Assembly (NCBI GenBank): GCA_905182815.1
Contig: CAJJCX010000004.1
Span: 248,001 to 312,000, forward strand
Source: an uncultured Candidatus Thioglobus sp.
GTDB lineage: Bacteria > Pseudomonadota > Gammaproteobacteria > PS1 > Pseudothioglobaceae
Direction of reading: 5' to 3'
Length of the DNA: 64,000 nt
In this document: in pieces, positions 1 to 64,000 of the stretch
How positions within the stretch are numbered: the stretch's first letter is position 1
Layout: each line of letters opens with the position of its first letter
Made by a program: the position numbers and the translations under genes
The notes under the pieces: generated by a model
What the model was told of the DNA's origin: nothing
Databases searched by the model: none
The model's input: only the letters and a program-made list of their open reading frames with translations

Positions 1-422
1 CCTAAGTGATTATTAAGATTACCTTTAGTTGAAAGTGTTGGGCCGTGTAGGGACAAGATTGAGTGAAGCATGTTTTTTGTTGAGGTTTTTCCATTGCTTC
101 CAGTAATTGCAATTACAATTGGCGAGTGAGATTGACGATGCCAAGCGGCTAATTTTTGGTATGCTATTTCTGAATTATTAACTTCAATAGTAGGTAAATT
201 TGAGTTAACTTTTTTATGAGTAATAGCTGCACTAGCGCCTAAATCTTCTGCTTGTTCAATAAAGTTATGACCATCAAAATTTTCACCTTCAAGCGCAATA
301 AAAAGCTTTCCAGAAATTTGACCTCGAGTGTCAGTACAAATGCCCTGAAAGTTGATCGCTTTATCTGAGCTTGATTTACCACTAATAATTTTGCTTATTT
401 TATCGGTGTCAGATGAAAGCAT
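1..422 (-). CDS. murF: UDP-MurNAc-tripeptide:D-Ala-D-Ala ligase MurF, N-terminal part (cut by window edge)
   Basis: MurF adds D-alanyl-D-alanine to UDP-MurNAc-tripeptide in the cytoplasm, the last soluble step of the peptidoglycan precursor. Only the first 140 codons are inside the window; the gene runs off the left edge. The start is the ATG at 420-422, inside the end of murE in another frame (14-base overlap), which implies coupled translation. Visible are the Mur N-terminal substrate domain (CTDTRG near residue 29, GKLFIALEGENFDGH from 38) and the ATP-binding loop TGSNGKTS at 107-114. It follows kdsD and murE on the same strand. The family call is firm; the unseen part cannot be judged. 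Confidence 0.93.
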   Translation of the reverse strand, partial: MLSSDTDKISKIISGKSSSDKAINFQGICTDTRGQISGKLFIALEGENFDGHNFIEQAEDLGASAAITHKKVNSNLPTIEVNNSEIAYQKLAAWHRQSHSPIVIAITGSNGKTSTKNMLHSILSLHGPTLSTKGNLNNHL

Positions 423-1797
423 CTAATGCGACCTCAACATCACTGAACTGAAAAATTTGATCACCAATAGTTTGTGTTGTTTCGTGACCCTTGCCTGCTA
501 TAAGTAATACCTCATCTTCCCCTAAGGTTTTTACTGCCGTTTCTATTGCATGTTTTCGATCTAAGATTACCTGGACATCATTCTCTACTTTAATTCCACC
601 AAGTATATCTTCAATAATTTTTTCTGGACTTTCGCTTCTTGGATTATCGTTTGTAAGAATTATGCTGTCAGCATTTTCACTTGCGATTTTCCCCATTAAC
701 TGCCTCTTGGTTTTATCCCTATCTCCACCGCACCCAAAAAGCACTCTGATTTTAAATTCAGGATAGTGCGTCCTAAGAGATGCAAGGGCATTATCAAGTG
801 CATCTGGTGTGTGTGCATAGTCTATCCAAATATGGCTGTTTTCAAGTTGCTGCATTCTGCCAGGCGGTGGATAAAGTTTTGCAAGAAAAGGAATAATTTG
901 ATCTTCACTATATCCCAAACATTTAACACTAGTGAATGCTGCAAGAGCATTTGATAAATTAAACTCCCCTATTAAGGGTAACTCAAAGACGTAATTATTG
1001 AGCTGACAAATAAAACCATTCTCACTAGTTTTAAAGAATTCTAAATCATCGATTCCAAAGGTAAGTGGATCTTTATCCGAGGCAGTATCTAAAAAATATT
1101 GATGATTTTCATCATCCCTATTAATAATTGCTTTTTTTGAAAAACCATTCGTAAATAATTTACCTTTGGCCTCTTTATAATTATTCATTGTTTCATGATA
1201 ATCAAGATGATCTTGCGTCAAGTTGGTGAAGATGCCCTGAATAAATGAAAGCCCTTCAAGCCGATCTTGCATGAGCGCATGCGAAGAGGCCTCAATAATG
1301 GCTAGTTCAATTCCCTGGTTGCTGTATTCTTCAAGTGAGCTGTATATTGAGAAGATGTCTGGTGTTGTGTTTATACTTTTCTTTTCAACCTTGCTGATTC
1401 CAAGAGTCCCAATAACGCCATTATTAACTTCTAAGAAGTCTAGTAGCTGTGAAATGTAATGACTGACAGACGTCTTACCATTTGTACCCGTGACTGCAAT
1501 GAGATCAACATCCTTTGCTTTGGTGTAGAAATTTTGAGCAAGCCCAGAAAGGTGAAGCTTGAGGTTGTCAATTCTGATGATTGGGACGCCGCAATCAACA
1601 TCTCTTCCCTCAATTAAAACCCCTATGCAGCCATTTTCAATTGCACTGTCGATATACTCAGCACCATGATTTTTCTCACCTTGAAGGGCAATAAACAAAT
1701 CACCCTTAGTAAGTGTTTTCGTATTGAGTGACAGACCAGAAACATCAAATGCTTCAGTAGTTTCAGCAATATTGGATAAAAGGATTTTAATGTCCAT
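409..1797 (-). CDS. murE: UDP-MurNAc-Ala-Glu:meso-diaminopimelate ligase MurE
   Basis: ATP-dependent cytoplasmic ligase that adds the third amino acid to the muropeptide. The 462 residues cover the whole family, slightly short of the E. coli enzyme (about 495). Seen: the ATP-binding loop GTNGKTS at 104-110, the central ligase domain, and DNPR at 384-387, the motif that in this family recognises meso-diaminopimelate rather than lysine, so a Gram-negative type of wall is expected. It starts 35 bases after kdsD and overlaps murF by 14 bases, so the three are probably one transcript. No ftsI or ftsL is visible upstream, unlike the classic dcw order. Confidence 0.95.
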   Translation of the reverse strand: MDIKILLSNIAETTEAFDVSGLSLNTKTLTKGDLFIALQGEKNHGAEYIDSAIENGCIGVLIEGRDVDCGVPIIRIDNLKLHLSGLAQNFYTKAKDVDLIAVTGTNGKTSVSHYISQLLDFLEVNNGVIGTLGISKVEKKSINTTPDIFSIYSSLEEYSNQGIELAIIEASSHALMQDRLEGLSFIQGIFTNLTQDHLDYHETMNNYKEAKGKLFTNGFSKKAIINRDDENHQYFLDTASDKDPLTFGIDDLEFFKTSENGFICQLNNYVFELPLIGEFNLSNALAAFTSVKCLGYSEDQIIPFLAKLYPPPGRMQQLENSHIWIDYAHTPDALDNALASLRTHYPEFKIRVLFGCGGDRDKTKRQLMGKIASENADSIILTNDNPRSESPEKIIEDILGGIKVENDVQVILDRKHAIETAVKTLGEDEVLLIAGKGHETTQTIGDQIFQFSDVEVALDAFI

Positions 1798-1832
1798 TGT
1801 TATTAAAACCTATAAAGGTAATGGTCAACTTA

Positions 1833-2803
1833 CTAAAATAATTTCGCTTGAATCAAGGTATGCATGTTGATTGCGCCAACTATATTATTACTTGAGTCAA
1901 CAACTGGCAGTGAGTTTAAGCTGTATTTTTCCATCAACTGCATTGCGATTAATGCAGGCTCTTGTGGTTCAATGGACTTGCAATCTTTGGTCATGACATC
2001 TTGAATGGTTAATTTCTGAAAATCTACATTAGACTCTAATGCCCTTCTTAAGTCACCATCAGTAAATATTCCCACGAGCTTTTCATTTTCAGCAATGAGA
2101 ACCATCCCAAGTGCCTTTTCACTCATCACTAAAAGGCTATCAATAAGCAGCATCTCTTTAGTGACCTTTGGTATATCTTCCCCTGATTTCATAATACTGG
2201 AGACAAGCGTGAGTAGTCTCCTGCCTAGCGAGCCTGAAGGATGAGACATGGCAAAATCATCTGATGTGAAATTATTTAAGGACATAAGCGAGACAGCAAT
2301 TGCATCACCCATAACCAAGGTTGCGGTAGTGCTTGAGGTTGGCGCTAAATTGTTAGGGCATGCTTCATTATCGACACTTATATCTAAATGAAAATCACTT
2401 GATGAGGCGATCAAAGATTTAGCACTTCCTGTCATACTGATAATAGGCACATTCATTCTTTTGATTCCTGGGAGTAATGAGATAATCTCATCTGATTCTC
2501 CAGAATAGGAAATCATGATAACCACATCATCATGACTAATCATCCCAAGGTCGCCATGACCAGCCTCAGCTGGATGTAAATAGAAAGCAGGTGTCCCTGT
2601 TGATGCCAGGGTGGAAGAGATTTTTTTGGCGATATGGCCTGATTTACCCATCCCAATTAGAACAACTTTCCCATACAGTTTTTAAGAATTTGGCAAACCT
2701 CATCAAAATTTTGATCAATTCTGCCTTTAAGTTTTAAAACAGAATCAGCTTCAGTTTGAATGACGTCTTTAGCAATATCGATTATAGATTTACCCACAGG
2801 CAT
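1833..2803 (-). CDS. kdsD: Arabinose-5-phosphate isomerase KdsD/KpsF (one frameshift)
   Basis: Interconverts ribulose-5-phosphate and arabinose-5-phosphate, the first step to Kdo for lipopolysaccharide. The downstream frame (1833 to about 2667) holds most of the SIS sugar-isomerase domain (GMGKSGHIAKK, ASTGTPAFYLHPAEAGHGDLGM) and two C-terminal CBS domains. The N-terminus lies in another frame, from the ATG at 2801-2803 (MPVGKSIIDIA) to about 2667-2672, where a run of T and C appears one base short: adding one base joins KNCMGK to VVLIGMGKSG, as expected for the family. Joined, the protein has 323 residues, close to E. coli KdsD. A sequencing error is likelier than decay. It leads the kdsD-murE-murF group. 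Confidence 0.85.
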
Positions 2804-2941
2804 AGTAGAATTGGTCTTTGTTGTGTATTGATAGATTATAAATATTATTTAACTAGTATGGGTTATATAATTATTTCTTAATTTGAAATATAATCTCGGG
2901 ATGGGAAAACTTTTAGCATTTATATTATCTGAGCTATTTCA

Positions 2942-3415
2942 GTGGAATTAAAAAACAAAGTTCTGTTTGTTTGTATGGGTAATATTTGTCGCTCTCCAAC
3001 AGCGGAAGGTGCTTTTCGATCAATTGTTGAAAAAAATAGTAAATCTCAACATTTTGAAATAGATTCGGCTGGGACTCACGCATACCATATAGGTAATTCA
3101 CCTGATCAAAGGTCTCAACAAGCCGCTATCAATCATGGTGTTGATTTGTCAAGTCAGAGAGCGAGGCACGTTCATGAGAGTGATTTTTATTATTATGACT
3201 ACATTATTGCCATGGATTCTGACAATCTCGAAAGATTGAAATCAATCCAACCTTCAGAAAGTCATTCAAAGATTGAATTAATGTTAAATTATTCCAAAGA
3301 ACATTATGGTGCTAGTGTTCCTGACCCCTATTATGAGGGAAAGTTTGATGAAGTCTTTGAGATGCTTTACTCAGCTTGCACATCATTTTTTGAAAGTATA
3401 GTAAAAAAAGACTAA
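2942..3415 (+). CDS. Low-molecular-weight protein-tyrosine phosphatase
   Basis: Cytoplasmic phosphatase of the arsenate-reductase-like LMW-PTP family, 157 residues, the usual length. The catalytic P-loop with Cys11 and Arg17 (CMGNICRS) is at the N-terminus and the general-acid DPYY motif is at about residue 128, so both active-site elements are intact. The start is GTG at 2942; no ATG fits because the next Met lies inside the P-loop. In other bacteria such enzymes often act on tyrosine kinases of polysaccharide export, but no such gene lies nearby, so the substrate is unknown. It diverges from kdsD across about 140 AT-rich bases and is followed by the str-operon promoter. Confidence 0.88.
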   Translation: MELKNKVLFVCMGNICRSPTAEGAFRSIVEKNSKSQHFEIDSAGTHAYHIGNSPDQRSQQAAINHGVDLSSQRARHVHESDFYYYDYIIAMDSDNLERLKSIQPSESHSKIELMLNYSKEHYGASVPDPYYEGKFDEVFEMLYSACTSFFESIVKKD

Positions 3416-3421
3416 TATTCA

Positions 3422-3451
3422 TTGACATTCGAGTCAGCACCAAAGTATAAT
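3422..3451 (+). promoter_or_regulatory. Sigma-70-type promoter for rpsL/str operon
   Basis: Perfect TTGACA at 3422-3427 and perfect TATAAT at 3446-3451 with an 18-base spacer, about 65 bases before rpsL. Both boxes match consensus, as expected for a strong translation-operon promoter. The leader holds an imperfect GCCC/GGGC inverted repeat between about 3452 and 3483. Confidence 0.85.
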
Positions 3452-3515
3452 TGCCCGCTTTATTGACCCCGCTATGTGGGCGAAAAATTAAATATACATT
3501 GGAGTATAAACCTTT

Positions 3516-3890
3516 ATGTCAACGATTAACCAATTGGTAAGAAAGCCAAGAAGTAAGAAGATTGTTAAAACTGGTGTCCCAGCGTTGGACAGTTGCCCAC
3601 AAAAACGTGGAGTATGCACTCGAGTTTATACAACAACACCAAAGAAACCTAACTCTGCTTTAAGAAAAGTTGCTCGTGTCAGATTAACTAATTCTGCTGA
3701 AGTTACAACTTATATTGGTGGTGAAGGACATAACTTACAAGAACACTCGGTGATTCTTATTCGTGGTGGTCGTGTTAAAGATTTACCTGGTGTACGTTAC
3801 CACACTGTTCGTGGAGCATTAGATACAACTGGTGTAGATGGAAGAATGCAAGGCAGATCAAAATACGGTACAAAAAAACCAAAAACATAA
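3516..3890 (+). CDS. rpsL: 30S ribosomal protein S12
   Basis: Decoding-centre protein of the small subunit, 124 residues, full length. The [13 protein letters not shown] segment carries Lys43, and the [12 protein letters not shown] loop carries Lys87 and the conserved Asp88; these are the residues of streptomycin-sensitive S12. First gene of the str operon, just after a consensus promoter, and followed by rpsG after 20 bases. Confidence 0.98.
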
Positions 3891-3898
3891 TTTATTAA

Positions 3899-4378
<480 letters not shown>

Positions 4379-4393
4379 TTTAAGGACTCAATC

Positions 4394-6496
4394 ATGGCAA
4401 GAATTACTCCAATTAATCGTTATCGTAACGTTGGTATCATGGCACATATTGATGCTGGAAAGACGACGACTACTGAACGCATACTTCTATATACAGGACG
4501 TACTCACAAAATTGGTGAAGTCCATGATGGAAGTGCAACAATGGACTGGATGGAGCAAGAGCAGGAGCGAGGTATTACAATTACTTCAGCTGCAACTACT
4601 TGTTTCTGGAAGGGAATGGATGGTCAGTTTGAAGATCACCGAATTAATATTATTGATACCCCAGGCCACGTTGATTTCACGATTGAAGTTGAAAGGTCAT
4701 TAAAAGTATTAGACGGCGCTTGCGCCGTTTTTTGTGCTGTTGGCGGTGTAGAGCCTCAATCTGAAACAGTTTGGAGACAAGCAAATAAATATAACGTTCC
4801 TAGAATTGGCTTTGTTAACAAGATGGACCGAGCAGGCGCGGATTTTTTACGTGTATGCGACCAAATTAAAACAAGATTAGGTGCTAACCCTGTTCCGATG
4901 CAAATTGCTATTGGTGCAGAAGATGCCTTTGAAGGCGTAGTTGATCTTATCCGTATGAAAGCCATTTATTGGAATGAAGAAGATCAAGGCGCAACATATG
5001 AAGTGAAAGATATCCCTGCTAATTTGCAAGATCTTGCAGATGAGAAACGTGAATTCATGATGGAATCTGCAGCAGAGGCTAACGAAGTACTTATGGAGAA
5101 GTACCTTGATGACGGTGAATTGAATCCTGATGAAATTAAAGAAGGTATCCGTCTTCAAACCATTGCAAATCAAATTATTCCAATGTTCTGTGGTACAGCG
5201 TTTAAAAATAAAGGTGTCCAGGCTGTTCTAGACGCTATGGTAATGTATATGCCTTCTCCAGAAGAAGTGGATGCTATTACTGGAATATTAGATGATGCTG
5301 CTGAATCAGAAGGAGTAAGGCCTCCTAAAGATGATGAGCCTTTTGCAGCTCTAGCTTTTAAAATTGCGACAGACCCTTTTGTTGGTAACCTAACTTTCTT
5401 TAGGGTTTACTCTGGTGTTTTGAAGTCAGGTGATTTTGTATATAACTCATCTAAAGGTAAGAAAGAGCGTATCGGCCGAATTGTGCAAATGCACTCTAAC
5501 GATCGTGAAGAAATTAAAGAGGTAAGAGCTGGAGATATTGCTGCAGCTATTGGCCTAAAAGATGTTACGACTGGTGACACACTATGTGACATGAAAGATA
5601 AAATTATTCTTGAAAGAATGGAATTCCCTGAGCCAGTAATTGCTGTTGCAGTTGAGCCTAAAACTAAAGTTGACCAAGAAAAGATGGGTATTGCTTTAGG
5701 AAAGCTAGCTAATGAAGACCCTTCTTTTAGGGTTTCTACAGACGAAGAGTCTGGACAAACAATTATTGCAGGTATGGGCGAGCTTCACTTGGATATTATT
5801 GTTGATCGAATGATGCGTGAATTTGATGTTGGGTGTAATGTTGGTGCCCCTCAAGTAGCGTACCGTGAAACAATTACAAAACTTGTTGAGCACGAACATA
5901 AATTTGCCAAACAATCTGGTGGTCGTGGTCAGTATGGTCATGTCTATCTAAGAATAGAGCCACAGGAGCCTGGTGCGGGCTATGAATTCGTTGACGAAAT
6001 TAAAGGTGGTGTTATTCCTAAGGAATATGTACCTGCAGTTAATAAGGGTGTTCAAGAACAAATGCAAAACGGCGTTATTGCTGGATTTCCATTAGTTGAT
6101 GTTAAAGTTACTGTTTATGATGGTTCTTATCATGATGTAGATTCTAACGAAATGGCCTTTAAAATTGCAGCCTCTATGTGTGTTAGAGAAGGCGTTAAAC
6201 TTGCTAATCCTCAATTGCTAGAGCCAATGATGAATGTTGAAGTATCAACACCTGAAGATTATATGGGTGATGTTATGGGTGATTTAAATCGTAGAAGAGG
6301 TATTGTAAGTGCTATGGATGACACTCCAGCTGGTAAACAAATAAAGGCTGCTGTTCCTTTAGCAGAAATGTTTGGATATGCAACGGATCTTCGTTCAATG
6401 TCACAAGGGCGTGCAAATTACTCTATGGAATTTGCTAAATATACTGCAGCTCCAAGAAATGTTGCTGAAGATGTTATTGAAAAATTAAATACTTAA
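4394..6496 (+). CDS. fusA: Translation elongation factor G
   Basis: GTPase that moves tRNA and mRNA through the ribosome after peptide transfer. The 700 residues are full length: G1 loop [12 protein letters not shown] at about 17-28, switch region with [12 protein letters not shown]3 DTPGH near residue 90, G4 NKMD near 143, then domains II to V. Third gene of the str operon, with tuf 13 bases downstream. Odd point: codons near 4713-4733 form a GC-rich hairpin followed by a T run that looks like an intrinsic terminator inside the gene (listed separately). The protein itself is intact. Confidence 0.98.
4713..4733 (+). terminator. Terminator-like hairpin inside fusA
   Basis: ACGGCG at 4713-4718 pairs perfectly with CGCCGT at 4723-4728 around a CTTG loop, and T follows from 4728 to 4733. 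This has the shape of an intrinsic terminator but lies within the G domain codons of fusA. It may be an accident of conserved codons (Asp-Gly-Ala-Cys-Ala-Val-Phe) or may lower fusA-tuf transcription. Structure is seen; function is inferred. Confidence 0.45.
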
Positions 6497-6509
6497 TAGG
6501 GGATTAGAA

Positions 6510-7700
6510 ATGGCAAAAGAGAAATTTGAAAGAACCAAACCACACGTAAATGTGGGAACAATTGGTCACGTTGACCATGGAAAAACTACCTTAACTGCAG
6601 CCCTTACTAAGGTTATGGCTGAAATGAACGGTGGTGAATTTAAGGATTATGCAAATATTGATAATGCTCCTGAAGAAAGAGAGCGTGGTATCACGATTTC
6701 AACAGCGCACGTAGAGTATGAGTCAGCGGCTCGTCACTACGCTCACGTTGATTGTCCGGGACACGCCGACTACGTTAAGAACATGATTACAGGTGCTGCT
6801 CAAATGGACGGCGCAATTATTGTAATTGCTGCAACTGATGGACCAATGGCTCAAACGCGTGAGCACATTCTATTGTCTCGTCAAGTTGGTGTTCCTTACA
6901 TCGTTGTTTACATGAACAAAGCCGATATGGTTGATGATGAAGAATTAGTAGAGCTTGTTGAAATGGAAATCCGTGAACTCTTGACAGAATACGAATTCCC
7001 AGGTGATGACACTCCAGTAATCTTTGGTTCAGCTTTGAAAGCATTAGAAGGTGATACATCAGATATTGGTGTCCCTTCAATTATGAAGTTAGTTGAAGCA
7101 TTAGATACATACATCCCAACTCCAGAGCGTGATACAGATAAGACATTCCTAATGCCAATTGAGGACGTGTTCTCAATCTCAGGTCGTGGAACGGTTGTAA
7201 CAGGTCGTATCGAACGTGGTGTTGTTAATGTTGGTGATGAAATTGAAATCGTTGGTATTAAAGATACGCAGCTGACTACTTGTACAGGTGTTGAAATGTT
7301 TAGAAAATTGCTTGACTCAGGTGAAGCAGGTGATAACGTTGGTGTTCTTCTTCGTGGTACGAAGCGTGAAGACGTTGAGCGTGGTCAAGTACTTGCTAAG
7401 AAAGGTACGATTAACCCGCACACTAAGTTTGAAGCAGAGATTTATGTTTTAAGTAAAGAAGAAGGTGGACGTCATACTCCATTCTTTAACAATTATCGTC
7501 CACAGTTCTACTTCAGAACAACAGACGTTACTGGTGCATGCGAACTGCCAAAAGGCGTTGAAATGGTTATGCCAGGTGACAATGTGAAGATGACAATTGA
7601 GTTACTAGCTCCGATTGCAATGGAAGAAGGATTAAGATTTGCAATTAGAGAAGGTGGACGCACAGTAGGTGCTGGAGTCGTCTCGAAAATTACGAGCTGA
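6510..7700 (+). CDS. tuf: Translation elongation factor Tu
   Basis: GTPase that brings aminoacyl-tRNA to the ribosome. The 396 residues carry G1 GHVDHGKT at 19-26, RGITIS, DCPGH and NKAD (NKCD in E. coli), then domains 2 and 3 ending with the conserved [12 protein letters not shown]. Last gene of the str operon; a rho-independent terminator follows 15 bases after the stop. Only one tuf copy is in the window; many gammaproteobacteria carry a second elsewhere. Confidence 0.98.
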
Positions 7701-7704
7701 TTAG

Positions 7705-7735
7705 TTGAATAAGGGCCGTCGATATCTTGTATAAT
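7705..7735 (+). promoter_or_regulatory. Candidate S10-operon promoter overlapping the tuf terminator
   Basis: TTGAAT at 7705-7710 and a perfect TATAAT at 7730-7735, spacer 19 bases. The -10 box spans the terminator loop and 3' arm. Transcription would start near 7742, giving a leader of roughly 38 bases before rpsJ. The spacer is longer than ideal, so this is a candidate only. Confidence 0.45.
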
Positions 7736-7747
7736 CGACGGTTTTTT
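7716..7747 (+). terminator. Rho-independent terminator after tuf
   Basis: Perfect 8-bp stem CCGTCGAT (7716-7723) / ATCGACGG (7734-7741), 10-base loop, then six T at 7742-7747. It ends the str operon. The loop and 3' arm hold a TATAAT box (7730-7735), so the same bases may also serve the next promoter. Confidence 0.88.
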
Positions 7748-7779
7748 CGTATCACAAGTTAGATAAGGTAAATAGGCAA

Positions 7780-8091
7780 ATGAGCAATCAAAATATTAGA
7801 ATTAAATTAAAGGCATTTGATCATCGATTAATCGACAAATCAGCCGTAGAGATTGTAGAAACAGCAAAACGAACTGGTGCTAGTGTAAGGGGTCCAATCC
7901 CTTTACCTACAAAGACAGAACGTTTTACTGTGTTGTCTTCTCCGCATGTAAACAAAGATGCTAGAGATCAGTACCAACTTAAAACTTATGTTAGGTTGAT
8001 GGATGTAATTAGTCCAACAGACAAAACAGTAGACGCATTGATGAAATTAGATCTTGCTGCTGGTGTTGATGTGAAAATCCAACTTAACTAA
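7780..8091 (+). CDS. rpsJ: 30S ribosomal protein S10
   Basis: Small-subunit head protein, also NusE, a partner of NusB in antitermination. The 103 residues match the family length ([14 protein letters not shown] start, [27 protein letters not shown]-type loop). First gene of the S10 operon, followed by rplC after 22 bases. The leader is too short for the long L4-controlled S10 leader of E. coli, so that attenuation system is probably absent. Confidence 0.97.
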
Positions 8092-8113
8092 TAGAACAGA
8101 AAGGATTAATAAA

Positions 8114-8935
8114 ATGGCAATTGCATTAGTAGGAAAAAAATTAGGAATGACGCGTTTGATGGCTAACGATGGTTCAGCATCTTCTGTTAGCGTCATTAAG
8201 ATAGAGCCTAATCGAGTAGTGCAGAGCAAGTCTGTTGATACCGATGGTTATAATGCAATTCAAGTCACGACTGGCAAAAAGACTAATAAGAAGGGTGACG
8301 CAAAAATTCGTCGTGTTTCTAGCTCGTTAAAAGGTCATTATGCAAAAGCTTCTCAAGAAATTGGCCTTGGACTTTGGGAAATGAGAGTTAGTGAAAATGA
8401 AGTTTCTGATATGCCTAATCTTGATGTTTCATATTTTGGCGCTGGACATTACGTGAATGTTACAGGAAAGTCAAAAGGTAAAGGATTTCAAGGTGGCGTA
8501 AAGCGCCATAACTTTAGTATGCAAGATGCAACTCATGGAAACTCAGTTTCTCACCGTGCGATTGGTTCTACAGGACAATGTCAAGATCCAGGTCGCGTAT
8601 TCAAAGGTAAAAAAATGGCTGGTCAAATGGGTAATGCTCAAGTGACAGAAGAATGTCTGGAGATACTTAGAGTTGATAGTGAGCGTAATTTGTTGTTAGT
8701 TAAAGGTGCCATTCCAGGTTCTAAAAATGGCTTTGTAAGAGTATTTTTGTCAGATAAAAAGAATAAAATTAATTCTGAGATAAGTAAGCAGCTATCTGAA
8801 CAACAAGTGGCTCCAGTTGAAGAAGTTGAAGAAACGTTAGTTGAGGCATCAGTGGAAGCAGTAGTTGAAGCTCCTGTAGTTGAAGATGTTGCAACAGATA
8901 TAGAACAAAATCAAGATAAAGAAACTGAAGCTTAA
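8114..8935 (+). CDS. rplC: 50S ribosomal protein L3 with acidic C-terminal extension
   Basis: Early-assembly 23S rRNA protein near the peptidyl-transferase centre. Residues 1 to about 210 are a normal L3 ([15 protein letters not shown] start, [18 protein letters not shown] loop, [13 protein letters not shown]). About 60 further residues follow, rich in Glu, Val and Ala ([19 protein letters not shown] and on), making 273 in all against about 209 in E. coli. The tail is acidic and low in complexity, opposite in charge to the tails on L30 and L17 in this window. The core call is firm; the tail's role is unknown. Confidence 0.96.
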
Positions 8936-8957
8936 TAAATAGTTATTTAAAGGTCTA

Positions 8958-9575
8958 ATGATGAAAGTAAAAGTATTAAATTTAAAAACGAACAAATCTA
9001 CTTCTCAAGAAGTTTCAGATGATATTTTTGGTCGGAACTATAATGAATCATTAGTTCATCAAATAACAACTGCTTATATGGCAGGTGGTAGAAGTGGCAC
9101 TAAAGCACAAAAAAATCGTGCTGCAGTAAGTGGTGGTGGTAAGAAGCCTTGGAAGCAGAAAGGTACAGGGCGTGCTAGAGCAGGTACTTCACGTGGACCT
9201 ATTTGGAGAAGTGGTGGAGTAACTTTTGCTGCTCAGCCTCGTAACTATTCTCAAAAAGTTAATAAAAAAATGTACAAAGGTGCAATTAGCGTTATATTTT
9301 CAGAGCTACTTCGTAATGATCGCTTAAAGATAGTTTCAGATCTTGAAATTACTGAACCAAAAACAAAAAATGTTACGTCACTAATGAAATCCTTAAACCT
9401 TAAGGATGCTTTGTTAATGACAGATGAGCTAGATGAGAACTTGTACTTGTCTTCAAGGAATTTATACCATGTTGGTGTTTGTGATACTCAAAGTATAGAC
9501 CCAGTAAGCTTAATTGGTTATGACAATGTAGTTATGACAAAAGCCGCATTAAAAAAAGTTGAGGCAATGTTATGA
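8958..9575 (+). CDS. rplD: 50S ribosomal protein L4
   Basis: 23S rRNA-binding protein whose long loop lines the exit tunnel; in E. coli it also represses its own operon. The 205 residues include the tunnel loop [20 protein letters not shown] followed by [20 protein letters not shown]. The stop overlaps the rplW start (ATGA), so the two are translationally coupled. Confidence 0.97.
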
Positions 9576-9862
9576 ATAAAGAAAAAATATTAAGCGTCCT
9601 ACTTGGGCCAATTGTTTCTGAAAAATCTACTTTAGCATCTGCTAATAACCAGTACGTCTTTAAGGTTAGACCTGATAGTAATAAGAGAGAAGTGAAGGCT
9701 GCAGTTGAAGAGTTATTTGGAGTTACTGTTGAAGGTGTTACTACTTCAAATGTAAAAGGCAAGAGAAAGATTTACAAAGGTAAAGCTGGACAGCGTGTTA
9801 ATTGGAAAAAAGCAGTCGTTAAAGTGTCTGAAGGTCAGATGATTGACGCAACTGCCTCATAG
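9572..9862 (+). CDS. rplW: 50S ribosomal protein L23
   Basis: Exit-site protein that docks trigger factor and SRP. The 96 residues match the family ([14 protein letters not shown] start, [20 protein letters not shown] core). The ATG at 9572 overlaps the rplD stop. The gap to rplB is 10 bases. Confidence 0.96.
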
Positions 9863-9872
9863 AGAATTTATT

Positions 9873-10698
9873 ATGGCAATAGTTATAAAAAGAAAACCAA
9901 CCTCACCTGGCAGAAGACATGTTGTCAGTGTAGTTGATAAAGATTTGCACAAAGGTAAGCCTTTTGCAGCTTTAACAGAAAGTAAGAATAGAATAAATGG
10001 TCGTAATAACCGTGGAAAAATTACTGTTAGGCATAGAGGTGGAGGCCATAAACAAAGATATCGTATTATTGACTTCAAGCGTAATAAGGATGATATTACT
10101 GCAACAGTTGAAAGAATTGAATACGATCCAAATAGAAGTGCAAATATTGCTCTTAGTCTTATATGCTGATGGTGAAAGACGTTACATTATTGCACCTAAG
10201 GGTGTTAATGCAGGTGATCAGGTTGTTTCTGGAAATTCAGTTGCAATACAAAAAGGAAATACTTTACCTTTGAGTAATATACCACTTGGTAGTGTTATAC
10301 ATTGTGTTGAGCTTAAGCCACAAAAAGGAGCTCAAATTGCACGAAGTGCTGGTACATCAGTCCAGCTAGTTGCCAAAGAAGGTAACTATGTCACTCTTAG
10401 ACTTCGGTCTGGTGAAGTAAGAAAAGTTTTAGCTGAATGCCGTGCGACTCTTGGTGAAGTTTCAAAGTCAGAGCATAGCTTAAGAAAATTAGGAAAAGCT
10501 GGAGCCACTCGTTGGAGAGGTGTTAGACCAACAGTTCGTGGTGTAGTAATGAATCCAGTTGATCACCCACATGGTGGTGGTGAAGGAAAAACTAGTGGTG
10601 GTAGACATCCAGTTTCTCCTTGGGGTACTCCTACTAAAGGATACAAAACACGTAGCAATAAACGTACTGATAAGCTTATCGTACGTCGAAGGAATTAA
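9873..10698 (+). CDS. rplB: 50S ribosomal protein L2 (one frameshift)
   Basis: Essential primary 23S rRNA-binding protein required for peptidyl-transferase function. The true start is the ATG at 9873 ([16 protein letters not shown]), not the longer upstream reading. The frame breaks near 10155: reading [15 protein letters not shown] needs removal of one base, the A at 10155 in the CTTAGTC context, after which the protein continues to the conserved C-terminus ([19 protein letters not shown]). Corrected length is 274 residues, against 273 in E. coli. L2 is universal and single-copy, so the break is almost certainly an error in this sequence. Confidence 0.93.
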
Positions 10699-10707
10699 AG
10701 GGAAATT

Positions 10708-10977
10708 ATGGCAAGATCACTTAGAAAAGGTCCATTTGTAGATGAGCATTTAATTAAGAAAGTATTGAAGGCTCAAGATAATAATGATAGAAAACCAATT
10801 AAGACTTGGTCGCGTCGATCAGTTATTGTTCCTGAAATGATTGGGCTGACAATAGCTATACATAATGGTCGTAATCATGTTCCAGTTTCAATAAATGAAA
10901 ATATGATTGGTCATAAATTAGGCGAGTTTGCCGTAACAAGAACATTCAAGAGTCACTCCGGTGACCGTAAATCGTAA
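10708..10977 (+). CDS. rpsS: 30S ribosomal protein S19
   Basis: Small-subunit head protein bound with S13. The 89 residues start [15 protein letters not shown] and hold [14 protein letters not shown] and [12 protein letters not shown], all family hallmarks. Nine bases after rplB and 15 before rplV, in the standard S10-operon order. Confidence 0.97.
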
Positions 10978-10992
10978 GCATAAGGTGACATA

Positions 10993-11325
10993 ATGATAGA
11001 AGTTAAAGCAATTCATAAATACGCAAAAATCTCACCTTTTAAAGTTAGATTAATTGCTGATCAAATTCGAAATAAGCCGGTGGAAGAGGCTTTGAGTATT
11101 TTGACATTTAGCAATAAAAAAGCTGCGGTACTTGTAAAAAAAGTTCTAAGTTCGGCGATTTCTAATGCTGAGCATAATGATGGATTAGATGTAGATGAAC
11201 TAAAGGTAAGTAGTATTTTCGTAAATGAAGGTTCTACAATGAAACGTATTCGCCCAAGAGCAAAAGGTAGAGCGAATCGTATTCTTAAACGATCAAGCCA
11301 CATTAGTGTTGGCGTAAGCGAGTAA
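10993..11325 (+). CDS. rplV: 50S ribosomal protein L22
   Basis: Large-subunit protein whose beta-hairpin lines the exit tunnel opposite L4. The 110 residues match the family length; the hairpin is seen as [19 protein letters not shown] followed by [14 protein letters not shown]. Six bases before rpsC. Confidence 0.96.
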
Positions 11326-11331
11326 AAAATT

Positions 11332-12024
11332 ATGGGTCAAAAAGTAAATCCAGTAGGCATAAGATTAGGAATTGTTAAAGATTGGCATTCAAAGTGGTAC
11401 GCCAGTAGTAAAAATTATTCTGAATATTTGTTGTCTGACATTGCAGTAAGAGACTTCTTATTCAAAGAATTAACTACGGCATCTGTAAGTCGCATAAGTA
11501 TTGAAAGATTGTCAAATACTGCTAAAGTTATTATTCATACAGCTCGACCTGGAATTGTAATTGGTAAAAAAGGTGCTGATATTGAGAAGTTGAAGAACTT
11601 GGTTTCAAAAATGATGGGCGTTCCTGTCCATATAAGTATTGAAGAAGTGAAGCAACCAGAATTAGATGCCCGTTTAGTTGCTGAAAATATTGCACAACAA
11701 CTTGAAAAGCGAGTGATGTATAGACGCGCAGTAAAGAGAGTTTTAGGTAACGCTACAAGATTGGGCGCACTAGGAATTAAGATAATGGTAAGTGGTCGAT
11801 TAAATGGAGCTGAAATAGCTCGATCTGAGTGGTATCGCGAAGGACGTGTTCCATTACATACATTTAGAGCTGACGTTGACTATAGCAGTTATAGGGCGAA
11901 TACTCAGTATGGAGTTATTGGCATTAAAGTATGGATTTTCAAAGGTGAAATTCTAGATCATAATAAAGGCACTATTGAAGAAGTTTCAAAGCGTGGTGCT
12001 GGAAAACAAACAGTAAAGAAGTAA
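11332..12024 (+). CDS. rpsC: 30S ribosomal protein S3
   Basis: mRNA-entry protein with helicase role, made of an N-terminal KH domain and a C-terminal domain. The 230 residues start [18 protein letters not shown]; the KH motif [18 protein letters not shown] and the C-terminal [18 protein letters not shown] are intact. Tightly packed between rplV and rplP. Confidence 0.97.
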
Positions 12025-12036
12025 AGGAATTAAGAA

Positions 12037-12447
12037 ATGTTGCAACCTAAACGTACAAAATTTAGAAAAATGATGAAAAACCGCAACCGCGGTTTAGCTG
12101 CTGGCCACAATGTAAGCTTTGGTGATATTGGCCTTCAAGCAACTGGAAGGTGTCGAATGACTGCTAGGCAAATTGAAGCAGCACGTCGTGCAATGACCAG
12201 ACATGTTAAGCGCCAAGGAAAAATTTGGATTCGTGTATTTCCTGATAAACCAATTACTAAAAAACCCCTTGAAGTTCGTATGGGAAAAGGTAAAGGTAGT
12301 GTTGAATATTGGGTTGCGTTAATTAAACCTGGACAGATGTTATTTGAAATGCAGGGTGTAGATGAAGTCGTTGCTAGAGAAGCTTTTGAGCTTGCAGCTG
12401 CAAAGCTTCCTGTCAAAACAACAGTAATTAAACGGACAATAATGTAA
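12037..12447 (+). CDS. rplP: 50S ribosomal protein L16
   Basis: Large-subunit protein next to the A-site tRNA. The 136 residues match the family exactly ([19 protein letters not shown] start, [40 protein letters not shown]). The last base of its stop is the first base of the rpmC ATG, a one-base overlap. Confidence 0.97.
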
Positions 12448-12635
12448 TGGATGTTAAAGAATTAAGAGATCAAGACGAGTCTCAGTTAAATGATCAGCTT
12501 ATAACATTGCTTAAGGAGCACTTTGAATTGCGTATGCAGCAGAGCACTTCTCAGTTAAGTGATTTATCAAAGCTTAGTAAAACAAAGAAAGCAATTGCCC
12601 AAATTAAAACAATAATTAATGAGAAGAAGTCATGA
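12447..12635 (+). CDS. rpmC: 50S ribosomal protein L29
   Basis: Small two-helix protein near the exit site, partner of L23. The 62 residues are a normal length ([14 protein letters not shown] start, [14 protein letters not shown] end). It overlaps rplP by one base and rpsQ by four, so the three are coupled. Confidence 0.94.
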
Positions 12636-12901
12636 GTGAAACTAATTCAGTAGAAAGAATATTAACAGGCAAGGTTGTTAGTAATAGCCGTGATAAAACA
12701 ATTGCTGTTTTAGTTGAGCGCAAAGTGCGCCATCCAATTTATAAAAAATATATTAAACGTAGCACAAAAGTTCATGCACATGATGAGAAGAATGAATGTG
12801 GTCTTGGTGATGTAGTAAGAGTTTCTGAATCAAAGCCTTTCTCAAAAACAAAGAATTGGGCTTTGGTAGAAGTTGTTGAAAAATCTGTAAATATTGATTA
12901 A
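12632..12901 (+). CDS. rpsQ: 30S ribosomal protein S17
   Basis: 16S rRNA-binding OB-fold protein. The 89 residues include [20 protein letters not shown] and [20 protein letters not shown], the signature of bacterial S17. The start overlaps the rpmC stop (ATGA), and rplN follows after 25 bases. Confidence 0.96.
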
Positions 12902-12926
12902 CTAGTAGCATTTTAGAGAGAAGAAT

Positions 12927-13295
12927 ATGATTCAAATGCAAACAAGATTACATATAGCTGACAATAGTGGTGGGGTTAAGGCTATGTGTATTAAAGTTTT
13001 AGGCGGTTCAAAGCGCCGTTATGCCAATATTGGTGATGTTATTAAGGTTAGTATCAAAGAAGCATCTCCTCGAGGTAAAGTTAAGAAAGGTGATGTATAT
13101 GATGCAGTAGTTGTTAGAACTGCTCAAGGTGTTCGCCGAAGTGATGGCTCTAGAATTCGCTTTGATAATAATGCTGTAGTGTTGCTGAATCCAAAATTAG
13201 AGCCAATTGGCACACGTATTTTTGGACCTGTGACTCGTGAATTAAGAAACGCACAGTTTATGAAAATTGTTTCACTTGCACCAGAGGTTCTGTAA
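12927..13295 (+). CDS. rplN: 50S ribosomal protein L14
   Basis: Subunit-interface protein that binds 23S rRNA and contacts L19. The 122 residues are full length ([16 protein letters not shown] start, [33 protein letters not shown]). First gene of the spc block. Its stop shares a base with the first possible rplX start codon. Confidence 0.97.
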
Positions 13296-13607
13296 TGATG
13301 AAAATTAAAAAAAATGATGAAGTGATAGTTATTGCAGGAAAAGATAAGGGCTCAATTGGATCTGTAAAAAATAGTCCTTGGAGTAAAAGTTATTGTAGAA
13401 GGTTTAAATCTAGCTAAGAAACATGTTCGTGCTAATCCTCAGGAAGGTATTCAGGGTGGTATTGAAGAAAAGGAAATGCCATTAAGTATTTCTAATGTTG
13501 CAATTTACAACCCAACTTCAAAAAAAGCAGATCGTATAGGTATTAGAACAGATGATAAAGGTGTGAAAGAAAGATTTTATAAATCGAGCGGCGAATCCGT
13601 ACTTTGA
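13295..13607 (+). CDS. rplX: 50S ribosomal protein L24 (one frameshift)
   Basis: Assembly-initiating 23S rRNA protein. The start is one of two adjacent ATG codons (13295 or 13298) overlapping the rplN stop. The N-terminus [18 protein letters not shown] reads to an A run at 13366-13371; from there the protein continues in another frame ([19 protein letters not shown] to the C-terminus [10 protein letters not shown]). Either one A is extra or two are missing; alignment length to E. coli L24 slightly favours two missing. Restored length is 103 or 104 residues, as in the family. Because L24 sits in the middle of the intact spc block, a homopolymer sequencing error is the likely cause. Confidence 0.9.
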
Positions 13608-13630
13608 TATAACAAATAAATAGGTGACAA

Positions 13631-14182
13631 GTGTCTAGATTACAAGAACAATACAAAAATGAAATTCTTCCTAAATTAAAGGAAGAATTAGGTGTCACTA
13701 ATACAATGTCAGTCCCTAAGATTGAAAAAATAACAATAAATATGGGATTAGGCAGTGCATTGGGAGATAAAAAAATACTAGAAAGTGCTCTTGAGGAGTT
13801 AGGACTAATTTCTTCACAAAAGCCAATGACTTGTTTAGCAAGAAAGTCAGTAGCAAGCTTTAAACTTAGAGAAGGAAATGCTATTGGGTGTAAAGTTACC
13901 TTGAGAAAAGAAAGAATGTATGAATTCTTAGACCGTTTAGTGAATGTTGCAATACCTCGTATTAGAGATTTTCGCGGACTTAATGATAAATCGTTTGATG
14001 GTCGTGGAAACTACAACATGGGTATTACTGAACAGATTGTGTTCCCAGAAATTGAATTTGATAAAGTAACAAAAGTGCGTGGTATGGATATTGCTATCAC
14101 TACTAATGCAAAAAATGATGAAGATGCTAAGAAACTATTGGCGATGTTTAATTTTCCATTTAAAGGAGAAAATAATGGCTAA
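13631..14182 (+). CDS. rplE: 50S ribosomal protein L5
   Basis: 5S rRNA-binding protein of the central protuberance. The 183 residues begin at a GTG codon ([19 protein letters not shown]) and hold [30 protein letters not shown] and [18 protein letters not shown]. It overlaps the rpsN start by 8 bases. Confidence 0.97.
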
Positions 14183-14480
14183 AAAGTCTATGATTCACAG
14201 AGATGTGAAGCGATCAAAATTGGTCGAAAAGTTTAAGGAGAGACGTCTTGAACTTAAAAAAATTATTAAGAGTATTCATACCTCTGATGAAGACCGTTTC
14301 CAGGCGGTGATTAAATTACAATCACTTCCAAGAGACGCTTCACCTGTTCGTCAACGTAACCGTTGTGGTCTTTCAGGTCGTCCTCATGGGTTTTATCGTA
14401 AATTTGGCTTGGCCAAATCTCAACTCAGAGAGCGCACTATGAATGGTGAAGTCCCTGGATTATCTAAAGCAAGCTGGTAG
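14175..14480 (+). CDS. rpsN: 30S ribosomal protein S14
   Basis: Small-subunit head protein. The start is the ATG at 14175 ([15 protein letters not shown]) inside the rplE 3' end, preceded by AAAGGAGAA; a longer in-frame reading upstream lies within rplE and is rejected. The 101 residues make the long form without zinc cysteines ([21 protein letters not shown] has a single Cys), as in most gammaproteobacteria. Confidence 0.96.
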
Positions 14481-14489
14481 GAGTTTAAT

Positions 14490-14888
14490 ATGAGTATGTC
14501 TGACCCAATAGCTGATATGTTGACTAGAATTAGGAATGCACAAGCAGTTAATAAAGATCAAGTAAGTATCCCAGCTTCAAATTTGAAGTCGGCGATTGCC
14601 AGTGTTATGCAAGACGAAGGTTATATCACTTCTTTTGCTATTGAAGGTGATAAAGCTGCTAACAAAACGTTAGTAATAAAATTAAAATATTTTGATGACC
14701 AACCAGTTATTGAATCCTTAAACAGAATTTCTAAGCCTAGCTTAAGACATTATGCGAGCAAAGACGAGATGCCAAGAATTATGAATGGTTTAGGTATTGT
14801 CATTGTTTCAACACCAAAAGGTGTAATGACAGGTCAAGCTGCCAAAGCCCAAAATATTGGTGGTGAAGTCTTGTGCAGTGTTTCATAA
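14490..14888 (+). CDS. rpsH: 30S ribosomal protein S8
   Basis: 16S rRNA-binding protein; in E. coli the translational repressor of the spc operon at the rplE region. The 132 residues start [18 protein letters not shown] and end [20 protein letters not shown] with the usual tail. Nine bases after rpsN. Confidence 0.97.
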
Positions 14889-14903
14889 TATTGGAGATTA
14901 AGA

Positions 14904-15449
14904 ATGTCTAGAATTGCAAAAGCACCAATTACAATCCCTGAAGGCGTAAATATTACGCAAGCTGAAGGATTAATTTCGGTCAAAGGAAAACTTGGTGAAA
15001 TGACAATGCATGTTAATTCAGCAGTCCTTGTTTCTAATAATGATAATGTATTAACCTTTGAGCCAAATGAAGTTAGTAAGAAAGAACAAAAAAGCGCATG
15101 GGCTCAAGCTGGAACAGTAAGAGCAAATACAGCAAATTTAATTAAAGGCGTTACCGAAGGCTGGGAGAAGAAGCTAACACTAATTGGAGTTGGTTATCGT
15201 GCTAAAGCGCAAGGTAAAGTATTAAACTTAACTTTAGGTTTTTCTCACCCAGTTAACTATAACTTGCCTGAAGGTATTTCTGTTGAAACTCCTTCGCAGA
15301 CAGAGGTTATTGTTAAAGGTATTGATAAGCAGAAAGTTGGTCAAGCTGCAGCAGAAATTAGAGCATTTCGTCCTCCAGAGCCATATAAAGGTAAAGGCGT
15401 TCGTTATACAGATGAGCAGGTTGTTCGTAAAGCTGCTAAGAAAAAATAA
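14904..15449 (+). CDS. rplF: 50S ribosomal protein L6
   Basis: Large-subunit protein at the base of the L7/L12 stalk. The 181 residues contain both L6 repeats ([16 protein letters not shown] start, [21 protein letters not shown], and the C-terminal [16 protein letters not shown]). Fifteen bases after rpsH, 17 before rplR. Confidence 0.97.
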
Positions 15450-15466
15450 TTGATTAAGGTAGTTAA

Positions 15467-15814
15467 ATGAAATTATCAAAAAAAGATGCTCGCTTAAGAA
15501 GAGCAACAAAATTTAGAGCTAAACATGCTGAAAGAGATGTAGAGCGTTTATGTGTATTCAAATCTTCTCAGCATATATATGCTCAGATCATTAGTGGTTG
15601 TGGAACGAAAACGTTAGCTTCTGCATCAAGCATATCTTTGAAAATGAAGAATGGTGGAAATGTTGAAGCCGCTTCAAAGGTGGGAGATTTGATAGCAAAG
15701 GCTGCTAAAAAAGCTAAAGTTTCTAAGGTCGCATTTGATCGTTCAGGATTTAAGTATCACGGACGAGTAAAAGCCCTTGCTGAAGCGGCAAGAGAAGGCG
15801 GATTAGATTTTTAA
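15467..15814 (+). CDS. rplR: 50S ribosomal protein L18
   Basis: 5S rRNA-binding protein of the central protuberance. The 115 residues are a normal length ([15 protein letters not shown] start, [39 protein letters not shown] end). Standard position between rplF and rpsE. Confidence 0.96.
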
Positions 15815-15838
15815 TTAAGTAAACTTAAGGTTTAAAGA

Positions 15839-16357
15839 ATGGCTGATAATAAAAGAAATAATTATAAAGAAGAAAGTGAATTCATCGAAAAGCTGGTTAA
15901 TATTCGACGCGTAGTTAAAGTTGTCAAAGGTGGTAGAATTTTTGGTTTCTCTGCTCTAGTAGTAGTTGGTGATGGAAACGGAAAAGTTGGATATGGAACT
16001 GGAAAAGCTCGTGAAGTTCCTTTAGCTATTCAAAAAGCAATGGATAAAGCTAAAAGAGCTATGAAGCCTGTCCCATTAGTAAATGGAACATTGCACTACC
16101 CTATTACATCATCTGTTGGAGCTGCTAAAGTATATATGCAGCCTGCCTCTGAAGGAACAGGCGTAATTGCTGGTGGACCCATGCGAAGTGTTTTAGAGGC
16201 AGTTGGAGTTCATAATATTTTGGCAAAGTGTAATGGTACTCGTAACCCAATTAGTGTTGTTAGAGCTACTGTTGAAGGTTTAACTCAAATGTCATCGCCA
16301 CAAATAGTCGCTGCAAAGCGAGGTAAAACGGTTGAACAAATTACTGGAGAAGTGTGA
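15839..16357 (+). CDS. rpsE: 30S ribosomal protein S5
   Basis: Accuracy and mRNA-unwinding protein of the small subunit. The 172 residues carry the double-stranded-RNA-binding region [20 protein letters not shown] and the C-terminal [20 protein letters not shown]. The stop overlaps the rpmD start (TGATG), giving coupled translation. Confidence 0.97.
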
Positions 16358-16662
16358 TGGCTGAGAAAAAAGTAGAAACAAAAGCAGCTCCTAAGAAGTC
16401 AACTCCTAAAAAAGTAGTTGCTAAGGTTGCAACTTCTAAAGTAGTTGAAACTAAAAAAGTACCTACTAAAAAAGCTGTGTCTACAAAGTCAACGGTAAGT
16501 GTGACATTAATTAAAAGTTTTTATGGCCGTCTTCCTAAGCATCGTGCGACAGTAACTGGTTTAGGATTAAAAAGAATTAACCATACGGTTATTCTTGAGG
16601 ACACGCCAGAAGTAAGAGGCATGATTAATAAAGTGTCTTACTTATTAAAAGTAGAGGGTTAA
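16357..16662 (+). CDS. rpmD: 50S ribosomal protein L30 with basic N-terminal extension
   Basis: Large-subunit protein of about 58 residues in most bacteria; here 101. The core begins near residue 43 ([20 protein letters not shown]) and continues with [22 protein letters not shown]. It is preceded by a Lys/Ala/Thr/Val-rich stretch containing APKKSTPKK and [14 protein letters not shown]. The ATG at 16357 overlapping the rpsE stop is preferred over a GTG one codon upstream; no start exists nearer the core. The extension resembles the L17 tail in composition. Core assignment is firm; the extension's role is unknown. Confidence 0.94.
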
Positions 16663-16665
16663 ATA

Positions 16666-17100
16666 ATGAATTTAAATACTTTGAAGCCTGCAATAGGTGA
16701 AAAAACTAGCAGGAAGCGTGTCGGAAGAGGCATTGGTTCCGGAATGGGTAAGACAGCTGGAAGAGGACATAAAGGTCAAAAATCTCGATCTGGCGGATTT
16801 TCGAAGGTTGGTTTTGAAGGTGGTCAGATGCCACTTCAAAGAAGATTGCCTAAGGTTGGTTTCTCGTCAAGGGTTTCTATAATAACATCTCAGGTAACAC
16901 TATCTCAGCTTGATAAGTTAACTGAAACTGATATCAATATTGATGTTCTTAAGAAGCACAACCTAGTTACTAAAAATATATTAAGAGTCAAGGTTATGCT
17001 TTCAGGTGAAATCAATCGCGCTATTAACCTAGTTGGAATTAAGCCAACTAAGGGTGCTAAAGCAGCTATTGAGGCTGCTAAAGGAACCATAAGCGAGTAA
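16666..17100 (+). CDS. rplO: 50S ribosomal protein L15
   Basis: Late-assembly 23S rRNA protein. The 144 residues include the Gly/Arg-rich N-terminus ([40 protein letters not shown]) typical of L15. Four bases separate it from secY. Confidence 0.97.
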
Positions 17101-17104
17101 GGAT

Positions 17105-18385
17105 ATGAGTGACGATCTATTAAAACGCATCCTATACTTAGTTGGTGCTTTAATCGTTTTCAGACTTGGAACGCATATTGTGATTCCATTTATATCACAG
17201 ACTGCGTTAGCTTCACTTGTGGAAGATAACAGAACTGGTATTCTAGGAATGATGAATATGTTTTCAGGTGGAGCCTTAGAACGCTTATCAATCTTTACGC
17301 TTGGAATCATGCCTTACATTTCATCTTCAATTATTATGAACCTGATGACATCAGTTGTTCCGAAGTTTGAGCAACTTAAAAAAGAAGGTGATCGAGGAAG
17401 AAGAACAATTACTCAATATACTAGAATGGGTACAGTATTTTTAGCGGTATTTCAATCATATGGAGTGTCAATTGCACTTCAGTCTCAGTCAGGTGGAGGC
17501 GTAGCGTTAGTTACAAATCCTGGCCTAACCTTTAGTTTTGTAACAGTAGTTACATTAACTACTGGTACTTTATTTTTGATGTGGCTTGGTGAACAGATTA
17601 GTGAGAAAGGAATTGGTAATGGAATTTCAATGATAATCTTTGCAGGTATTGTTGCAGGCTTGCCAGCTTCATTTGGTAATACTCTTAGTATGGTTGGTAC
17701 GGGAGAGTTAAGTGTATTTGTTGTCGTACTTATGTTGGCAATGGTAGTTCTTGTAATGGCTTTTGTTGTTTTCATGGAAAGAGGCCAAAGACGAATTGCT
17801 GTTAATTATGCTAAAAGACAACAGGGAAGAAAAATGGTTGGTGGTCAGACATCCTATTTACCACTCAAGATTAATATGGCAGGTGTTATTCCGCCTATTT
17901 TTGCCTCAAGTATTATTTTATTTCCAGCAACTTTAGGTGGATGGTTTTCTCAATCTGAGGGAATGGGATGGTTAGCAGATATTACTTCAAGCATTTCACC
18001 AGGCCAGCCTCTCTACATAATTTTTTATGGTGCTGCCATTATCTTCTTTACCTTTTTCTATACAGCTCTTACTTTCAACGCGAAAGATACAGCAGATAAT
18101 TTAAGGAAATCAGGTGGATTTATACCAGGTATTAGACCTGGACAGCATTCGGCAGACTATATAGACGCAGTAACTTCAAGACTAACAGCAGTAGGTGCTA
18201 TTTACATAACAGCAGTATGCCTACTTCCAGAGTTTTTAATTTTGTATTGGAACGTTCCGTTCTACTTTGGTGGAACTAGTCTTTTAATTATCGTTGTTGT
18301 AGTAATGGATTTTATAGCACAAGCGCAGTCTCATATGATGTCCAATCAGTATGAAGGCTTAATGCGCAAAGCAAATTTAAAGTAA
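17105..18385 (+). CDS. secY: Protein translocase channel subunit SecY
   Basis: Inner-membrane channel of the Sec system, which with SecE and SecG exports unfolded proteins driven by SecA. The 426 residues show about ten membrane segments, the plug region after TM1 ([20 protein letters not shown]), and the cytoplasmic loop [19 protein letters not shown] that contacts ribosome and SecA. A little shorter than E. coli SecY (443). It follows rplO in the spc operon and precedes rpmJ. Confidence 0.97.
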
Positions 18386-18394
18386 GGGTAAGTT

Positions 18395-18508
18395 ATGAAA
18401 GTAAGAGCATCAGTTAAAAAAATTTGTAAAGATTGCAAAATTATTAAAAGACATGGAGTAATTCGTGTCATATGTAAAGAGCCTCGCCATAAGCAGAGAC
18501 AAGGTTGA
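18395..18508 (+). CDS. rpmJ: 50S ribosomal protein L36
   Basis: A 37-residue zinc-ribbon protein of the large subunit, starting ATG at 18395 ten bases after secY. Cys11, Cys14, Cys27 and His32 (CKDC near the start, CKEPRH near the end) form the metal site, so this is the zinc-binding form. Last gene of the spc operon; a promoter for the alpha operon follows at once. Confidence 0.94.
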
Positions 18509-18513
18509 TGACA

Positions 18514-18542
18514 TTGACAGGCGTTCATTTACAAAGTAAAAT
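18514..18542 (+). promoter_or_regulatory. Promoter for the alpha operon (rpsM-rplQ)
   Basis: Perfect TTGACA at 18514-18519 and TAAAAT at 18537-18542 with an ideal 17-base spacer, between rpmJ and rpsM. The predicted start near 18549 gives a leader of about 73 bases containing a 10-bp hairpin. Confidence 0.75.
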
Positions 18543-18565
18543 TGCACGATTTTTCAACTATAAAA

Positions 18566-18591
18566 TTTTGAATGGAATTATCCATTCAAAA
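18566..18591 (+). promoter_or_regulatory. Hairpin in the rpsM leader
   Basis: TTTTGAATGG (18566-18575) pairs perfectly with CCATTCAAAA (18582-18591) around six bases. It lies between the promoter at 18514 and rpsM. In E. coli, S4 represses this operon by binding a leader pseudoknot over the rpsM start; this hairpin could be part of a similar control, or a weak terminator for rpmJ (a short T run follows only after ATAAAA). Confidence 0.55.
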
Positions 18592-18621
18592 ATAAAATTT
18601 TTAGAGGCATAGGTAGATTAT

Positions 18622-18975
18622 ATGGCACGTATTGCAGGCATAAATATTCCAACAAATAAACATATTGTAATTGGTTTACAATCAATTTTTGGTATTGGAG
18701 AAACTAGATCAAAACTAATTTGTAAAACACTTAAATTAGAGCAAAGCACTAAGGTGTCTGCACTAACTGAAGATCAACTAGAAGCAATTCGTGGAGCTGT
18801 TTCTCAATTTGAAGTTGAAGGTGATTTGAGGCGTGATGTTGCAATGAACATAAAACGCCTAAGAGATTTAGGTTGCTACCGTGGTATACGTCACAGAAAG
18901 GGATTACCGTTACGTGGCCAAAGAACAAAAACAAACGCTAGAACTCGCAAGGGTCCGCGTCGTTTAATTAAATAA
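18622..18975 (+). CDS. rpsM: 30S ribosomal protein S13
   Basis: Small-subunit head protein contacting the P-site tRNA and bridging to the large subunit. The 117 residues show [19 protein letters not shown] at the start, the helix-two-turn-helix, and the C-terminal [19 protein letters not shown] tail. First gene of the alpha operon, with its own promoter and leader hairpin. Confidence 0.97.
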
Positions 18976-18992
18976 TTAAGGCATAAGTTATT

Positions 18993-19379
18993 ATGGCAAA
19001 AGAGCAAACAGCTAAGAAAAAATCTAAGAAGATCGTCTCTGACGGTATTGCACATATTCATGCAACTTTTAATAATACTATTGTGATGATTACAGATCGT
19101 CATGGGAACACTTTATGCTGGGCAACTTCAGGTGGTGCAGGATTTAGAGGCTCAAGAAAATCAACGCCTTTTGCAGCTCAAGTTGCAGCAGGTAATTGTG
19201 GTGAAAAGGCTCAAGCTTTTGGAATGAAAAATGTAGAGGTTCGAGTTAAAGGCCCAGGCCCAGGCCGTGATTCTGCAATTAGAGGCTTGAATGCACAAGG
19301 TTTAAAAATTCAATCAATAACAGATGTGACGCCTATACCTCATAATGGTTGTCGTCCTTCTAAGAAACGTAGAGTATAA
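18993..19379 (+). CDS. rpsK: 30S ribosomal protein S11
   Basis: Platform protein near the E-site. The 128 residues include [39 protein letters not shown] and the C-terminal [15 protein letters not shown]. Seventeen bases after rpsM. Confidence 0.97.
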
Positions 19380-19388
19380 GGATAAATT

Positions 19389-20015
19389 ATGGCAAGATAT
19401 ACAGGTCCTACATGTAAATTAGCACGCCGTGAAGGTGTGGACTTAGAGCTTAAGAGTGGAATTAGATCTATCGATTCTAAATGTAAATTAACACAACTTC
19501 CTGGTGTTCACGGAGCAAATGCCCGTCGTCAAAAAGGAAGTGAGTATGGATTGCAGCTCCGTGAAAAGCAAAAAGTTAGACGTATTTATGGTGTATTAGA
19601 AAAGCAATTTAGTCTTTATTATAAAAAAGCTAGTGCAAAAAAAGGACCAACTGGTGAAAATTTACTATCACTTCTTGAGTGTCGTCTTGATAATGTTGTC
19701 TATAGAATGGGTTTCGCTTCAACGCGTGCCGAAGCAAGACAATTAGTGTCTCATAAGTCAATTGTAGTAAATGGCAAGCTGGTTAATATACCTTCTTTTC
19801 AAGTAAGTGCAAATGATGAAATCTCTGTTCGAGAAAAAGCAAAAAAACAAAGCCGAATTCAACTAGCACTTGAAATTTCTGGTCAAAGTGGATTATCAGA
19901 GTGGTTGGATGTTGATAATAAAGCATTAAAAGGTGTTTTTAAAAATGTCCCTGCTCGCGATGAATTATCTTCAGATATTTCAGAGCAATTAATCGTTGAA
20001 TTGTATTCTAAATAG
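19389..20015 (+). CDS. rpsD: 30S ribosomal protein S4
   Basis: Assembly-initiating 16S rRNA protein and, in E. coli, repressor of the alpha operon. The 208 residues contain the N-terminal [18 protein letters not shown], then the S4 RNA-binding domain [20 protein letters not shown] with [11 protein letters not shown]. Between rpsK and rpoA. Confidence 0.97.
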
Positions 20016-20024
20016 GAATTAAAT

Positions 20025-21005
20025 ATGCAAGGAAGTGCAAGAGATTTTCTAAAACCAAAACTAGTAGATTCAGTTGAGTTGTCTAAAAACGAATATCGCG
20101 TTGTTCTAGAGCCTTTTGAAAGAGGTTTTGGACATACTTTAGGAAATTCAATTAGAAGAACGTTATTATCTTCTATGGTTGGTTCTGCGATCACAGAAGT
20201 AGCAATTGATGGTGTAATGCATGAATTTTCAACTATTGAAGGTGTTCAAGAAGACGTTCTAGATATACTTCTCAATCTTAAAGAAGCTTCTATTGGCCTA
20301 AATTCAAGTGATAGCGCTACAGTTATTATTGAAAAACAAGGTCCATGTGAGCTTACAGTTGCCGACATTGAAGCAAATGGTACAGATGTTTCTGTATTTA
20401 ATCCTGAGAAAGTAATAGCTACAGTGAATGAAGGTGGAAAAATTAGAATGACTGTTGTTATTAATACTGGTATCGGTTATGACGTTGCTGTTGCTAGATC
20501 AGTTGATTCTGAGACAATTGGAAGCATTCAGTTAGATGCAAGTTTCTCTCCTATAAAAAGAGTAAGTTTTACTGTTGAATCTGCAAGAGTTGAACAAAAA
20601 GTTAATCTAGATAAACTAAATATTGTTATTGAAACTAATGGTTCAGTTAATGCTGAAGATGCTGTTAAGAGAGCTGCTACAATTCTTCAAGATCAATTAT
20701 CTTCATTTGTTGAGTTAGAGCCAGTAATCGAAGAGGAGCCACAACCAACTTCAGATGACTTTCCTCCAATGTATTTATCAGCTGTCGATGAGCTTGAATT
20801 AACAGTTCGCTCTGCAAACTGTTTGAAAGCTGAACAAATCTATTATATTGGTGACTTGATTCAAAAATCAGAGCAAGACTTACTTAGAACTCCAAACTTG
20901 GGGCGTAAGTCACTTAATGAAATTAAAGAAGTTTTGACAGAGAAAAATCTAGAGCTTGGTACAGAAATTGAAAACTGGCCACCAGTTGACTTAATGAGTG
21001 AATAA
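20025..21005 (+). CDS. rpoA: RNA polymerase alpha subunit
   Basis: Dimer that scaffolds the polymerase and contacts promoters and activators. The 326 residues hold the N-terminal dimerisation domain ([19 protein letters not shown]) and the C-terminal DNA-binding domain ([35 protein letters not shown]), joined by a Pro/Glu-rich linker near residue 240. The Arg in TVRSANC corresponds to the UP-element-binding residue. Between rpsD and rplQ as usual. Confidence 0.98.
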
Positions 21006-21014
21006 GGATAAATA

Positions 21015-21605
21015 ATGAGACACAGAAAGTCAGGTAGACAATTAAATAGAAATTCATCGCATAGAAAAGCCATGTTTAAGAATATGGCTAATTCATTAAT
21101 TCTGCATGAAACAATTAAAACAACACTTCCTAAAGCGAAAGAATTAAGACGCGTTATCGAGCCTTTAATTACAAGAGCTAAGGCGGATAGCGTTGCTAAT
21201 CGTCGTCATATTTTCTCTAAACTAAGAGATGATGCAATGGTTGCTAAGTTGTTTACGCAATTGGGCCCTTTTTATCAAGATCGTCCTGGTGGATATATAC
21301 GTATTTTAAAAGCAGGTTTTCGTACAGGTGATAAAGCTCCAATGGCATTAGTTCAATTAGTTGATTTTGAAGGCCAAGAAGAGGTTATTATTGAGGCACC
21401 TAAAAAAGAAACTAAAGCTGCTGCACCTAAGAAAGAAACTAAAGCTGCTGCACCTAAAAAAGAAACTAAAGCTGCTGCACCTAAAAAAGAAACTAAAGCT
21501 GCTGCACCTAAAAAAGAAACTAAAGCTGCTGCACCTAAAAAAGAAACTAAAGCTGCTGCACCTAAAAAAGAAACTAAAGCTAAAGCTACAAAAAAAGAAT
21601 CATAA
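21015..21605 (+). CDS. rplQ: 50S ribosomal protein L17 with repeat C-terminal tail
   Basis: Exit-site face protein of the large subunit. Residues 1 to about 127 are a normal L17 ([60 protein letters not shown]). Then come seven copies of the nine-residue unit APKKETKA(A/K) and a short ATKKES end, for 196 residues against 127 in E. coli. The tail is highly basic and encoded by a near-perfect 27-bp tandem repeat. Last gene of the classic alpha operon; rpsU follows 12 bases on. Confidence 0.97.
21396..21584 (+). repeat. 27-bp tandem repeat, seven copies, inside rplQ
   Basis: Seven units of 27 bp starting GCACCTAAAAAAGAAAC, each coding APKKETKAA (the last ends in AK). The copies are nearly identical at the DNA level; the second differs by a silent A-to-G (AAG for AAA). 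The unit is a multiple of three, so copy-number change keeps the frame. Such identity suggests recent expansion by slippage or recombination. Confidence 0.95.
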
Positions 21606-21617
21606 AGGAATTACCAT

Positions 21618-21833
21618 ATGCCAGCAATTAAAGTAAGAGAGAACGAACCATTTGATATTGCACTTCGTCGTTTCAGACGTCTTTGTGATAGAGCGGGTGT
21701 CATTACAGATGTTAGGAAAAAAGAGTATTTTGAGAAGCCTACGTGGGTTAATAAGCGTAAAAAAGCTGCTGCAGTTAAAAGAACTCATAAAGAAATGTCA
21801 AAAAATCGTATTCACCGTAAACGTATGTACTAA
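21618..21833 (+). CDS. rpsU: 30S ribosomal protein S21
   Basis: Small basic protein at the mRNA exit of the small subunit. The 71 residues are identical in length to E. coli S21 ([19 protein letters not shown] start, the Cys-containing RLCDRAG segment, basic C-terminus). In E. coli it heads the rpsU-dnaG-rpoD operon; here it is attached to the end of the alpha operon and followed by yqeY. Confidence 0.96.
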
Positions 21834-21865
21834 TCACTATTTATAGTGCAAAAGTAAATCAAAAT

Positions 21866-22312
21866 ATGTCACAGCTAAAACAACTCATTACTAACGATAT
21901 GAAGTTAGCAATGAAGGCTAAAGACAAAGAAGCCCTTAAAGCAATTCGTATGATTCTAGGGGCAATCAAACAAAAAGAAATAGATGAGCGCATCGAATTG
22001 ACTGATGGACAGGCTTTGTCTGTTATTCAAAAAATGGTCAAGCAGCGTAAAGATTCTATATCACAATTTTCAGACGCTGGAAGAACTGACTTGGTTGATA
22101 TTGAAGAAGCAGAGCTTTTAATTATAAATAACTACATGCCAAAGCAGCTAAGTAAAGATGAGGTTGAGGCTGCAGTTATTAAAGCTATTTCTGAAACTGG
22201 AGCTGACTCTATGAAAGATATGGGTAAGCTAATGGGCGTTCTTAAAGGCCAGCTTGATGGTAAAGCAGATATGGGCGTTGTTTCCCAATTAATTAAAGCC
22301 AAACTAAGCTAG
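21866..22312 (+). CDS. YqeY/GatB-C-terminal-domain protein
   Basis: A 148-residue protein of the YqeY family, related to the tRNA-binding tail of the GatB amidotransferase subunit. Helical N-terminal half (KLAMKAKDKEALKAIRMILG, IKQKEIDER) and the small C-terminal domain (GADSMKDMGKLMGVLKGQLDGKAD). The rpsU-yqeY pairing is common in bacteria, usually followed by dnaG, which is absent here. The molecular role is not established; a link to tRNA is inferred from the domain. It ends two bases from the convergent regulator gene. Confidence 0.9.
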   Translation: MSQLKQLITNDMKLAMKAKDKEALKAIRMILGAIKQKEIDERIELTDGQALSVIQKMVKQRKDSISQFSDAGRTDLVDIEEAELLIINNYMPKQLSKDEVEAAVIKAISETGADSMKDMGKLMGVLKGQLDGKADMGVVSQLIKAKLS

Positions 22313-22314
22313 TT

Positions 22315-22770
22315 CTAGTTATACATACTGGTTACTATTTCTTCCATAACGACAAAGGTTGAGCTATGCTGAACATTTGGTAGCGATGAAATTTTTTCAC
22401 CTAAGACCTTTCGATAACTCTCCATATTTTGCGTTCTGACTTTCAATAAGTAATCGAAATTTGATGCAATCATATGACATTGTTCTACTTCTGTTATATC
22501 TTTAATTGCTCTATTGAATGAATTTAGTGCGGCAGTTTTTGTATCATTCATCTTAATTTGAACAAATGCAATATGGTTATTCTCAACTAACTCATGATCA
22601 ATAATGGCCTTATAGCCTTTGATATATCCTGACGTCTCTAATTTTTTAATACGATTTAAACAAGGGGTTTTAGATAACCCAATTTGATTAGACAATTCAG
22701 TAACAGTCATTCGACCATCACTTTGAAGGAGCTTAAGAATCTTATGATCGAAACTATCAAGAGTAGGCAT
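22315..22770 (-). CDS. Lrp/AsnC-family regulator, probable proline-catabolism activator (PutR-like)
   Basis: DNA-binding regulator of the feast/famine family, 151 residues from the ATG at 22770 (a GTG two codons earlier is possible). The N-terminal winged helix covers about residues 5-50 (FDHKILKLLQSDGRMTVTELS, LSKTPCLNRIKKLE) and the C-terminal RAM ligand-binding domain follows (EVEQCHMIASNFDYLLKV). It diverges from putA across about 145 very AT-rich bases. In alphaproteobacteria and vibrios Lrp-type PutR activates putA in response to proline; the same role is inferred from position. Confidence 0.88.
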   Translation of the reverse strand: MPTLDSFDHKILKLLQSDGRMTVTELSNQIGLSKTPCLNRIKKLETSGYIKGYKAIIDHELVENNHIAFVQIKMNDTKTAALNSFNRAIKDITEVEQCHMIASNFDYLLKVRTQNMESYRKVLGEKISSLPNVQHSSTFVVMEEIVTSMYN

Positions 22771-22916
22771 AATCACTATTTAATTTAAAATAATAGATAT
22801 ATTATAATTTAATTTTTAATATATAAGTCTAATTATATGTTTATTAAAAAATTATAGTTATTATGACTATTTAATATAAATTAAAATTGTTGTTAATTTA
22901 AAATATTTCTTATAAG
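22771..22916. promoter_or_regulatory. Shared control region between Lrp-type regulator and putA
   Basis: About 146 bases, almost entirely A and T, between divergent genes. Several AT-rich partial palindromes could be Lrp-type sites, but no -35/-10 pair stands out enough to mark. Function is inferred from the divergent layout. Confidence 0.5.
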
Positions 22917-25900
22917 ATGCAGGATCAATACACTTCTAAAGTATTTGACATAGATTACACATCTTCTCGAAAAAAAATGAGAGATGCAAGAGTAATGTCA
23001 GAGGCAGAGGCCCTAGATCAACTTAAGCTGTCTGAAACAACAGATGCATATCAAAGAGCAGATTTTCAGAAAAAAACTTCGAATCTTATCAAAGATTTAA
23101 GAGCTTCAAATCAACCAGACTTATTGTCATTGTTTATCTCTGAATATAATTTAACAAGTGATGAAGGACTTTCATTAATGACTCTAGTTGAGGCTTTTCT
23201 TCGAGTTCCAGATAACAAAACAAGGGATAAATTATTTATTGATAAAGTTGCTAGAAAGGGATGGACCAGGCATATTGGTGGTAGTAAATCATCTATGGTT
23301 AACATTGCAACTATTGCTCTTAGTATTGCAGATAGGATGATTGCACATGGAAGTAATAAAGAGATTAAAAATAGAATAAAAAAAGCGTTAGAGATTCTAT
23401 CTAGGCCCGGTATACGGTTTAGTGCAAACAATGTGATGCAATTTTTTGCTAAGCAGTTTGTCTATGCTGAAAATATTAAAACTGCAATTAAATCAAGTAA
23501 GGCTAAAAATGGTTTGTATTCATTTGACATGCTTGGAGAAGCTGCTTGGACTATGGCAGATGCTGACAAGTATTTTTTATCTTACAAGAATGCATTAATA
23601 GAAATTGGAAAGCATAGGCAATCAAAAAATGTATTTGAGGCTGATGGAATATCGGTAAAACTTTCTGCGCTTCATCCTAAATATGATTTTATGCACAGAG
23701 AGAGAGTTCTCTCTGAATTACTACCTCGGATAATTGAGCTCGTAAATATTGCTCAAAAATATAATATAGGAATTAATATTGACGCCGAAGAGGCTGAGCG
23801 CTTAGACCTCTCATTGGACGTTATTGATCGAATTATGGATTCGATTTCAAATACCTCATGGCAAGGATTTGGAGTGGTAGTTCAGGCTTATCAAAAGCGT
23901 TCACCATATGTAATTGATTGGCTTCACCAAAGCTGCAAAAAATATGATTTAAAGATAATGGTAAGGCTAGTCAAAGGGGCATATTGGGATAGTGAAATTA
24001 AGAAAGCCCAAGTTATGGGAGAAGTTGATTATCCAGTTTTTACAAAAAAAATAAATACTGACTATTCATTCTTAGTATGCGCTCAAAAACTACTCTTGAT
24101 GAGGAATTTTATCTACCCCCAATTCGCTAGTCATAATGCACATTCATTAGTCAGCGTTTGCGAAATTGCTGGAGATAATGTTGGATTTGAGGTACAAAGA
24201 CTTCATGGTATGGGCGAGTCTCTTCATATCCATATAAAAAATAAATATAATGTCCTTTCAAGGGTATACGCGCCAATTGGTAGTCATAAGGAGTTGTTGG
24301 CTTATCTAATGAGGCGATTATTAGAGAATGGAGCTAATAGTTCCTTTATTAATCATTTATTTGATGAGAATATTAAGCCAGAAAGCTTAGCAGTAGATGT
24401 TTTTTCTGAAGTTGAAAAAGATACTAATAACTCTCATTCAAAAATCCCACTTCCAAAAGACATTTTTAAAAATATCCGTCAAAACTCATCAAGTATTATG
24501 CTGACTGAGCAGAATGAAGTTGATTTACTATTTCAATCTCAAGAGCCTTGGTTAAAGAAAAAGTGGCAAGCAAAATCAATGATTTCTGGGATAGCCCTAG
24601 AGGACTCTAATCAAGAAGAAGTAAAAAATCCATCTGATACTTCTGATATTGTGGGGAGTTTGCTATATGCAAATCAATCACAGTTAGATCGCTGCTTAAT
24701 AACTGCACAAAATGCATTTAATTTAAATTCTCATGACCCAGACAGAATTCTTGAGAGTTTAAATAGAGCCGCTGAACTCTATGAAGAAAACCAATTTGAA
24801 TTGATGGCCCTTGCAATGCGAGAGGCTGGAAAGACTTATCAAGATGCCATTGATGAGGTTAGAGAGGCGGTTGATTTTTTACGCTATTATTCCAACTTAG
24901 CACATAATATAATTCCTAATAAAAGACAAGCCATGGGAGTTTTTGTTTGTATTAGCCCGTGGAACTTTCCTTTGGCAATTTTTACAGGCCAGGTCGCTGC
25001 TGCGCTTGCTGCTGGAAATGTTGTAATTGCTAAGCCTGCTGAGAGTACCTCTTTAATAGCCTATAGAGCAAGTGAGTTATTAATTGAGGCCGGAATTCCT
25101 TTAGGAGTATTTCAGCTTTGCTTAGGAAAGGGTTCAGATGTTGGCTCTTACCTAACTAGCAGTTCAATAATTTCTGGTGTAGCCTTTACAGGCTCATCAG
25201 CTGTAGCAAAACAAATCAAACACAACCTAATTAAAAATGGAAATCCAGGGGCAAGAGTTATTGCTGAAACTGGCGGCCTAAATGCAATGGTAGTAGACTC
25301 AACCGCTTTATGCGAACAGGTAACAAGAGATGTCATTGATGGAGCATTTAAAAGTGCAGGGCAACGTTGTTCTGCACTTAGGGTACTAATGATTCAGGAA
25401 GAGTGCTTTGATGAAACCCTAAAGATGATTCAGGGCGCAATGATGGAGCTCCGTATTGGAAATCCTAAACACCTCTCTACCGATTGCGGTCCAGTTATAA
25501 ATCGTGAAGCACAAGTAAAACTTCAAAGCTATATTGAAAAATCTAGAAAAAGAAATCAAATAATTAAAGATATTCAATGTGATCTTAAGACTGGCTATTA
25601 TGTAACTCCAACAATTATTAATCTTAAATCAATTGATGAAATCAATGAAGAGTTTTTTGGTCCAATCCTTCATGTTATTTCATACAAAAGTGATGAGTTG
25701 GAGTATATGATTGATCAATTAAATGCAAAAGGCTTTGGATTAACGTTTGGTATACATTCCAGAATTGACAAGCAAGTTGAGGAAATTACGTCCAGAGTTA
25801 ATGCTGGGAATATCTATGTGAATCGAAATCAAATTGGTGCTGTTGTTGGATCTCAACCTTTTGGAGGTGAGGGCTTGTCGGGAACTGGCCCTAAAGCAGG

Positions 25901-26549
25901 AGGGCCAAGTTCACTTCATGGATACAGCCAGAGTATAGCCTCAACTAAGACAACCGATCATGAACTTAAACTTTATGGGAATGCACAAGTTAATAATTTG
26001 ATTTTGCCGAGCATTCTAATAAATGAAGATTTGATAACTAAAATGAAAAACCAGTTTTCATTCATTGAAAGTGATTTCTTTGACTTTCTGCATGATGAAA
26101 TAGCTAAATACGCAACTAAGATTTCCTTGCCTGGGCCAACTGGTGAATCAAATAGTATTAGATATAAACCAAAAGGAACAGCATTATGCCTTGGTCCAAC
26201 AGCTATTGATGCACTTAAGCAGACTTTACTAGCTCTTGTATTAGGAAATAGCGTTGTTAGTCTTATTAAAGAAGATGAATATAACTCTCTGATTACGCTT
26301 GGCTTTGGTAAAGAGAGTATATTTAGATTGGTTAACGGGCCAAGCCTGAAGTTGATGAAAAGTGAATCGTATAAAGTAATATTATTTTTTGGTAATTTGA
26401 TGTCAGTGGAAAAGTTAATAGTTAATCAGCGCTCAGCGATTACCCCAGTTATGAGTTCTCTTTACGAGACATGGCAATTAGTTAATGAGCGTGTCATTAC
26501 AGAAGATACAACGGCATCTGGCGGTAATGCCAATCTCTTAGCGCTTTAA
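22917..26549 (+). CDS. putA: Bifunctional proline dehydrogenase / pyrroline-5-carboxylate dehydrogenase PutA
   Basis: Oxidises proline to glutamate in two steps, passing electrons first to FAD and the quinone pool, then to NAD. The 1210 residues hold the flavin barrel (INIDAEEAERLDLSLDVID, VRLVKGAYWDSEIK, RRLLENGANSSF), then an aldehyde-dehydrogenase domain with Glu in AETGGLNAM near 782 and catalytic Cys in GQRCSALRV near 817, and a C-terminal domain after about 1040. The N-terminal ribbon-helix-helix DNA-binding domain of E. coli PutA is not seen: the protein starts close to the alpha-domain. Control therefore probably lies with the adjacent Lrp-type gene. Its end overlaps the convergent AraC-type gene by four bases. 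Confidence 0.96.
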   Translation: MQDQYTSKVFDIDYTSSRKKMRDARVMSEAEALDQLKLSETTDAYQRADFQKKTSNLIKDLRASNQPDLLSLFISEYNLTSDEGLSLMTLVEAFLRVPDNKTRDKLFIDKVARKGWTRHIGGSKSSMVNIATIALSIADRMIAHGSNKEIKNRIKKALEILSRPGIRFSANNVMQFFAKQFVYAENIKTAIKSSKAKNGLYSFDMLGEAAWTMADADKYFLSYKNALIEIGKHRQSKNVFEADGISVKLSALHPKYDFMHRERVLSELLPRIIELVNIAQKYNIGINIDAEEAERLDLSLDVIDRIMDSISNTSWQGFGVVVQAYQKRSPYVIDWLHQSCKKYDLKIMVRLVKGAYWDSEIKKAQVMGEVDYPVFTKKINTDYSFLVCAQKLLLMRNFIYPQFASHNAHSLVSVCEIAGDNVGFEVQRLHGMGESLHIHIKNKYNVLSRVYAPIGSHKELLAYLMRRLLENGANSSFINHLFDENIKPESLAVDVFSEVEKDTNNSHSKIPLPKDIFKNIRQNSSSIMLTEQNEVDLLFQSQEPWLKKKWQAKSMISGIALEDSNQEEVKNPSDTSDIVGSLLYANQSQLDRCLITAQNAFNLNSHDPDRILESLNRAAELYEENQFELMALAMREAGKTYQDAIDEVREAVDFLRYYSNLAHNIIPNKRQAMGVFVCISPWNFPLAIFTGQVAAALAAGNVVIAKPAESTSLIAYRASELLIEAGIPLGVFQLCLGKGSDVGSYLTSSSIISGVAFTGSSAVAKQIKHNLIKNGNPGARVIAETGGLNAMVVDSTALCEQVTRDVIDGAFKSAGQRCSALRVLMIQEECFDETLKMIQGAMMELRIGNPKHLSTDCGPVINREAQVKLQSYIEKSRKRNQIIKDIQCDLKTGYYVTPTIINLKSIDEINEEFFGPILHVISYKSDELEYMIDQLNAKGFGLTFGIHSRIDKQVEEITSRVNAGNIYVNRNQIGAVVGSQPFGGEGLSGTGPKAGGPSSLHGYSQSIASTKTTDHELKLYGNAQVNNLILPSILINEDLITKMKNQFSFIESDFFDFLHDEIAKYATKISLPGPTGESNSIRYKPKGTALCLGPTAIDALKQTLLALVLGNSVVSLIKEDEYNSLITLGFGKESIFRLVNGPSLKLMKSESYKVILFFGNLMSVEKLIVNQRSAITPVMSSLYETWQLVNERVITEDTTASGGNANLLAL

Positions 26550-27541
26550 TCTTTATTAGTTGTTTTAAATGTTGTTGGCGTTAATTTAGTCTGGCCAATA
26601 AACCAACGAATAAATGAAGAGGGATCTGAGTAGCCAAGTTGATATGAAATTACTTTAACCGAAAGACCTTTTTGAAGCATATTTTTGGCTTTTTTGAGCT
26701 TGAAGTTATTTAGAACCTTTCGAAACGTTGTGTTTTCTTTTGATAATTGATAGCGAAGCTGGATAGTGCTGACACCAAGCTGATCTGAAATTTCTTGAAT
26801 ATTGATATTACTATAATAATTTACATAATTATTCATCAGTACTTCAATATTTTCAACAAGATTAACCTTACTAACCTTTTTATCGATTTTTTCTTGCGCA
26901 ATTGACTTTAAGTAATCAACAAGCTTCGTGTTTGAGAGAGTATTCTTTTTTAAATAATTTTTTTTGCTAATTACAATTGATGTTTCAGCACTTTGAGAGT
27001 TAATTGGGCAACTAAAAACTGATTTTTCTTTTATGGCTCCTCCAGAGGTATGAGTTTTTGTATTAATGCATTTAATTGGGAATCTTTTAGACCTAATAAA
27101 GGCAGCAAGTATTGAAAGGCATAGATTCTCATAAACAGATGAATGCTGAATCTTTGGGTTTGCAATAAATAGCACTTTAACTTCATTGAGATCTTCCCTA
27201 ATTACAAAATTAATACCTTCTAATTCAATATTTATATAAGTTTGCAATAGCTTAAAGCCCTCTTTTAAGTGTCTAGAATAAACAAACATTAATCCAAAGG
27301 CTTCAGCATAGTTAGGCCTTATTTGAGCTAATCGAGCATAATTTATTGAGATTAGCTCATCATTAAAAACTGATTCAGCCTCGATAAAAAAGTTTAAAAA
27401 AATATCAATTGGTAGTGATAAGTTTGGATTTAATAGCATATTTTTTGATAAGCCAATCCCGTTACAAATTTCATTTACTTTTTCTGGGTAAATTTGTTGT
27501 AATCTTAGAATTGATCGCCAAACTGCACTATTTGTATTCAT
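26546..27541 (-). CDS. AraC-family transcriptional regulator
   Basis: A 331-residue regulator. The N-terminal two thirds resemble the ligand-sensing region of OruR/ArgR-type AraC proteins (the arabinose-binding-like family), and the C-terminal 100 residues are the double helix-turn-helix (IQEISDQLGVSTIQLRYQLS and VKVISYQLGYSDPSSFIRWF). It diverges from fadE and so probably controls the beta-oxidation operon. This differs from E. coli, where GntR-type FadR does so. The inducer is unknown; a fatty acid or acyl-CoA is a reasonable guess. Confidence 0.88.
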   Translation of the reverse strand: MNTNSAVWRSILRLQQIYPEKVNEICNGIGLSKNMLLNPNLSLPIDIFLNFFIEAESVFNDELISINYARLAQIRPNYAEAFGLMFVYSRHLKEGFKLLQTYINIELEGINFVIREDLNEVKVLFIANPKIQHSSVYENLCLSILAAFIRSKRFPIKCINTKTHTSGGAIKEKSVFSCPINSQSAETSIVISKKNYLKKNTLSNTKLVDYLKSIAQEKIDKKVSKVNLVENIEVLMNNYVNYYSNINIQEISDQLGVSTIQLRYQLSKENTTFRKVLNNFKLKKAKNMLQKGLSVKVISYQLGYSDPSSFIRWFIGQTKLTPTTFKTTNKD

Positions 27542-27587
27542 ACTAATTCAACATAAAGTTAAGATAAAAATCACAATCCTTAGAAAA

Positions 27588-27702
27588 TAAAGCGTTATAA
27601 AATGTTAATATTTTATTATATTATGATAACTTAGATTTAATTTTTATAACTATACTAGTTATTCAATTATTAAATTAATAATTCATTTACGACAACGCTT
27701 TA
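27588..27702. promoter_or_regulatory. Paired TAAAGCGTT elements between the AraC-type gene and fadE
   Basis: TAAAGCGTT at 27588-27596 and its reverse complement AACGCTTTA at 27694-27702, in an otherwise very AT-rich 178-base gap between divergent genes. The 106-base phase and the GC core make them candidate operators for the AraC-type regulator. Seen as sequence; function inferred. Confidence 0.4.
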
Positions 27703-27719
27703 AATAAGGATTAATTGTT

Positions 27720-30176
27720 ATGCTCGAAACTATATTTCAATATTCACTTCTTTCTTTCTTTCTTTCTATTGTATTAATTCTAGTAGCTTTAGTGAGATTT
27801 CAAATTAAGCCATGGCAATTGTGGCTAATAGCAGTTGGTTTGACATATCCAGGCGCTGTAATTGCTGACCATTTTGGCGCTCAGCTTTTACTTCTTTTTC
27901 TTTTAGCCTTAGGTATTCTAATAGTTCCAAGTGTTAGATTATTGTTGTTTACTAAGCCTCTTTATAAGTTAATGCGCAAATCCCTTCCTCCGATTGGCTT
28001 AACGGAAAGTATTGCACTTGAGGCAGGAAGCGTTTGGTGGGATGCTGAGTTATTTCAAGGCAATCCTGATTGGACGAAGCTATCAGAACTTGAGGCAACT
28101 GAACTCACTGATGAGGAGCAAAGTTTTGTTGATAATGAAGTTGAAACCCTTTGTGGTATGGTTGATTCCTACGAAATTGTTTCCAGTGAAGATTTGCCTA
28201 AGGAGGTTTGGCAGTATATTTTTGATAAGGGATTCTTGGGTTTGATTATTCCAAAAGAATTTAATGGACTCGGTTTTTCTCATTTCGCGCATGCCATAAT
28301 TGTAGGAAGGCTTTCATCGGCCTCACAGTTTTTGGGAATTTCGGTTATGGTTCCAAATTCTTTAGGACCTGGTGAGCTGTTATTAAAGTATGGGACCGAA
28401 GAGCAAAAACAACATTACTTGCCTCGTTTAGCCAAAGGAAAAGAAGTGCCATGCTTTGGACTAACCTCTACAGTTGCTGGATCTGATGCGGGCTCTCTGG
28501 TTGATAATGGGATAGTATGTTATGGTGAGTACGAAGGTAATAAAGTATTGGGTCTAAGATTAAATTGGGAAAAGCGCTATATAACCCTTGCACCTATAGC
28601 TACAGTGATAGGGTTGGCTTTTAAGGCATATGACCCTGATAATTTACTGCCAGCTGATCACCCTCTTTATAAGAAAAATGATTTAGGAATTACCTGCGCA
28701 CTTATTCCACGAAAAACTGAGGGTTTAAGTATAGGAACACGTCATCGTCCAATTGGCGAGCCATTTCAAAATGGCCCTATTTATGGTAAAGATGTTTTTA
28801 TACCAATGGACTGGGTAATCGGTGGTGAAAAAATGATTGGCCATGGATGGAGAATGCTTATGGAGTGCTTAAGCGTTGGTAGAGGAATCTCGTTGCCTGT
28901 AACTGGGGCATCTGCCACTCAGGCTATGCTTTTAACTACGAGTACCTATGCACAAACTCGTGAGCAGTTTGGAATTCCAATTTCGAAAATGGAGGGAATC
29001 CAAGAGAAACTATCGAATCTTGCGACAAATGCATTTCGAGCAACTGCAAACATTAATCTTTCTACTTGGGCGCTTGATGCTGGACATCGACCATCAATTA
29101 TTTCAGCAATAGTGAAATATAGAAACACTCAGTTATTGCAAAATTCTTCGATAGATGCAATGGATGTTCATGGCGGAAGAGGAGTAATGCAAGGCAAAAG
29201 AAATTATGTTTCAAATGTCTATTCTGGTGCTCCAGTTGCGATTACTGTTGAAGGCGCAAATATTCTAACTAGAAGCTTAATGATTTTTGGACAGGGACTT
29301 GTTAGGTGCCACAAAACTTTACTAGATGAATTAACAGCGCTTCATGATGACGGGAAGAATGCAATAAAGAATTTTGATAAAGCTCTAGTAACTCATGTTG
29401 GAAGCTTTATTAATAACATTGCTAGAGCAATTGTCTACGCTTGGACTAAAGGCAGATTGGCAAAACCTTATGGTAATAAAACGACAAGGCCTTACTATAG
29501 AAGCTTATCAGTTTTATCCGCAAAGTTTGCCGTCTTAACCGATATCGCCTCTTTATTGTTAGGTGGATCTTTAAAAAGAAAAGAGATGGTGTCTGGTCGA
29601 TTTGCTGATGCAATTTCTGCAATGTATGAAATCAGTTCATGCATAAAGCTTTATGAGGAGAAATTCCAAAATGACGATAATATCGAGAGTATTCTTAAAT
29701 TATCAGTTCTCACGTTAGTCAAAGAGGCTGATATTGCGATGCGAGAAAATATAGAAAGTATGCCAGTTAATAGAGTTATTAAGGCAATAATAAGATTTTT
29801 CCTTTTTCCTTTTTCAGTCACTAGCGATAAAATTAATGACAAATTAATTATTGCTACTTCAAACTCTATTACTGATATTGACTGGTTAATTGACAACTTA
29901 TCTACATGTATTTGCTCCAACTTAAGAGAAAAACCTGGACACCCTTTTTATATTCTATTTCAGGGGTATGAGGCTGGGATTAAATTAAAAGTGCTCAGAG
30001 ATAAAGCCAAAAAAGCTGGATATAAGTATCAGCCAAGTATTACCTTAGAGTTTTGGCTTCAAGGGCTTGTTGATAATAAAACTTTAACCACTGAAGATAA
30101 AGAAAATTGGCTCAGATGGAATGACACTCTTCTTGAAGCACTAAAAGTGGATGATTTTGAAAATTTAAAGAATTAA
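27720..30176 (+). CDS. fadE: Acyl-CoA dehydrogenase FadE, membrane-associated long form
   Basis: Catalyses the first, FAD-dependent step of beta-oxidation, acyl-CoA to 2-enoyl-CoA. The 818 residues match E. coli FadE (814): two N-terminal hydrophobic segments within the first 85 residues, the dehydrogenase domains (FGLTSTVAGSDAGSL, YAQTREQFGIPISKMEGIQE, DVHGGRGVMQGKRNYV), and the long C-terminal DUF1974 part. First gene of a tight plus-strand operon with the fadN-like gene 15 bases on. Substrate range is expected to be medium to long chains from family knowledge. Confidence 0.95.
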   Translation: MLETIFQYSLLSFFLSIVLILVALVRFQIKPWQLWLIAVGLTYPGAVIADHFGAQLLLLFLLALGILIVPSVRLLLFTKPLYKLMRKSLPPIGLTESIALEAGSVWWDAELFQGNPDWTKLSELEATELTDEEQSFVDNEVETLCGMVDSYEIVSSEDLPKEVWQYIFDKGFLGLIIPKEFNGLGFSHFAHAIIVGRLSSASQFLGISVMVPNSLGPGELLLKYGTEEQKQHYLPRLAKGKEVPCFGLTSTVAGSDAGSLVDNGIVCYGEYEGNKVLGLRLNWEKRYITLAPIATVIGLAFKAYDPDNLLPADHPLYKKNDLGITCALIPRKTEGLSIGTRHRPIGEPFQNGPIYGKDVFIPMDWVIGGEKMIGHGWRMLMECLSVGRGISLPVTGASATQAMLLTTSTYAQTREQFGIPISKMEGIQEKLSNLATNAFRATANINLSTWALDAGHRPSIISAIVKYRNTQLLQNSSIDAMDVHGGRGVMQGKRNYVSNVYSGAPVAITVEGANILTRSLMIFGQGLVRCHKTLLDELTALHDDGKNAIKNFDKALVTHVGSFINNIARAIVYAWTKGRLAKPYGNKTTRPYYRSLSVLSAKFAVLTDIASLLLGGSLKRKEMVSGRFADAISAMYEISSCIKLYEEKFQNDDNIESILKLSVLTLVKEADIAMRENIESMPVNRVIKAIIRFFLFPFSVTSDKINDKLIIATSNSITDIDWLIDNLSTCICSNLREKPGHPFYILFQGYEAGIKLKVLRDKAKKAGYKYQPSITLEFWLQGLVDNKTLTTEDKENWLRWNDTLLEALKVDDFENLKN

Positions 30177-30191
30177 AAATATAGGAAAACT

Positions 30192-32630
30192 ATGAAACAA
30201 TATTTTGATAAAGCTTTTAGCAAGATTGCCGTTCTTGGCTCGGGAACAATGGGTGGGCAAATAGCTGCTCACTTCGCAAACTTAGGGTTTGATGTAGTCA
30301 TGTTTGATACAAGTGAAGAGGCGTTAATGAAATCGCTCTCCATGATGAAAAAATTGAAACCTACGCCATTTGCAAGCCTCTCAATAGCGAGTTTAATTAA
30401 GACCTCAACTTATGAGAATCTAGATACTCTATCAAAATGTGATTTCATAATAGAGTCAATTGTCGAAAATATTGATATCAAAAAACAACTTTTCTTGAAA
30501 ATAGCTCCTTATGTAAATGATCATGCAGTTCTCGTGACAAATACTTCTGGGTTATCAATTCAAAAAATTGCTGAGCATTCTCCAGAAAGCTTGAGAAGTA
30601 GAATTTTTGGAGTTCACTTTTTTAACCCTCCTAGATATTTACCACTTGTTGAATTAATACGAACTTCATTTAGTGATGAAAAGTTACTTCATATAGCTGA
30701 AGGATTTATTACCTCGGCATTGGGAAAGGAAGTTGTTTATGCAAAAGATAGTCCTGCTTTTATTGCTAACAGAATAGGCGTCTTTTCTTTTTTGGCTGTA
30801 TTAAAGCATGCTGAAAATTTCTCTTTATCTGCTGATACAGTTGATGCACTAACTGGCAAGAGGGTTGGAAGACCTGCTAGTGCTACATTCAGAACTCTAG
30901 ATGTTGTTGGTCTTGATGTGATGTCAAATGTTGTAAAAAATATTTATGAAAATGCCAAGGATGATCCATGGGTTGAACTATTCAAATTGCCTGATTGGAT
31001 TGATCATTTAATTGAAAAAGGGTCATTAGGAAGTAAGACTAAAAAAGGCATATATGAGAAAGTAGGAAAGAATATAAATGTTTATGATCCAGCTACTGGA
31101 GAATATAGACTCTCAGATAAAACTATTAGTTCAACGGTCAAGAAAATACTCAAAGATAATGGAAATATTGAGAACTCATTATTAGAGCTTTCCAAATCTG
31201 GTGATCCGCAAGCACAATTTTTATGGTCAGTTCATCGTGATGTTTTTCACTATGCCTCTTTTCATTTAGAGCATGTGGCTGAAACAGTAAGGTGTGTTGA
31301 TCTTGCATTAAAGTCAGGCTTTGCTTGGCAGAAAGGTATCTTCGAGCAAGTCCAGCTTACTGGTTGGAGTAAGGTTAGAGAGGCCCTGAATATTGATATT
31401 AGTGGCGGTAAAACTCTTTCTCAAGAGCCCCTTCCAAATTGGGCTATGGATAAAGATTTTGTTTATTCTGATGATGGGGCTTTTGATCCAAATAAGAATC
31501 AATATATTCCAAGATCATCTCATCCAGTTTATGAAAGGCATTTACATAAATCTCTTTTGCAGGGTGAAAAGCAATATCACCAAAATATTTTGCTGGAAGG
31601 TGAGGCGACTAAGCTACTTGATATCGGCGATGGTATTGCCAGCGTTTCTTTTAAAACAAAAATGAATGTTTTAAGTTCAAACGTTTTAACTGAGCTACCA
31701 AAGTGCCTTGACTATCTTGAAGAAAATGGTTTTCATGCTTTAATTTTTAAGCAGGAGCAAGAGCATTTTTGTGCTGGAGCAAATCTATATGAAATAATTT
31801 CTGCTATTAAACTAGGCCTACTAGAAAAAGATCCAGGAGTTGCCTCTAAAGCTAAAAAGAAGGCGTTTGAAGTTATGAATCCAGGGCTTCCTAAGCTTGG
31901 TAAGCTTTATTCCATTAAAAAAACAGTAGCTATGCTGCAAGAATTATTGATGCGCTTAAAGCATGGCAAAATAGTAACAGTTGCTGCAGTTGATGGGCTT
32001 GCACTTGGTGGAGGCTGCGAGCTTTTATTACATTGCAATAAAGTGGTAGCCTCAATGAATTCTTATATCGGCCTTGTAGAAGTTGGTATTGGTGCCTTAC
32101 CAGCGGGCTGTGGCAGTAAGGAAATGGCTTTAAGGGCATTTCTTAATAAAGAAACAGATGATATATTTCCTTTGCTTTCTAAGCATTTTGAGCAAATTGC
32201 CATGGCAAAAGTTTCAGCAAGTGCTTTAGAGGCAAAAGAAATGGGCTATTTAAAAAATGATGATGTAATTATTGCTAATCCAAACGAGTTACTTTATGTT
32301 GCAAAGCAACAAGCAATGGCATTACTAGAATCTGGATTTAAATCTCCCTTAGATGCAACATTTAAAGTAGTTGGAAAAGCTGGGTATGCAAACATTATGG
32401 CGCAAATTGCCAACCTTTATGAAGGGCACTTTATGTCAGATCATGATAAGTATTGTATAACCTCTCTGGCAAAAGTAATGACTGGCTCTGAAGTTGAAGA
32501 AAATACAACAGTGAATTCGCAAATGCTATTAGATCTTGAGAGGAAGTATTTTATCGAACTTTTAGGCACTCAGAAAACGCAAGAAAGAATTGAGTTTATG
32601 CTAAGAAATAGCAAGCCACTTCGAAATTAA
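30192..32630 (+). CDS. 3-hydroxyacyl-CoA dehydrogenase / enoyl-CoA hydratase (FadN-like domain order)
   Basis: Catalyses steps two and three of beta-oxidation. The 812 residues place the NAD-binding dehydrogenase first (GSGTMGG with Gly16, 18 and 21; GVHFFNPPRYLPLVELI) and the crotonase-type hydratase last (ALGGGCELLLHC near 605 and GLVEVGIGALPAGCG near 630, both catalytic Glu present). This order is the reverse of E. coli FadB and FadJ and matches Bacillus FadN and related proteobacterial proteins. It lies between fadE and the thiolase gene and should form the trifunctional system with them. Confidence 0.92.
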   Translation: MKQYFDKAFSKIAVLGSGTMGGQIAAHFANLGFDVVMFDTSEEALMKSLSMMKKLKPTPFASLSIASLIKTSTYENLDTLSKCDFIIESIVENIDIKKQLFLKIAPYVNDHAVLVTNTSGLSIQKIAEHSPESLRSRIFGVHFFNPPRYLPLVELIRTSFSDEKLLHIAEGFITSALGKEVVYAKDSPAFIANRIGVFSFLAVLKHAENFSLSADTVDALTGKRVGRPASATFRTLDVVGLDVMSNVVKNIYENAKDDPWVELFKLPDWIDHLIEKGSLGSKTKKGIYEKVGKNINVYDPATGEYRLSDKTISSTVKKILKDNGNIENSLLELSKSGDPQAQFLWSVHRDVFHYASFHLEHVAETVRCVDLALKSGFAWQKGIFEQVQLTGWSKVREALNIDISGGKTLSQEPLPNWAMDKDFVYSDDGAFDPNKNQYIPRSSHPVYERHLHKSLLQGEKQYHQNILLEGEATKLLDIGDGIASVSFKTKMNVLSSNVLTELPKCLDYLEENGFHALIFKQEQEHFCAGANLYEIISAIKLGLLEKDPGVASKAKKKAFEVMNPGLPKLGKLYSIKKTVAMLQELLMRLKHGKIVTVAAVDGLALGGGCELLLHCNKVVASMNSYIGLVEVGIGALPAGCGSKEMALRAFLNKETDDIFPLLSKHFEQIAMAKVSASALEAKEMGYLKNDDVIIANPNELLYVAKQQAMALLESGFKSPLDATFKVVGKAGYANIMAQIANLYEGHFMSDHDKYCITSLAKVMTGSEVEENTTVNSQMLLDLERKYFIELLGTQKTQERIEFMLRNSKPLRN

Positions 32631-32642
32631 CTGGAGAACATT

Positions 32643-33836
32643 ATGAGAAAAGCTTATATTATTGATGCAAAAAGGACTCCAGTTGGAAAAGTAAGGGGTT
32701 TATTGTCTAAAACTAGAGCAGATGATTTATTAATTCATGCAATACAAAGTGTATTGAAAGCATCGGATACTAGTGAAGAAATTAATAAAAATATTGATGA
32801 CATTATTGTTGGCTGCGCTATGCCAGAGGGCCCACAAGGGCTTAACATTGCTCGCATTGCAACATTACTTGCTGGCTTGCCAGATTCAACGCCTGCGTAC
32901 ACTTTAAATAGGTTCTGCTCATCAGGACTTCAGTCGGTATCCAATGCCGCTGACTTAATAAAATCGGGTTCAGCTGATTTAGTTATAGCAGCTGGCGTTG
33001 AAAGTATGAGCAGCGTTCCTATGACTGGCTTCAAACCTTCTATGAATCCTAAAATTTTATCAGATGAAAATATTTCTATTGCATACGGAATGGGATTAAC
33101 AGCAGAAAAAGTAGTACAGAAATATAAAATATCAAGAGAAGCTCAAGATGAATTTGCATTTGAAAGTCACCAAAAAGCAATTCTTGCAAATAGTAATGGT
33201 TCATTTTCAAATGAAATATCCCCAATAACAACTGTTGAAAATGGATACTCAACCACTTCCAATGAATACACAACTCGTTCTAATGTTGTATCTATGGATG
33301 AAGGGCCAAGAGAAGATACAAGTCTTGAAGTTTTGGCTAAACTAAGAACTGTATTTGCTCAGGATGGTTCAGTTACTGCAGGAAATAGCTCACAAATGTC
33401 TGATGCTGCTGCTGCAGTTCTTGTTGCTAGCGAAGAGGCTGTTGAAAAATACAATCTAACACCAAAAGCTGAGTTCATGGGCTTTTCAGTTGCAGGAGTT
33501 CCTGCAGAAATTATGGGAATTGGCCCAGTCAAAGCAATTCCTAAAGTTTTAAAATCAACAGGCTTAAGTCTGGATGATATTGGCTGGATTGAGCTCAATG
33601 AGGCCTTTGCTGCGCAATCATTAGCTGTAATTCAAGAGTTGGGCCTTGATCCTAAAAAAGTCAACCCACTTGGTGGCGCAATTGCGCTTGGTCATCCCTT
33701 AGGAGCTACAGGGGCTATAAGGATTGCTACTCTAGTATCAGCTATGCAAAGAGAAAATATTGATTATGGTATGGTCACAATGTGTATTGGAACTGGAATG
33801 GGCGCTGCAGGCATACTTAAAAATATAAGAAATTAG
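32643..33836 (+). CDS. Acetyl-CoA acyltransferase (3-ketoacyl-CoA thiolase)
   Basis: Cleaves 3-ketoacyl-CoA to acetyl-CoA and a shortened acyl-CoA. The 397 residues carry nucleophile Cys92 (NRFCSSGLQSV), the His motif GGAIALGHPLGATGA and the second Cys in CIGTGMGAAG, so the active site is complete. FadA/FadI role is inferred from position directly after the hydratase/dehydrogenase gene; a biosynthetic acetoacetyl-CoA thiolase has the same motifs. Its stop abuts the next ATG with no gap. Confidence 0.92.
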   Translation: MRKAYIIDAKRTPVGKVRGLLSKTRADDLLIHAIQSVLKASDTSEEINKNIDDIIVGCAMPEGPQGLNIARIATLLAGLPDSTPAYTLNRFCSSGLQSVSNAADLIKSGSADLVIAAGVESMSSVPMTGFKPSMNPKILSDENISIAYGMGLTAEKVVQKYKISREAQDEFAFESHQKAILANSNGSFSNEISPITTVENGYSTTSNEYTTRSNVVSMDEGPREDTSLEVLAKLRTVFAQDGSVTAGNSSQMSDAAAAVLVASEEAVEKYNLTPKAEFMGFSVAGVPAEIMGIGPVKAIPKVLKSTGLSLDDIGWIELNEAFAAQSLAVIQELGLDPKKVNPLGGAIALGHPLGATGAIRIATLVSAMQRENIDYGMVTMCIGTGMGAAGILKNIRN

Positions 33837-34823
33837 ATGAAAACACAAAATTTTATCAGTAAGCTAAGACTGCCAATCATTCAGTCACCAATGTTCATTG
33901 TATCCAACGCAAGACTTGTTATTGCATCATCAAAGGCAGGAATTGTTGGGTCATTTCCGTCAGCTAATTGTCGAACATTAGAAGCACTGGATCAAACTTT
34001 TTCTGAAATAACCGAAGCTTTAGGTTCAGGCAAAGAAGCACTTCCTTGGGCGGTTAATCTTATTGTTAGTAAAATGTATGCTCGGAGTAATGATGACCTC
34101 GATTTAATTCTTAAGCATCAGCCACCAATTGTAATTACTTCACTGGGTAACCCCAAAGAGGTTGTTGAAAAAGTCCACAAATATGGCGGATTAGTTTTTT
34201 CAGATGTTATTAATTTATACCACTCAAAAAAAGCAATTGATGCTGGAGTTGACGGTTTAATATTGGTTTGTAATGGCGCAGGCGGGCATACCGGTGAATT
34301 GTCACCATTTGCTTTTGTAGCTGAGGTGAGAGAGATCTTTGATGGCACAATTATTGTCGGTGGAAGTATCAGCTCAGGCGATTCAATCTTAGCAATCCAG
34401 GCTATGGGTGCTGACATGGCTTATATGGGAACTCGCTTTATTGCTACAAAAGAAAGTGATGCCACTGAGGAGTATAAAGAGATGATACTTAACGCCTCAG
34501 CCAGTGACATTATTAAGTCTAATAAAATTACTGGTGTTAATGGCAACTGGCTCGAGCAATCACTAAAAAATGCTGGGATTTCTCCTAAAGAAGGAGGAAT
34601 TAAGCAAACATTGGGTGATTTAAAGAAAATGATAATGCCCCTAATTAAGCAAAAACTTAAAGTAGATTTTGATATCAGTAAGGTTACTGCTAAAAGGTGG
34701 CGTGATATTTTTTCAGCAGGGCAGGGAGTTGGCTCTATCTCCAATGTACCAAGTGTTGAGGATTTAGTGTTAGAATTAGAAATGCAACATGCTAAATCGA
34801 AAAGTCGAATTTTAAAAGGATAA
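33837..34823 (+). CDS. Nitronate monooxygenase / 2-nitropropane dioxygenase-family flavoprotein
   Basis: FMN-binding TIM-barrel oxidoreductase, 328 residues. Seen: PIIQSPMFIVS at the start, the flavin-phosphate segment VCNGAGGHTGELSPFAFV and GGSISSGDSILAIQAMGADMAYMGTRF. The next gene starts seven bases later. Family members oxidise nitronates or reduce enoyl compounds; some sit in fatty-acid clusters with unknown roles. Position inside a beta-oxidation operon argues for a lipid-linked task here, but no substrate can be named. Confidence 0.85.
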   Translation: MKTQNFISKLRLPIIQSPMFIVSNARLVIASSKAGIVGSFPSANCRTLEALDQTFSEITEALGSGKEALPWAVNLIVSKMYARSNDDLDLILKHQPPIVITSLGNPKEVVEKVHKYGGLVFSDVINLYHSKKAIDAGVDGLILVCNGAGGHTGELSPFAFVAEVREIFDGTIIVGGSISSGDSILAIQAMGADMAYMGTRFIATKESDATEEYKEMILNASASDIIKSNKITGVNGNWLEQSLKNAGISPKEGGIKQTLGDLKKMIMPLIKQKLKVDFDISKVTAKRWRDIFSAGQGVGSISNVPSVEDLVLELEMQHAKSKSRILKG

Positions 34824-34830
34824 TAAATAA

Positions 34831-35400
34831 ATGCTATCTAGGCCAGCAAAGCGAGATTTAAAACATAATAGAGTCATCGAAGGAAAGGGCTATAAAAGAG
34901 ATGATGGGCTTTGGGACGTTGAGGTATTCCTAGTTGATAGTAAAACTTATTCATTTGAAAATATGCATAGAGGCTATATAAGTGCAGGAGAGCCACTTCA
35001 TGATATGGCTGTAAGATTAACTCTAGATGACGACAGGAAAATTATCGATATAGAGGCAGTAATAAATGCATCCCCATACAATATTTGCCCGCAAGCTGTA
35101 CAAAATTGCCAAAATTTAAAAGGTGAGTATTTAATTTCAGGCTTTAACAGGAAGGTTATCAAAGCTATGGGTGGTGAAAAAGGATGTAGGCATATTACTG
35201 ATTTATTGGCTTATGCAGGAACGATTGCTTATCAAACACTTTGGAAAGAGAAAACTGGCGGCAAAGCCAATACTATTTCTTTAGAGGAAGCCAAATCGAT
35301 AGAAAAGAAATTTACAAACTCTTGTTTTGCATTTAAGAAAGATGGAGAGGTTTATAATCAGTACAAAGAAATATTAATAAACAAGATAGAGAAAAGTTAA
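34831..35400 (+). CDS. DUF2889-family protein
   Basis: A 189-residue soluble protein of unknown function matching the DUF2889 pattern (GKGYKRDDGLWDVEVFLVD, MHRGYISAGEPLHDMAVRLT, GGEKGCRHITDLLAYAGT). Conserved Cys and His residues (CPQ, C-R-H) could bind metal, which is inference. It lies between the nitronate-monooxygenase-like gene and fadD; members of this family recur next to acyl-CoA metabolism genes, so a link to acyl-CoA handling is plausible. No signal peptide or membrane segment is seen. Confidence 0.8.
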   Translation: MLSRPAKRDLKHNRVIEGKGYKRDDGLWDVEVFLVDSKTYSFENMHRGYISAGEPLHDMAVRLTLDDDRKIIDIEAVINASPYNICPQAVQNCQNLKGEYLISGFNRKVIKAMGGEKGCRHITDLLAYAGTIAYQTLWKEKTGGKANTISLEEAKSIEKKFTNSCFAFKKDGEVYNQYKEILINKIEKS

Positions 35401-35422
35401 TTACTAGAATAAGGAGAAAAGC

Positions 35423-37071
35423 ATGGAAAAAGTCATACCAAACAAACTTGAAGAAACAGAGTTTTTTAAAGAGCATGGTAACTTAGTAGAGTTTTTTGAT
35501 AACTGCTGTCAAGAGCATAATGGAAAAATGGCTTTTGAAAGCTTTGGTGTTGAAATTTCATATGAAGATCTTTCAGAAAAAGTAAATGCTTTTGCCTCAT
35601 GGCTGACTAATAATTTTCAGGCAGGAGATAGGATAGCTGTGATGATGCCAAATATGCTTGCCTATCCAATCATTGTATATGGAGCTCTGAAGGCTGGAAT
35701 CGTTGTTGTTAATGTTAATCCTCTCTATACTCAAAGAGAATTAGAGCATGTCCTTAAAGATAGTGAAGCTAAAGTAATAGTAGCCTGGGAGGGCGTCGCT
35801 AATGTAGTAGAGAAGTCTAATCTTTCGAATGTAGAAAAGGTAATGATTACAACCGTTGGTGACCTTCTTGGATTTAAAGGGAAAATTATTAATTTTGTAA
35901 CTAGAAAAGTTAAAAAATTAGTGCCTAAATTTAATATTGATGGCGCTATTATGTTTAATAAAGTATTAAGTGACAACTTAGGGTCAAATCCAGTTAAAGT
36001 TGATATCTCTATTGATAATACTGCATTTCTTCAATACACCGGAGGCACAACAGGAGTTTCAAAGGGCGCAGTATTGTCTCATCGAAATATCCTTGCAAAC
36101 ATTATTCAGGCGTTTTTTACTATTGATCCAAAAATGTATGATGAATCAAGAAATGAACAGAGAATTGCAATCTGTCCGTTACCTCTTTATCATATTTTTG
36201 CTCTAACCGTACACAACTTCATGCTGTTTCATATTGGCGGTAAAAGTGTATTAATTACTAACCCAAGAGACCTTAAGACTTTTGTTTCATTAATGAAAAA
36301 ACATAAGTTTCATATGATTTCTGGTGTCAATACTCTTTATGAGGCCCTATTAAATTATGATGGCTTTAAGGAGTTAGATTTTAGTAACTTGCTTATGTCA
36401 TTAAGTGGCGGAATGGCTGCTTTAGATACCACTGCAAAAAGGTGGCATGAAACTACTAAATCTGTCATTTGGCAAGCATACGGACTAACAGAGACTTCTC
36501 CTTTGGTGAGTGTTAATGATTATAAGCAAACTGAATTTACTGGCTCTGTAGGACTTCCTGCTGCTTTCACTGAAATTGAAATTCGAGATGAGGATAATAA
36601 TGTTTTAACTGAAACTAACGAGGTTGGAGAGCTCTGCGTACGCGGACCACAGGTTATGAGTGGATATTGGAATTCTGAAGTTTCAGGTCTTGACGAAAAT
36701 AATTGGTTCATGACAGGTGACATTGCTCGAATAGATGAAACAGGTAATATTTTTATCGTTGATCGTAAAAAAGATATGATTATTGTTTCTGGTTTTAATG
36801 TATTTCCAAATGAGGTAGAGGCTGTTGTAAATGAGCACCCTGCAGTTCTTGAGTGTGGCTGCGTTGGAATTGAGGGTGAAGCTCTCAAGAGCTTGTGAAA
36901 GTATTTATAGTTCTTCATGAAGGGCAAACGTTATCAGAAGAGGAGATCATTAGTTTTTGCCGTGAAAAACTAACTGCTTATAAGGTTCCTAAGCATATTG
37001 AGTTTATTAAGGAGATTCCTAAAACAAATGTTGGTAAGGTTCTTAGAAGAGAGTTAAAGACTGGGTCTTAA
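35423..37071 (+). CDS. fadD: Long-chain fatty-acid-CoA ligase FadD (one frameshift)
   Basis: Activates fatty acids to acyl-CoA through an acyl-AMP intermediate. The main frame (to 36898) has the AMP-binding P-loop YTGGTTGVSKGAVLSH near residue 205, the YGLTETSP motif and the hinge RKKDMIIVSGFNVFPNEVE. The C-terminal lysine domain continues in another frame from about 36895 (VKVFIVLHEGQ to IPKTNVGKVLRRELK, with the catalytic Lys). Adding one G in the GCTTGTGAAAG context joins them, giving 549 residues, normal for FadD. Single-base loss in the sequence is likelier than decay. It overlaps the next start by one base. Confidence 0.88.
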
Positions 37072-39024
37072 TGAATGAGATACTGTGGAAGCCAACTCTA
37101 AGTGAAATAGAGGATTCCCAAGCCTGGGAGTTTATTCAAGAAGCTAATGTTAAGTTTAATATAAGTCTAGAAAATTTTCATGATTTATATAAATGGTCAT
37201 GCAAATGCCCTGAATCTTTTTGGGAGTTATTTTCGAGCTACTCTAGAATTATTGTAGATAAAAAATCTAAAAAAGTTTTAAAAAACGGTGAAGATTTTTT
37301 AAAATCAGAATGGTTTTCAGATTCAAAATTAAATTTTGCAAAAAATTTATTATCTAAAAGAGATCAATCACTTGCCATTGTTTTTTGGGGTGAGGATAAA
37401 TATAAAAGCTCTTTATCACACGTCTGAATTATACAATCAGGTTGCAAGGCTATCTCACTGGCTTAAGAAAAGTGGCGTTGTAAAAGGTGACCGCGTTGCT
37501 GGCTTGCTTCCTAATATGGCCGAAACGGTGGTCTCAATGTTGGCAACATCTAGTATTGGTGCAATCTGGACATCCTGCTCTCCTGATTTTGGTGTTCAAG
37601 GAGTCCTAGATCGATTTGGTCAAGTTAAGCCTAAAGTATTTATTTGTGTGGACGCATATCTTTATAACGGAAAGGTTTTTAATTGCCTTGAAAAGAATGC
37701 AGAAATAATTTCAAAGTTGCCATCTATTGAAAACACTTTGTTGGTTCGTTATATTGACGATCAAGCTTCTTTAAATGAAGATAATTCCATTTTTGCATTT
37801 GATGAAATTGCTGATCAGGAAGTAACTCCTGAATTAATTTTTGAATCTGTTGCTTTTAATGACCCACTCTATATTTTATTTTCATCTGGAACTACTGGCG
37901 TTCCAAAGTGCATTGTTCATGGAGTTGGTGGGACTCTAATTCAACATAAAAAAGAGCATACTCTCCACTGCGACATTAAAGAAGGTGAAAGGGTCTTTTA
38001 TTTTTCTACGTGTGGCTGGATGATGTGGAACTGGCTCGTGAGCTCTTTAGCTTCTGGGGCAACAATAATGCTCTATGATGGCTCTCCAATATTAAAACAT
38101 AATGCTGGTATTTTGTTTGACTATGCAGAGCAAGAAAGAATTAATGTTATGGGTATATCTGCGAAATTTTTGGATACTTGCAGGAAAATAAATCTCAATC
38201 CAAGTGCATCTCACAATTTAGAAGCTCTAAGAATGTTGCTTTCTACAGGATCAGTATTAAGTCCTGATTGTTTTGATTATGTCTACCAATACGTAAAAGA
38301 AGAAATATGTTTGTCTTCTATTTCTGGTGGGACTGATATTGTTTCATGTTTTGTATTGGGCTCTACAATACTTCCAGTATATCGAGGTGAGCTACAAACT
38401 CGAGGCCTTGGTCTTTCCGTTGAGGTTTGGAATGAGCTAGGCGAATCTGTTACTGGAGAAAAGGGCGAGCTGGTTTGCACTAGTACTTTTCCTTCAAAGC
38501 CAATAATGTTTTGGAGCGATAAGAAAATGAATAAATACAAAAGTTCATATTTTGAACGTTACTCCAATGTTTGGTGCCATGGGGATTATGTAAAGCTCAT
38601 GGAATCTGGTGGAATGATTTTTTATGGGAGATCAGATGCGACCCTTAACCGAGACGGAGTGAGGATCGGAACAGCTGAAATATATCGACAAGTTGAAATA
38701 CTAAATGAAGTATTGGAGTCTGTCGTTGTTGAGCAAGCACTTGATGATGACTCACGAATCATCTTGTTTGTAAAGTTAAGTGAAGGTCAGCAGCTGAATG
38801 ATGAGCTTAAGAATAAAATAGCTCATCAGATTAGAAGCAATACCACGCCAAGGCATGTTCCAGATGTGATCATTCAGGTATCTGATATTCCTAGAACAAA
38901 GAGTGGCAAAATTGTTGAATTAGCGGTTCAAAAAGCAATTAATAATCTTCCTATTGACAACAAGACTGCACTAGAAAATCCGGAAGTTCTTCAGGAGTTT
39001 TATCAACATAAAGAGCTTCAATGA
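37071..39024 (+). CDS. Acetoacetyl-CoA synthetase (one frameshift)
   Basis: ATP-dependent ligase of acetoacetate and CoA, 650 residues once corrected, the family length. The N-terminus (MNEILWKPTLSEIEDSQAWEF) runs to about 37420; the rest continues in a second frame (SELYNQVARLSHWLKKSGVV, FSSGTTGVPKCIVHG, RSDATLNRDGVRIGTAEIYR, PRTKSGKIVELAVQKA). Removing one base near 37422 joins LSH to SELY cleanly. The family is separated from acetyl-CoA synthetase by its N-terminal domain and length. At the end of the fad operon it would salvage acetoacetate from leucine, ketone or betaine breakdown. Confidence 0.87.
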
Positions 39025-39089
39025 TGCTACATTTTGAAGGGTTATCAAAGGTTATAATATTATATTATTTCTAATTTAAGGTTTGTATT

Positions 39090-39671
39090 TTGGCTAAGCT
39101 TTACTTTTATTATTCTGCAATGAACGCCGGAAAGTCAACCTCACTTCTTCAGTCTGCATATAACTATAAAGAGAGGGGTATGCGGCCTTATATTATGTCG
39201 GCAGCAATTGACAATCGATATAGTGTTGGTAAAGTAACGTCAAGAATTGGCCTTGAGGCAGAGGCCTATCTTTTTCATAAGGAAGATGATTTGTTTAAGA
39301 TACTTTCTGAGGAAAATAAAAAGCAAGGCATCAACTGTGTGCTTATTGATGAAAGTCAATTTCTAAGTCGAGACCAAGTTAAGCAGCTCGCTATTGCTGT
39401 AGATGATCTTGATATACCTGTTCTTTGTTATGGTATTAGGACTGACTTTAGGGGTGAACTCTTCCCAGGTAGTCAGCATCTTTTGGCTTGGGCAGACAAT
39501 CTAATAGAGCTAAAAACTATTTGCCATTGTGGAAGTAAAGCAACGATGGTGGTTCGCACAGACGACAAAGGTAATATTATTAATGATGGCGATCAAGTAG
39601 TTATTGGTGGCAATGATCGTTACCAGTCAATGTGTCGAAAGCATTTTGCAGAGCATATCTGGTCAAATTGA
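39090..39671 (+). CDS. tdk: Thymidine kinase
   Basis: Phosphorylates thymidine to dTMP with ATP for salvage. The 193 residues align closely to E. coli Tdk: [20 protein letters not shown] with P-loop, DESQFL as the Walker B/base region, [20 protein letters not shown], and the lasso/zinc region ending [16 protein letters not shown]. The start is TTG at 39090, with AAGG about nine bases before it; no ATG fits because the protein must begin before YFYYSAMN. It is slightly shorter at the C-terminus than E. coli (205). Confidence 0.94.
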
Positions 39672-39672
39672 G

Positions 39673-39702
39673 TTGACATATGAAGGTAAATAGCACTTTA
39701 AT
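39673..39702 (+). promoter_or_regulatory. Candidate promoter for the TauE/SafE gene at 39714
   Basis: TTGACA at 39673-39678 and TTTAAT at 39697-39702, spacer 18. Transcription would begin near 39709, only about five bases before the ATG at 39714, so the mRNA may be nearly leaderless; no Shine-Dalgarno sequence is seen. Confidence 0.5.
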
Positions 39703-39713
39703 AGCCTCTTGTT

Positions 39714-40499
39714 ATGAGTGAACTTGTTGCCCTTCTGCTGCTTTTAGGCGCATTTTCTGGATTTTTAGCTGGTCTATTGGGGGTTGGTGGGGGGCTAATA
39801 ATTGTTCCAGCTTTGCTATATCTTTTGGCACCATCCGTGGACCAGTCAATCTTAATGCATACTTCAATTGGAACTGCTTTGGCGGCTATTGTTTTTACTT
39901 CTATTTCTAGTCTTTATGCGCATCAAAGGCACGGAGCAATACTTTGGGATAATTTTAAAAAGTTAGCCCCTACAATTCTACTTGGGTCTTTTACTGGCGC
40001 CCTATTAGTAAAATATATGAGCTTTGATTTTCTAAGGCTATTTTTTGCATTCTTTGAGATTAGTGTTGCTTTGATTCTATGGTTTGGGGTTACTGCATCA
40101 AGTCATGCTGATAATTTATCTAGATGGGCTTGGTCAATAACTGGGTATTTTATTGGTCTAATTTCTGCTATGGTTGGAATTGGTGGTGGAACTATGACAA
40201 CACCATTTTTGGTTTATAACAATGTAAATATTAAAAATGCTATTGCAACCTCTGCATCTGTTGGGATGCCAATTGCAATTGCTGGCAGTATTGGTTTTAT
40301 GATTACAGGCTCAAGTCAAGCCCTTCCAACTGGTGGAATTGGATTTATCAATTTTGAAGCGCTTGTCGCTATTGTCGCTACGAGTATTTTTTTTGCGCCA
40401 CTAGGAGCAAAGGTAACCCATGCTGTTGATAGTAAAAAACTTAAAAAAGGGTTTTCAATTTTTCTAGGTTTTTTAGCTGCTATGGTTCTATTTTATTAA
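39714..40499 (+). CDS. TauE/SafE-family membrane permease (first copy)
   Basis: Inner-membrane protein of 261 residues with about eight hydrophobic segments. Both family repeats show the Gly-rich signature GLLGVGGGLIIVPALLYL and AMVGIGGGTMTTPFLVYN. The family moves small anions such as sulfite, sulfoacetate or other organic acids, mostly outward; the substrate here cannot be told from sequence. It stands alone between tdk and the convergent msrB. Confidence 0.87.
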   Translation: MSELVALLLLLGAFSGFLAGLLGVGGGLIIVPALLYLLAPSVDQSILMHTSIGTALAAIVFTSISSLYAHQRHGAILWDNFKKLAPTILLGSFTGALLVKYMSFDFLRLFFAFFEISVALILWFGVTASSHADNLSRWAWSITGYFIGLISAMVGIGGGTMTTPFLVYNNVNIKNAIATSASVGMPIAIAGSIGFMITGSSQALPTGGIGFINFEALVAIVATSIFFAPLGAKVTHAVDSKKLKKGFSIFLGFLAAMVLFY

Positions 40500-40533
40500 A
40501 TGTCTACAGGCTTGATTTATATTGACCAAGCCA

Positions 40534-40905
40534 TTACTTATCGTCAGTAAAATTTAAAGCAACAGAGTTAATGCAGTATCGCTTTCCAGTGGGCTGAGGG
40601 CCGTCAGGGAAAACATGGCCCAAGTGGGCGTCACAAGACGCACATCTAACTTCTACTCTAACATGGCCCATAGAGTTATCTTCTAGTTGGCGAACACAGC
40701 TACTGTTTGCAAGTTCATAAAAACTTGGCCATCCACTTCCCGAGTCAAATTTAGTACTCGATTCAAATAACAATGCGTCACAGCATATACAATGATAGTG
40801 ACCTGTCTCATTATGATTATAATACTCACCAGAGAATGGAGGCTCAGTGCCGCATTCTTGAGTAATGTGATACGCTTCGGGTGATATATTCTTCTTATTA
40901 TCCAT
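40534..40905 (-). CDS. msrB: Peptide methionine-(R)-S-oxide reductase MsrB
   Basis: Repairs oxidised methionine in proteins. The 123 residues (ATG at 40905; an ATG at 40935 would add ten residues with no family support) hold GTEPPF near the start, GWPSFYE, HVFPDGPQPTGKRYCINS with the catalytic Cys, and two CxxC pairs (CICC and CASC) for zinc. The residue before GWPSF is Ser where E. coli has Cys, so recycling may use another Cys or thioredoxin directly. No signal peptide, so cytoplasmic. Confidence 0.93.
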   Translation of the reverse strand: MDNKKNISPEAYHITQECGTEPPFSGEYYNHNETGHYHCICCDALLFESSTKFDSGSGWPSFYELANSSCVRQLEDNSMGHVRVEVRCASCDAHLGHVFPDGPQPTGKRYCINSVALNFTDDK

Positions 40906-40959
40906 TCGTGTATTATAAGATAAATTTACAGTCATCTTTAAAATCTGCAGTTAATAATT

Positions 40960-42039
40960 ATGGAAATATATTTAGTAGGCGGCGCTATTCGAGATCAGAT
41001 TTTAGGGATAGCATCCGAAACAACAGAAAAGGATTATGTTGTTGTTGGCTCATCCCCTGAGGAGCTTTTATCACTGGGCTATCGTCAGGTCGGAAAAGAG
41101 TTTCCAGTATTCCTCCATCCAGAGACTCATGATGAATACGCACTCGCAAGAATTGAGCGTAAAGTCGGCGCAGGCTATACTGGCTTTGAATTTGACACTT
41201 CTAGGACTGTAACACTTGAGCAAGACCTTTCAAGGAGGGATCTAACAGTTAACGCAATTGCTCAAAAAATAGATGGCAATGGAAGTTACGTTGATCCATA
41301 TGGCGGAATAGAAGATATAAAAAAGAAAACGCTTCGTCATGTATCTGATGCTTTTTCAGAAGATCCTGTACGCATATTACGTACTGCCCGTTTTGCATCT
41401 CGCTTCTCTAATCTTGGTTTTACTATTGACGATAAGACGCTAGAGCTAATAAAAAAAATGGTTGTCTCTGGTGAAGTCGACGCTCTAACATCAGAGCGCG
41501 TTTTTAAAGAAATTGCTCTTTCAATGCAGACAGAGTCTCCGTCTGTATTTTTTGAAGTTTTGATTGAATCTGGCGCATATGAAAGGTTATTTCCAATGCT
41601 AGAGCTTAGTAATAATAGTGATTTTAAGCTACTCAATCAATCAATCAAGCAACCTGAAGTCTCCTTTGCTCTTTGGCTTTATAAGCAAAACTCTCAAAAT
41701 ATTGAAGCGCTTTGTGAGCATCTTAAGTGTCCAAAAGATATCCAACAAATTTCTGAACTCGTTGCAGAATGGAGTCATTTTGCAATGAATTTCTTGTCAT
41801 TTAATCCTCAGGAGGTCTTAAATTTTTACTTAAAGAATGATGGTTTAAGGCGTCATAAAAGGTTTCAAATAATTCTGACAGCTTTTGATTACTTAGATAT
41901 AAATACAAAGCCAATAATTAAATTACTTGAGCTTCTTAAATCAATTCAGATTTCGAAACTTGCTAATATCAATATTGCACAAGAGATAGCTCAAGAAAGA
42001 CTATCGATTATTACTAGATTTATCGATTCTACAGAGTAG
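40960..42039 (+). CDS. cca: CCA-adding tRNA nucleotidyltransferase, short form
   Basis: Adds or repairs the 3' CCA of tRNA. The 359 residues start with the class II nucleotidyltransferase core (MEIYLVGGAIRDQILGI, KDYVVVGSSPEELLSLGYRQ, LEQDLSRRDLTVNAIA, FSEDPVRILRTARFASRF). E. coli Cca has 412 residues with a C-terminal HD phosphohydrolase; no HD motif is seen here, so that activity is probably absent. The metal-binding DxD of E. coli reads Glu23-Lys-Asp25. The 3' end overlaps the convergent nuclease gene by 39 bases. Confidence 0.93.
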   Translation: MEIYLVGGAIRDQILGIASETTEKDYVVVGSSPEELLSLGYRQVGKEFPVFLHPETHDEYALARIERKVGAGYTGFEFDTSRTVTLEQDLSRRDLTVNAIAQKIDGNGSYVDPYGGIEDIKKKTLRHVSDAFSEDPVRILRTARFASRFSNLGFTIDDKTLELIKKMVVSGEVDALTSERVFKEIALSMQTESPSVFFEVLIESGAYERLFPMLELSNNSDFKLLNQSIKQPEVSFALWLYKQNSQNIEALCEHLKCPKDIQQISELVAEWSHFAMNFLSFNPQEVLNFYLKNDGLRRHKRFQIILTAFDYLDINTKPIIKLLELLKSIQISKLANINIAQEIAQERLSIITRFIDSTE

Positions 42040-44505
42040 GTCATAATTACAGTAGTCGCAAGCATTTTTTGCAGGCAAGACGCTAGCAACACCTGACTGA
42101 AAATTTTGGCTAGCTGAGATTAAGCTTGATTTCCATTCAGTCAATTGACTGTCCCAATCTGGCATTTTATTACTCGCCTGTTTACTTATTGGAAGTTCAA
42201 ATTTATTCTTTGTTATTGCCTTAAACTCACAATTGTTAGAGTTAATAGTTGCAAATGAGATTCCATCAACTGAATTCGTTATTGCGTAAATAGGCAGCTG
42301 AGCCTCCTTTAAAGGATCTCCAGTGAGATGGCTTGCTTTAATATTTTTTCCAGTTTTATAATCAATGATGAGTTTTGTGCCAGAAGCCATTTGATCCATA
42401 CGATCAATACGTGTTGAAAACTTCAAGCCCTCAATATTAACTTCAGATGCTGATTCAGTCTCTAGCACTTCAAAGTAATCTCGCTGCTTCTCAAGATCAA
42501 GATATTCATTAATAATTGCTAAAAGCCTATTTTTTTCATTGACCTTAAAATTTGAATTAGGTATTTTCAAAATTGCAGACTCAGTATGCTTCTCTATTAA
42601 TAAAGTAAGCTCATTATCAGAAAGTTGCAATAATTTTGTGCTGGTTGTAATCTCATTGAAGAAAGTTTCTAAGATCTTATGGATTAAATTGCCCTGTTCA
42701 AGTCGGCTTATACCAATATGTGGCTCTTCAAAGTTATCAATACTAAGACGGTTTGTAAATCCTTTAAACCCGCAACTCATCTGATCTTGAAGGGTTTTAA
42801 CGCCTTTTTTTATGGAAGGTTCAATAATTTTAGAAGCTTTAAAATCTTCAATATATTCTAAATCTCTAGGTAAATCTTCAGATAAAGCTTCGAAAGGAAA
42901 TTCATCAAAGTCTAAATATGGAGTAGGAAGCTCTTCACGATTACTTGAGTTCTTTGGGTAACTGTATGTAGTATCAAAACTTAAATTATTTAAGTTTTCT
43001 AATGTTTTTTTGCTTTCTTCAGCAACTAATTCAAAGCTTGAATTTGGAAGTTTATACTCAATTGAAGTCTTTGATGGAATGAATAATGGCATTTTTATTC
43101 GCCCTGGAAGGAAGTTGCTTGTCATGCTCGATACCCATGCATGATCGAAGAATAAACCCTCAGCCTCAAGAGAGCCCATTATATGAATATTTGACAAACC
43201 ACTTTTTGGTTGAAAAATAACAGCACTTATATGGGCACTTAAGATATCTAAAGCATTTGATAAGTTTGTTTTTTTATAATAAATTGATAGTTTATTTAGA
43301 ATTAAACTTTCAGTCTGATACTTTTCAAATATCTGATATTCACTACTTGATAAGACTCTATCTGAAGTAAAGCCCCAACAAGAAAGTAATAAGTTGACAG
43401 AATCAAGGGAATCTTCAAGAGATATAGTTTTTGAGGTATTAATTGTATTTATTTCTATAAAAATCTCTTTAAGTGATGGGCATGTATCTAAAAGAGAAAT
43501 GATTTTATTAACCCTGCTCTCTTTGGCACCAATTTTTAAAACTTTAGAGACCAATAACGCGCGACTATCTCGCTCACTCTTAGCGCCTTTAATATAAGGC
43601 GAAGTAACAACCTTGATCAATAATTCATGGCTTATATGACCCTTGATAAATTCAGTTGAAATTTGTAAAACAGAGGAAAGATGTTGAATGAGTGGGTAAT
43701 GTCCAAGCGGTATTCCAAGAGAAATATTGTATGGTTTTTGATGAGTTTCGATTAGGGTCGAAGTAAATTCAAGATCAAAAATAGTTTTAACAATATGCTG
43801 TAATTCATTTAAATTTGGGATAACAATTCCAATTTTTTTATCTGGATTTTTTAGACTAATCTCTTTTGCCCATTTTGCTATTGTCTTTAATTCAGTATCT
43901 TGGTTATTGAAAGAGAAGGCAGGAATATTTTTATTTTGACCTTGATGCAACATAGGCCTACATTTTAATATTTCAAAAAGTTTTTTTTGCTCAGGTGTTG
44001 GCTCATTGAAGCCATAAGAATAATATTTCCCTTCTTTATTTTGAGTTTTTAGAGATTCTAGTGAAGCACGAAAAAGATCTGTATGATCGATACACTTATT
44101 AGCCGTTTTAAACTTATCATATTTACTTATCCAGCCTATAAAGAGCTTAGGAGGGATTGCACCAAAGCTTGATAACTCAGATATATCAATAAAATAAGTT
44201 TTGCAAATTGTGTAGCACTTAATTAGCTCATCAATAAAAGTTTCAGGATTGCTTGTAACATCTCCTTTACTAATTTCTTTTAATAAAAATCTTATTTCAA
44301 ACTGAGTTAGCAGGCGCAAACTTCTTGATGGATTATTTTGATTCCAGTTGCCTTCAAGCCATGATTTATAGGAAGATACTTTCGGCATTTTTGATGTACC
44401 ATTAAGTTCAGATATTGATTTCTTGATTGCTAAGACTTGGCGATTGTTCGCGACAATAATTGTATCGTTAGCTTTAATTAAAGAGAGGTCTAGGTTAACC
44501 CTCAT
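42001..44505 (-). CDS. AddB/RecB-like PD-(D/E)XK nuclease, probable DNA repair protein
   Basis: An 834-residue protein with a C-terminal RecB-type nuclease: the core [19 protein letters not shown], then EAQLPIYAI, and a final cysteine set [10 protein letters not shown] with an earlier Cys in DQMSCGFKG that may hold an iron-sulfur cluster as in AddB. The N-terminal part looks like a degenerate helicase module without a clear Walker A. This matches a group annotated as probable DNA repair protein in proteobacteria that replaces AddB; double-strand-break processing is inferred. No addA or recB lies alongside. It overlaps engB by 11 bases upstream and cca by 39 at its end. Confidence 0.8.
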
Positions 44506-45100
44506 TACTCACTTCAAATATTTTATTAAGATAACTACAAAGTTCAGGCACCCCTTCTTTTTTCAGGGATGAGAAAAGCTGAACACTTATTGATGGGTAA
44601 CCTTTGATTGCTTTCATGACAGCAAGTTTAGCTGAGCTTGCAGCTCCCTTTTTAAGTTTGTCAGATTTTGTTAGTAAAATATTTGTAGGGACTTTATTAG
44701 TGATAGACCACTCAAGCATCATTTGATCAAAGGGCTTTAATGGATGGCGACAGTCCATTACAAGTATTGCAGCTCGCATGCACTTTCTATTGTCAAAATA
44801 TTCACTCATATTTCTATGCCAATTTTGTTTTACAGCATCTGGAACCTTGGCATATCCATAACCAGGTAAATCAACAAGCCTTCGATCTTTATCAAGCTCA
44901 AAGAAGACTAAATGCTGAGTTCTACCAGGAGTTCTGCTAACTTTCGCTAATTTTTTTTGTTCTGTGAGTGTATTAATTGCACTAGATTTACCTGCATTAG
45001 AACGACCTGCAAAAATAACTTCATATCCAGCATCTTCTGGACAACCTTTAATGGATGGACAGGATAAAAGAAACTTTGCTTTGCGATAGAAATTATGCAT
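44495..45100 (-). CDS. engB: Ribosome-biogenesis GTPase EngB/YihA
   Basis: Essential-type small GTPase for large-subunit assembly. The 201 residues carry G1 [22 protein letters not shown] as switch [12 protein letters not shown] as G3 and TKSDKLKKG as G4. It heads a minus-strand pair with the AddB-like nuclease (11-base overlap) and diverges from the thioesterase gene. Confidence 0.95.
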
Positions 45101-45148
45101 AATTCAAGTAGTTCGGTGCAGACATTGTCATTATATAATCTTTATTAA

Positions 45149-45177
45149 TTGACATCTCATTACATTCTAATTCTATT
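45149..45177 (+). promoter_or_regulatory. Candidate promoter for the betaine-CoA gene set
   Basis: TTGACA at 45149-45154 and TCTATT (four of six to consensus) at 45172-45177, spacer 17, just before the thioesterase ATG at 45195. The -35 is perfect, the -10 weak, which would suit an activated promoter. Confidence 0.45.
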
Positions 45178-45194
45178 AGGTATTCTGACATCAT

Positions 45195-45722
45195 ATGGAT
45201 AATGAAATATATCTTAAAAGAAAGTACCAATACTTTTCTCTAGAGGACAAGCTTAATACTCCTCTAGAGTTATATCAAGCTGAAGTTCATCCAGATTGGA
45301 TTGACTACAATGGCCATATGAGCGAGTCATTCTATTTGTATGCTTTTGGCGATGCTTCAGATGCTTTATTTCAATACATTGGGGTTGATAATGACTATCG
45401 CTTAGCAGGCAAGTCTTTCTATACTGTTGAAACGCATATAAACTTTTATTTGGAAGTTTCAAAGGGAGAGCCTCTTAAGTTTACTACTCAATTACTTGGT
45501 TTAGATGCAAAAAAGCTTCATATTTTTCATCAAATGTTCCATGCTGAAAGTGGTGACTTATTAGCTACAACTGAGCAAATGCTTGTTCATGTAGATATGA
45601 ACAAAGGGAAAGCATGCCAGATTGAATCAACTGTTGAAGATATACTTTTAAAGATTTGGGGATATCATAAAAAATTGTCTACACCAAGGCAAAAAGGCCG
45701 CATTATGGCGATTAAAAAATAA
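45195..45722 (+). CDS. Hot-dog thioesterase, probable betainyl-CoA thioesterase
   Basis: A 175-residue acyl-CoA thioesterase of the 4HBT fold. The signature VHPDWIDYNGHMSESFYLYAF (Asp37, Gly40, His41) is the active-site loop, and the family with DYNGHM recurs beside or fused to L-carnitine dehydrogenase, where it hydrolyses betainyl-CoA to glycine betaine. Here it opens a four-gene set with an acyl-CoA dehydrogenase, a CoA ligase and CaiD, which supports that role. A general acyl-CoA thioesterase is the alternative. No signal peptide. Confidence 0.78.
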   Translation: MDNEIYLKRKYQYFSLEDKLNTPLELYQAEVHPDWIDYNGHMSESFYLYAFGDASDALFQYIGVDNDYRLAGKSFYTVETHINFYLEVSKGEPLKFTTQLLGLDAKKLHIFHQMFHAESGDLLATTEQMLVHVDMNKGKACQIESTVEDILLKIWGYHKKLSTPRQKGRIMAIKK

Positions 45723-45751
45723 AGTAAGTTAATTAAATTGTAGGAGTAGAG

Positions 45752-46909
45752 ATGGATTTTGGCCTTTCTAATGAGCAAGAAATGATTATCGATTCAGTTA
45801 AAAGTTTCGTGGAGCAAGAGCTTTATCCTCACGAAGATGAGGTTGAACAAAGTAATAAAATTAACAAACACCTAGCTGAAAATATCAAAAAAAAGGCAAT
45901 CGATCAAGGTCTTTATGCTAGTAATATGCCAGAAATACATGGAGGTGGGGGTCTTGATACTTTGACTTTATGCCTTTTAGAGAAGGAGTTAGGTAAGGCA
46001 AATTTTGGCCTTCAGTATATTGTCGCAAGACCTAGTAATATATTGCTGGCTTGCCAAGGAGCACAAATTGAAGATTATTTAATTCCAACGATTCGAGGAG
46101 ATAAGGTTGAATGTCTTGCAATGACAGAGCCTAACGCAGGGTCAGATGTTCGATCTATGCAGTGCAAGGCAGAGAGAGATGGAGAGTTTTTTGTAATTAA
46201 TGGCTCAAAGCATTTTATTAGTCATGCGGATGTGGCCGACTACGTTATCTTATTTGCAGCTTCTGGAACTGAGAAGACTTCCAGAGGAGAGAGGAAAAAA
46301 ATAACTAGCTTTTTGGTGGATATTGGTACCTCAGGGTTTTCTGTAGAGCCTGGATACAAAAGTGTTTCTCATAGGGGATATCATAACTTTATTCTTAATT
46401 TTGATAATTGCCGTGTCCATGAATCTCAAGTATTAGGTGAGGTAGACCATGGATTTGATGTGGCAAATGAGTGGCTTGGCGCTACGCGATTATCAGTTGC
46501 AGCAATGTGTCTTGGCAGAGCTGAAAGAGCCCTGCAAATTGCAACAGAATGGGCTGCAACGCGTGAACAATTTGGTCAAAAGATTGGTAAATTTCAAGGA
46601 GTTTCTTTTAAGCTTGCTGATATGTCAATGGAGCTTCATGCTGCAGAACTATTAACTTTAAAAGCTGCATGGAAGGATACGCAAGGAGAAATGACTAATA
46701 GTGATGCTGCAATGGCAAAACTGAAAGCTACAGAGACTCTTGCAATGATTTCTGATGAAGCCATACAAATACTTGGAGGTATGGGTCTAATGGAAGAGCT
46801 GCCTTTGGAAAGAATATGGCGAGACCATCGAGTTGAACGAATTTGGGATGGTACGAGTGAAATTCAAAGACATATCATTTCAAGGTCACTACTAAGACCA
46901 TTTGAGTAG
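45752..46909 (+). CDS. Acyl-CoA dehydrogenase, probable gamma-butyrobetainyl-CoA dehydrogenase
   Basis: FAD-dependent dehydrogenase of 385 residues with the usual three domains: LAMTEPNAGSDVRSMQCKAE, then ATREQFGQKIGKFQGVSFKL, and the C-terminal IQILGGMGLMEELPLERIWRD. The family's catalytic Glu position (EGTSEIQ in most members) reads Asp366 here (WDGTSEIQ). Flanked by the thioesterase and the CoA ligase, and upstream of CaiD, it is inferred to desaturate gamma-butyrobetainyl-CoA to crotonobetainyl-CoA. A branched- or medium-chain substrate is possible. Electrons would go to ETF, not encoded here. Confidence 0.8.
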   Translation: MDFGLSNEQEMIIDSVKSFVEQELYPHEDEVEQSNKINKHLAENIKKKAIDQGLYASNMPEIHGGGGLDTLTLCLLEKELGKANFGLQYIVARPSNILLACQGAQIEDYLIPTIRGDKVECLAMTEPNAGSDVRSMQCKAERDGEFFVINGSKHFISHADVADYVILFAASGTEKTSRGERKKITSFLVDIGTSGFSVEPGYKSVSHRGYHNFILNFDNCRVHESQVLGEVDHGFDVANEWLGATRLSVAAMCLGRAERALQIATEWAATREQFGQKIGKFQGVSFKLADMSMELHAAELLTLKAAWKDTQGEMTNSDAAMAKLKATETLAMISDEAIQILGGMGLMEELPLERIWRDHRVERIWDGTSEIQRHIISRSLLRPFE

Positions 46910-46915
46910 TCCTTT

Positions 46916-48973
46916 ATGAGTAGAACTAATTTGAGTCGGCTAATATCACCAAAATCAATAGCTGTGGTTGGAAATCGTGGTGCAAATTTTGCGATTAGAG
47001 AAAGTAAAAAATTAGGCTATAACCATAAAATTTGGGCAATCCATCCAACTCTAGATTTTCTTGAGGGAATTAAGTGTTACAAAGATATTAAAGATCTTCC
47101 TGAGGCTCCAGATGCTACGTTTATAGCAGTTAATGCCGAGTCTGCTATAGCTATAGTTGCTGATTTAAAGTCGATTGGAGGTGGTGGAGCAGTTTTGTAC
47201 GCTTCTGGTTTTGGAGAGCTTGGAGAAAAAGGAATAAAACGAAATCAGAGGCTGGAAGAGGCTGCTGATGGAATGCCATTAATTGGACCGAACTGTTATG
47301 GCTTTATCAATAGTCTTGATGGAGTTGCATTGTGGCCTGATGTTCATGGTTGTGAGCCAGTTTTGAGTGGGGTTGCAATTATTACACAGAGTGGCAATAT
47401 AGGCCTTAATATTACAATGCAATCGATCGGGCTTCCAATTGCCTACATGTTTACTCTTGGCAATCAAACAAATACAAATATTGCAGATATTATTAATGCG
47501 ATGCTCGATGACAATAGAGTCAATGCAATAGGCCTGCATATCGAAGGAATTTCCGATATCAAATCGTTTGATGTTGCTGCTCGAAGAGCCCTTGATAAAA
47601 AAATTCCAATTGTTGCAATTAAGTCTGGACGTACTGATGTTTCTGCAAAGATTGCACTCAGTCATACCAGCTCAATGACAGGCTTGGACCAACTTTTTAA
47701 TGTATTTTTTGAGCGACTCGGGATTGCTAGAGTGGATACTGTTCCAGAGTTCCTAGAAACTTTAAAATTGCTAAGTATTTTAGGAACCATTGACCATAAC
47801 GGTGTTGCATCTATGAGCTGCTCTGGAGGAGAGGCAGGAATGATGGCGGATTTGATTGATGGTCTGGATATCACCTTTCCTAGCCTTGATGATCTTCATA
47901 AAGATAGAGTTAAACTAGCGCTTAATGATTATGTCGAGGTTGATAATCCACTTGATTACCATACCTTTATTTGGGGTGACCGAAAAAGAACTTCAAAATG
48001 CTTTAAGCAGATGATTAGTGGCAATTTTGCTGCAACAATGTTGTTATTGGACTGGCCAAGAACGCAAGAATCAGAACAAAAAGATTGGGACTTAACTTTA
48101 TTGGCTCTCTCTGATGCGATTTCTGGGACACGTGAGAAGACTATAGTATTAGCTTCAATTGCAGATTGTATGCCTAAAAGGATTATTAAGGAATGCCAAA
48201 AATATGGTATCGCGCCAATGATAGGGCTGGATATTTGCTTGAAGGCTCTTAATCACTCCTATAGAATTGGACTCGCTTTTCAGAAAAGCTCAATGCAATC
48301 GATAGAGATATTACGCTCATTATCTCACCCTTCTAAAATTTCAACTCTAACAGAGTTTGAAGGCAAGAAATTGTTGAAAAAATATGGAATTCCTGTGCCA
48401 GATGGAAAAATTATTAGTAGCACCTCTGAGGCTTTAATTGCCGCTGAAAAAATACATTACCCTATAACACTGAAGGTTTCAGATGTTGAGTTGGTACATA
48501 AAACAGAGCTAGGTGCTGTTATGCTAAATATAAATGATCCTTTAGCGCTAGAGAAGGCTTGCCAGGATTTATTTAAGATTGGTTCATCCCTTCTTATTGA
48601 AAAAATGGTGCAAGATTCAGTTGCTGAATTGATTATTGGTGTTGGCCTTGACCCAATTTTTGGAAAATATATTATTATTGGAAGTGGTGGAATTTTGGTG
48701 GAGCTTTTCAAAGAAAGTATTCCACTTCTATTTCCAGTTAATAGGAAGGATGTTTCTCTAGCCTTATCAAAATTAAAAGCTTTTCCTTTAATTAACGGTT
48801 ATAGAGGTAATCCACAAGGAGACGTTGAGATGATTATTGATTGCGTAATGGCTACTGTCAAACTAGTTAGTGAAAATGATATTGATGAATTGGATATTAA
48901 TCCATTATTAGTATTGAAGAGAGGCAGCGGAGTTATTGCTGTCGACACTCTTATTAAGTTAAACTTAGGCTAA
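46916..48973 (+). CDS. Acyl-CoA synthetase (NDP-forming), alpha-beta fusion
   Basis: A 685-residue single-chain CoA ligase of the acetyl-CoA synthetase (ADP-forming)/Pat-like superfamily. Order: CoA-binding Rossmann domain ([22 protein letters not shown] near 120), succinyl-CoA-ligase-like domains with a candidate phosphohistidine in [12 protein letters not shown] near 250, and a C-terminal ATP-grasp domain from about 470 ([37 protein letters not shown]). No acetyltransferase domain is seen. In this set it would activate a betaine acid to its CoA ester, in place of CaiB/CaiC; the substrate is inferred from neighbours. Confidence 0.82.
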
Positions 48974-48996
48974 TCAGCCTTTTAATTGGGAAATTT

Positions 48997-49782
48997 ATGA
49001 ACAACAGTGTTAATTGCAAAATCTATGATGACGTAATGTTGATTACCTTGGACCGACCAAAAGCTAATGCAATTGATGCTAAAACAAGTCATGCGCTGGG
49101 TGATGCATTTATCAGTTTTAGAGATAATAATAATTTACGGGTGGCTGTGATAACGGGGGCTGGTGATCGTTTTTTTTGCGGTGGCTGGGATTTAAAAGCC
49201 GCATCTGAAGGCGAGGCAATTGATGCAGACTTTGGGCTTGGTGGTTTTGCAGGACTAACGGAGTTGTGGGATCTTGATAAACCTGTCATTGCCGCAGTTA
49301 ATGGACTAGCAGTTGGAGGAGGCTTTGAGTTAGCTTTAGCAGCTGACCTTATAATTGCAGCAGATACTGCAGAGTTTTTTGTTCCAGAAGCGACCTTAGG
49401 CATTATCCCTGATAGTGGGGGCGTCTTAAGATTGCCACGACGATTGCCATCTGCAGTGGCGATGGATATGCTTATGACAGGTCGACGAATGGCCGTAGAT
49501 GAAGCAAAACACTTTGGCCTAGTTAATCGAAGCTGTACTTTAAGTGAATTAGAAGATTCAGCAATAGAGTGGGCACATCAAATTGCTAAGTCTGCACCTC
49601 TTTCTCTGGCAGCAATAAAATCTGTATTAAGGCAAACAGACCAAATGGATTTAGAAAGTGCTTATAAAGTTATGCGATCTGGTGAGATCCAGGCTTATCA
49701 GAAAATGTTGAACTCTGAAGATGCAAAAGAAGGTCCTAAAGCTTTTTCTGAAAAGAGATCTCCAAGCTGGAAAGGAAAATAA
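48997..49782 (+). CDS. caiD: Crotonobetainyl-CoA hydratase (carnitinyl-CoA dehydratase) CaiD
   Basis: Crotonase-fold enzyme that interconverts crotonobetainyl-CoA and L-carnitinyl-CoA. The 261 residues match E. coli CaiD in length and in long identical stretches ([49 protein letters not shown]). Glu111 ([11 protein letters not shown]) and Glu131 (VPEATLGI) fall at exactly the residue numbers of the catalytic pair in E. coli CaiD. This is the best marker that the set at 45195-49782 handles carnitine or related betaines. Twenty-three bases after the ligase gene. Confidence 0.9.
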
Positions 49783-49862
49783 TCATTATAAATACAACAG
49801 ATTTTGAACAAGCTAGAACTGGGTATAATTTATTTGATGAATTAAGTTAGGATATAGATTCA

Positions 49863-50174
49863 ATGAAAAGATATTTTTTAACATCAGTCACAATTGCTTT
49901 AGCTATTTTTTCGCTAAGTTCAAATGCCAATAGTGAAGGCGAAGCAATGTATAGTGCTTTGGGCTGTGTAAGTTGTCATGGCCAGAATGGACATTCGACA
50001 GATGAAAATGCACCTTCTTTAGCTGGAAAAGATGCTGATTGGATTGTTCAGCAATTAGAATATTTTCAGTCAGGTGAGCGTCAGAACTCATACATGAATG
50101 CAATGGCTCCAATGGCTGAAGGATTTGAACGCTCGATTGCTGAATATCTTTCTATTCAAAATTCTAAATACTAA
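49863..50174 (+). CDS. Periplasmic monohaem cytochrome c
   Basis: A 103-residue class I cytochrome c. Signal peptide at about 1-23 (KRYFLTSVTIALAIFSLSSN, cut near NANS), one haem site CVSCH near residue 38, and a distal Met probably in AMAPMAEG. The layout and PSLAGKDADWIVQQLEYFQSG resemble one half of cytochrome c4, which follows as the next gene. It should shuttle electrons in the periplasm, the partner unknown. A TATAAT box lies at 49824-49829 upstream. Confidence 0.88.
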   Translation: MKRYFLTSVTIALAIFSLSSNANSEGEAMYSALGCVSCHGQNGHSTDENAPSLAGKDADWIVQQLEYFQSGERQNSYMNAMAPMAEGFERSIAEYLSIQNSKY

Positions 50175-50204
50175 TATTAGTCGATAAAACTGTCCTAATT
50201 GAAG

Positions 50205-50234
50205 TTTACGATACCATTATTTTTCACGTATAAT
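50205..50234 (+). promoter_or_regulatory. Candidate promoter for the cytochrome c4 gene
   Basis: TTTACG at 50205-50210 and perfect TATAAT at 50229-50234, spacer 18, ahead of the ATG at 50261, with GGAG ten bases before that start. The -35 is weak. Confidence 0.4.
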
Positions 50235-50260
50235 TTCCTTGAATTTTTTGGAGATTAAGA

Positions 50261-50900
50261 ATGAAAAAGACCATTATTGCTTTAGCTTATATATTAATTG
50301 CTTCTTTCAGTAGCCCTATTATTGCTGCTGGTGATGCTGAGGCAGGTCAAGCAAAGACTGCAACATGTATGGGTTGCCATGGTCTGGCAGGTAATAGCAC
50401 TATTCCTACTTTTCCTAAGTTAGCTGGACAAGGTGAGGCTTATCTTATAAAACAATTACAGCACTTTAAGTCAGGTGAAAGAAAGAATGCAATGATGAAT
50501 GGTGTTGCTGGAATGCTCTCTGAGCAAGACATGATGGACATTGCAGCTTACTATTCAATCCAAACTATAAGTGAAAACAGTGCGAATGCAGATGCTGAAA
50601 CTCTTGAGCTTGGTCGTAAGATTTATGTTGGTGGAAAAATGGATACTCAAACGACAGCTTGTATTGCTTGTCATGGAGCTAAAGGTTTAGGTATTCCAAC
50701 TGCAGGCTTCCCTGCAATCAGCGGTCAGCATGCAGCATATACTAGCTTCACAGCTAAAAGCATTCCGTCAATATTCCATAAATGAACAAACGGGCTCCAC
50801 AGATGTTTCTAGAGCAAATGAGATGATGGTGAATGTTGCTAAAGGTTTAACGACAGTTGAAATTGAAGCTTTGTCACAATATATAGCTGGACTTCATTAA
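50261..50900 (+). CDS. Cytochrome c4, dihaem (one frameshift)
   Basis: Periplasmic or membrane-attached dihaem electron carrier, often feeding a terminal oxidase. Signal peptide at about 1-22 (cut after IIAA), first haem CMGCH near 38 with PTFPKLAGQGEAYLIKQLQHF, second haem CIACH near 131 with PTAGFPAISGQHAAY. The frame then breaks near 50747: removing one T restores QLKAFRQYSINEQTGSTDVS and the C-terminus ending YIAGLH at 50900, with the second distal Met in ANEMMVNVA. Corrected length is 212 residues, normal for c4. Error in the sequence is likelier than truncation. Confidence 0.86.
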
Positions 50901-50918
50901 ACTAGAGCTGGTGATTTT

Positions 50919-51107
50919 ATGAAAAGAAAAATTGGGATAGTAGCCCTTTCCCTATCATTTTTGGCAGTACTCTGGCTTTTGCTTGGTATGGCTAATTTGG
51001 TGCCACTTTTGATAGAGTTACCGAACGAAACAAGTATAAGAGCGCATGCCTCACTAGCAGTAATTTTCTTGTTGATAGGTTCTGCGGCTTTTTGGAACGA
51101 AGATTAA
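50919..51107 (+). CDS. Small two-segment membrane protein (62 aa)
   Basis: Unrecognised small protein with two hydrophobic segments (about 6-28 and 43-58) and a short loop between. It starts 18 bases after the corrected end of cytochrome c4 and is followed by two more tiny membrane proteins on the same strand. The steady spacing suggests one transcript. No cofactor motif is seen; a role as an accessory subunit of a respiratory complex is only a guess from position. Confidence 0.65.
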   Translation: MKRKIGIVALSLSFLAVLWLLLGMANLVPLLIELPNETSIRAHASLAVIFLLIGSAAFWNED

Positions 51108-51128
51108 TTTTTAAAGAAGGATGTAATT

Positions 51129-51305
51129 ATGATGAAAACGTCAGATATATGTATTTTAATGTCAGTGGGTGTTGCATTTGTAACAACTGCTTTTCTTTGG
51201 TTTCAAGGAGTGGACACAAAGCAAGAAGCATTGTTTACCGCAACTTGGATTCCATCTATTTTAACGTTCGCTATTTATTTTAAAATAATAGCCAGGAAGG
51301 ACTAA
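51129..51305 (+). CDS. Small two-segment membrane protein (58 aa)
   Basis: Unrecognised. Starts with a double ATG preceded by a good AAGGAT Shine-Dalgarno sequence. Two hydrophobic segments (about 6-24 and 36-54) end in the basic KIIARKD, which would place the C-terminus in the cytoplasm. A longer reading in another frame across this interval lacks a ribosome site and is not preferred. It sits between two other tiny membrane proteins downstream of the cytochromes. Confidence 0.65.
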   Translation: MMKTSDICILMSVGVAFVTTAFLWFQGVDTKQEALFTATWIPSILTFAIYFKIIARKD

Positions 51306-51307
51306 TT

Positions 51308-51421
51308 ATGGATGATTCACTAATATTCTTTACTGGGTTATTTTGCTTTGCGCTTGCTTTAGTAGGAGCGGTAATGACTGTTGTAGAATTTAAACGTCTA
51401 GAGTCAGAAGATAAAAAATAA
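51308..51421 (+). CDS. Small single-segment membrane protein (37 aa)
   Basis: Unrecognised 37-residue protein beginning MDDSLIFFTG, with one membrane helix (about 5-27) and a charged tail (KRLESEDKK). A strong AGGAAGG ribosome site stands before the ATG, three bases after the previous stop. Size and shape recall the tiny helper subunits of terminal oxidases such as CydX or CcoQ, but there is no sequence proof of kinship. Confidence 0.65.
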   Translation: MDDSLIFFTGLFCFALALVGAVMTVVEFKRLESEDKK

Positions 51422-51514
51422 CATTGGGCTGTTAAGTCTTTTAATAGAGTAGTCTAGTTTTAAATAAGAGCTTTTATAGGCACTATTAAAATTATAAACG
51501 CGTAACTTTTGAGC

Positions 51515-52303
51515 TTAACCCATTCTCTCTGTGTTGCCGTCGACTGTCATTATTTGACCAGAAATTTTGCTTGCTTCATTTGATATTAAAAAGCTTGCCA
51601 TGTTTGCTATATCTTCTTTATCTACAAATGTTTTAAGAGAAACCATTGCCTCATAGTCTTCTTTTACCTCATTTTCAGAAGAGCCTATTGATTTGGCTCT
51701 TGCTTTAATAACACGATTAATTCTATCGCCTGATACTGACCCTGGGCAAATCGCGTTTACTCTAATATCGAATTCACCGAGCTCCATGGCGAGTGACTTT
51801 GTAATTCCAATGATGGCCCATTTACTAGCAGCGTAAGGAGTCCTTAGTGGAAATCCAAATAGTCCAGCTGTTGAAGATAGATTAATAATTGAGCCCCCCT
51901 TATTCTTCTTTAAAAGCGGAATTGCAAACTTAGTGAAGTAGAAGTGGCTATTTAAATTTATATCTATCGTTTGCCTCCAGTCCTCGATGGTTAAATCTTC
52001 CATTGGTCCAGTGGGACCAGCAATACCAACATTATTTATGAGAACATCAATGCTTGTAACTTTTTGAGAAAGGGCTTTAAAGTAAGACTTAACTGACTCC
52101 GGATTCCCAGCGTCAACATTTTCAATAAATACCCTTTTATTGAAAAGCGGATGCTTATGAATTTCATCAATTTTTTGCTGATTAATGTCAGATAAGTAAA
52201 CTGTGTGGCCTTGATCTATCAAAACATTAGCCATACACCAGCCAAGTCCATCAGCTGAGGCTGAAATGATTATATTTTTACTTGCAAAATTACCCTGAGA
52301 CAT
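51515..52303 (-). CDS. Short-chain dehydrogenase/reductase in the proXWV operon
   Basis: NAD(P)-dependent oxidoreductase of the classical SDR fold, 262 residues. Catalytic Ser in INLSSTAG and YxxxK in PYAASKWAI are present, as is the NNVG motif. The cofactor-binding motif is unusual: where TGxxxGxG is expected the sequence reads SASADGLG, with the first Gly replaced by Ala. Its start overlaps the proV stop by one base, so it is co-translated with the betaine transporter and probably acts on an imported hydroxylated betaine or a product of it, such as carnitine; the substrate is inferred only. Confidence 0.82.
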   Translation of the reverse strand: MSQGNFASKNIIISASADGLGWCMANVLIDQGHTVYLSDINQQKIDEIHKHPLFNKRVFIENVDAGNPESVKSYFKALSQKVTSIDVLINNVGIAGPTGPMEDLTIEDWRQTIDINLNSHFYFTKFAIPLLKKNKGGSIINLSSTAGLFGFPLRTPYAASKWAIIGITKSLAMELGEFDIRVNAICPGSVSGDRINRVIKARAKSIGSSENEVKEDYEAMVSLKTFVDKEDIANMASFLISNEASKISGQIMTVDGNTERMG

Positions 52304-53337
52304 TACTTTGTTTTTGTTAAGGCTTCAGAGAGTTCGTCAGATGAGATGTACCCAGTTGTGCTTCCATTTTTATCAATAACTTCAATAGTTGATCTATCTT
52401 TCAAAACCTTAGGGACTAGCTCTTCAATAAAGGTATCTTCATCATACTTGTATGTTGATGATGGGTTAATGCCGGAGGTATCAAATTTATCAATTTTTGT
52501 CATTACAGTCTTCGCTCTTAAAACTTTTGAGCGATTAACGTCTTTAACAAAAGCTTTAACGTAATCATCTGCTGGATTGAGGATAATATCTTCTGGGCGA
52601 CCAACTTGAACCAATCGTCCGCCATTTAGGATTCCTATATGATCGCCAAGTTTAAGGGATTCATCGAGGTCATGAGTAATAAAGACAATCGTTTTTTTAA
52701 GTTTCGATTGAAGGTCAACTAGTTGGGTTTGCATTTCACTTCTAATCAAAGGATCTAAAGCGCTAAACGCTTCGTCCATTAGAAGGATTTGTGGGTCAGT
52801 TGCAAGAGCCCTTGCAAGTCCAACTCTTTGCTGCATTCCGCCAGATAGTTGAGCTGGGTATTGGTTTTCAAATCCTTGGAGCCCTACAGCATCAATTTGA
52901 CCTTGGGCAATTTCTTTTCTCTTATCTTCAGGGACCTCCTGAATTTCAAGTCCATAAGCCACATTTTCAATGATTGTCTTGTGAGGGAATAATCCAAAGC
53001 GCTGAAAAACCATACTCATGGTTTTTTTTCTAAATTCTAAAATTTCTTTCTCATCTAAACTTAATACGTCGACATCATTTACAAGAACTTGTCCTGCAGT
53101 AGGATCAATTAATCTATTAATGTGCCTAATCAAAGTTGACTTACCTGAGCCAGATAGGCCCATGCAAACAAAAATTTCACCTTCTTCGATAGATAATGAA
53201 ACGTTATCTAAGCCAACAGTATGTCCAGTCTCTTCTAGAACTTGTTCTTTATCTGCCCCATTTTGGACCATTGATAAAACCTGGTCAGGCTGGGGACCAA
53301 ATATTTTATAAATATTTTTAATTTCGATTTTTGACAT
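52303..53337 (-). CDS. proV: Glycine betaine/proline-type ABC transporter ATPase ProV
   Basis: Cytoplasmic ATPase of a QAT-family importer, 344 residues. Walker A MGLSGSGKST near 65-74, Q-loop FQRFGLFPHKTI, signature LSGGMQQRVGLARALA, Walker B LLMDEAFSALD, switch His in FITHDLDE. The family-typical N-terminal insert (IFGPQPDQVLSMVQNGADK) is present. The C-terminus has about one CBS domain rather than the two of E. coli ProV (400 residues), so osmotic gating may be altered, in line with a nutritional role. Between proW and the SDR gene. Confidence 0.93.
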   Translation of the reverse strand: MSKIEIKNIYKIFGPQPDQVLSMVQNGADKEQVLEETGHTVGLDNVSLSIEEGEIFVCMGLSGSGKSTLIRHINRLIDPTAGQVLVNDVDVLSLDEKEILEFRKKTMSMVFQRFGLFPHKTIIENVAYGLEIQEVPEDKRKEIAQGQIDAVGLQGFENQYPAQLSGGMQQRVGLARALATDPQILLMDEAFSALDPLIRSEMQTQLVDLQSKLKKTIVFITHDLDESLKLGDHIGILNGGRLVQVGRPEDIILNPADDYVKAFVKDVNRSKVLRAKTVMTKIDKFDTSGINPSSTYKYDEDTFIEELVPKVLKDRSTIEVIDKNGSTTGYISSDELSEALTKTK

Positions 53338-53346
53338 AATAGGGGT

Positions 53347-54348
53347 TTATTCTGGTGGTTTATTTCTATCTTGTATTCTTTTACCGTAAGCCTGCGTAAT
53401 TCTATCTAACACAATTGCTAATAGAACAATTGCAAGACCGGCTTCAGTTGCTTTTCCAACGTTTAGCTGTTGAAGTCCAAGTAAAACTTCATCGCCAAGG
53501 CCTCGAGTTCCAATCATTGAGGCAATGACAACCATAGCTAGTGCCATCATTGTGCACTGGTTGATTCCTTGCATAATGTTCGGTAGGGCAAGAGGTAACT
53601 GTACCCCAAGTAATTTTTGTTTCGGGCTAGCCCCAAATGCTTCAGCTGCTTCAATAACTTCGGTATCAACTAGTGTAATTCCAAGATCAGTCAATCGGAC
53701 TAATGGGGGAACCGCATAAATAACGGTTGCAATAATTGCTGGAACAGCACCCAATCCAAACAGCATAATTCCTGGGATTAGGTAACAGAAGCTTGGGATT
53801 GTTTGCATTAAATCAAGAACTGGCAGTATTGCATTTCGAACTTTATTATTTCGAGACATTGCAATACCCAATGGAATACCAATAATAATACAAATAATAA
53901 TTCCAATTATCATAATAGAGGTTGTTTCTATGGCTTTATCCCAAAACTTTGGATGCAGGAAGCCTATAAAAAATGTACAGAACCCAACAAAAACGGTGGT
54001 TCCTATTTTTCTGCCACTAGAAAAGAAGACAACTGCAACAACGAGTGCAATGACTACTGGCCAAGGTAAAACGATTAAGAATTTCTTAAGAGATAGGATT
54101 GCACCAAGAAGAAAATCGTTGATTACTTCGAAGTAAATTCCATATTTTTCATTAAAGACTTTAAAGCCGTCATTAATCCATTTCATTAGAGGAATATCTA
54201 ACCATTTAGGCCAGTCATAGAGCCAACTTAAATCAGTAAATAGCTCCATAACACTATCGGGCTTTCTTTTCGATGAGTTATAACTTACGACTAAAAGCCA
54301 TACAAAGAATATTGGGAATGTAAAGTATGTGAGAATTTTTCTTATCAT
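53347..54348 (-). CDS. proW: Betaine-type ABC transporter permease ProW
   Basis: Inner-membrane permease, 333 residues from the ATG at 54348; a longer reading starting at 54378 would begin inside a terminator hairpin and is rejected. An N-terminal part with two or three segments precedes the BPD-type core (TSIMIIGIIICIIIGIPLGI, EAAEAFGASPKQKLLGVQLP with the EAA loop that docks ProV). It lies after proX and before proV, ten bases from the latter. Confidence 0.92.
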   Translation of the reverse strand: MIRKILTYFTFPIFFVWLLVVSYNSSKRKPDSVMELFTDLSWLYDWPKWLDIPLMKWINDGFKVFNEKYGIYFEVINDFLLGAILSLKKFLIVLPWPVVIALVVAVVFFSSGRKIGTTVFVGFCTFFIGFLHPKFWDKAIETTSIMIIGIIICIIIGIPLGIAMSRNNKVRNAILPVLDLMQTIPSFCYLIPGIMLFGLGAVPAIIATVIYAVPPLVRLTDLGITLVDTEVIEAAEAFGASPKQKLLGVQLPLALPNIMQGINQCTMMALAMVVIASMIGTRGLGDEVLLGLQQLNVGKATEAGLAIVLLAIVLDRITQAYGKRIQDRNKPPE

Positions 54349-54361
54349 AATGATTTTGATG

Positions 54362-54392
54362 AAAAAAAGAGCCCACAAGTGAGCTCTTTTTT
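54362..54392 (-). terminator. Intercistronic terminator/attenuator between proX and proW
   Basis: AAAAAAGAGC (54363-54372) pairs perfectly with GCTCTTTTTT (54383-54392), with an inner CAC/GTG stem in the loop. Read on the minus strand it ends in a T run after the GC core, so it can stop transcripts leaving proX. Partial read-through would leave the binding protein more abundant than ProW and ProV. The hairpin is symmetric and could work on both strands. Confidence 0.75.
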
Positions 54393-54406
54393 ATATTAAG
54401 ATTAAC

Positions 54407-55424
54407 TTATAGAGCTCCAGATACTTTAGCAGCAACGTCTGCTGGTACCCAAGATTTCCATGAATCATCATTCGCTAAGTACTCCATTGCAGTTAGCTCC
54501 ATATCACCATCTGACTCATCTTCATAGAATGCAAGTAGTCTGTTAACTTGCGCAGTTGGTATGCTATAAGCCTCTAAAAATGCAGTCTCTGCAGGGTGTG
54601 AATCCGCCCATGAAGAAAGAACTGACTTGTCTAGTGACATGTCTCTGTACTCAACTCCACAAGTAGGTACCCATGCATCCTCTTCCATTGGCTTTGATGT
54701 CTTCAACAACAACTTGCATAGATGCCCAGCACTCAGAGTTAAATGGAGGCTCTGCTAGTCTAACTAGATCAACCTTACCCATTAGACCAGTTGGCGCCCA
54801 ATAGTAAGTAAAGATTGGTTGCTTTTTAGCAAACGCACCTGCGATTGCTGCATCTAGTGCTCCACCTGAACCTGGATCAAAGTTAGTATAGTATTTATCT
54901 AGTCCATAAGCTTTTTGTTTAACAAGGTTAATTGTGTAGCAAGTCCAGCCACCAATACAGCTTGTCATTCTTCCCATTGATGGGTTTTCAGGATCACTGA
55001 ATAACGCAGCAATTTCTGGCCTATTCATATCTAGAACATTTGTAAGATTGTACTTATCAGCAGTTGCTCTATCAACATAGAATGCTTGCTGAGAGTCAGG
55101 AGTATTTACTCCTAGGTTTCTCACAGTTCCATCTGCTTCATGACCATCAAAAGTATCTTTAATGTTGTCATACCAAAGCTCAGTAACTACATCAAGCTGT
55201 CCATCATAGTGCGCAGCCATAATAGGTGTTGTACTTCCTTTAGTTATACTAACTTCACACCCATAACCATGCTCCAAGATGAAGCCAGCAATAGCAGTAT
55301 GAATATTAGCACTACTCCAGTCAAAATCAGCTAGTCTTGCCTTACCGCAGTCAGCACTAACAACTCCTGGCATTAGAGCAACTGAAATAGCTGAGATAGC
55401 TAATAGTTTATTTATTAGTTTCAT
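54407..55424 (-). CDS. proX: Betaine-type periplasmic binding protein ProX (one frameshift)
   Basis: Binds a quaternary-amine ligand in the periplasm for ProWV. Signal peptide at 1-24 (cut after VVSA), then the OpuAC fold (ITKGSTTPIMAAHYDGQLDV, SCIGGWTCYTINLVKQKAYG, PIFTYYWAPTGLMGKVDLVR). The main frame ends near 54651; from about 54705-54715 the true C-terminus continues in another frame (LLKTSKPMEEDAWVPTCGVE to DVAAKVSGAL). The repeated GTTGTTGTTG makes the exact base uncertain; removing one base gives 338 residues, the family length. Sequence error is likelier than decay. First gene of proX-proW-proV-SDR. Confidence 0.88.
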
Positions 55425-55449
55425 TTTTTCTCCTTAGGTTTTAAAACAA

Positions 55450-55472
55450 AATCCTTATTAAATATAAGGATT
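55450..55472 (-). promoter_or_regulatory. 9-bp inverted repeat in the proX leader
   Basis: AATCCTTAT (55450-55458) and ATAAGGATT (55464-55472) form a perfect inverted repeat with a five-base centre, 26 bases before the proX ATG, which itself has a strong AAGGAG site. It could be an operator for a regulator or a leader hairpin; no regulator gene lies beside it. Confidence 0.45.
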
Positions 55473-55548
55473 GATTTTTAGTATATATAAAATTTCAGTG
55501 CAAGTTGAATTATATTCGATGATTAAAAACACATATTAATAGGAAATA

Positions 55549-56310
55549 TTAAATTAATAAAACTATTCCTGCTATAAAAATTAATCCTAGAATTGTTTTT
55601 TGAAACACCTCGCCATCAATAACATGATAGATTTTCATGCCAAGAAAAGAGCCAATAATTAAAGCTGGAATAGTCAAAAGAAGGTCATAAAATATTTGCA
55701 ATGTAAATAGACCAGCGATAGCAAAACTTATAACTGCCATAATGCTTGTTATAAAAATAAAAGGTTCATAAGTTCCTCGCTGAGTATTTTTTGGTAATTT
55801 CTGCAGACTAACCCAAATTGTTGGAAATATTCCTCCAAGCGCTGCAAAGCCGCCCATAAATCCACTTATCAATCCTATAAAACGATCAATTAATTTATTG
55901 TTGTTAACTTTAACGGATAGGTTATTATTTTTAAATATTAATATTGCATAGAAAACTAAAAAAATGCCAATAGATATTTTAAATAATCTTGGGTCAGTAG
56001 TTTTTAGAAGAAGCATACCAAGGGGTATACCAATTAAACCAGAAATAACAAATGGTCTCAGTTTTGAAAAATCAAGAGTTTTTCTTAATTTAAATAATGG
56101 CCAACCCGATATCAATAAGCAAGTAATTATATTTAATGGAATTGCGATAGCAGGTTCCATTATGTGAAGCCAAAATGCATTAAGAACAAGACCACTTCCA
56201 AAGCCACTAGCACCCTGGACAAATGCTGCAGTAAATGCTCCTGAAATTAAAATTAATAAATATATTGATGGGTCAGAAATGATCTTTAAAGAATTGCCAA
56301 AATAATGCAT
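55549..56310 (-). CDS. TauE/SafE-family membrane permease (second copy)
   Basis: Inner-membrane protein of 253 residues with about eight hydrophobic segments. The first repeat reads FVQGASGFGSGLVLNAFW and the second GLISGFMGGFAALGGIFPTI, a variant of the family signature and clearly diverged from the copy at 39714. It lies upstream of proX on the same strand with about 124 bases between. Transport of a sulfonate or organic acid is expected from the family; the substrate is unknown. Confidence 0.84.
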   Translation of the reverse strand: MHYFGNSLKIISDPSIYLLILISGAFTAAFVQGASGFGSGLVLNAFWLHIMEPAIAIPLNIITCLLISGWPLFKLRKTLDFSKLRPFVISGLIGIPLGMLLLKTTDPRLFKISIGIFLVFYAILIFKNNNLSVKVNNNKLIDRFIGLISGFMGGFAALGGIFPTIWVSLQKLPKNTQRGTYEPFIFITSIMAVISFAIAGLFTLQIFYDLLLTIPALIIGSFLGMKIYHVIDGEVFQKTILGLIFIAGIVLLI

Positions 56311-56328
56311 ATGAGTATATAGATTATT

Positions 56329-56357
56329 TTGTTATTTGTATTTGATTTCAATATAAT
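56329..56357 (+). promoter_or_regulatory. Promoter for the GMC oxidoreductase gene
   Basis: TTGTTA at 56329-56334 and perfect TATAAT at 56352-56357 with a 17-base spacer, 56 bases before the ATG at 56414. It lies in the divergent gap after the TauE/SafE gene. Confidence 0.65.
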
Positions 56358-56413
56358 GACGATGTTAGGTATTTTAAATTTTGATTATCAAATGGCCCTA
56401 TTACTTCTAATTT

Positions 56414-58036
56414 ATGTCTAATTATGACTACATAATTGTAGGGGCCGGCTCCGCCGGCTGTGTCCTTGCAAATAGGCTCAGTAAAAACTCATCTAATAAC
56501 GTTTTGCTAATAGAGGCCGGTGGTTCAGATCGTCGATTCTTTATCCAAATGCCAATTGGTTATGGGGTGACTTACCATCAAAAAGCTGTTAATTGGATGT
56601 ATATGACAAAGCCAAGTCCAGAAGCTGATAATAAGCCAAGTTATTGGCCAAGAGGAAAGGTTTTGGGCGGATCTAGCTCAATTAATGCAATGGTTTATGT
56701 GAGAGGAAATCATAAAGATTTTGACCAGTGGTCTGAGATGGGGAATACAGGCTGGTCATATAATGATGTTCTGCCCTACTTCAAGAAAATGGAATCTTGG
56801 CAAAATGGTGCTGATAGTTTTAGAGGCGGTGATGGGCCATTAAATGTCTCGGAGGTGTCTGACCAGTTACACCCATTATGTAAGAATTTTTTATCTGCAG
56901 CTCAAGAGATTGGTATTAATCTTAATAGAGATATGAATGGAAAAAATCAGGAAGGAGTTGGCAACTTTCAAATCACAACTCATAAGGGTCAGCGAATGTC
57001 CTCCTCAAGAGCTTACTTGTGGCCAATAAAGAGTCGTACTAATCTTACTATTATTAAAAATGCTTTGGTTTCAAGAGTATTAATTAAAGATAAAAAGGCT
57101 TATGGAGTTGAGTATATTAAGTCAGGTAAGATTCATCAAGTGATGGCTTCATGTGAAGTTATATTAAGCGCAGGATCAATTAATTCTCCTCAGCTTCTTC
57201 AGCTATCAGGAGTAGGCCCAAAAGATGTTTTAGATAAAGCTACAGTTTCTTTAATTCATGATAGTCCAGCTGTTGGAGAAAACCTACAAGACCATTTGGG
57301 GGTTAGTTATTTTTATAAAAGCAAAGTACCAACCCTAAATGATCAGTTAAGGCCATTTCTAGGAAAGATATATCAGGGTCTAAGATATATTATTACAAGA
57401 AGAGGGCCACTGAGTTTAAGTGTCAATCAATCAGGAGGATTCATTAAGACACGTGATGGTCTTGAGAAGCCCAATATCCAGCTTTATTTTTCGCCCGTCA
57501 GTTACTCTCTGGAATCTCCTGAAAAAAGGGCAATGATGAGCCCAGATCCCTTTTCAGCAATGTTATTTGGAATTTCAAGTTGTAGCCCTCTTTCAAGGGG
57601 AAGAGTTCATATTGAAAGTAATAACCCATTAAAACCTCCAATCATTGAACCTAACTACCTTTCTCATAAAAATGACATCAGAGATTTATTAGAGGGGGTT
57701 AAGGTCCTTAGGAAGTTGGCTAAAACTGATAGTTTTAGAGAAGTTATTGGAGAAGAGTTTCGTCCTGGGCAGGAATGTCAGACTGATGAGCAAATGATTC
57801 AGCATATTAAAGATACAGTTTGGACTGTTTTTCATCCTTGTAGTACTTGCCGAATGGGCCCTGATCCACTGAAAAATGTTGTTGATAGCAATCTGAGGGT
57901 TCATGGGATCAAAAATCTGAGAGTGGCAGACGCCTCAATATTTCCTCAAATAGTTTGTGGTAATATTAATGCCGCAACTATTATGGTTGGTGAAAAAGCA
58001 TCAGATTTAATATTAGCAAGTGCAGAAAATAATTAA
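56414..58036 (+). CDS. GMC-family flavoprotein, choline dehydrogenase-like (BetA family)
   Basis: FAD-dependent alcohol dehydrogenase of 540 residues. Seen: the dinucleotide fold DYIIVGAGSAGCVLANRLS, GMC signature 1 (PRGKVLGGSSSINAMVYVRG), signature 2 (GSINSPQLLQLSGVGP) and the C-terminal active-site His in VFHPCSTCRMG with GNINAATIMVGEKASD. E. coli BetA (556 residues) oxidises choline to betaine aldehyde, and the nearby betaine genes make choline a fair guess. GMC family members also oxidise sugars, polyethylene glycols and other alcohols, and no betB aldehyde dehydrogenase lies nearby, so the substrate is open. Confidence 0.85.
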   Translation: MSNYDYIIVGAGSAGCVLANRLSKNSSNNVLLIEAGGSDRRFFIQMPIGYGVTYHQKAVNWMYMTKPSPEADNKPSYWPRGKVLGGSSSINAMVYVRGNHKDFDQWSEMGNTGWSYNDVLPYFKKMESWQNGADSFRGGDGPLNVSEVSDQLHPLCKNFLSAAQEIGINLNRDMNGKNQEGVGNFQITTHKGQRMSSSRAYLWPIKSRTNLTIIKNALVSRVLIKDKKAYGVEYIKSGKIHQVMASCEVILSAGSINSPQLLQLSGVGPKDVLDKATVSLIHDSPAVGENLQDHLGVSYFYKSKVPTLNDQLRPFLGKIYQGLRYIITRRGPLSLSVNQSGGFIKTRDGLEKPNIQLYFSPVSYSLESPEKRAMMSPDPFSAMLFGISSCSPLSRGRVHIESNNPLKPPIIEPNYLSHKNDIRDLLEGVKVLRKLAKTDSFREVIGEEFRPGQECQTDEQMIQHIKDTVWTVFHPCSTCRMGPDPLKNVVDSNLRVHGIKNLRVADASIFPQIVCGNINAATIMVGEKASDLILASAENN

Positions 58037-58054
58037 AGTTATTAAAGAATCCTT

Positions 58055-59164
58055 ATGAAGATAATTAGTATTGAAACTTTTACGAATGAATACGTCGGTT
58101 TAGTTCGCATAAGAACTGATGAGGGCGATGAAGGGTGGGGTCAAACCTCTACCTATAATTCTGATATTAGTTCTCAGGTAGTTCATAGACAAGTTGCTCC
58201 TCATATTTTAGGACTCAGTGGATTTAACATTGAAGATATAAATAGAGAGGTCTTAGAGAGAGAGCATAAGTTTCCTGGTACATACCTTTATAGAGCTTTA
58301 AGTGGAATTGATACTGCGCTTTGGGACATTAAAGCTAAGCGTGCGAACAAGAGTGTTTGCCAGCTTTTGGGCGGTGAAAAACAATCTATTCCAGTTTATG
58401 CTTCAAGTATGCAGAGAGAGATTAGTCCAGAAGCCGAGGCCGAAAGACTTCTTGCGCTAAAGGAAGCAAATGGTTATTTCGCATTTAAATTTCGGATTGG
58501 AAAAGAGTGTGGCCATGATTTTGATCAATGGCCTGGGCGAACTGAGGCAATTATAAAAGAAGTGAGAAAAGTTCTAGGAGATGATGTTGCTTTGCTTGTT
58601 GATGCAAATAGTGCTTTTAGCCCCAAAAAGGCAATTGAAGTTGGACACATGCTCCAAGATTATGGCGTAAGTCATTTTGAAGAACCTTGCCCATACTGGA
58701 AGCCAGATTGGACTCGCGAAGTTAAAAATGCACTAGATATTGATATCAGTGGCGGCGAGCAAGACAATGATATGAGAGTTTGGAGTCATATGATTGATAC
58801 TAAGGTTGTTGATATTGTTCAGCCTGATATATGCTACATGGGAGGCGTTACTAGGACACTAGAAGTTGTAAAGATGGCAGAGAAGGCAAATCTTCCTGTA
58901 ACTCTGCATTCAGCAAACCTTTCTCTAGTGACACTTTTTTCGGCCCACATTATGGGCTCTATTAAAAACCCAGGAAAATATTTGGAGTTTTCAATAGAAG
59001 GTCCTGATTACTACCCATGGCAAGATAATATTTTTTACCCAAACTATAAAATTATTGATGGGTGTCTTGAGATGATCCACAAGCCTGGTTGGGGGGTTGA
59101 AATAAATCAAGAATGGCTGTCTTTATCAGATTACAAAGTAAGCTATACAGGGTCTCGCTTTTAG
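58055..59164 (+). CDS. Enolase-superfamily enzyme (mandelate racemase/muconate lactonizing type)
   Basis: A 369-residue TIM-barrel enzyme that abstracts a proton alpha to a carboxylate. The metal ligands are visible as DAN (LLVDANSAF), the Glu of SHFEEPCPYW and the Glu of DISGGEQ. A KxR motif in FAFKFRIGK and the QPD/LHSAN pair give the Lys and His-Asp bases of the mandelate-racemase subgroup. Typical substrates are sugar acids (dehydration) or betaine amino acids (2-epimerisation). It follows the GMC gene after 18 bases and is probably co-transcribed, so the two may act in sequence. No substrate can be fixed. Confidence 0.82.
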   Translation: MKIISIETFTNEYVGLVRIRTDEGDEGWGQTSTYNSDISSQVVHRQVAPHILGLSGFNIEDINREVLEREHKFPGTYLYRALSGIDTALWDIKAKRANKSVCQLLGGEKQSIPVYASSMQREISPEAEAERLLALKEANGYFAFKFRIGKECGHDFDQWPGRTEAIIKEVRKVLGDDVALLVDANSAFSPKKAIEVGHMLQDYGVSHFEEPCPYWKPDWTREVKNALDIDISGGEQDNDMRVWSHMIDTKVVDIVQPDICYMGGVTRTLEVVKMAEKANLPVTLHSANLSLVTLFSAHIMGSIKNPGKYLEFSIEGPDYYPWQDNIFYPNYKIIDGCLEMIHKPGWGVEINQEWLSLSDYKVSYTGSRF

Positions 59165-59191
59165 TGCAATTTTTTGGGTAAGAAAATCCTG

Positions 59192-59197
59192 TATAAT
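59192..59197 (+). promoter_or_regulatory. -10 box ahead of tig
   Basis: Perfect TATAAT at 59192-59197, 37 bases before the tig ATG, in a TGTATAAT context. No good -35 is seen at 16-18 bases upstream. A run of T and A follows to 59211. Confidence 0.4.
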
Positions 59198-59233
59198 TTC
59201 TTTTTTTTTAATAAGTTACGGATTTATAACTAG

Positions 59234-60532
59234 ATGAAGACCTCACTCACTAAACTTGAGGGATTAAAAAGATCCCTTGTGGTTGAATTGCCTGTAGACA
59301 CTTTCAATCAAAAAACAGAAAGAATTATCAAGAGCCTTGCCTCAAAAGTTCGTATTGATGGCTTTAGGAAAGGAAAAATTCCAGCTTCAATTTTGCGCCA
59401 ACGCGTTGGCGGTAGTGCTAAATCCGATGCTGCTAATGAAATTGTTACTGAGACTTTGGCGGATGCCCTTAAAGATGCAGATGTTTCTCCAGCTGCTCAG
59501 CCGTCATTGGTGAATGTAGATACTGAGAATTCAGACAGTTTTATTTATACAATAGAGTTTGAAGTGTTTCCAGAGATCAAAGTGGGCTCTTTAAAAAGCT
59601 TAACTATGGATCAGATTAATTCAAAAGTTACTGAAGAAGATGAGGAACGAGCTCTTCAAGATCTACAAGATAGGTCAACTGAATATAAGACTGTCAAGAG
59701 AAAATCTAAAGAAGGGGATCGTTTAATTATAGATTTTGAAGGCTTGCTAGATGGAGAGTCATTTGAAGGCGGAGCTGCTGAGGGTTTTGAAATTGTTTTA
59801 GGCAAAGGTACTATGATTGAAGGTTTTGAAAAAGGTCTTATAGATATCGCACCTGAAAAAACCGTTGAAGTAGCTGCAACATTTCCGGAAGATTATCATG
59901 TAGAAAATCTGGCAGGAAGAGAGGCCATCTTTAAAGTTACTGTTAATGAAGTAGGTTCACCAACAGAAGTAAAGAGAGACGATGAATTTGCCAAAAAATT
60001 TGGTGAAAAAGATTTTGAAACTATGAAATCGAGAATGTCAAAGCAGATGCAAGTTGAATTAGAATCTCGATTAGTTCAGCAAAATAAAGACACCGCATTT
60101 TCAGTTCTTTTAGATGCAAATGATTTTGAGGTGCCTGAAGGCAGTGTTTCTGCTGAGTCGCTCAAGCTACAGCAAGATATGGAATCTAGAATGGAGCAGC
60201 AAGGTATGCCTTCTAAAGGTAAATTACCTGCAGAAATGTTTCAAGAGGAAGCGGCAAGAAGAGTTAAACTTGGTTTGTTAATTAATAAAATTGCAACAGA
60301 TGGTGAAATAAAAGCTGAAAAAGAACAGGTTGATGCTAAACTTAATGAAATGGCACTCCAATATGGTGAAAGTGCTCAGCAAATGATTGATTGGTATAAT
60401 ACAGATCCTTCAAGACTTGCCAACATTGAATCAATTGTCGTTGAAGATATGGTTGCGAAACATGTTGCAGATCAAGCCAAAGTAACGATGACAGACAAGA
60501 CCTTTTTAGAAATAATGAGCCCACAAAATTAA
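59234..60532 (+). CDS. tig: Trigger factor
   Basis: Ribosome-bound chaperone and prolyl isomerase that meets nascent chains at L23. The 432 residues equal E. coli TF in length: N-terminal ribosome-binding domain with [15 protein letters not shown] near 42-56, the FKBP domain at about 150-245 ([30 protein letters not shown]), and the helical C-terminal arms. Heads the tig-clpP-clpX-hflX-lon group, with clpP two bases... on the stop side (one base between). Confidence 0.96.
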
Positions 60533-60533
60533 T

Positions 60534-61130
60534 ATGACAATTCAAAACTTAAATCAAATCCCAATGGTAATTGAGAGCTCTGGAAGAGGAGAGAGGGCTT
60601 ATGATATTTATTCTAGGCTTCTCAAAGAGCGAGTTGTTTTTATGGTTGGTCCGGTTGAAGATTACACTGCAAATGTAGTAGTAGCTCAGTTGCTTTTTTT
60701 AGAATCTGAGAATCCAGACAAAGATATTCATTTGTATATAAATTCACCAGGCGGCTCAGTAACTGCAGGCCTTGCTATCTATGACACAATGCAATTTATT
60801 AAGCCAGATATTTCTACTCTTTGTATTGGACAGGCGGCAAGTATGGGTGCATTACTTCTTACAGCTGGTACTAAGGGGAAAAGGTTTGCGCTACCTCATG
60901 CTAGGATGATGATTCATCAGCCTCTTGGAGGATTTTCCGGTCAGGCAAGCGATATAGATATTCATGCACAAGAAATTCTTAAAGTTAGAGATAACTTAAA
61001 CACCATACTTAAGGACCATACTGGTCAAAGTATGAAAAATATTCAGAAAGATACTGATAGAGACAATTTTATGTCAGCGAGCGAGTCTGCCAAATATGGA
61101 CTCATTGATAAAGTAATTAATAAGCGATAA
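60534..61130 (+). CDS. clpP: ATP-dependent Clp protease proteolytic subunit ClpP
   Basis: Serine protease that forms the double heptamer degraded-protein chamber used by ClpX. The 198 residues contain the catalytic Ser in [14 protein letters not shown] near 103, His in [12 protein letters not shown] near 128 and Asp in [13 protein letters not shown] near 177. It starts immediately after tig and precedes clpX by 14 bases. Confidence 0.97.
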
Positions 61131-61144
61131 ATTTAAGTTTGTCT

Positions 61145-62410
61145 ATGGACCAAAATACTGAAGACCTTAGCTGTTCGTTCTGCTCAAAACACAAAGATGA
61201 AGTAGTTCGCTTAATTGCAGGACCGGGAGTTTATATTTGTGATGAATGTATAGACTCCTGCTATAGCTTGATTCAAGAGCAAACTATCAAAGATAAAAAA
61301 GATCAACATCAGGATTGGAATAATACTCCAAAAGAATTGTATGCCTCTTTAGATGAGTATGTGATTGGACAGTCCCATGCAAAAAAAGTTCTGTCAGTGG
61401 CAGTTTATAATCACTACAAGCGACTAAAAACAAATTACATCTCAAACGATGTAGAGCTTGATAAATCAAATATTTTACTTATAGGCCCAACAGGAAGTGG
61501 CAAAACGCTTCTTGCGCAATCTCTGGCGCGTTTTTTGGACGTACCTTTTGCTGTTGCTGATGCAACAACTTTAACAGAGGCTGGCTATGTTGGTGATGAC
61601 GTAGAGAATGTAATTAAAAGCCTGCTCTCAAAATGTGATTTTGATCCAGAAAGGGCAGAACAAGGCATTATTTTTATAGATGAAATCGATAAGATTTCAC
61701 GCCGGTCTGACTCTCCCTCAATCACAAGAGATGTTTCTGGTGAAGGAGTTCAGCAAGCTATGCTTAAGTTGATTGAAGGCACTATTGCATCGGTTCCTCC
61801 TCAGGGTGGTAGAAAACATCCTAACCAAGAAACTATTGATGTTGACACTTCAAAAATATTGTTTATTTGTGGCGGTGCATTTGATGGGCTTGGGAAAGTA
61901 ATTGATAGGCGCATTGAAAAGGCTACTGGTATTGGTTTTTCTGCTAACGTTAAGGAAGCAAGCGGTAAAAAAACATTAACTGAGCTTTATAAATTTTTAG
62001 AGCCAGATGATTTAATTAAATTTGGATTAATTCCTGAATTAGTTGGTCGTTTAGCTGTTCATACTTCTTTAGATGAGCTTGATGAAGAGGCATTGGTTCA
62101 AATTCTTACGAAGCCCAAAAATTCTGTAGTCAAGCAGTTTCAGCAATTTTTTGCCATTGAGGGTGTTAAGCTGACGATAAGAAAAAATGCTCTTTTAGCG
62201 ATTGCTAAACTTGCGCTGAAAAGGAAAACTGGTGCGAGGGGTTTAAGAGCTATTTTAGAAGATCTACTACTGGAGACTATGTATGAAATACCTTCTACTC
62301 CAAGCGTTAAAGAGGTTGTTGTAGATAAAGAGGTTGTGGAAAGAAAAAAACAACCTATGATTGTTCATGTTTCTGATAAAAAACAAAGCAATATTCGTAA
62401 AGCAAGTTGA
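61145..62410 (+). CDS. clpX: Clp protease ATPase subunit ClpX
   Basis: AAA+ unfoldase that feeds substrates to ClpP. The start is taken as the ATG at 61145; a TTG two codons earlier is possible. The 421 residues hold the N-terminal zinc-binding domain ([11 protein letters not shown] and CDECIDSC), Walker [16 protein letters not shown], Walker [12 protein letters not shown], and the sensor [15 protein letters not shown]. The ClpP-docking loop reads IGF at [11 protein letters not shown]. coli ClpX has 424 residues. Confidence 0.96.
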
Positions 62411-62450
62411 TTAATTTCATCTTATATATACTGGTCTCTTAAGAATATCT

Positions 62451-63776
62451 ATGGAGCTTTTTGATCGCCAAAAAGATGCAGTTGGTCAAGGTGAAAGAAC
62501 TATATTGGTTCATATTGAGCTAACTTCAAATAGACAGGCATCAAGTAGTATTGGTGAATTCCAACAGTTGGCACTTTCCTCTGGCCTCAGTATTATTGAC
62601 ACTATAACAGTTAAAAGAAGCATTACTAAAGCCCAGTTTTTTATTGGCACGGGCAAGGTTGATGAGCTAGCAACAATTGTGTGTGACAATGAAATCGATT
62701 TAGTTATTTTTTCTCTACAGCTATCCCCCTCTCAAGAGCGTAATTTAGAGAAAGCATTAAAGTGTCAAGTGATGGATCGAACTGGCTTAATATTAGATAT
62801 CTTTGCATTAAGAGCAAGCTCCTTTGAGGGAAAGTTGCAAGTAGAGCTAGCGCAGTTAAAGCATCTATCTACTAGACTTGTAAGAGGCTGGACACACCTT
62901 GAAAGACAAAAAGGTGGTATTGGACTTCGTGGACCAGGTGAGACGCAGCTAGAAACTGATAAGCGATTAATTTCGGTACGTATAAAAAATATTAATAAGC
63001 GATTAGATAAGGTTCATAAGCAGCATGATTTGGGACGTAAATCCCGAATTAAGAATCAACTTCCTATGATTTCACTTGCAGGATATACCAATGCAGGAAA
63101 ATCAACACTCTTTAACCTTCTAACTAAGGCCAAAGTTTATGCAGATGACAAGTTATTTGCTACACTAGACTCAACTATTCGACGTGTTATCTTGCCAGCT
63201 TCTGGTGAGGCAGTTATAGCTGACACGGTTGGCTTTATTCAAGATCTACCTCATGAGCTGGTTGAGGCCTTTAAGTCGACTCTTGAAGAAACACGACAAG
63301 CTAACGTCCTACTTCATGTGGTCGATGCGTCAGATCCGAATAATAGGGATAAAATTGAGCAGGTAGAGGATATTATTGAGCAAATAGAGGCACAAGATAT
63401 TCCAAAAATTATTGTAATGAATAAGATTGATGGAATTGCTGATTTTAAACCTCGCCTTGATAAAGACCATGATGGTAATATTTATAGAGTTTGGATTTCA
63501 GCTCATACGGGAGAAGGAATAGATCTGCTTTATCAGGCACTTTCGCAGAGTTTAAGTGGAATGATGACTTTTGCAGGAATTAAGTTAGATGTTCAATCTG
63601 CTTACATTAGAAGTGAAATTCATAAAGTTGGATTTATTCAAAAAGAAATAATGAATGAATTTGGGCAATGGCTACTTGAAATTAATGTCACTCGACACTA
63701 TCTAGAAAGATTACTAGACAAGCAAGGCGTTTCATTATTATGGGAACAGAAATCATCACAGAGCCAAACGGCTTAA
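62451..63776 (+). CDS. hflX: GTPase HflX
   Basis: Ribosome-splitting GTPase induced under stress in E. coli. The 441 residues show the N-terminal HflX domain (GTGKVDELATIV, RTGLILDIFALRASSFEGKL), the linker GERGIGLRGPGETQLETDKR-like segment, then the G domain with G1 SLAGYTNAGKSTLFN, G3 ADTVGFIQDLPHELVEAF and G4 VMNKIDGI. E. coli keeps it beside hfq; here it lies between clpX and lon and overlaps lon by 37 bases. Confidence 0.94.
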   Translation: MELFDRQKDAVGQGERTILVHIELTSNRQASSSIGEFQQLALSSGLSIIDTITVKRSITKAQFFIGTGKVDELATIVCDNEIDLVIFSLQLSPSQERNLEKALKCQVMDRTGLILDIFALRASSFEGKLQVELAQLKHLSTRLVRGWTHLERQKGGIGLRGPGETQLETDKRLISVRIKNINKRLDKVHKQHDLGRKSRIKNQLPMISLAGYTNAGKSTLFNLLTKAKVYADDKLFATLDSTIRRVILPASGEAVIADTVGFIQDLPHELVEAFKSTLEETRQANVLLHVVDASDPNNRDKIEQVEDIIEQIEAQDIPKIIVMNKIDGIADFKPRLDKDHDGNIYRVWISAHTGEGIDLLYQALSQSLSGMMTFAGIKLDVQSAYIRSEIHKVGFIQKEIMNEFGQWLLEINVTRHYLERLLDKQGVSLLWEQKSSQSQTA

Positions 63777-64000
63777 GCAAGCAATCAATTCCACTACTTC
63801 CTCTTAGAGATGTAGTAGTTTTCCCGCACACGGTAATTCCTTTATTTATAGGAAGAAAATCTTCAGTTAATGCAGTTACTCAGGCTATGGAGGCTGATAA
63901 GAATATTTTTTTAGTTACCCAGAAAGATGAAACTATTGAAGAGCCAAATAATGAGCAGCTTCACAAGGTTGGAACCCTTGCAACAATTCTTCAATTACTG
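63740..64000 (+). CDS. lon: ATP-dependent protease Lon, N-terminal part (cut by window edge)
   Basis: AAA+ serine protease of the cytoplasm. Only the first 87 codons are present, from the ATG at 63740 inside the end of hflX. The substrate-binding N-domain is clear: SIPLLPLRDVVVFPHTVIPL, then FIGRKSSVNAV and VGTLATILQLL. The ATPase and Ser-Lys dyad lie beyond the window. The order clpX-lon with hflX inserted supports the call. Confidence 0.92.
   Translation, partial: MGTEIITEPNGLSKQSIPLLPLRDVVVFPHTVIPLFIGRKSSVNAVTQAMEADKNIFLVTQKDETIEEPNNEQLHKVGTLATILQLL

Follow-up and report, generated by a model that had tools for sequence, protein, structure and literature searches.

Closest described systems

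A gamma-butyrobetaine/L-carnitine pathway of Sinorhizobium meliloti, including bcoAB and SM2011_c01638, was reportedly described by Bazire et al. in 2019 (J Bacteriol), and the name BcoAB presumably refers to a ligase of two chains. In the text available from later papers, BcoAB is used as a gamma-butyrobetaine:CoA ligase (PMC8364193), and the S. meliloti fusion protein is cited as combining carnitine dehydrogenase activity with betainyl-CoA hydrolysis (PMC12482172). A marine counterpart is the island of Arctic SAR11 bacteria, for which the accessible part of the report lists carnitine 3-dehydrogenase (CDH), beta-keto-acid cleavage enzyme (BKACE), gamma-butyrobetaine dioxygenases (BBOX), CHDH, ALDH and a thioesterase (PMC12421898).

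The window analysed here is a stretch of 64,000 nucleotides from an uncultured Candidatus Thioglobus sp. Like the S. meliloti-type systems, as found in Rhizobium and Sinorhizobium operons, its genome encodes a CoA ligase, an acyl-CoA dehydrogenase (ACAD), a CaiD-type hydratase, a CDH-thioesterase fusion and BKACE; it differs in having these genes in two loci about 220 kb apart and in possessing an extra, free-standing thioesterase. Its ligase consists of a single fused chain, unlike the presumed two chains of S. meliloti BcoAB, to which its homology is suggested by way of other Rhizobiaceae sequences. The region had been called an unusual gene set in an earlier reading made from the sequence alone (hereafter the sequence-only reading), but it is instead the known bco/cdh-type set, of which public records of Rhizobium and Sinorhizobium hold annotated examples. 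The Escherichia coli cai operon also has a CaiD homologue; however, no CaiB-family transferase was found here, the ligase is NDP-forming, and the context appears to be oxidative rather than reductive. Resemblance to the Arctic SAR11 island, in the accessible text, extends to its marine origin, the combination of CDH and BKACE, a betaine ABC transporter and a choline-dehydrogenase gene inside the island, whereas SAR11 has BBOX and the lineage of the window appears to have a CoA-ester route instead; half of the Arctic SAR11 genomes studied carry dioxygenases for the same step (PMC12421898).

A conserved block of four genes

Four genes on the forward strand form one block (45195-49782). They encode a free-standing 4HBT thioesterase (45195..45722), recognised by family-model matches and syntenic in the genus; an ACAD (45752..46909), assigned from a family model and from counts in distant loci; an NDP-forming acyl-CoA ligase with fused alpha and beta parts (46916..48973), assigned from Pfam domains, solved relatives and an alignment; and a CaiD-type enoyl-CoA hydratase (48997..49782), assigned from an NCBIfam model and residues. 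All genes named in the sequence-only reading were found where it had placed them. The block is real and conserved: its synteny is kept in 13 stretches of the same genus (SUP05-type lineage), and in Alpha-, Beta- and Gammaproteobacteria its genes are found together with carnitine genes, as they are in Streptomyces, there partly on the opposite strand. Because of this synteny within the genus and the clustering in these other bacteria, the association was judged to be beyond chance.

The wider region, previously taken as a single island, mixes separable modules. One relative (G019, locus L032) has the thioesterase-CaiD block but is devoid of the SDR, ProVWX, TauE, GMC and enolase genes behind it, and another (G014, locus L038) is without ProVWX and TauE. 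The transporter, TauE, GMC and enolase genes are separable from the core block.

The thioesterase carries the motif WIDYNGHM and belongs to Pfam family 4HBT_2. At E 0.001 it matches a single NCBIfam model, that of the CDH fusion (168 bits), of which it covers the C-terminal part, positions 340-491 of 495; it is a putative carnitinyl-CoA thioesterase, perhaps also acting on betainyl-CoA. The best family model of the ACAD is acryloyl-CoA reductase, at 263 bits far under the cut-off of 640, and against the crotonobetainyl-CoA dehydrogenase model it scores 194 bits (cut-off 540). Its Asp366 occupies what we take to be the site of the catalytic Glu, a position where relatives have Asp or Glu, and the enzyme is predicted to be a gamma-butyrobetainyl-CoA dehydrogenase. 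The ligase, with the Pfam domains CoA_binding_2, Succ_CoA_lig and ATP-grasp_5, is a candidate gamma-butyrobetaine:CoA ligase. For CaiD the best NCBIfam model is crotonobetainyl-CoA hydratase, the function predicted here; its score of 392 bits is under the 500-bit cut-off, and the four CaiD proteins scored from operons that contain CDH or BKACE all have even lower values (320-381). The Glu111/Glu131 pair pointed out earlier is indeed exact, but is not diagnostic for CaiD and was rejected as proof of it, since such a pair is common to enoyl-CoA hydratases in general.

Linkage to carnitine genes and the second locus

The sequence-only reading had seen no BKACE in the window and proposed a search of the genome for BKACE, ETF and betaine demethylases, and this search was successful. 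BKACE is present (314 bits), while the family occurs in one of 14 control genomes, and a pathway lacking this enzyme was therefore rejected. The protein shares 67-68% identity with its counterparts in two annotated operons of Rhizobiaceae. Its gene adjoins a complete CDH/thioesterase fusion, which passes its cut-off (703 versus 592 bits), on the same contig (C4) about 220 kb from the block; the genes are thus not arranged in one operon, but the chemistry has no need of one. ETF is also present, and candidate demethylases are of the MttB, GcvT-fused and SoxA types, the MttB- and SoxA-type matches both being under family cut-offs. The earlier statement that CaiB is not seen holds for the genome, 76.8% complete, in which no match to the CaiB-family type-III CoA transferases (PF02515) was detected. 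Within the window, an acetoacetate-CoA ligase on the forward strand (37336..39024; TIGR01217, 752 bits, cut-off 520.9), whose ORF has no N-terminal part and matches from profile position 116, is a possible exit for acetoacetate made by BKACE, and an acetyl-CoA C-acyltransferase (thiolase; 32643..33836, forward strand) is a possible next step for acetoacetyl-CoA.

Distant loci, defined by a ligase less than 60% identical to that of the window, were counted where at least 5.5 kb of upstream DNA was present (n = 46; 16 of the 62 had less and were left out). ACAD was found in all 46, CaiD in 39, CDH in 33 and BKACE in 32, with CDH and BKACE both near the ligase in 31 loci and neither in 12. At loci of the window's own type (ligase identity of at least 60%), CDH or BKACE adjoins the block in none of 18, and for this reason, together with the 12 distant loci with neither gene, the link in the window's lineage is one of analogy and co-occurrence. 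The operons of Rhizobium sp. Kim5 and Sinorhizobium sp. B11, whose ligases are 42% identical to that of the window, are annotated in the order regulator, BKACE, CDH, ACAD, ligase and carnitinyl-CoA dehydratase/caiD, and RefSeq and GenBank records give carnitine-pathway names to these genes. Among 58 genomes, including the window's own, ligase and CDH are confined to the same three of 30 genera; CDH is present in 21 of the 25 ligase-bearing genomes, the four with ligase and no detected CDH are 57-77% complete, and CDH occurs without the ligase in five, two of them more than 90% complete.

Some contigs entered a 92-locus residue comparison twice, via two retrieval routes. The ligase tree was made from 42 rows hand-picked from the 82 sequences later aligned; the group for the AU test was defined only once both trees were known, and both were built by a quick method and drew warnings for long rows and uneven composition.

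Proposed pathway and alternative explanations

Taken together, the BKACE and CDH fusion in the same genome, the linkage in 31 of 46 distant loci and the database gene names were the grounds for assigning a route of the S. meliloti type. The cluster is very probably part of the known aerobic route from gamma-butyrobetaine through carnitine to glycine betaine, split over two loci, and the CoA-ester route suggested by the sequence-only reading remains the best interpretation, with gamma-butyrobetaine as the presumed substrate. The ligase would convert gamma-butyrobetaine to gamma-butyrobetainyl-CoA, using ATP and a phosphohistidine; the ACAD would oxidise it to crotonobetainyl-CoA, passing electrons to ETF; CaiD would hydrate this to carnitinyl-CoA, and the free thioesterase would release L-carnitine. 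At the second locus, CDH would form 3-dehydrocarnitine, which BKACE would combine with acetyl-CoA, giving acetoacetate and betainyl-CoA; from the latter the fused thioesterase would release glycine betaine. This product could in turn be demethylated by the MttB-type methyltransferase together with enzymes that oxidise DMG and sarcosine. An additional step in the carnitine half may fall to the SDR, and the role of the ABC transporter may be uptake of this betaine or of a different one.

If so, a marine lineage, counted among the abundant Arctic groups in the accessible text of PMC12421898, would use gamma-butyrobetaine and carnitine through an oxygenase-free CoA route. Uncharacterised enzyme families are here tied to carnitine genes, and the case illustrates that a reading of one window can miss half a pathway. 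A search of the literature on Thioglobus or SUP05 with carnitine gave no title on this route, and searches for an ADP-forming butyrobetainyl-CoA synthetase and for gamma-butyrobetaine with phytoplankton led nowhere.

Among solved structures, the ligase comes closest to the DMSP lyase DddX (7cm9; 243 bits, profile E 3e-96), with which it shares the NDP-forming ligase family and the phosphohistidine. For ProX the best solved match is 7yle (107 bits), the DMSP-binding RnDmpX, and DmpX is listed in Candidatus Thioglobus in the available text of the same paper (PMC10030565); acryloyl-CoA reductase, as given above, is the top model of the ACAD. These matches would fit a DMSP route, in which the ligase, as a DddX-type ATP-dependent lyase, would give acryloyl-CoA, CaiD would serve as the hydratase and the ACAD as the reductase of this acryloyl-CoA, and ProX would bind DMSP, but we regard this as improbable. 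DddX residues given in the accessible part of PMC8163506 were mapped through the ligase-7cm9 alignment onto 82 aligned ligases, at least one contig being in twice (L032 = L071). DddX His292 corresponds to His250 of the ligase, a phosphohistidine kept in all 82, whereas the column of the substrate residue Trp391 holds His (75) or Gln (7) and never Trp. The column of Glu432, less certain because it lies behind a small alignment gap, holds D in 27, E in 22, S in 14, A in 6 and others in 13, with D in the window; the Ala mutant at this position is described as dead (PMC8163506). The position that matches Phe435 varies. The ligase family has invariant residues of its own (Tyr348, Trp353 and Trp391). 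With the substrate Trp and the catalytic Glu, the latter in its gapped column, not conserved in the aligned ligases, identification of the ligase as DddX was rejected. Moreover, it shares operons with carnitine enzymes instead of dddB/dddC, a better DmpX candidate is found elsewhere in the genome (C3; 180 bits to 7yle), and DddP-like ORFs are present.

An anabolic use of the same chemistry, with the block making L-carnitine as an osmolyte rather than serving mainly for catabolism, is compatible with the preferred route, though we consider it rather unlikely. Since the block and its own thioesterase stand apart from CDH/BKACE in all 18 window-type loci, carnitine could be the end product, and four genomes have the ligase with no CDH detected; yet these are the incomplete genomes noted above, most ligase genomes do have CDH, and candidate genes for glycine betaine demethylation are present. 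Generic short-chain acyl-CoA oxidation with no betaine link is hardly credible: in its favour are the breadth of the ligase, ACAD and enoyl-CoA hydratase families and the general nature of CaiD's Glu pair, but the linkage to CDH and BKACE is recurrent, the thioesterase matches the carnitine fusion model alone, and the window holds a separate fatty-acid set (27720-36898).

Genes adjoining the block

The SDR (51515..52303, reverse strand) is the best match in the genome to the SDR of alphaproteobacterial carnitine operons. Previously described as built into proXWV, it is a separate ORF with a one-base overlap with proV. It is orthologous to the SDR in carnitine operons of other bacteria; in the alphaproteobacterial ones this lies between CDH and ACAD or directly after CDH. 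Identification as a 3-hydroxybutyrate dehydrogenase was rejected, as its scores are under the cut-offs of both models (186 versus 258 and 185 versus 307 bits), while it exceeds the cut-off of a FabG subfamily model, by 5 bits (227 versus 222).

The transporter genes follow on the same strand: a ProV-type ATPase of the betaine/proline/choline family (52303..53337; TIGR01186, 367 bits, cut-off 326.6), a ProW-type permease (53347..54378), assigned from a family model, and an OpuAC substrate-binding protein, ProX (54651..55424), recognised by family models and structure relatives. The proX gene is frameshifted near its 3' end and encodes 257 aa, compared with 338 aa in four intact relatives. ProX resembles RnDmpX, which binds DMSP, more than it does its E. 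coli namesake: six of the eight DmpX pocket residues (W35, T64, W84, E113, W152, A153, Y200 and W202) are kept, namely the four Trp, Thr64 and Tyr200 equivalents, whereas Glu113 is replaced by Gln and Ala153 by Thr. It was rejected as the DmpX of this genome in favour of the candidate at C3. The TauE/SafE permease (55549..56310, reverse strand) is found in part of the genus only; a putative first TauE lies at 39714-40499.

A GMC flavoprotein (56414..58036, forward strand) is paired with the next gene, encoding a mandelate-racemase-type enzyme of the enolase superfamily (58055..59164, forward strand), which the sequence-only reading did not name. The flavoprotein had been assigned to the BetA family; it passes the choline-dehydrogenase subfamily cut-off (624 versus 605 bits) but not that of BetA itself (538 versus 732). 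The solved family of the enolase comprises 3u4f, 3tcs, 3t8q and 3t9p, and no function was found for it in the literature search or for these homologues; the Ruegeria pomeroyi neighbourhood beyond the enolase led nowhere.

The pair accompanies two distantly related forms of the operon, that of SUP05 and that of Kiloniella. Four annotated plasmid regions (Ruegeria, Roseovarius, Shinella and Phaeobacter) also hold both genes; in these, ACAD, CaiD, CDH and BKACE queries gave no match at E 1e-8 and ligase queries found only a weak paralogue in Ruegeria (26-28% identity). A role as a simple part of the pathway was rejected, given this occurrence apart from matches to those queries, and the pair probably forms a pathway of its own, either feeding into the carnitine route or parallel to it. 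A somewhat doubtful but still tenable proposal is that carnitine/gamma-butyrobetaine metabolism has an undescribed extension, one part being a dedicated SDR that might oxidise D-carnitine or a homologue of it, the other the GMC-enolase pair, which could feed another hydroxylated quaternary amine into the route; in that case the enolase family would gain a testable substrate class. In three of the four plasmid contexts, an aldehyde dehydrogenase lies beside or near the enolase.

Organisation and conservation of the gene block

The window contains, on the plus strand, genes for a thioesterase, an acyl-CoA dehydrogenase (ACAD), an NDP-forming CoA ligase and a CaiD-type hydratase, in that order (45195-49782), and after CaiD two cytochrome c-like ORFs (49863-50785, plus strand) without an NCBIfam match at E 1e-15. 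Beyond these, genes for an SDR, ProV, ProW, ProX and a TauE permease lie on the minus strand, and TauE is followed by GMC flavoprotein and enolase-superfamily genes (56414-59164, plus strand). The genes listed in the sequence-only reading were confirmed with corrections; the enolase-superfamily gene, for example, had gone unnamed. In NCBIfam the free thioesterase matches a single model, carnitine 3-dehydrogenase (CDH) fused to thioesterase, and there the C-terminal part. Residue 366 of the ACAD (46847-46849), which we take to be the catalytic glutamate position, is Asp in 67 of 92 loci and Glu in 25, with some contigs counted twice. The window covers positions 248001-312000 of contig C4 in a genome of 1.32 Mb that is 76.8% complete. 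The named genomes closest to it in the ligase scan (best 80 of 463) come from the SUP05 cluster, from Candidatus Thioglobus and from relatives sequenced as single cells or metagenomes; some are labelled Pseudothioglobaceae.

Among 18 stretches from relatives (L024-L041) compared for conservation within the genus, 13 same-genus stretches have the complete order thioesterase-ACAD-ligase-CaiD. As for the other five, L025 continues one of the 13, L027 is a flank without matches, L028 (another genus) and L037 are cut by contig ends, and L029 (another family) has the order CaiD-ligase-ACAD-CDH-BKACE, the last being the beta-keto-acid cleavage enzyme. Part of the block was seen in four further short loci. 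The two cytochrome c-like ORFs stand behind CaiD in nearly all same-genus stretches reaching that far, L039 having only the second. Conservation is lower in the right half: between the cytochromes and trigger factor, G019 (L032) carries no SDR, ProVWX, TauE, GMC or enolase; ProVWX and TauE are missing from G014 (L038), TauE is also absent from L031, L033 and L039, and in G028 (L026/L027) no TauE, GMC or enolase was seen. Since the right half varies among relatives, the four-gene block is the core, and the single island first drawn across both halves was too wide.

Association with carnitine genes

Named genomes were scanned with the ligase alignment, which gave 463 relatives, and the best 80 were kept, 18 with at least 60% identity to the ligase of the window and 62 below; neighbours were matched under set length and identity floors. 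Neither CDH nor BKACE was found near the ligase in the 18 closer loci (best 80 of 463). Among the 46 of 62 distant loci with at least 5.5 kb upstream, again from the best 80 of 463, ACAD was found in 46, CaiD in 39, CDH in 33 and BKACE in 32, with both of the latter in 31, either in 34 and neither in 12; the corresponding numbers for all 62 are ACAD 56, CaiD 51, CDH 37, BKACE 32, both 31 and either 38. Among 14 control genomes, one had BKACE. Loci with CDH and BKACE together belong, among others, to Phyllobacterium, Mesorhizobium, Rhizobium, Kiloniella, Aestuariispira, a Comamonadaceae MAG and Streptomyces, where the genes are divergent; the 12 with neither include Oceanospirillaceae-type loci with an arrangement like that in the window (L059, L063, L068, L069). 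Across 58 genomes, including our own, the ligase (at least 540 bits) occurs in 25 and CDH (E 1e-60) in 26: both in 21, ligase only in 4, CDH only in 5 and neither in 28. By genus, both are found in the same 3 of 30 genera. Near-equal ACAD-ligase-CaiD blocks with the same spacing in L072 (labelled Anaerolineae) and L073 (labelled Alphaproteobacteria) reflect either transfer or a binning error.

The SDR gene provides a further lead. In locus L077 an SDR lies between CDH and ACAD, and its best match in our genome is the SDR of the window (234 bits vs 120 for the next). Such SDRs, at 37% identity or more, occur in 12 of the 46 distant loci and in 13 of all 62 (best 80 of 463); identity to the window's SDR is 38-46% in these 13, vs 29% for another SDR of the genome. 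Phaeobacter sp. G2 has an SDR of 43% identity directly behind CDH, within 19.4 kb of sequence that gave no match to the ligase, ACAD and CaiD queries; this points to a tie of the SDR to the carnitine half of the pathway. The SDR scores below 3-hydroxybutyrate dehydrogenase cut-offs and just above that of a FabG subfamily; because its best solved match (5unl, 192 bits) is labelled 3-ketoacyl-ACP reductase, it may have a reductase role.

Probable second half of the pathway

The sequence-only reading, which saw no BKACE in the window, proposed a genome search for this enzyme, betaine demethylases and ETF. BKACE (314 bits) is present at 70.9-73.3 kb of the same contig (C4), about 220 kb from the four-gene block, adjoining a complete CDH/thioesterase fusion (703 bits, cut-off 592), and ETF is present on C1. 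Demethylase candidates were also found, namely an MttB-type methyltransferase (TIGR02369, 328 bits, below the cut-off of 525) and a GcvT-fused oxidase-like protein, both about 17 kb from BKACE, and a sarcosine oxidase alpha-type protein on C1 (1130 bits, below the cut-off of 1164); a gene of betaine-homocysteine methyltransferase type is divided between two ORFs. Acetoacetate made by BKACE could exit via the acetoacetate-CoA ligase and thiolase of the window, and glycine betaine may be demethylated by the candidates near BKACE and on C1. A published survey attributed some of its reads of mtgC, a glycine betaine demethylation gene, to Candidatus Thioglobus (excerpt of PMC12478193). The methyltransferase and oxidase genes, together with a DddP-like DMSP lyase gene split over two ORFs, occupy 90.5-96 kb of C4 (L154), some 17-23 kb from BKACE. 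At 183-187 kb of C1 (L150) a TMAO demethylase gene (1111 bits, cut-off 1100) adjoins that of an OpuAC protein matching 4xz6.

Bazire et al. 2019 reportedly described a route from gamma-butyrobetaine to glycine betaine in S. meliloti. Citing papers, in the excerpts available, name BcoAB as its gamma-butyrobetaine:CoA ligase (PMC8364193) and SM2011_c01638 as a dual dehydrogenase and betainyl-CoA hydrolase (PMC12482172). Excerpts on marine bacteria describe an Arctic SAR11 island with CDH, BKACE, BBOX, thioesterase, choline dehydrogenase and ALDH (PMC12421898), and CdhABC (PMC12478193) and the carnitine transporter cntTUVW (PMC10130141) of R. pomeroyi. Rhizobium sp. Kim5 pRetKim5d and Sinorhizobium sp. 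B11 p1 both carry annotated operons with genes for a GlxA-type regulator, BKACE, carnitine 3-dehydrogenase, ACAD, an acetate-CoA ligase family protein and carnitinyl-CoA dehydratase or caiD. The pathway is therefore already known and the set in the window is a further member, differing from that of S. meliloti in being split over two loci and having a free thioesterase. The proposed conversion of gamma-butyrobetaine and carnitine to glycine betaine holds in its core, with substrate and direction putative; the gene set, first called unusual, is not unusual.

Ligase specificity and ProX

Of the solved structures, that of the ATP-dependent DMSP lyase DddX (7cm9) is closest to the ligase, the best model for the ACAD is acryloyl-CoA reductase and ProX resembles the DMSP-binding protein DmpX (7yle), retaining W35, T64, W84, W152, Y200 and W202 with E113 changed to Gln and A153 to Thr. 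The ligase could on these grounds be a DddX-type DMSP lyase. However, when the DddX residues given in an excerpt of PMC8163506 were placed by pairwise alignment, with columns read by eye, and by alignment of 82 ligases, the phosphohistidine was kept in 82/82, but Trp391 of DddX is replaced, by His in 75 ligases and by Gln in the other 7, the column of Glu432 varies (D 27, E 22, S 14, A 6, others 13) and has a two-residue gap beside it in the pairwise alignment, and the Phe435 column is also variable. As the operon partners of the ligase likewise count against it, a DMSP route is improbable and butyrobetaine activation is preferred; Tyr348, Trp353 and Trp391 in the numbering of the window's ligase are invariant in 82/82 and could form a cation-pi site of its own. 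Among four OpuAC proteins of the genome, one on C3 matches DmpX better (180 bits) than the ProX of the window, and one on C1 matches 4xz6 (233 bits), presumably TmoX.

ProX is frameshifted near the end of its gene (54379-54720), the remainder running on in another frame, and is intact (338 aa) in all four relatives compared. The frameshift is likely to be an error of sequencing or assembly, because other ORFs of the genome, those of DddP, an S-methyltransferase and acetoacetate-CoA ligase, also look interrupted. At 35423-37400 a FadD-like ORF falls some 60-70 profile positions short at its end, and the acetoacetate-CoA ligase ORF that comes after it is missing the first 115 positions of its profile; both are likely further frame interruptions.

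The GMC-enolase pair

Four loci of Kiloniella and one of a Rhodospirillales MAG likewise have GMC and enolase genes behind CaiD, with 59-61% and 68-70% identity to those of the window. Solved homologues of the enolase include 3u4f. On the enolase tree the Kiloniella/Rhodospirillales MAG and SUP05 rows group in a single clade (SH-aLRT 100), with 12 other rows outside it, whereas the ligase tree places Kiloniella far from SUP05 and forcing them together was rejected (p-AU 1.6e-7), so the pair either became attached to two distantly related forms of the operon or was moved between them. Elsewhere such genes are present without butyrobetaine genes, and the tie to the pathway is thus suggestive only. 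An enolase of this kind (E 1e-100) occurs in 9 of 398 genomes of the phylum, including our own. The two genes occur together at 56414-59164 of the window and in L096, L099, L102, L106 and L116; in L102 an aldehyde-dehydrogenase-like ORF, read by eye from the sequence, follows the pair.
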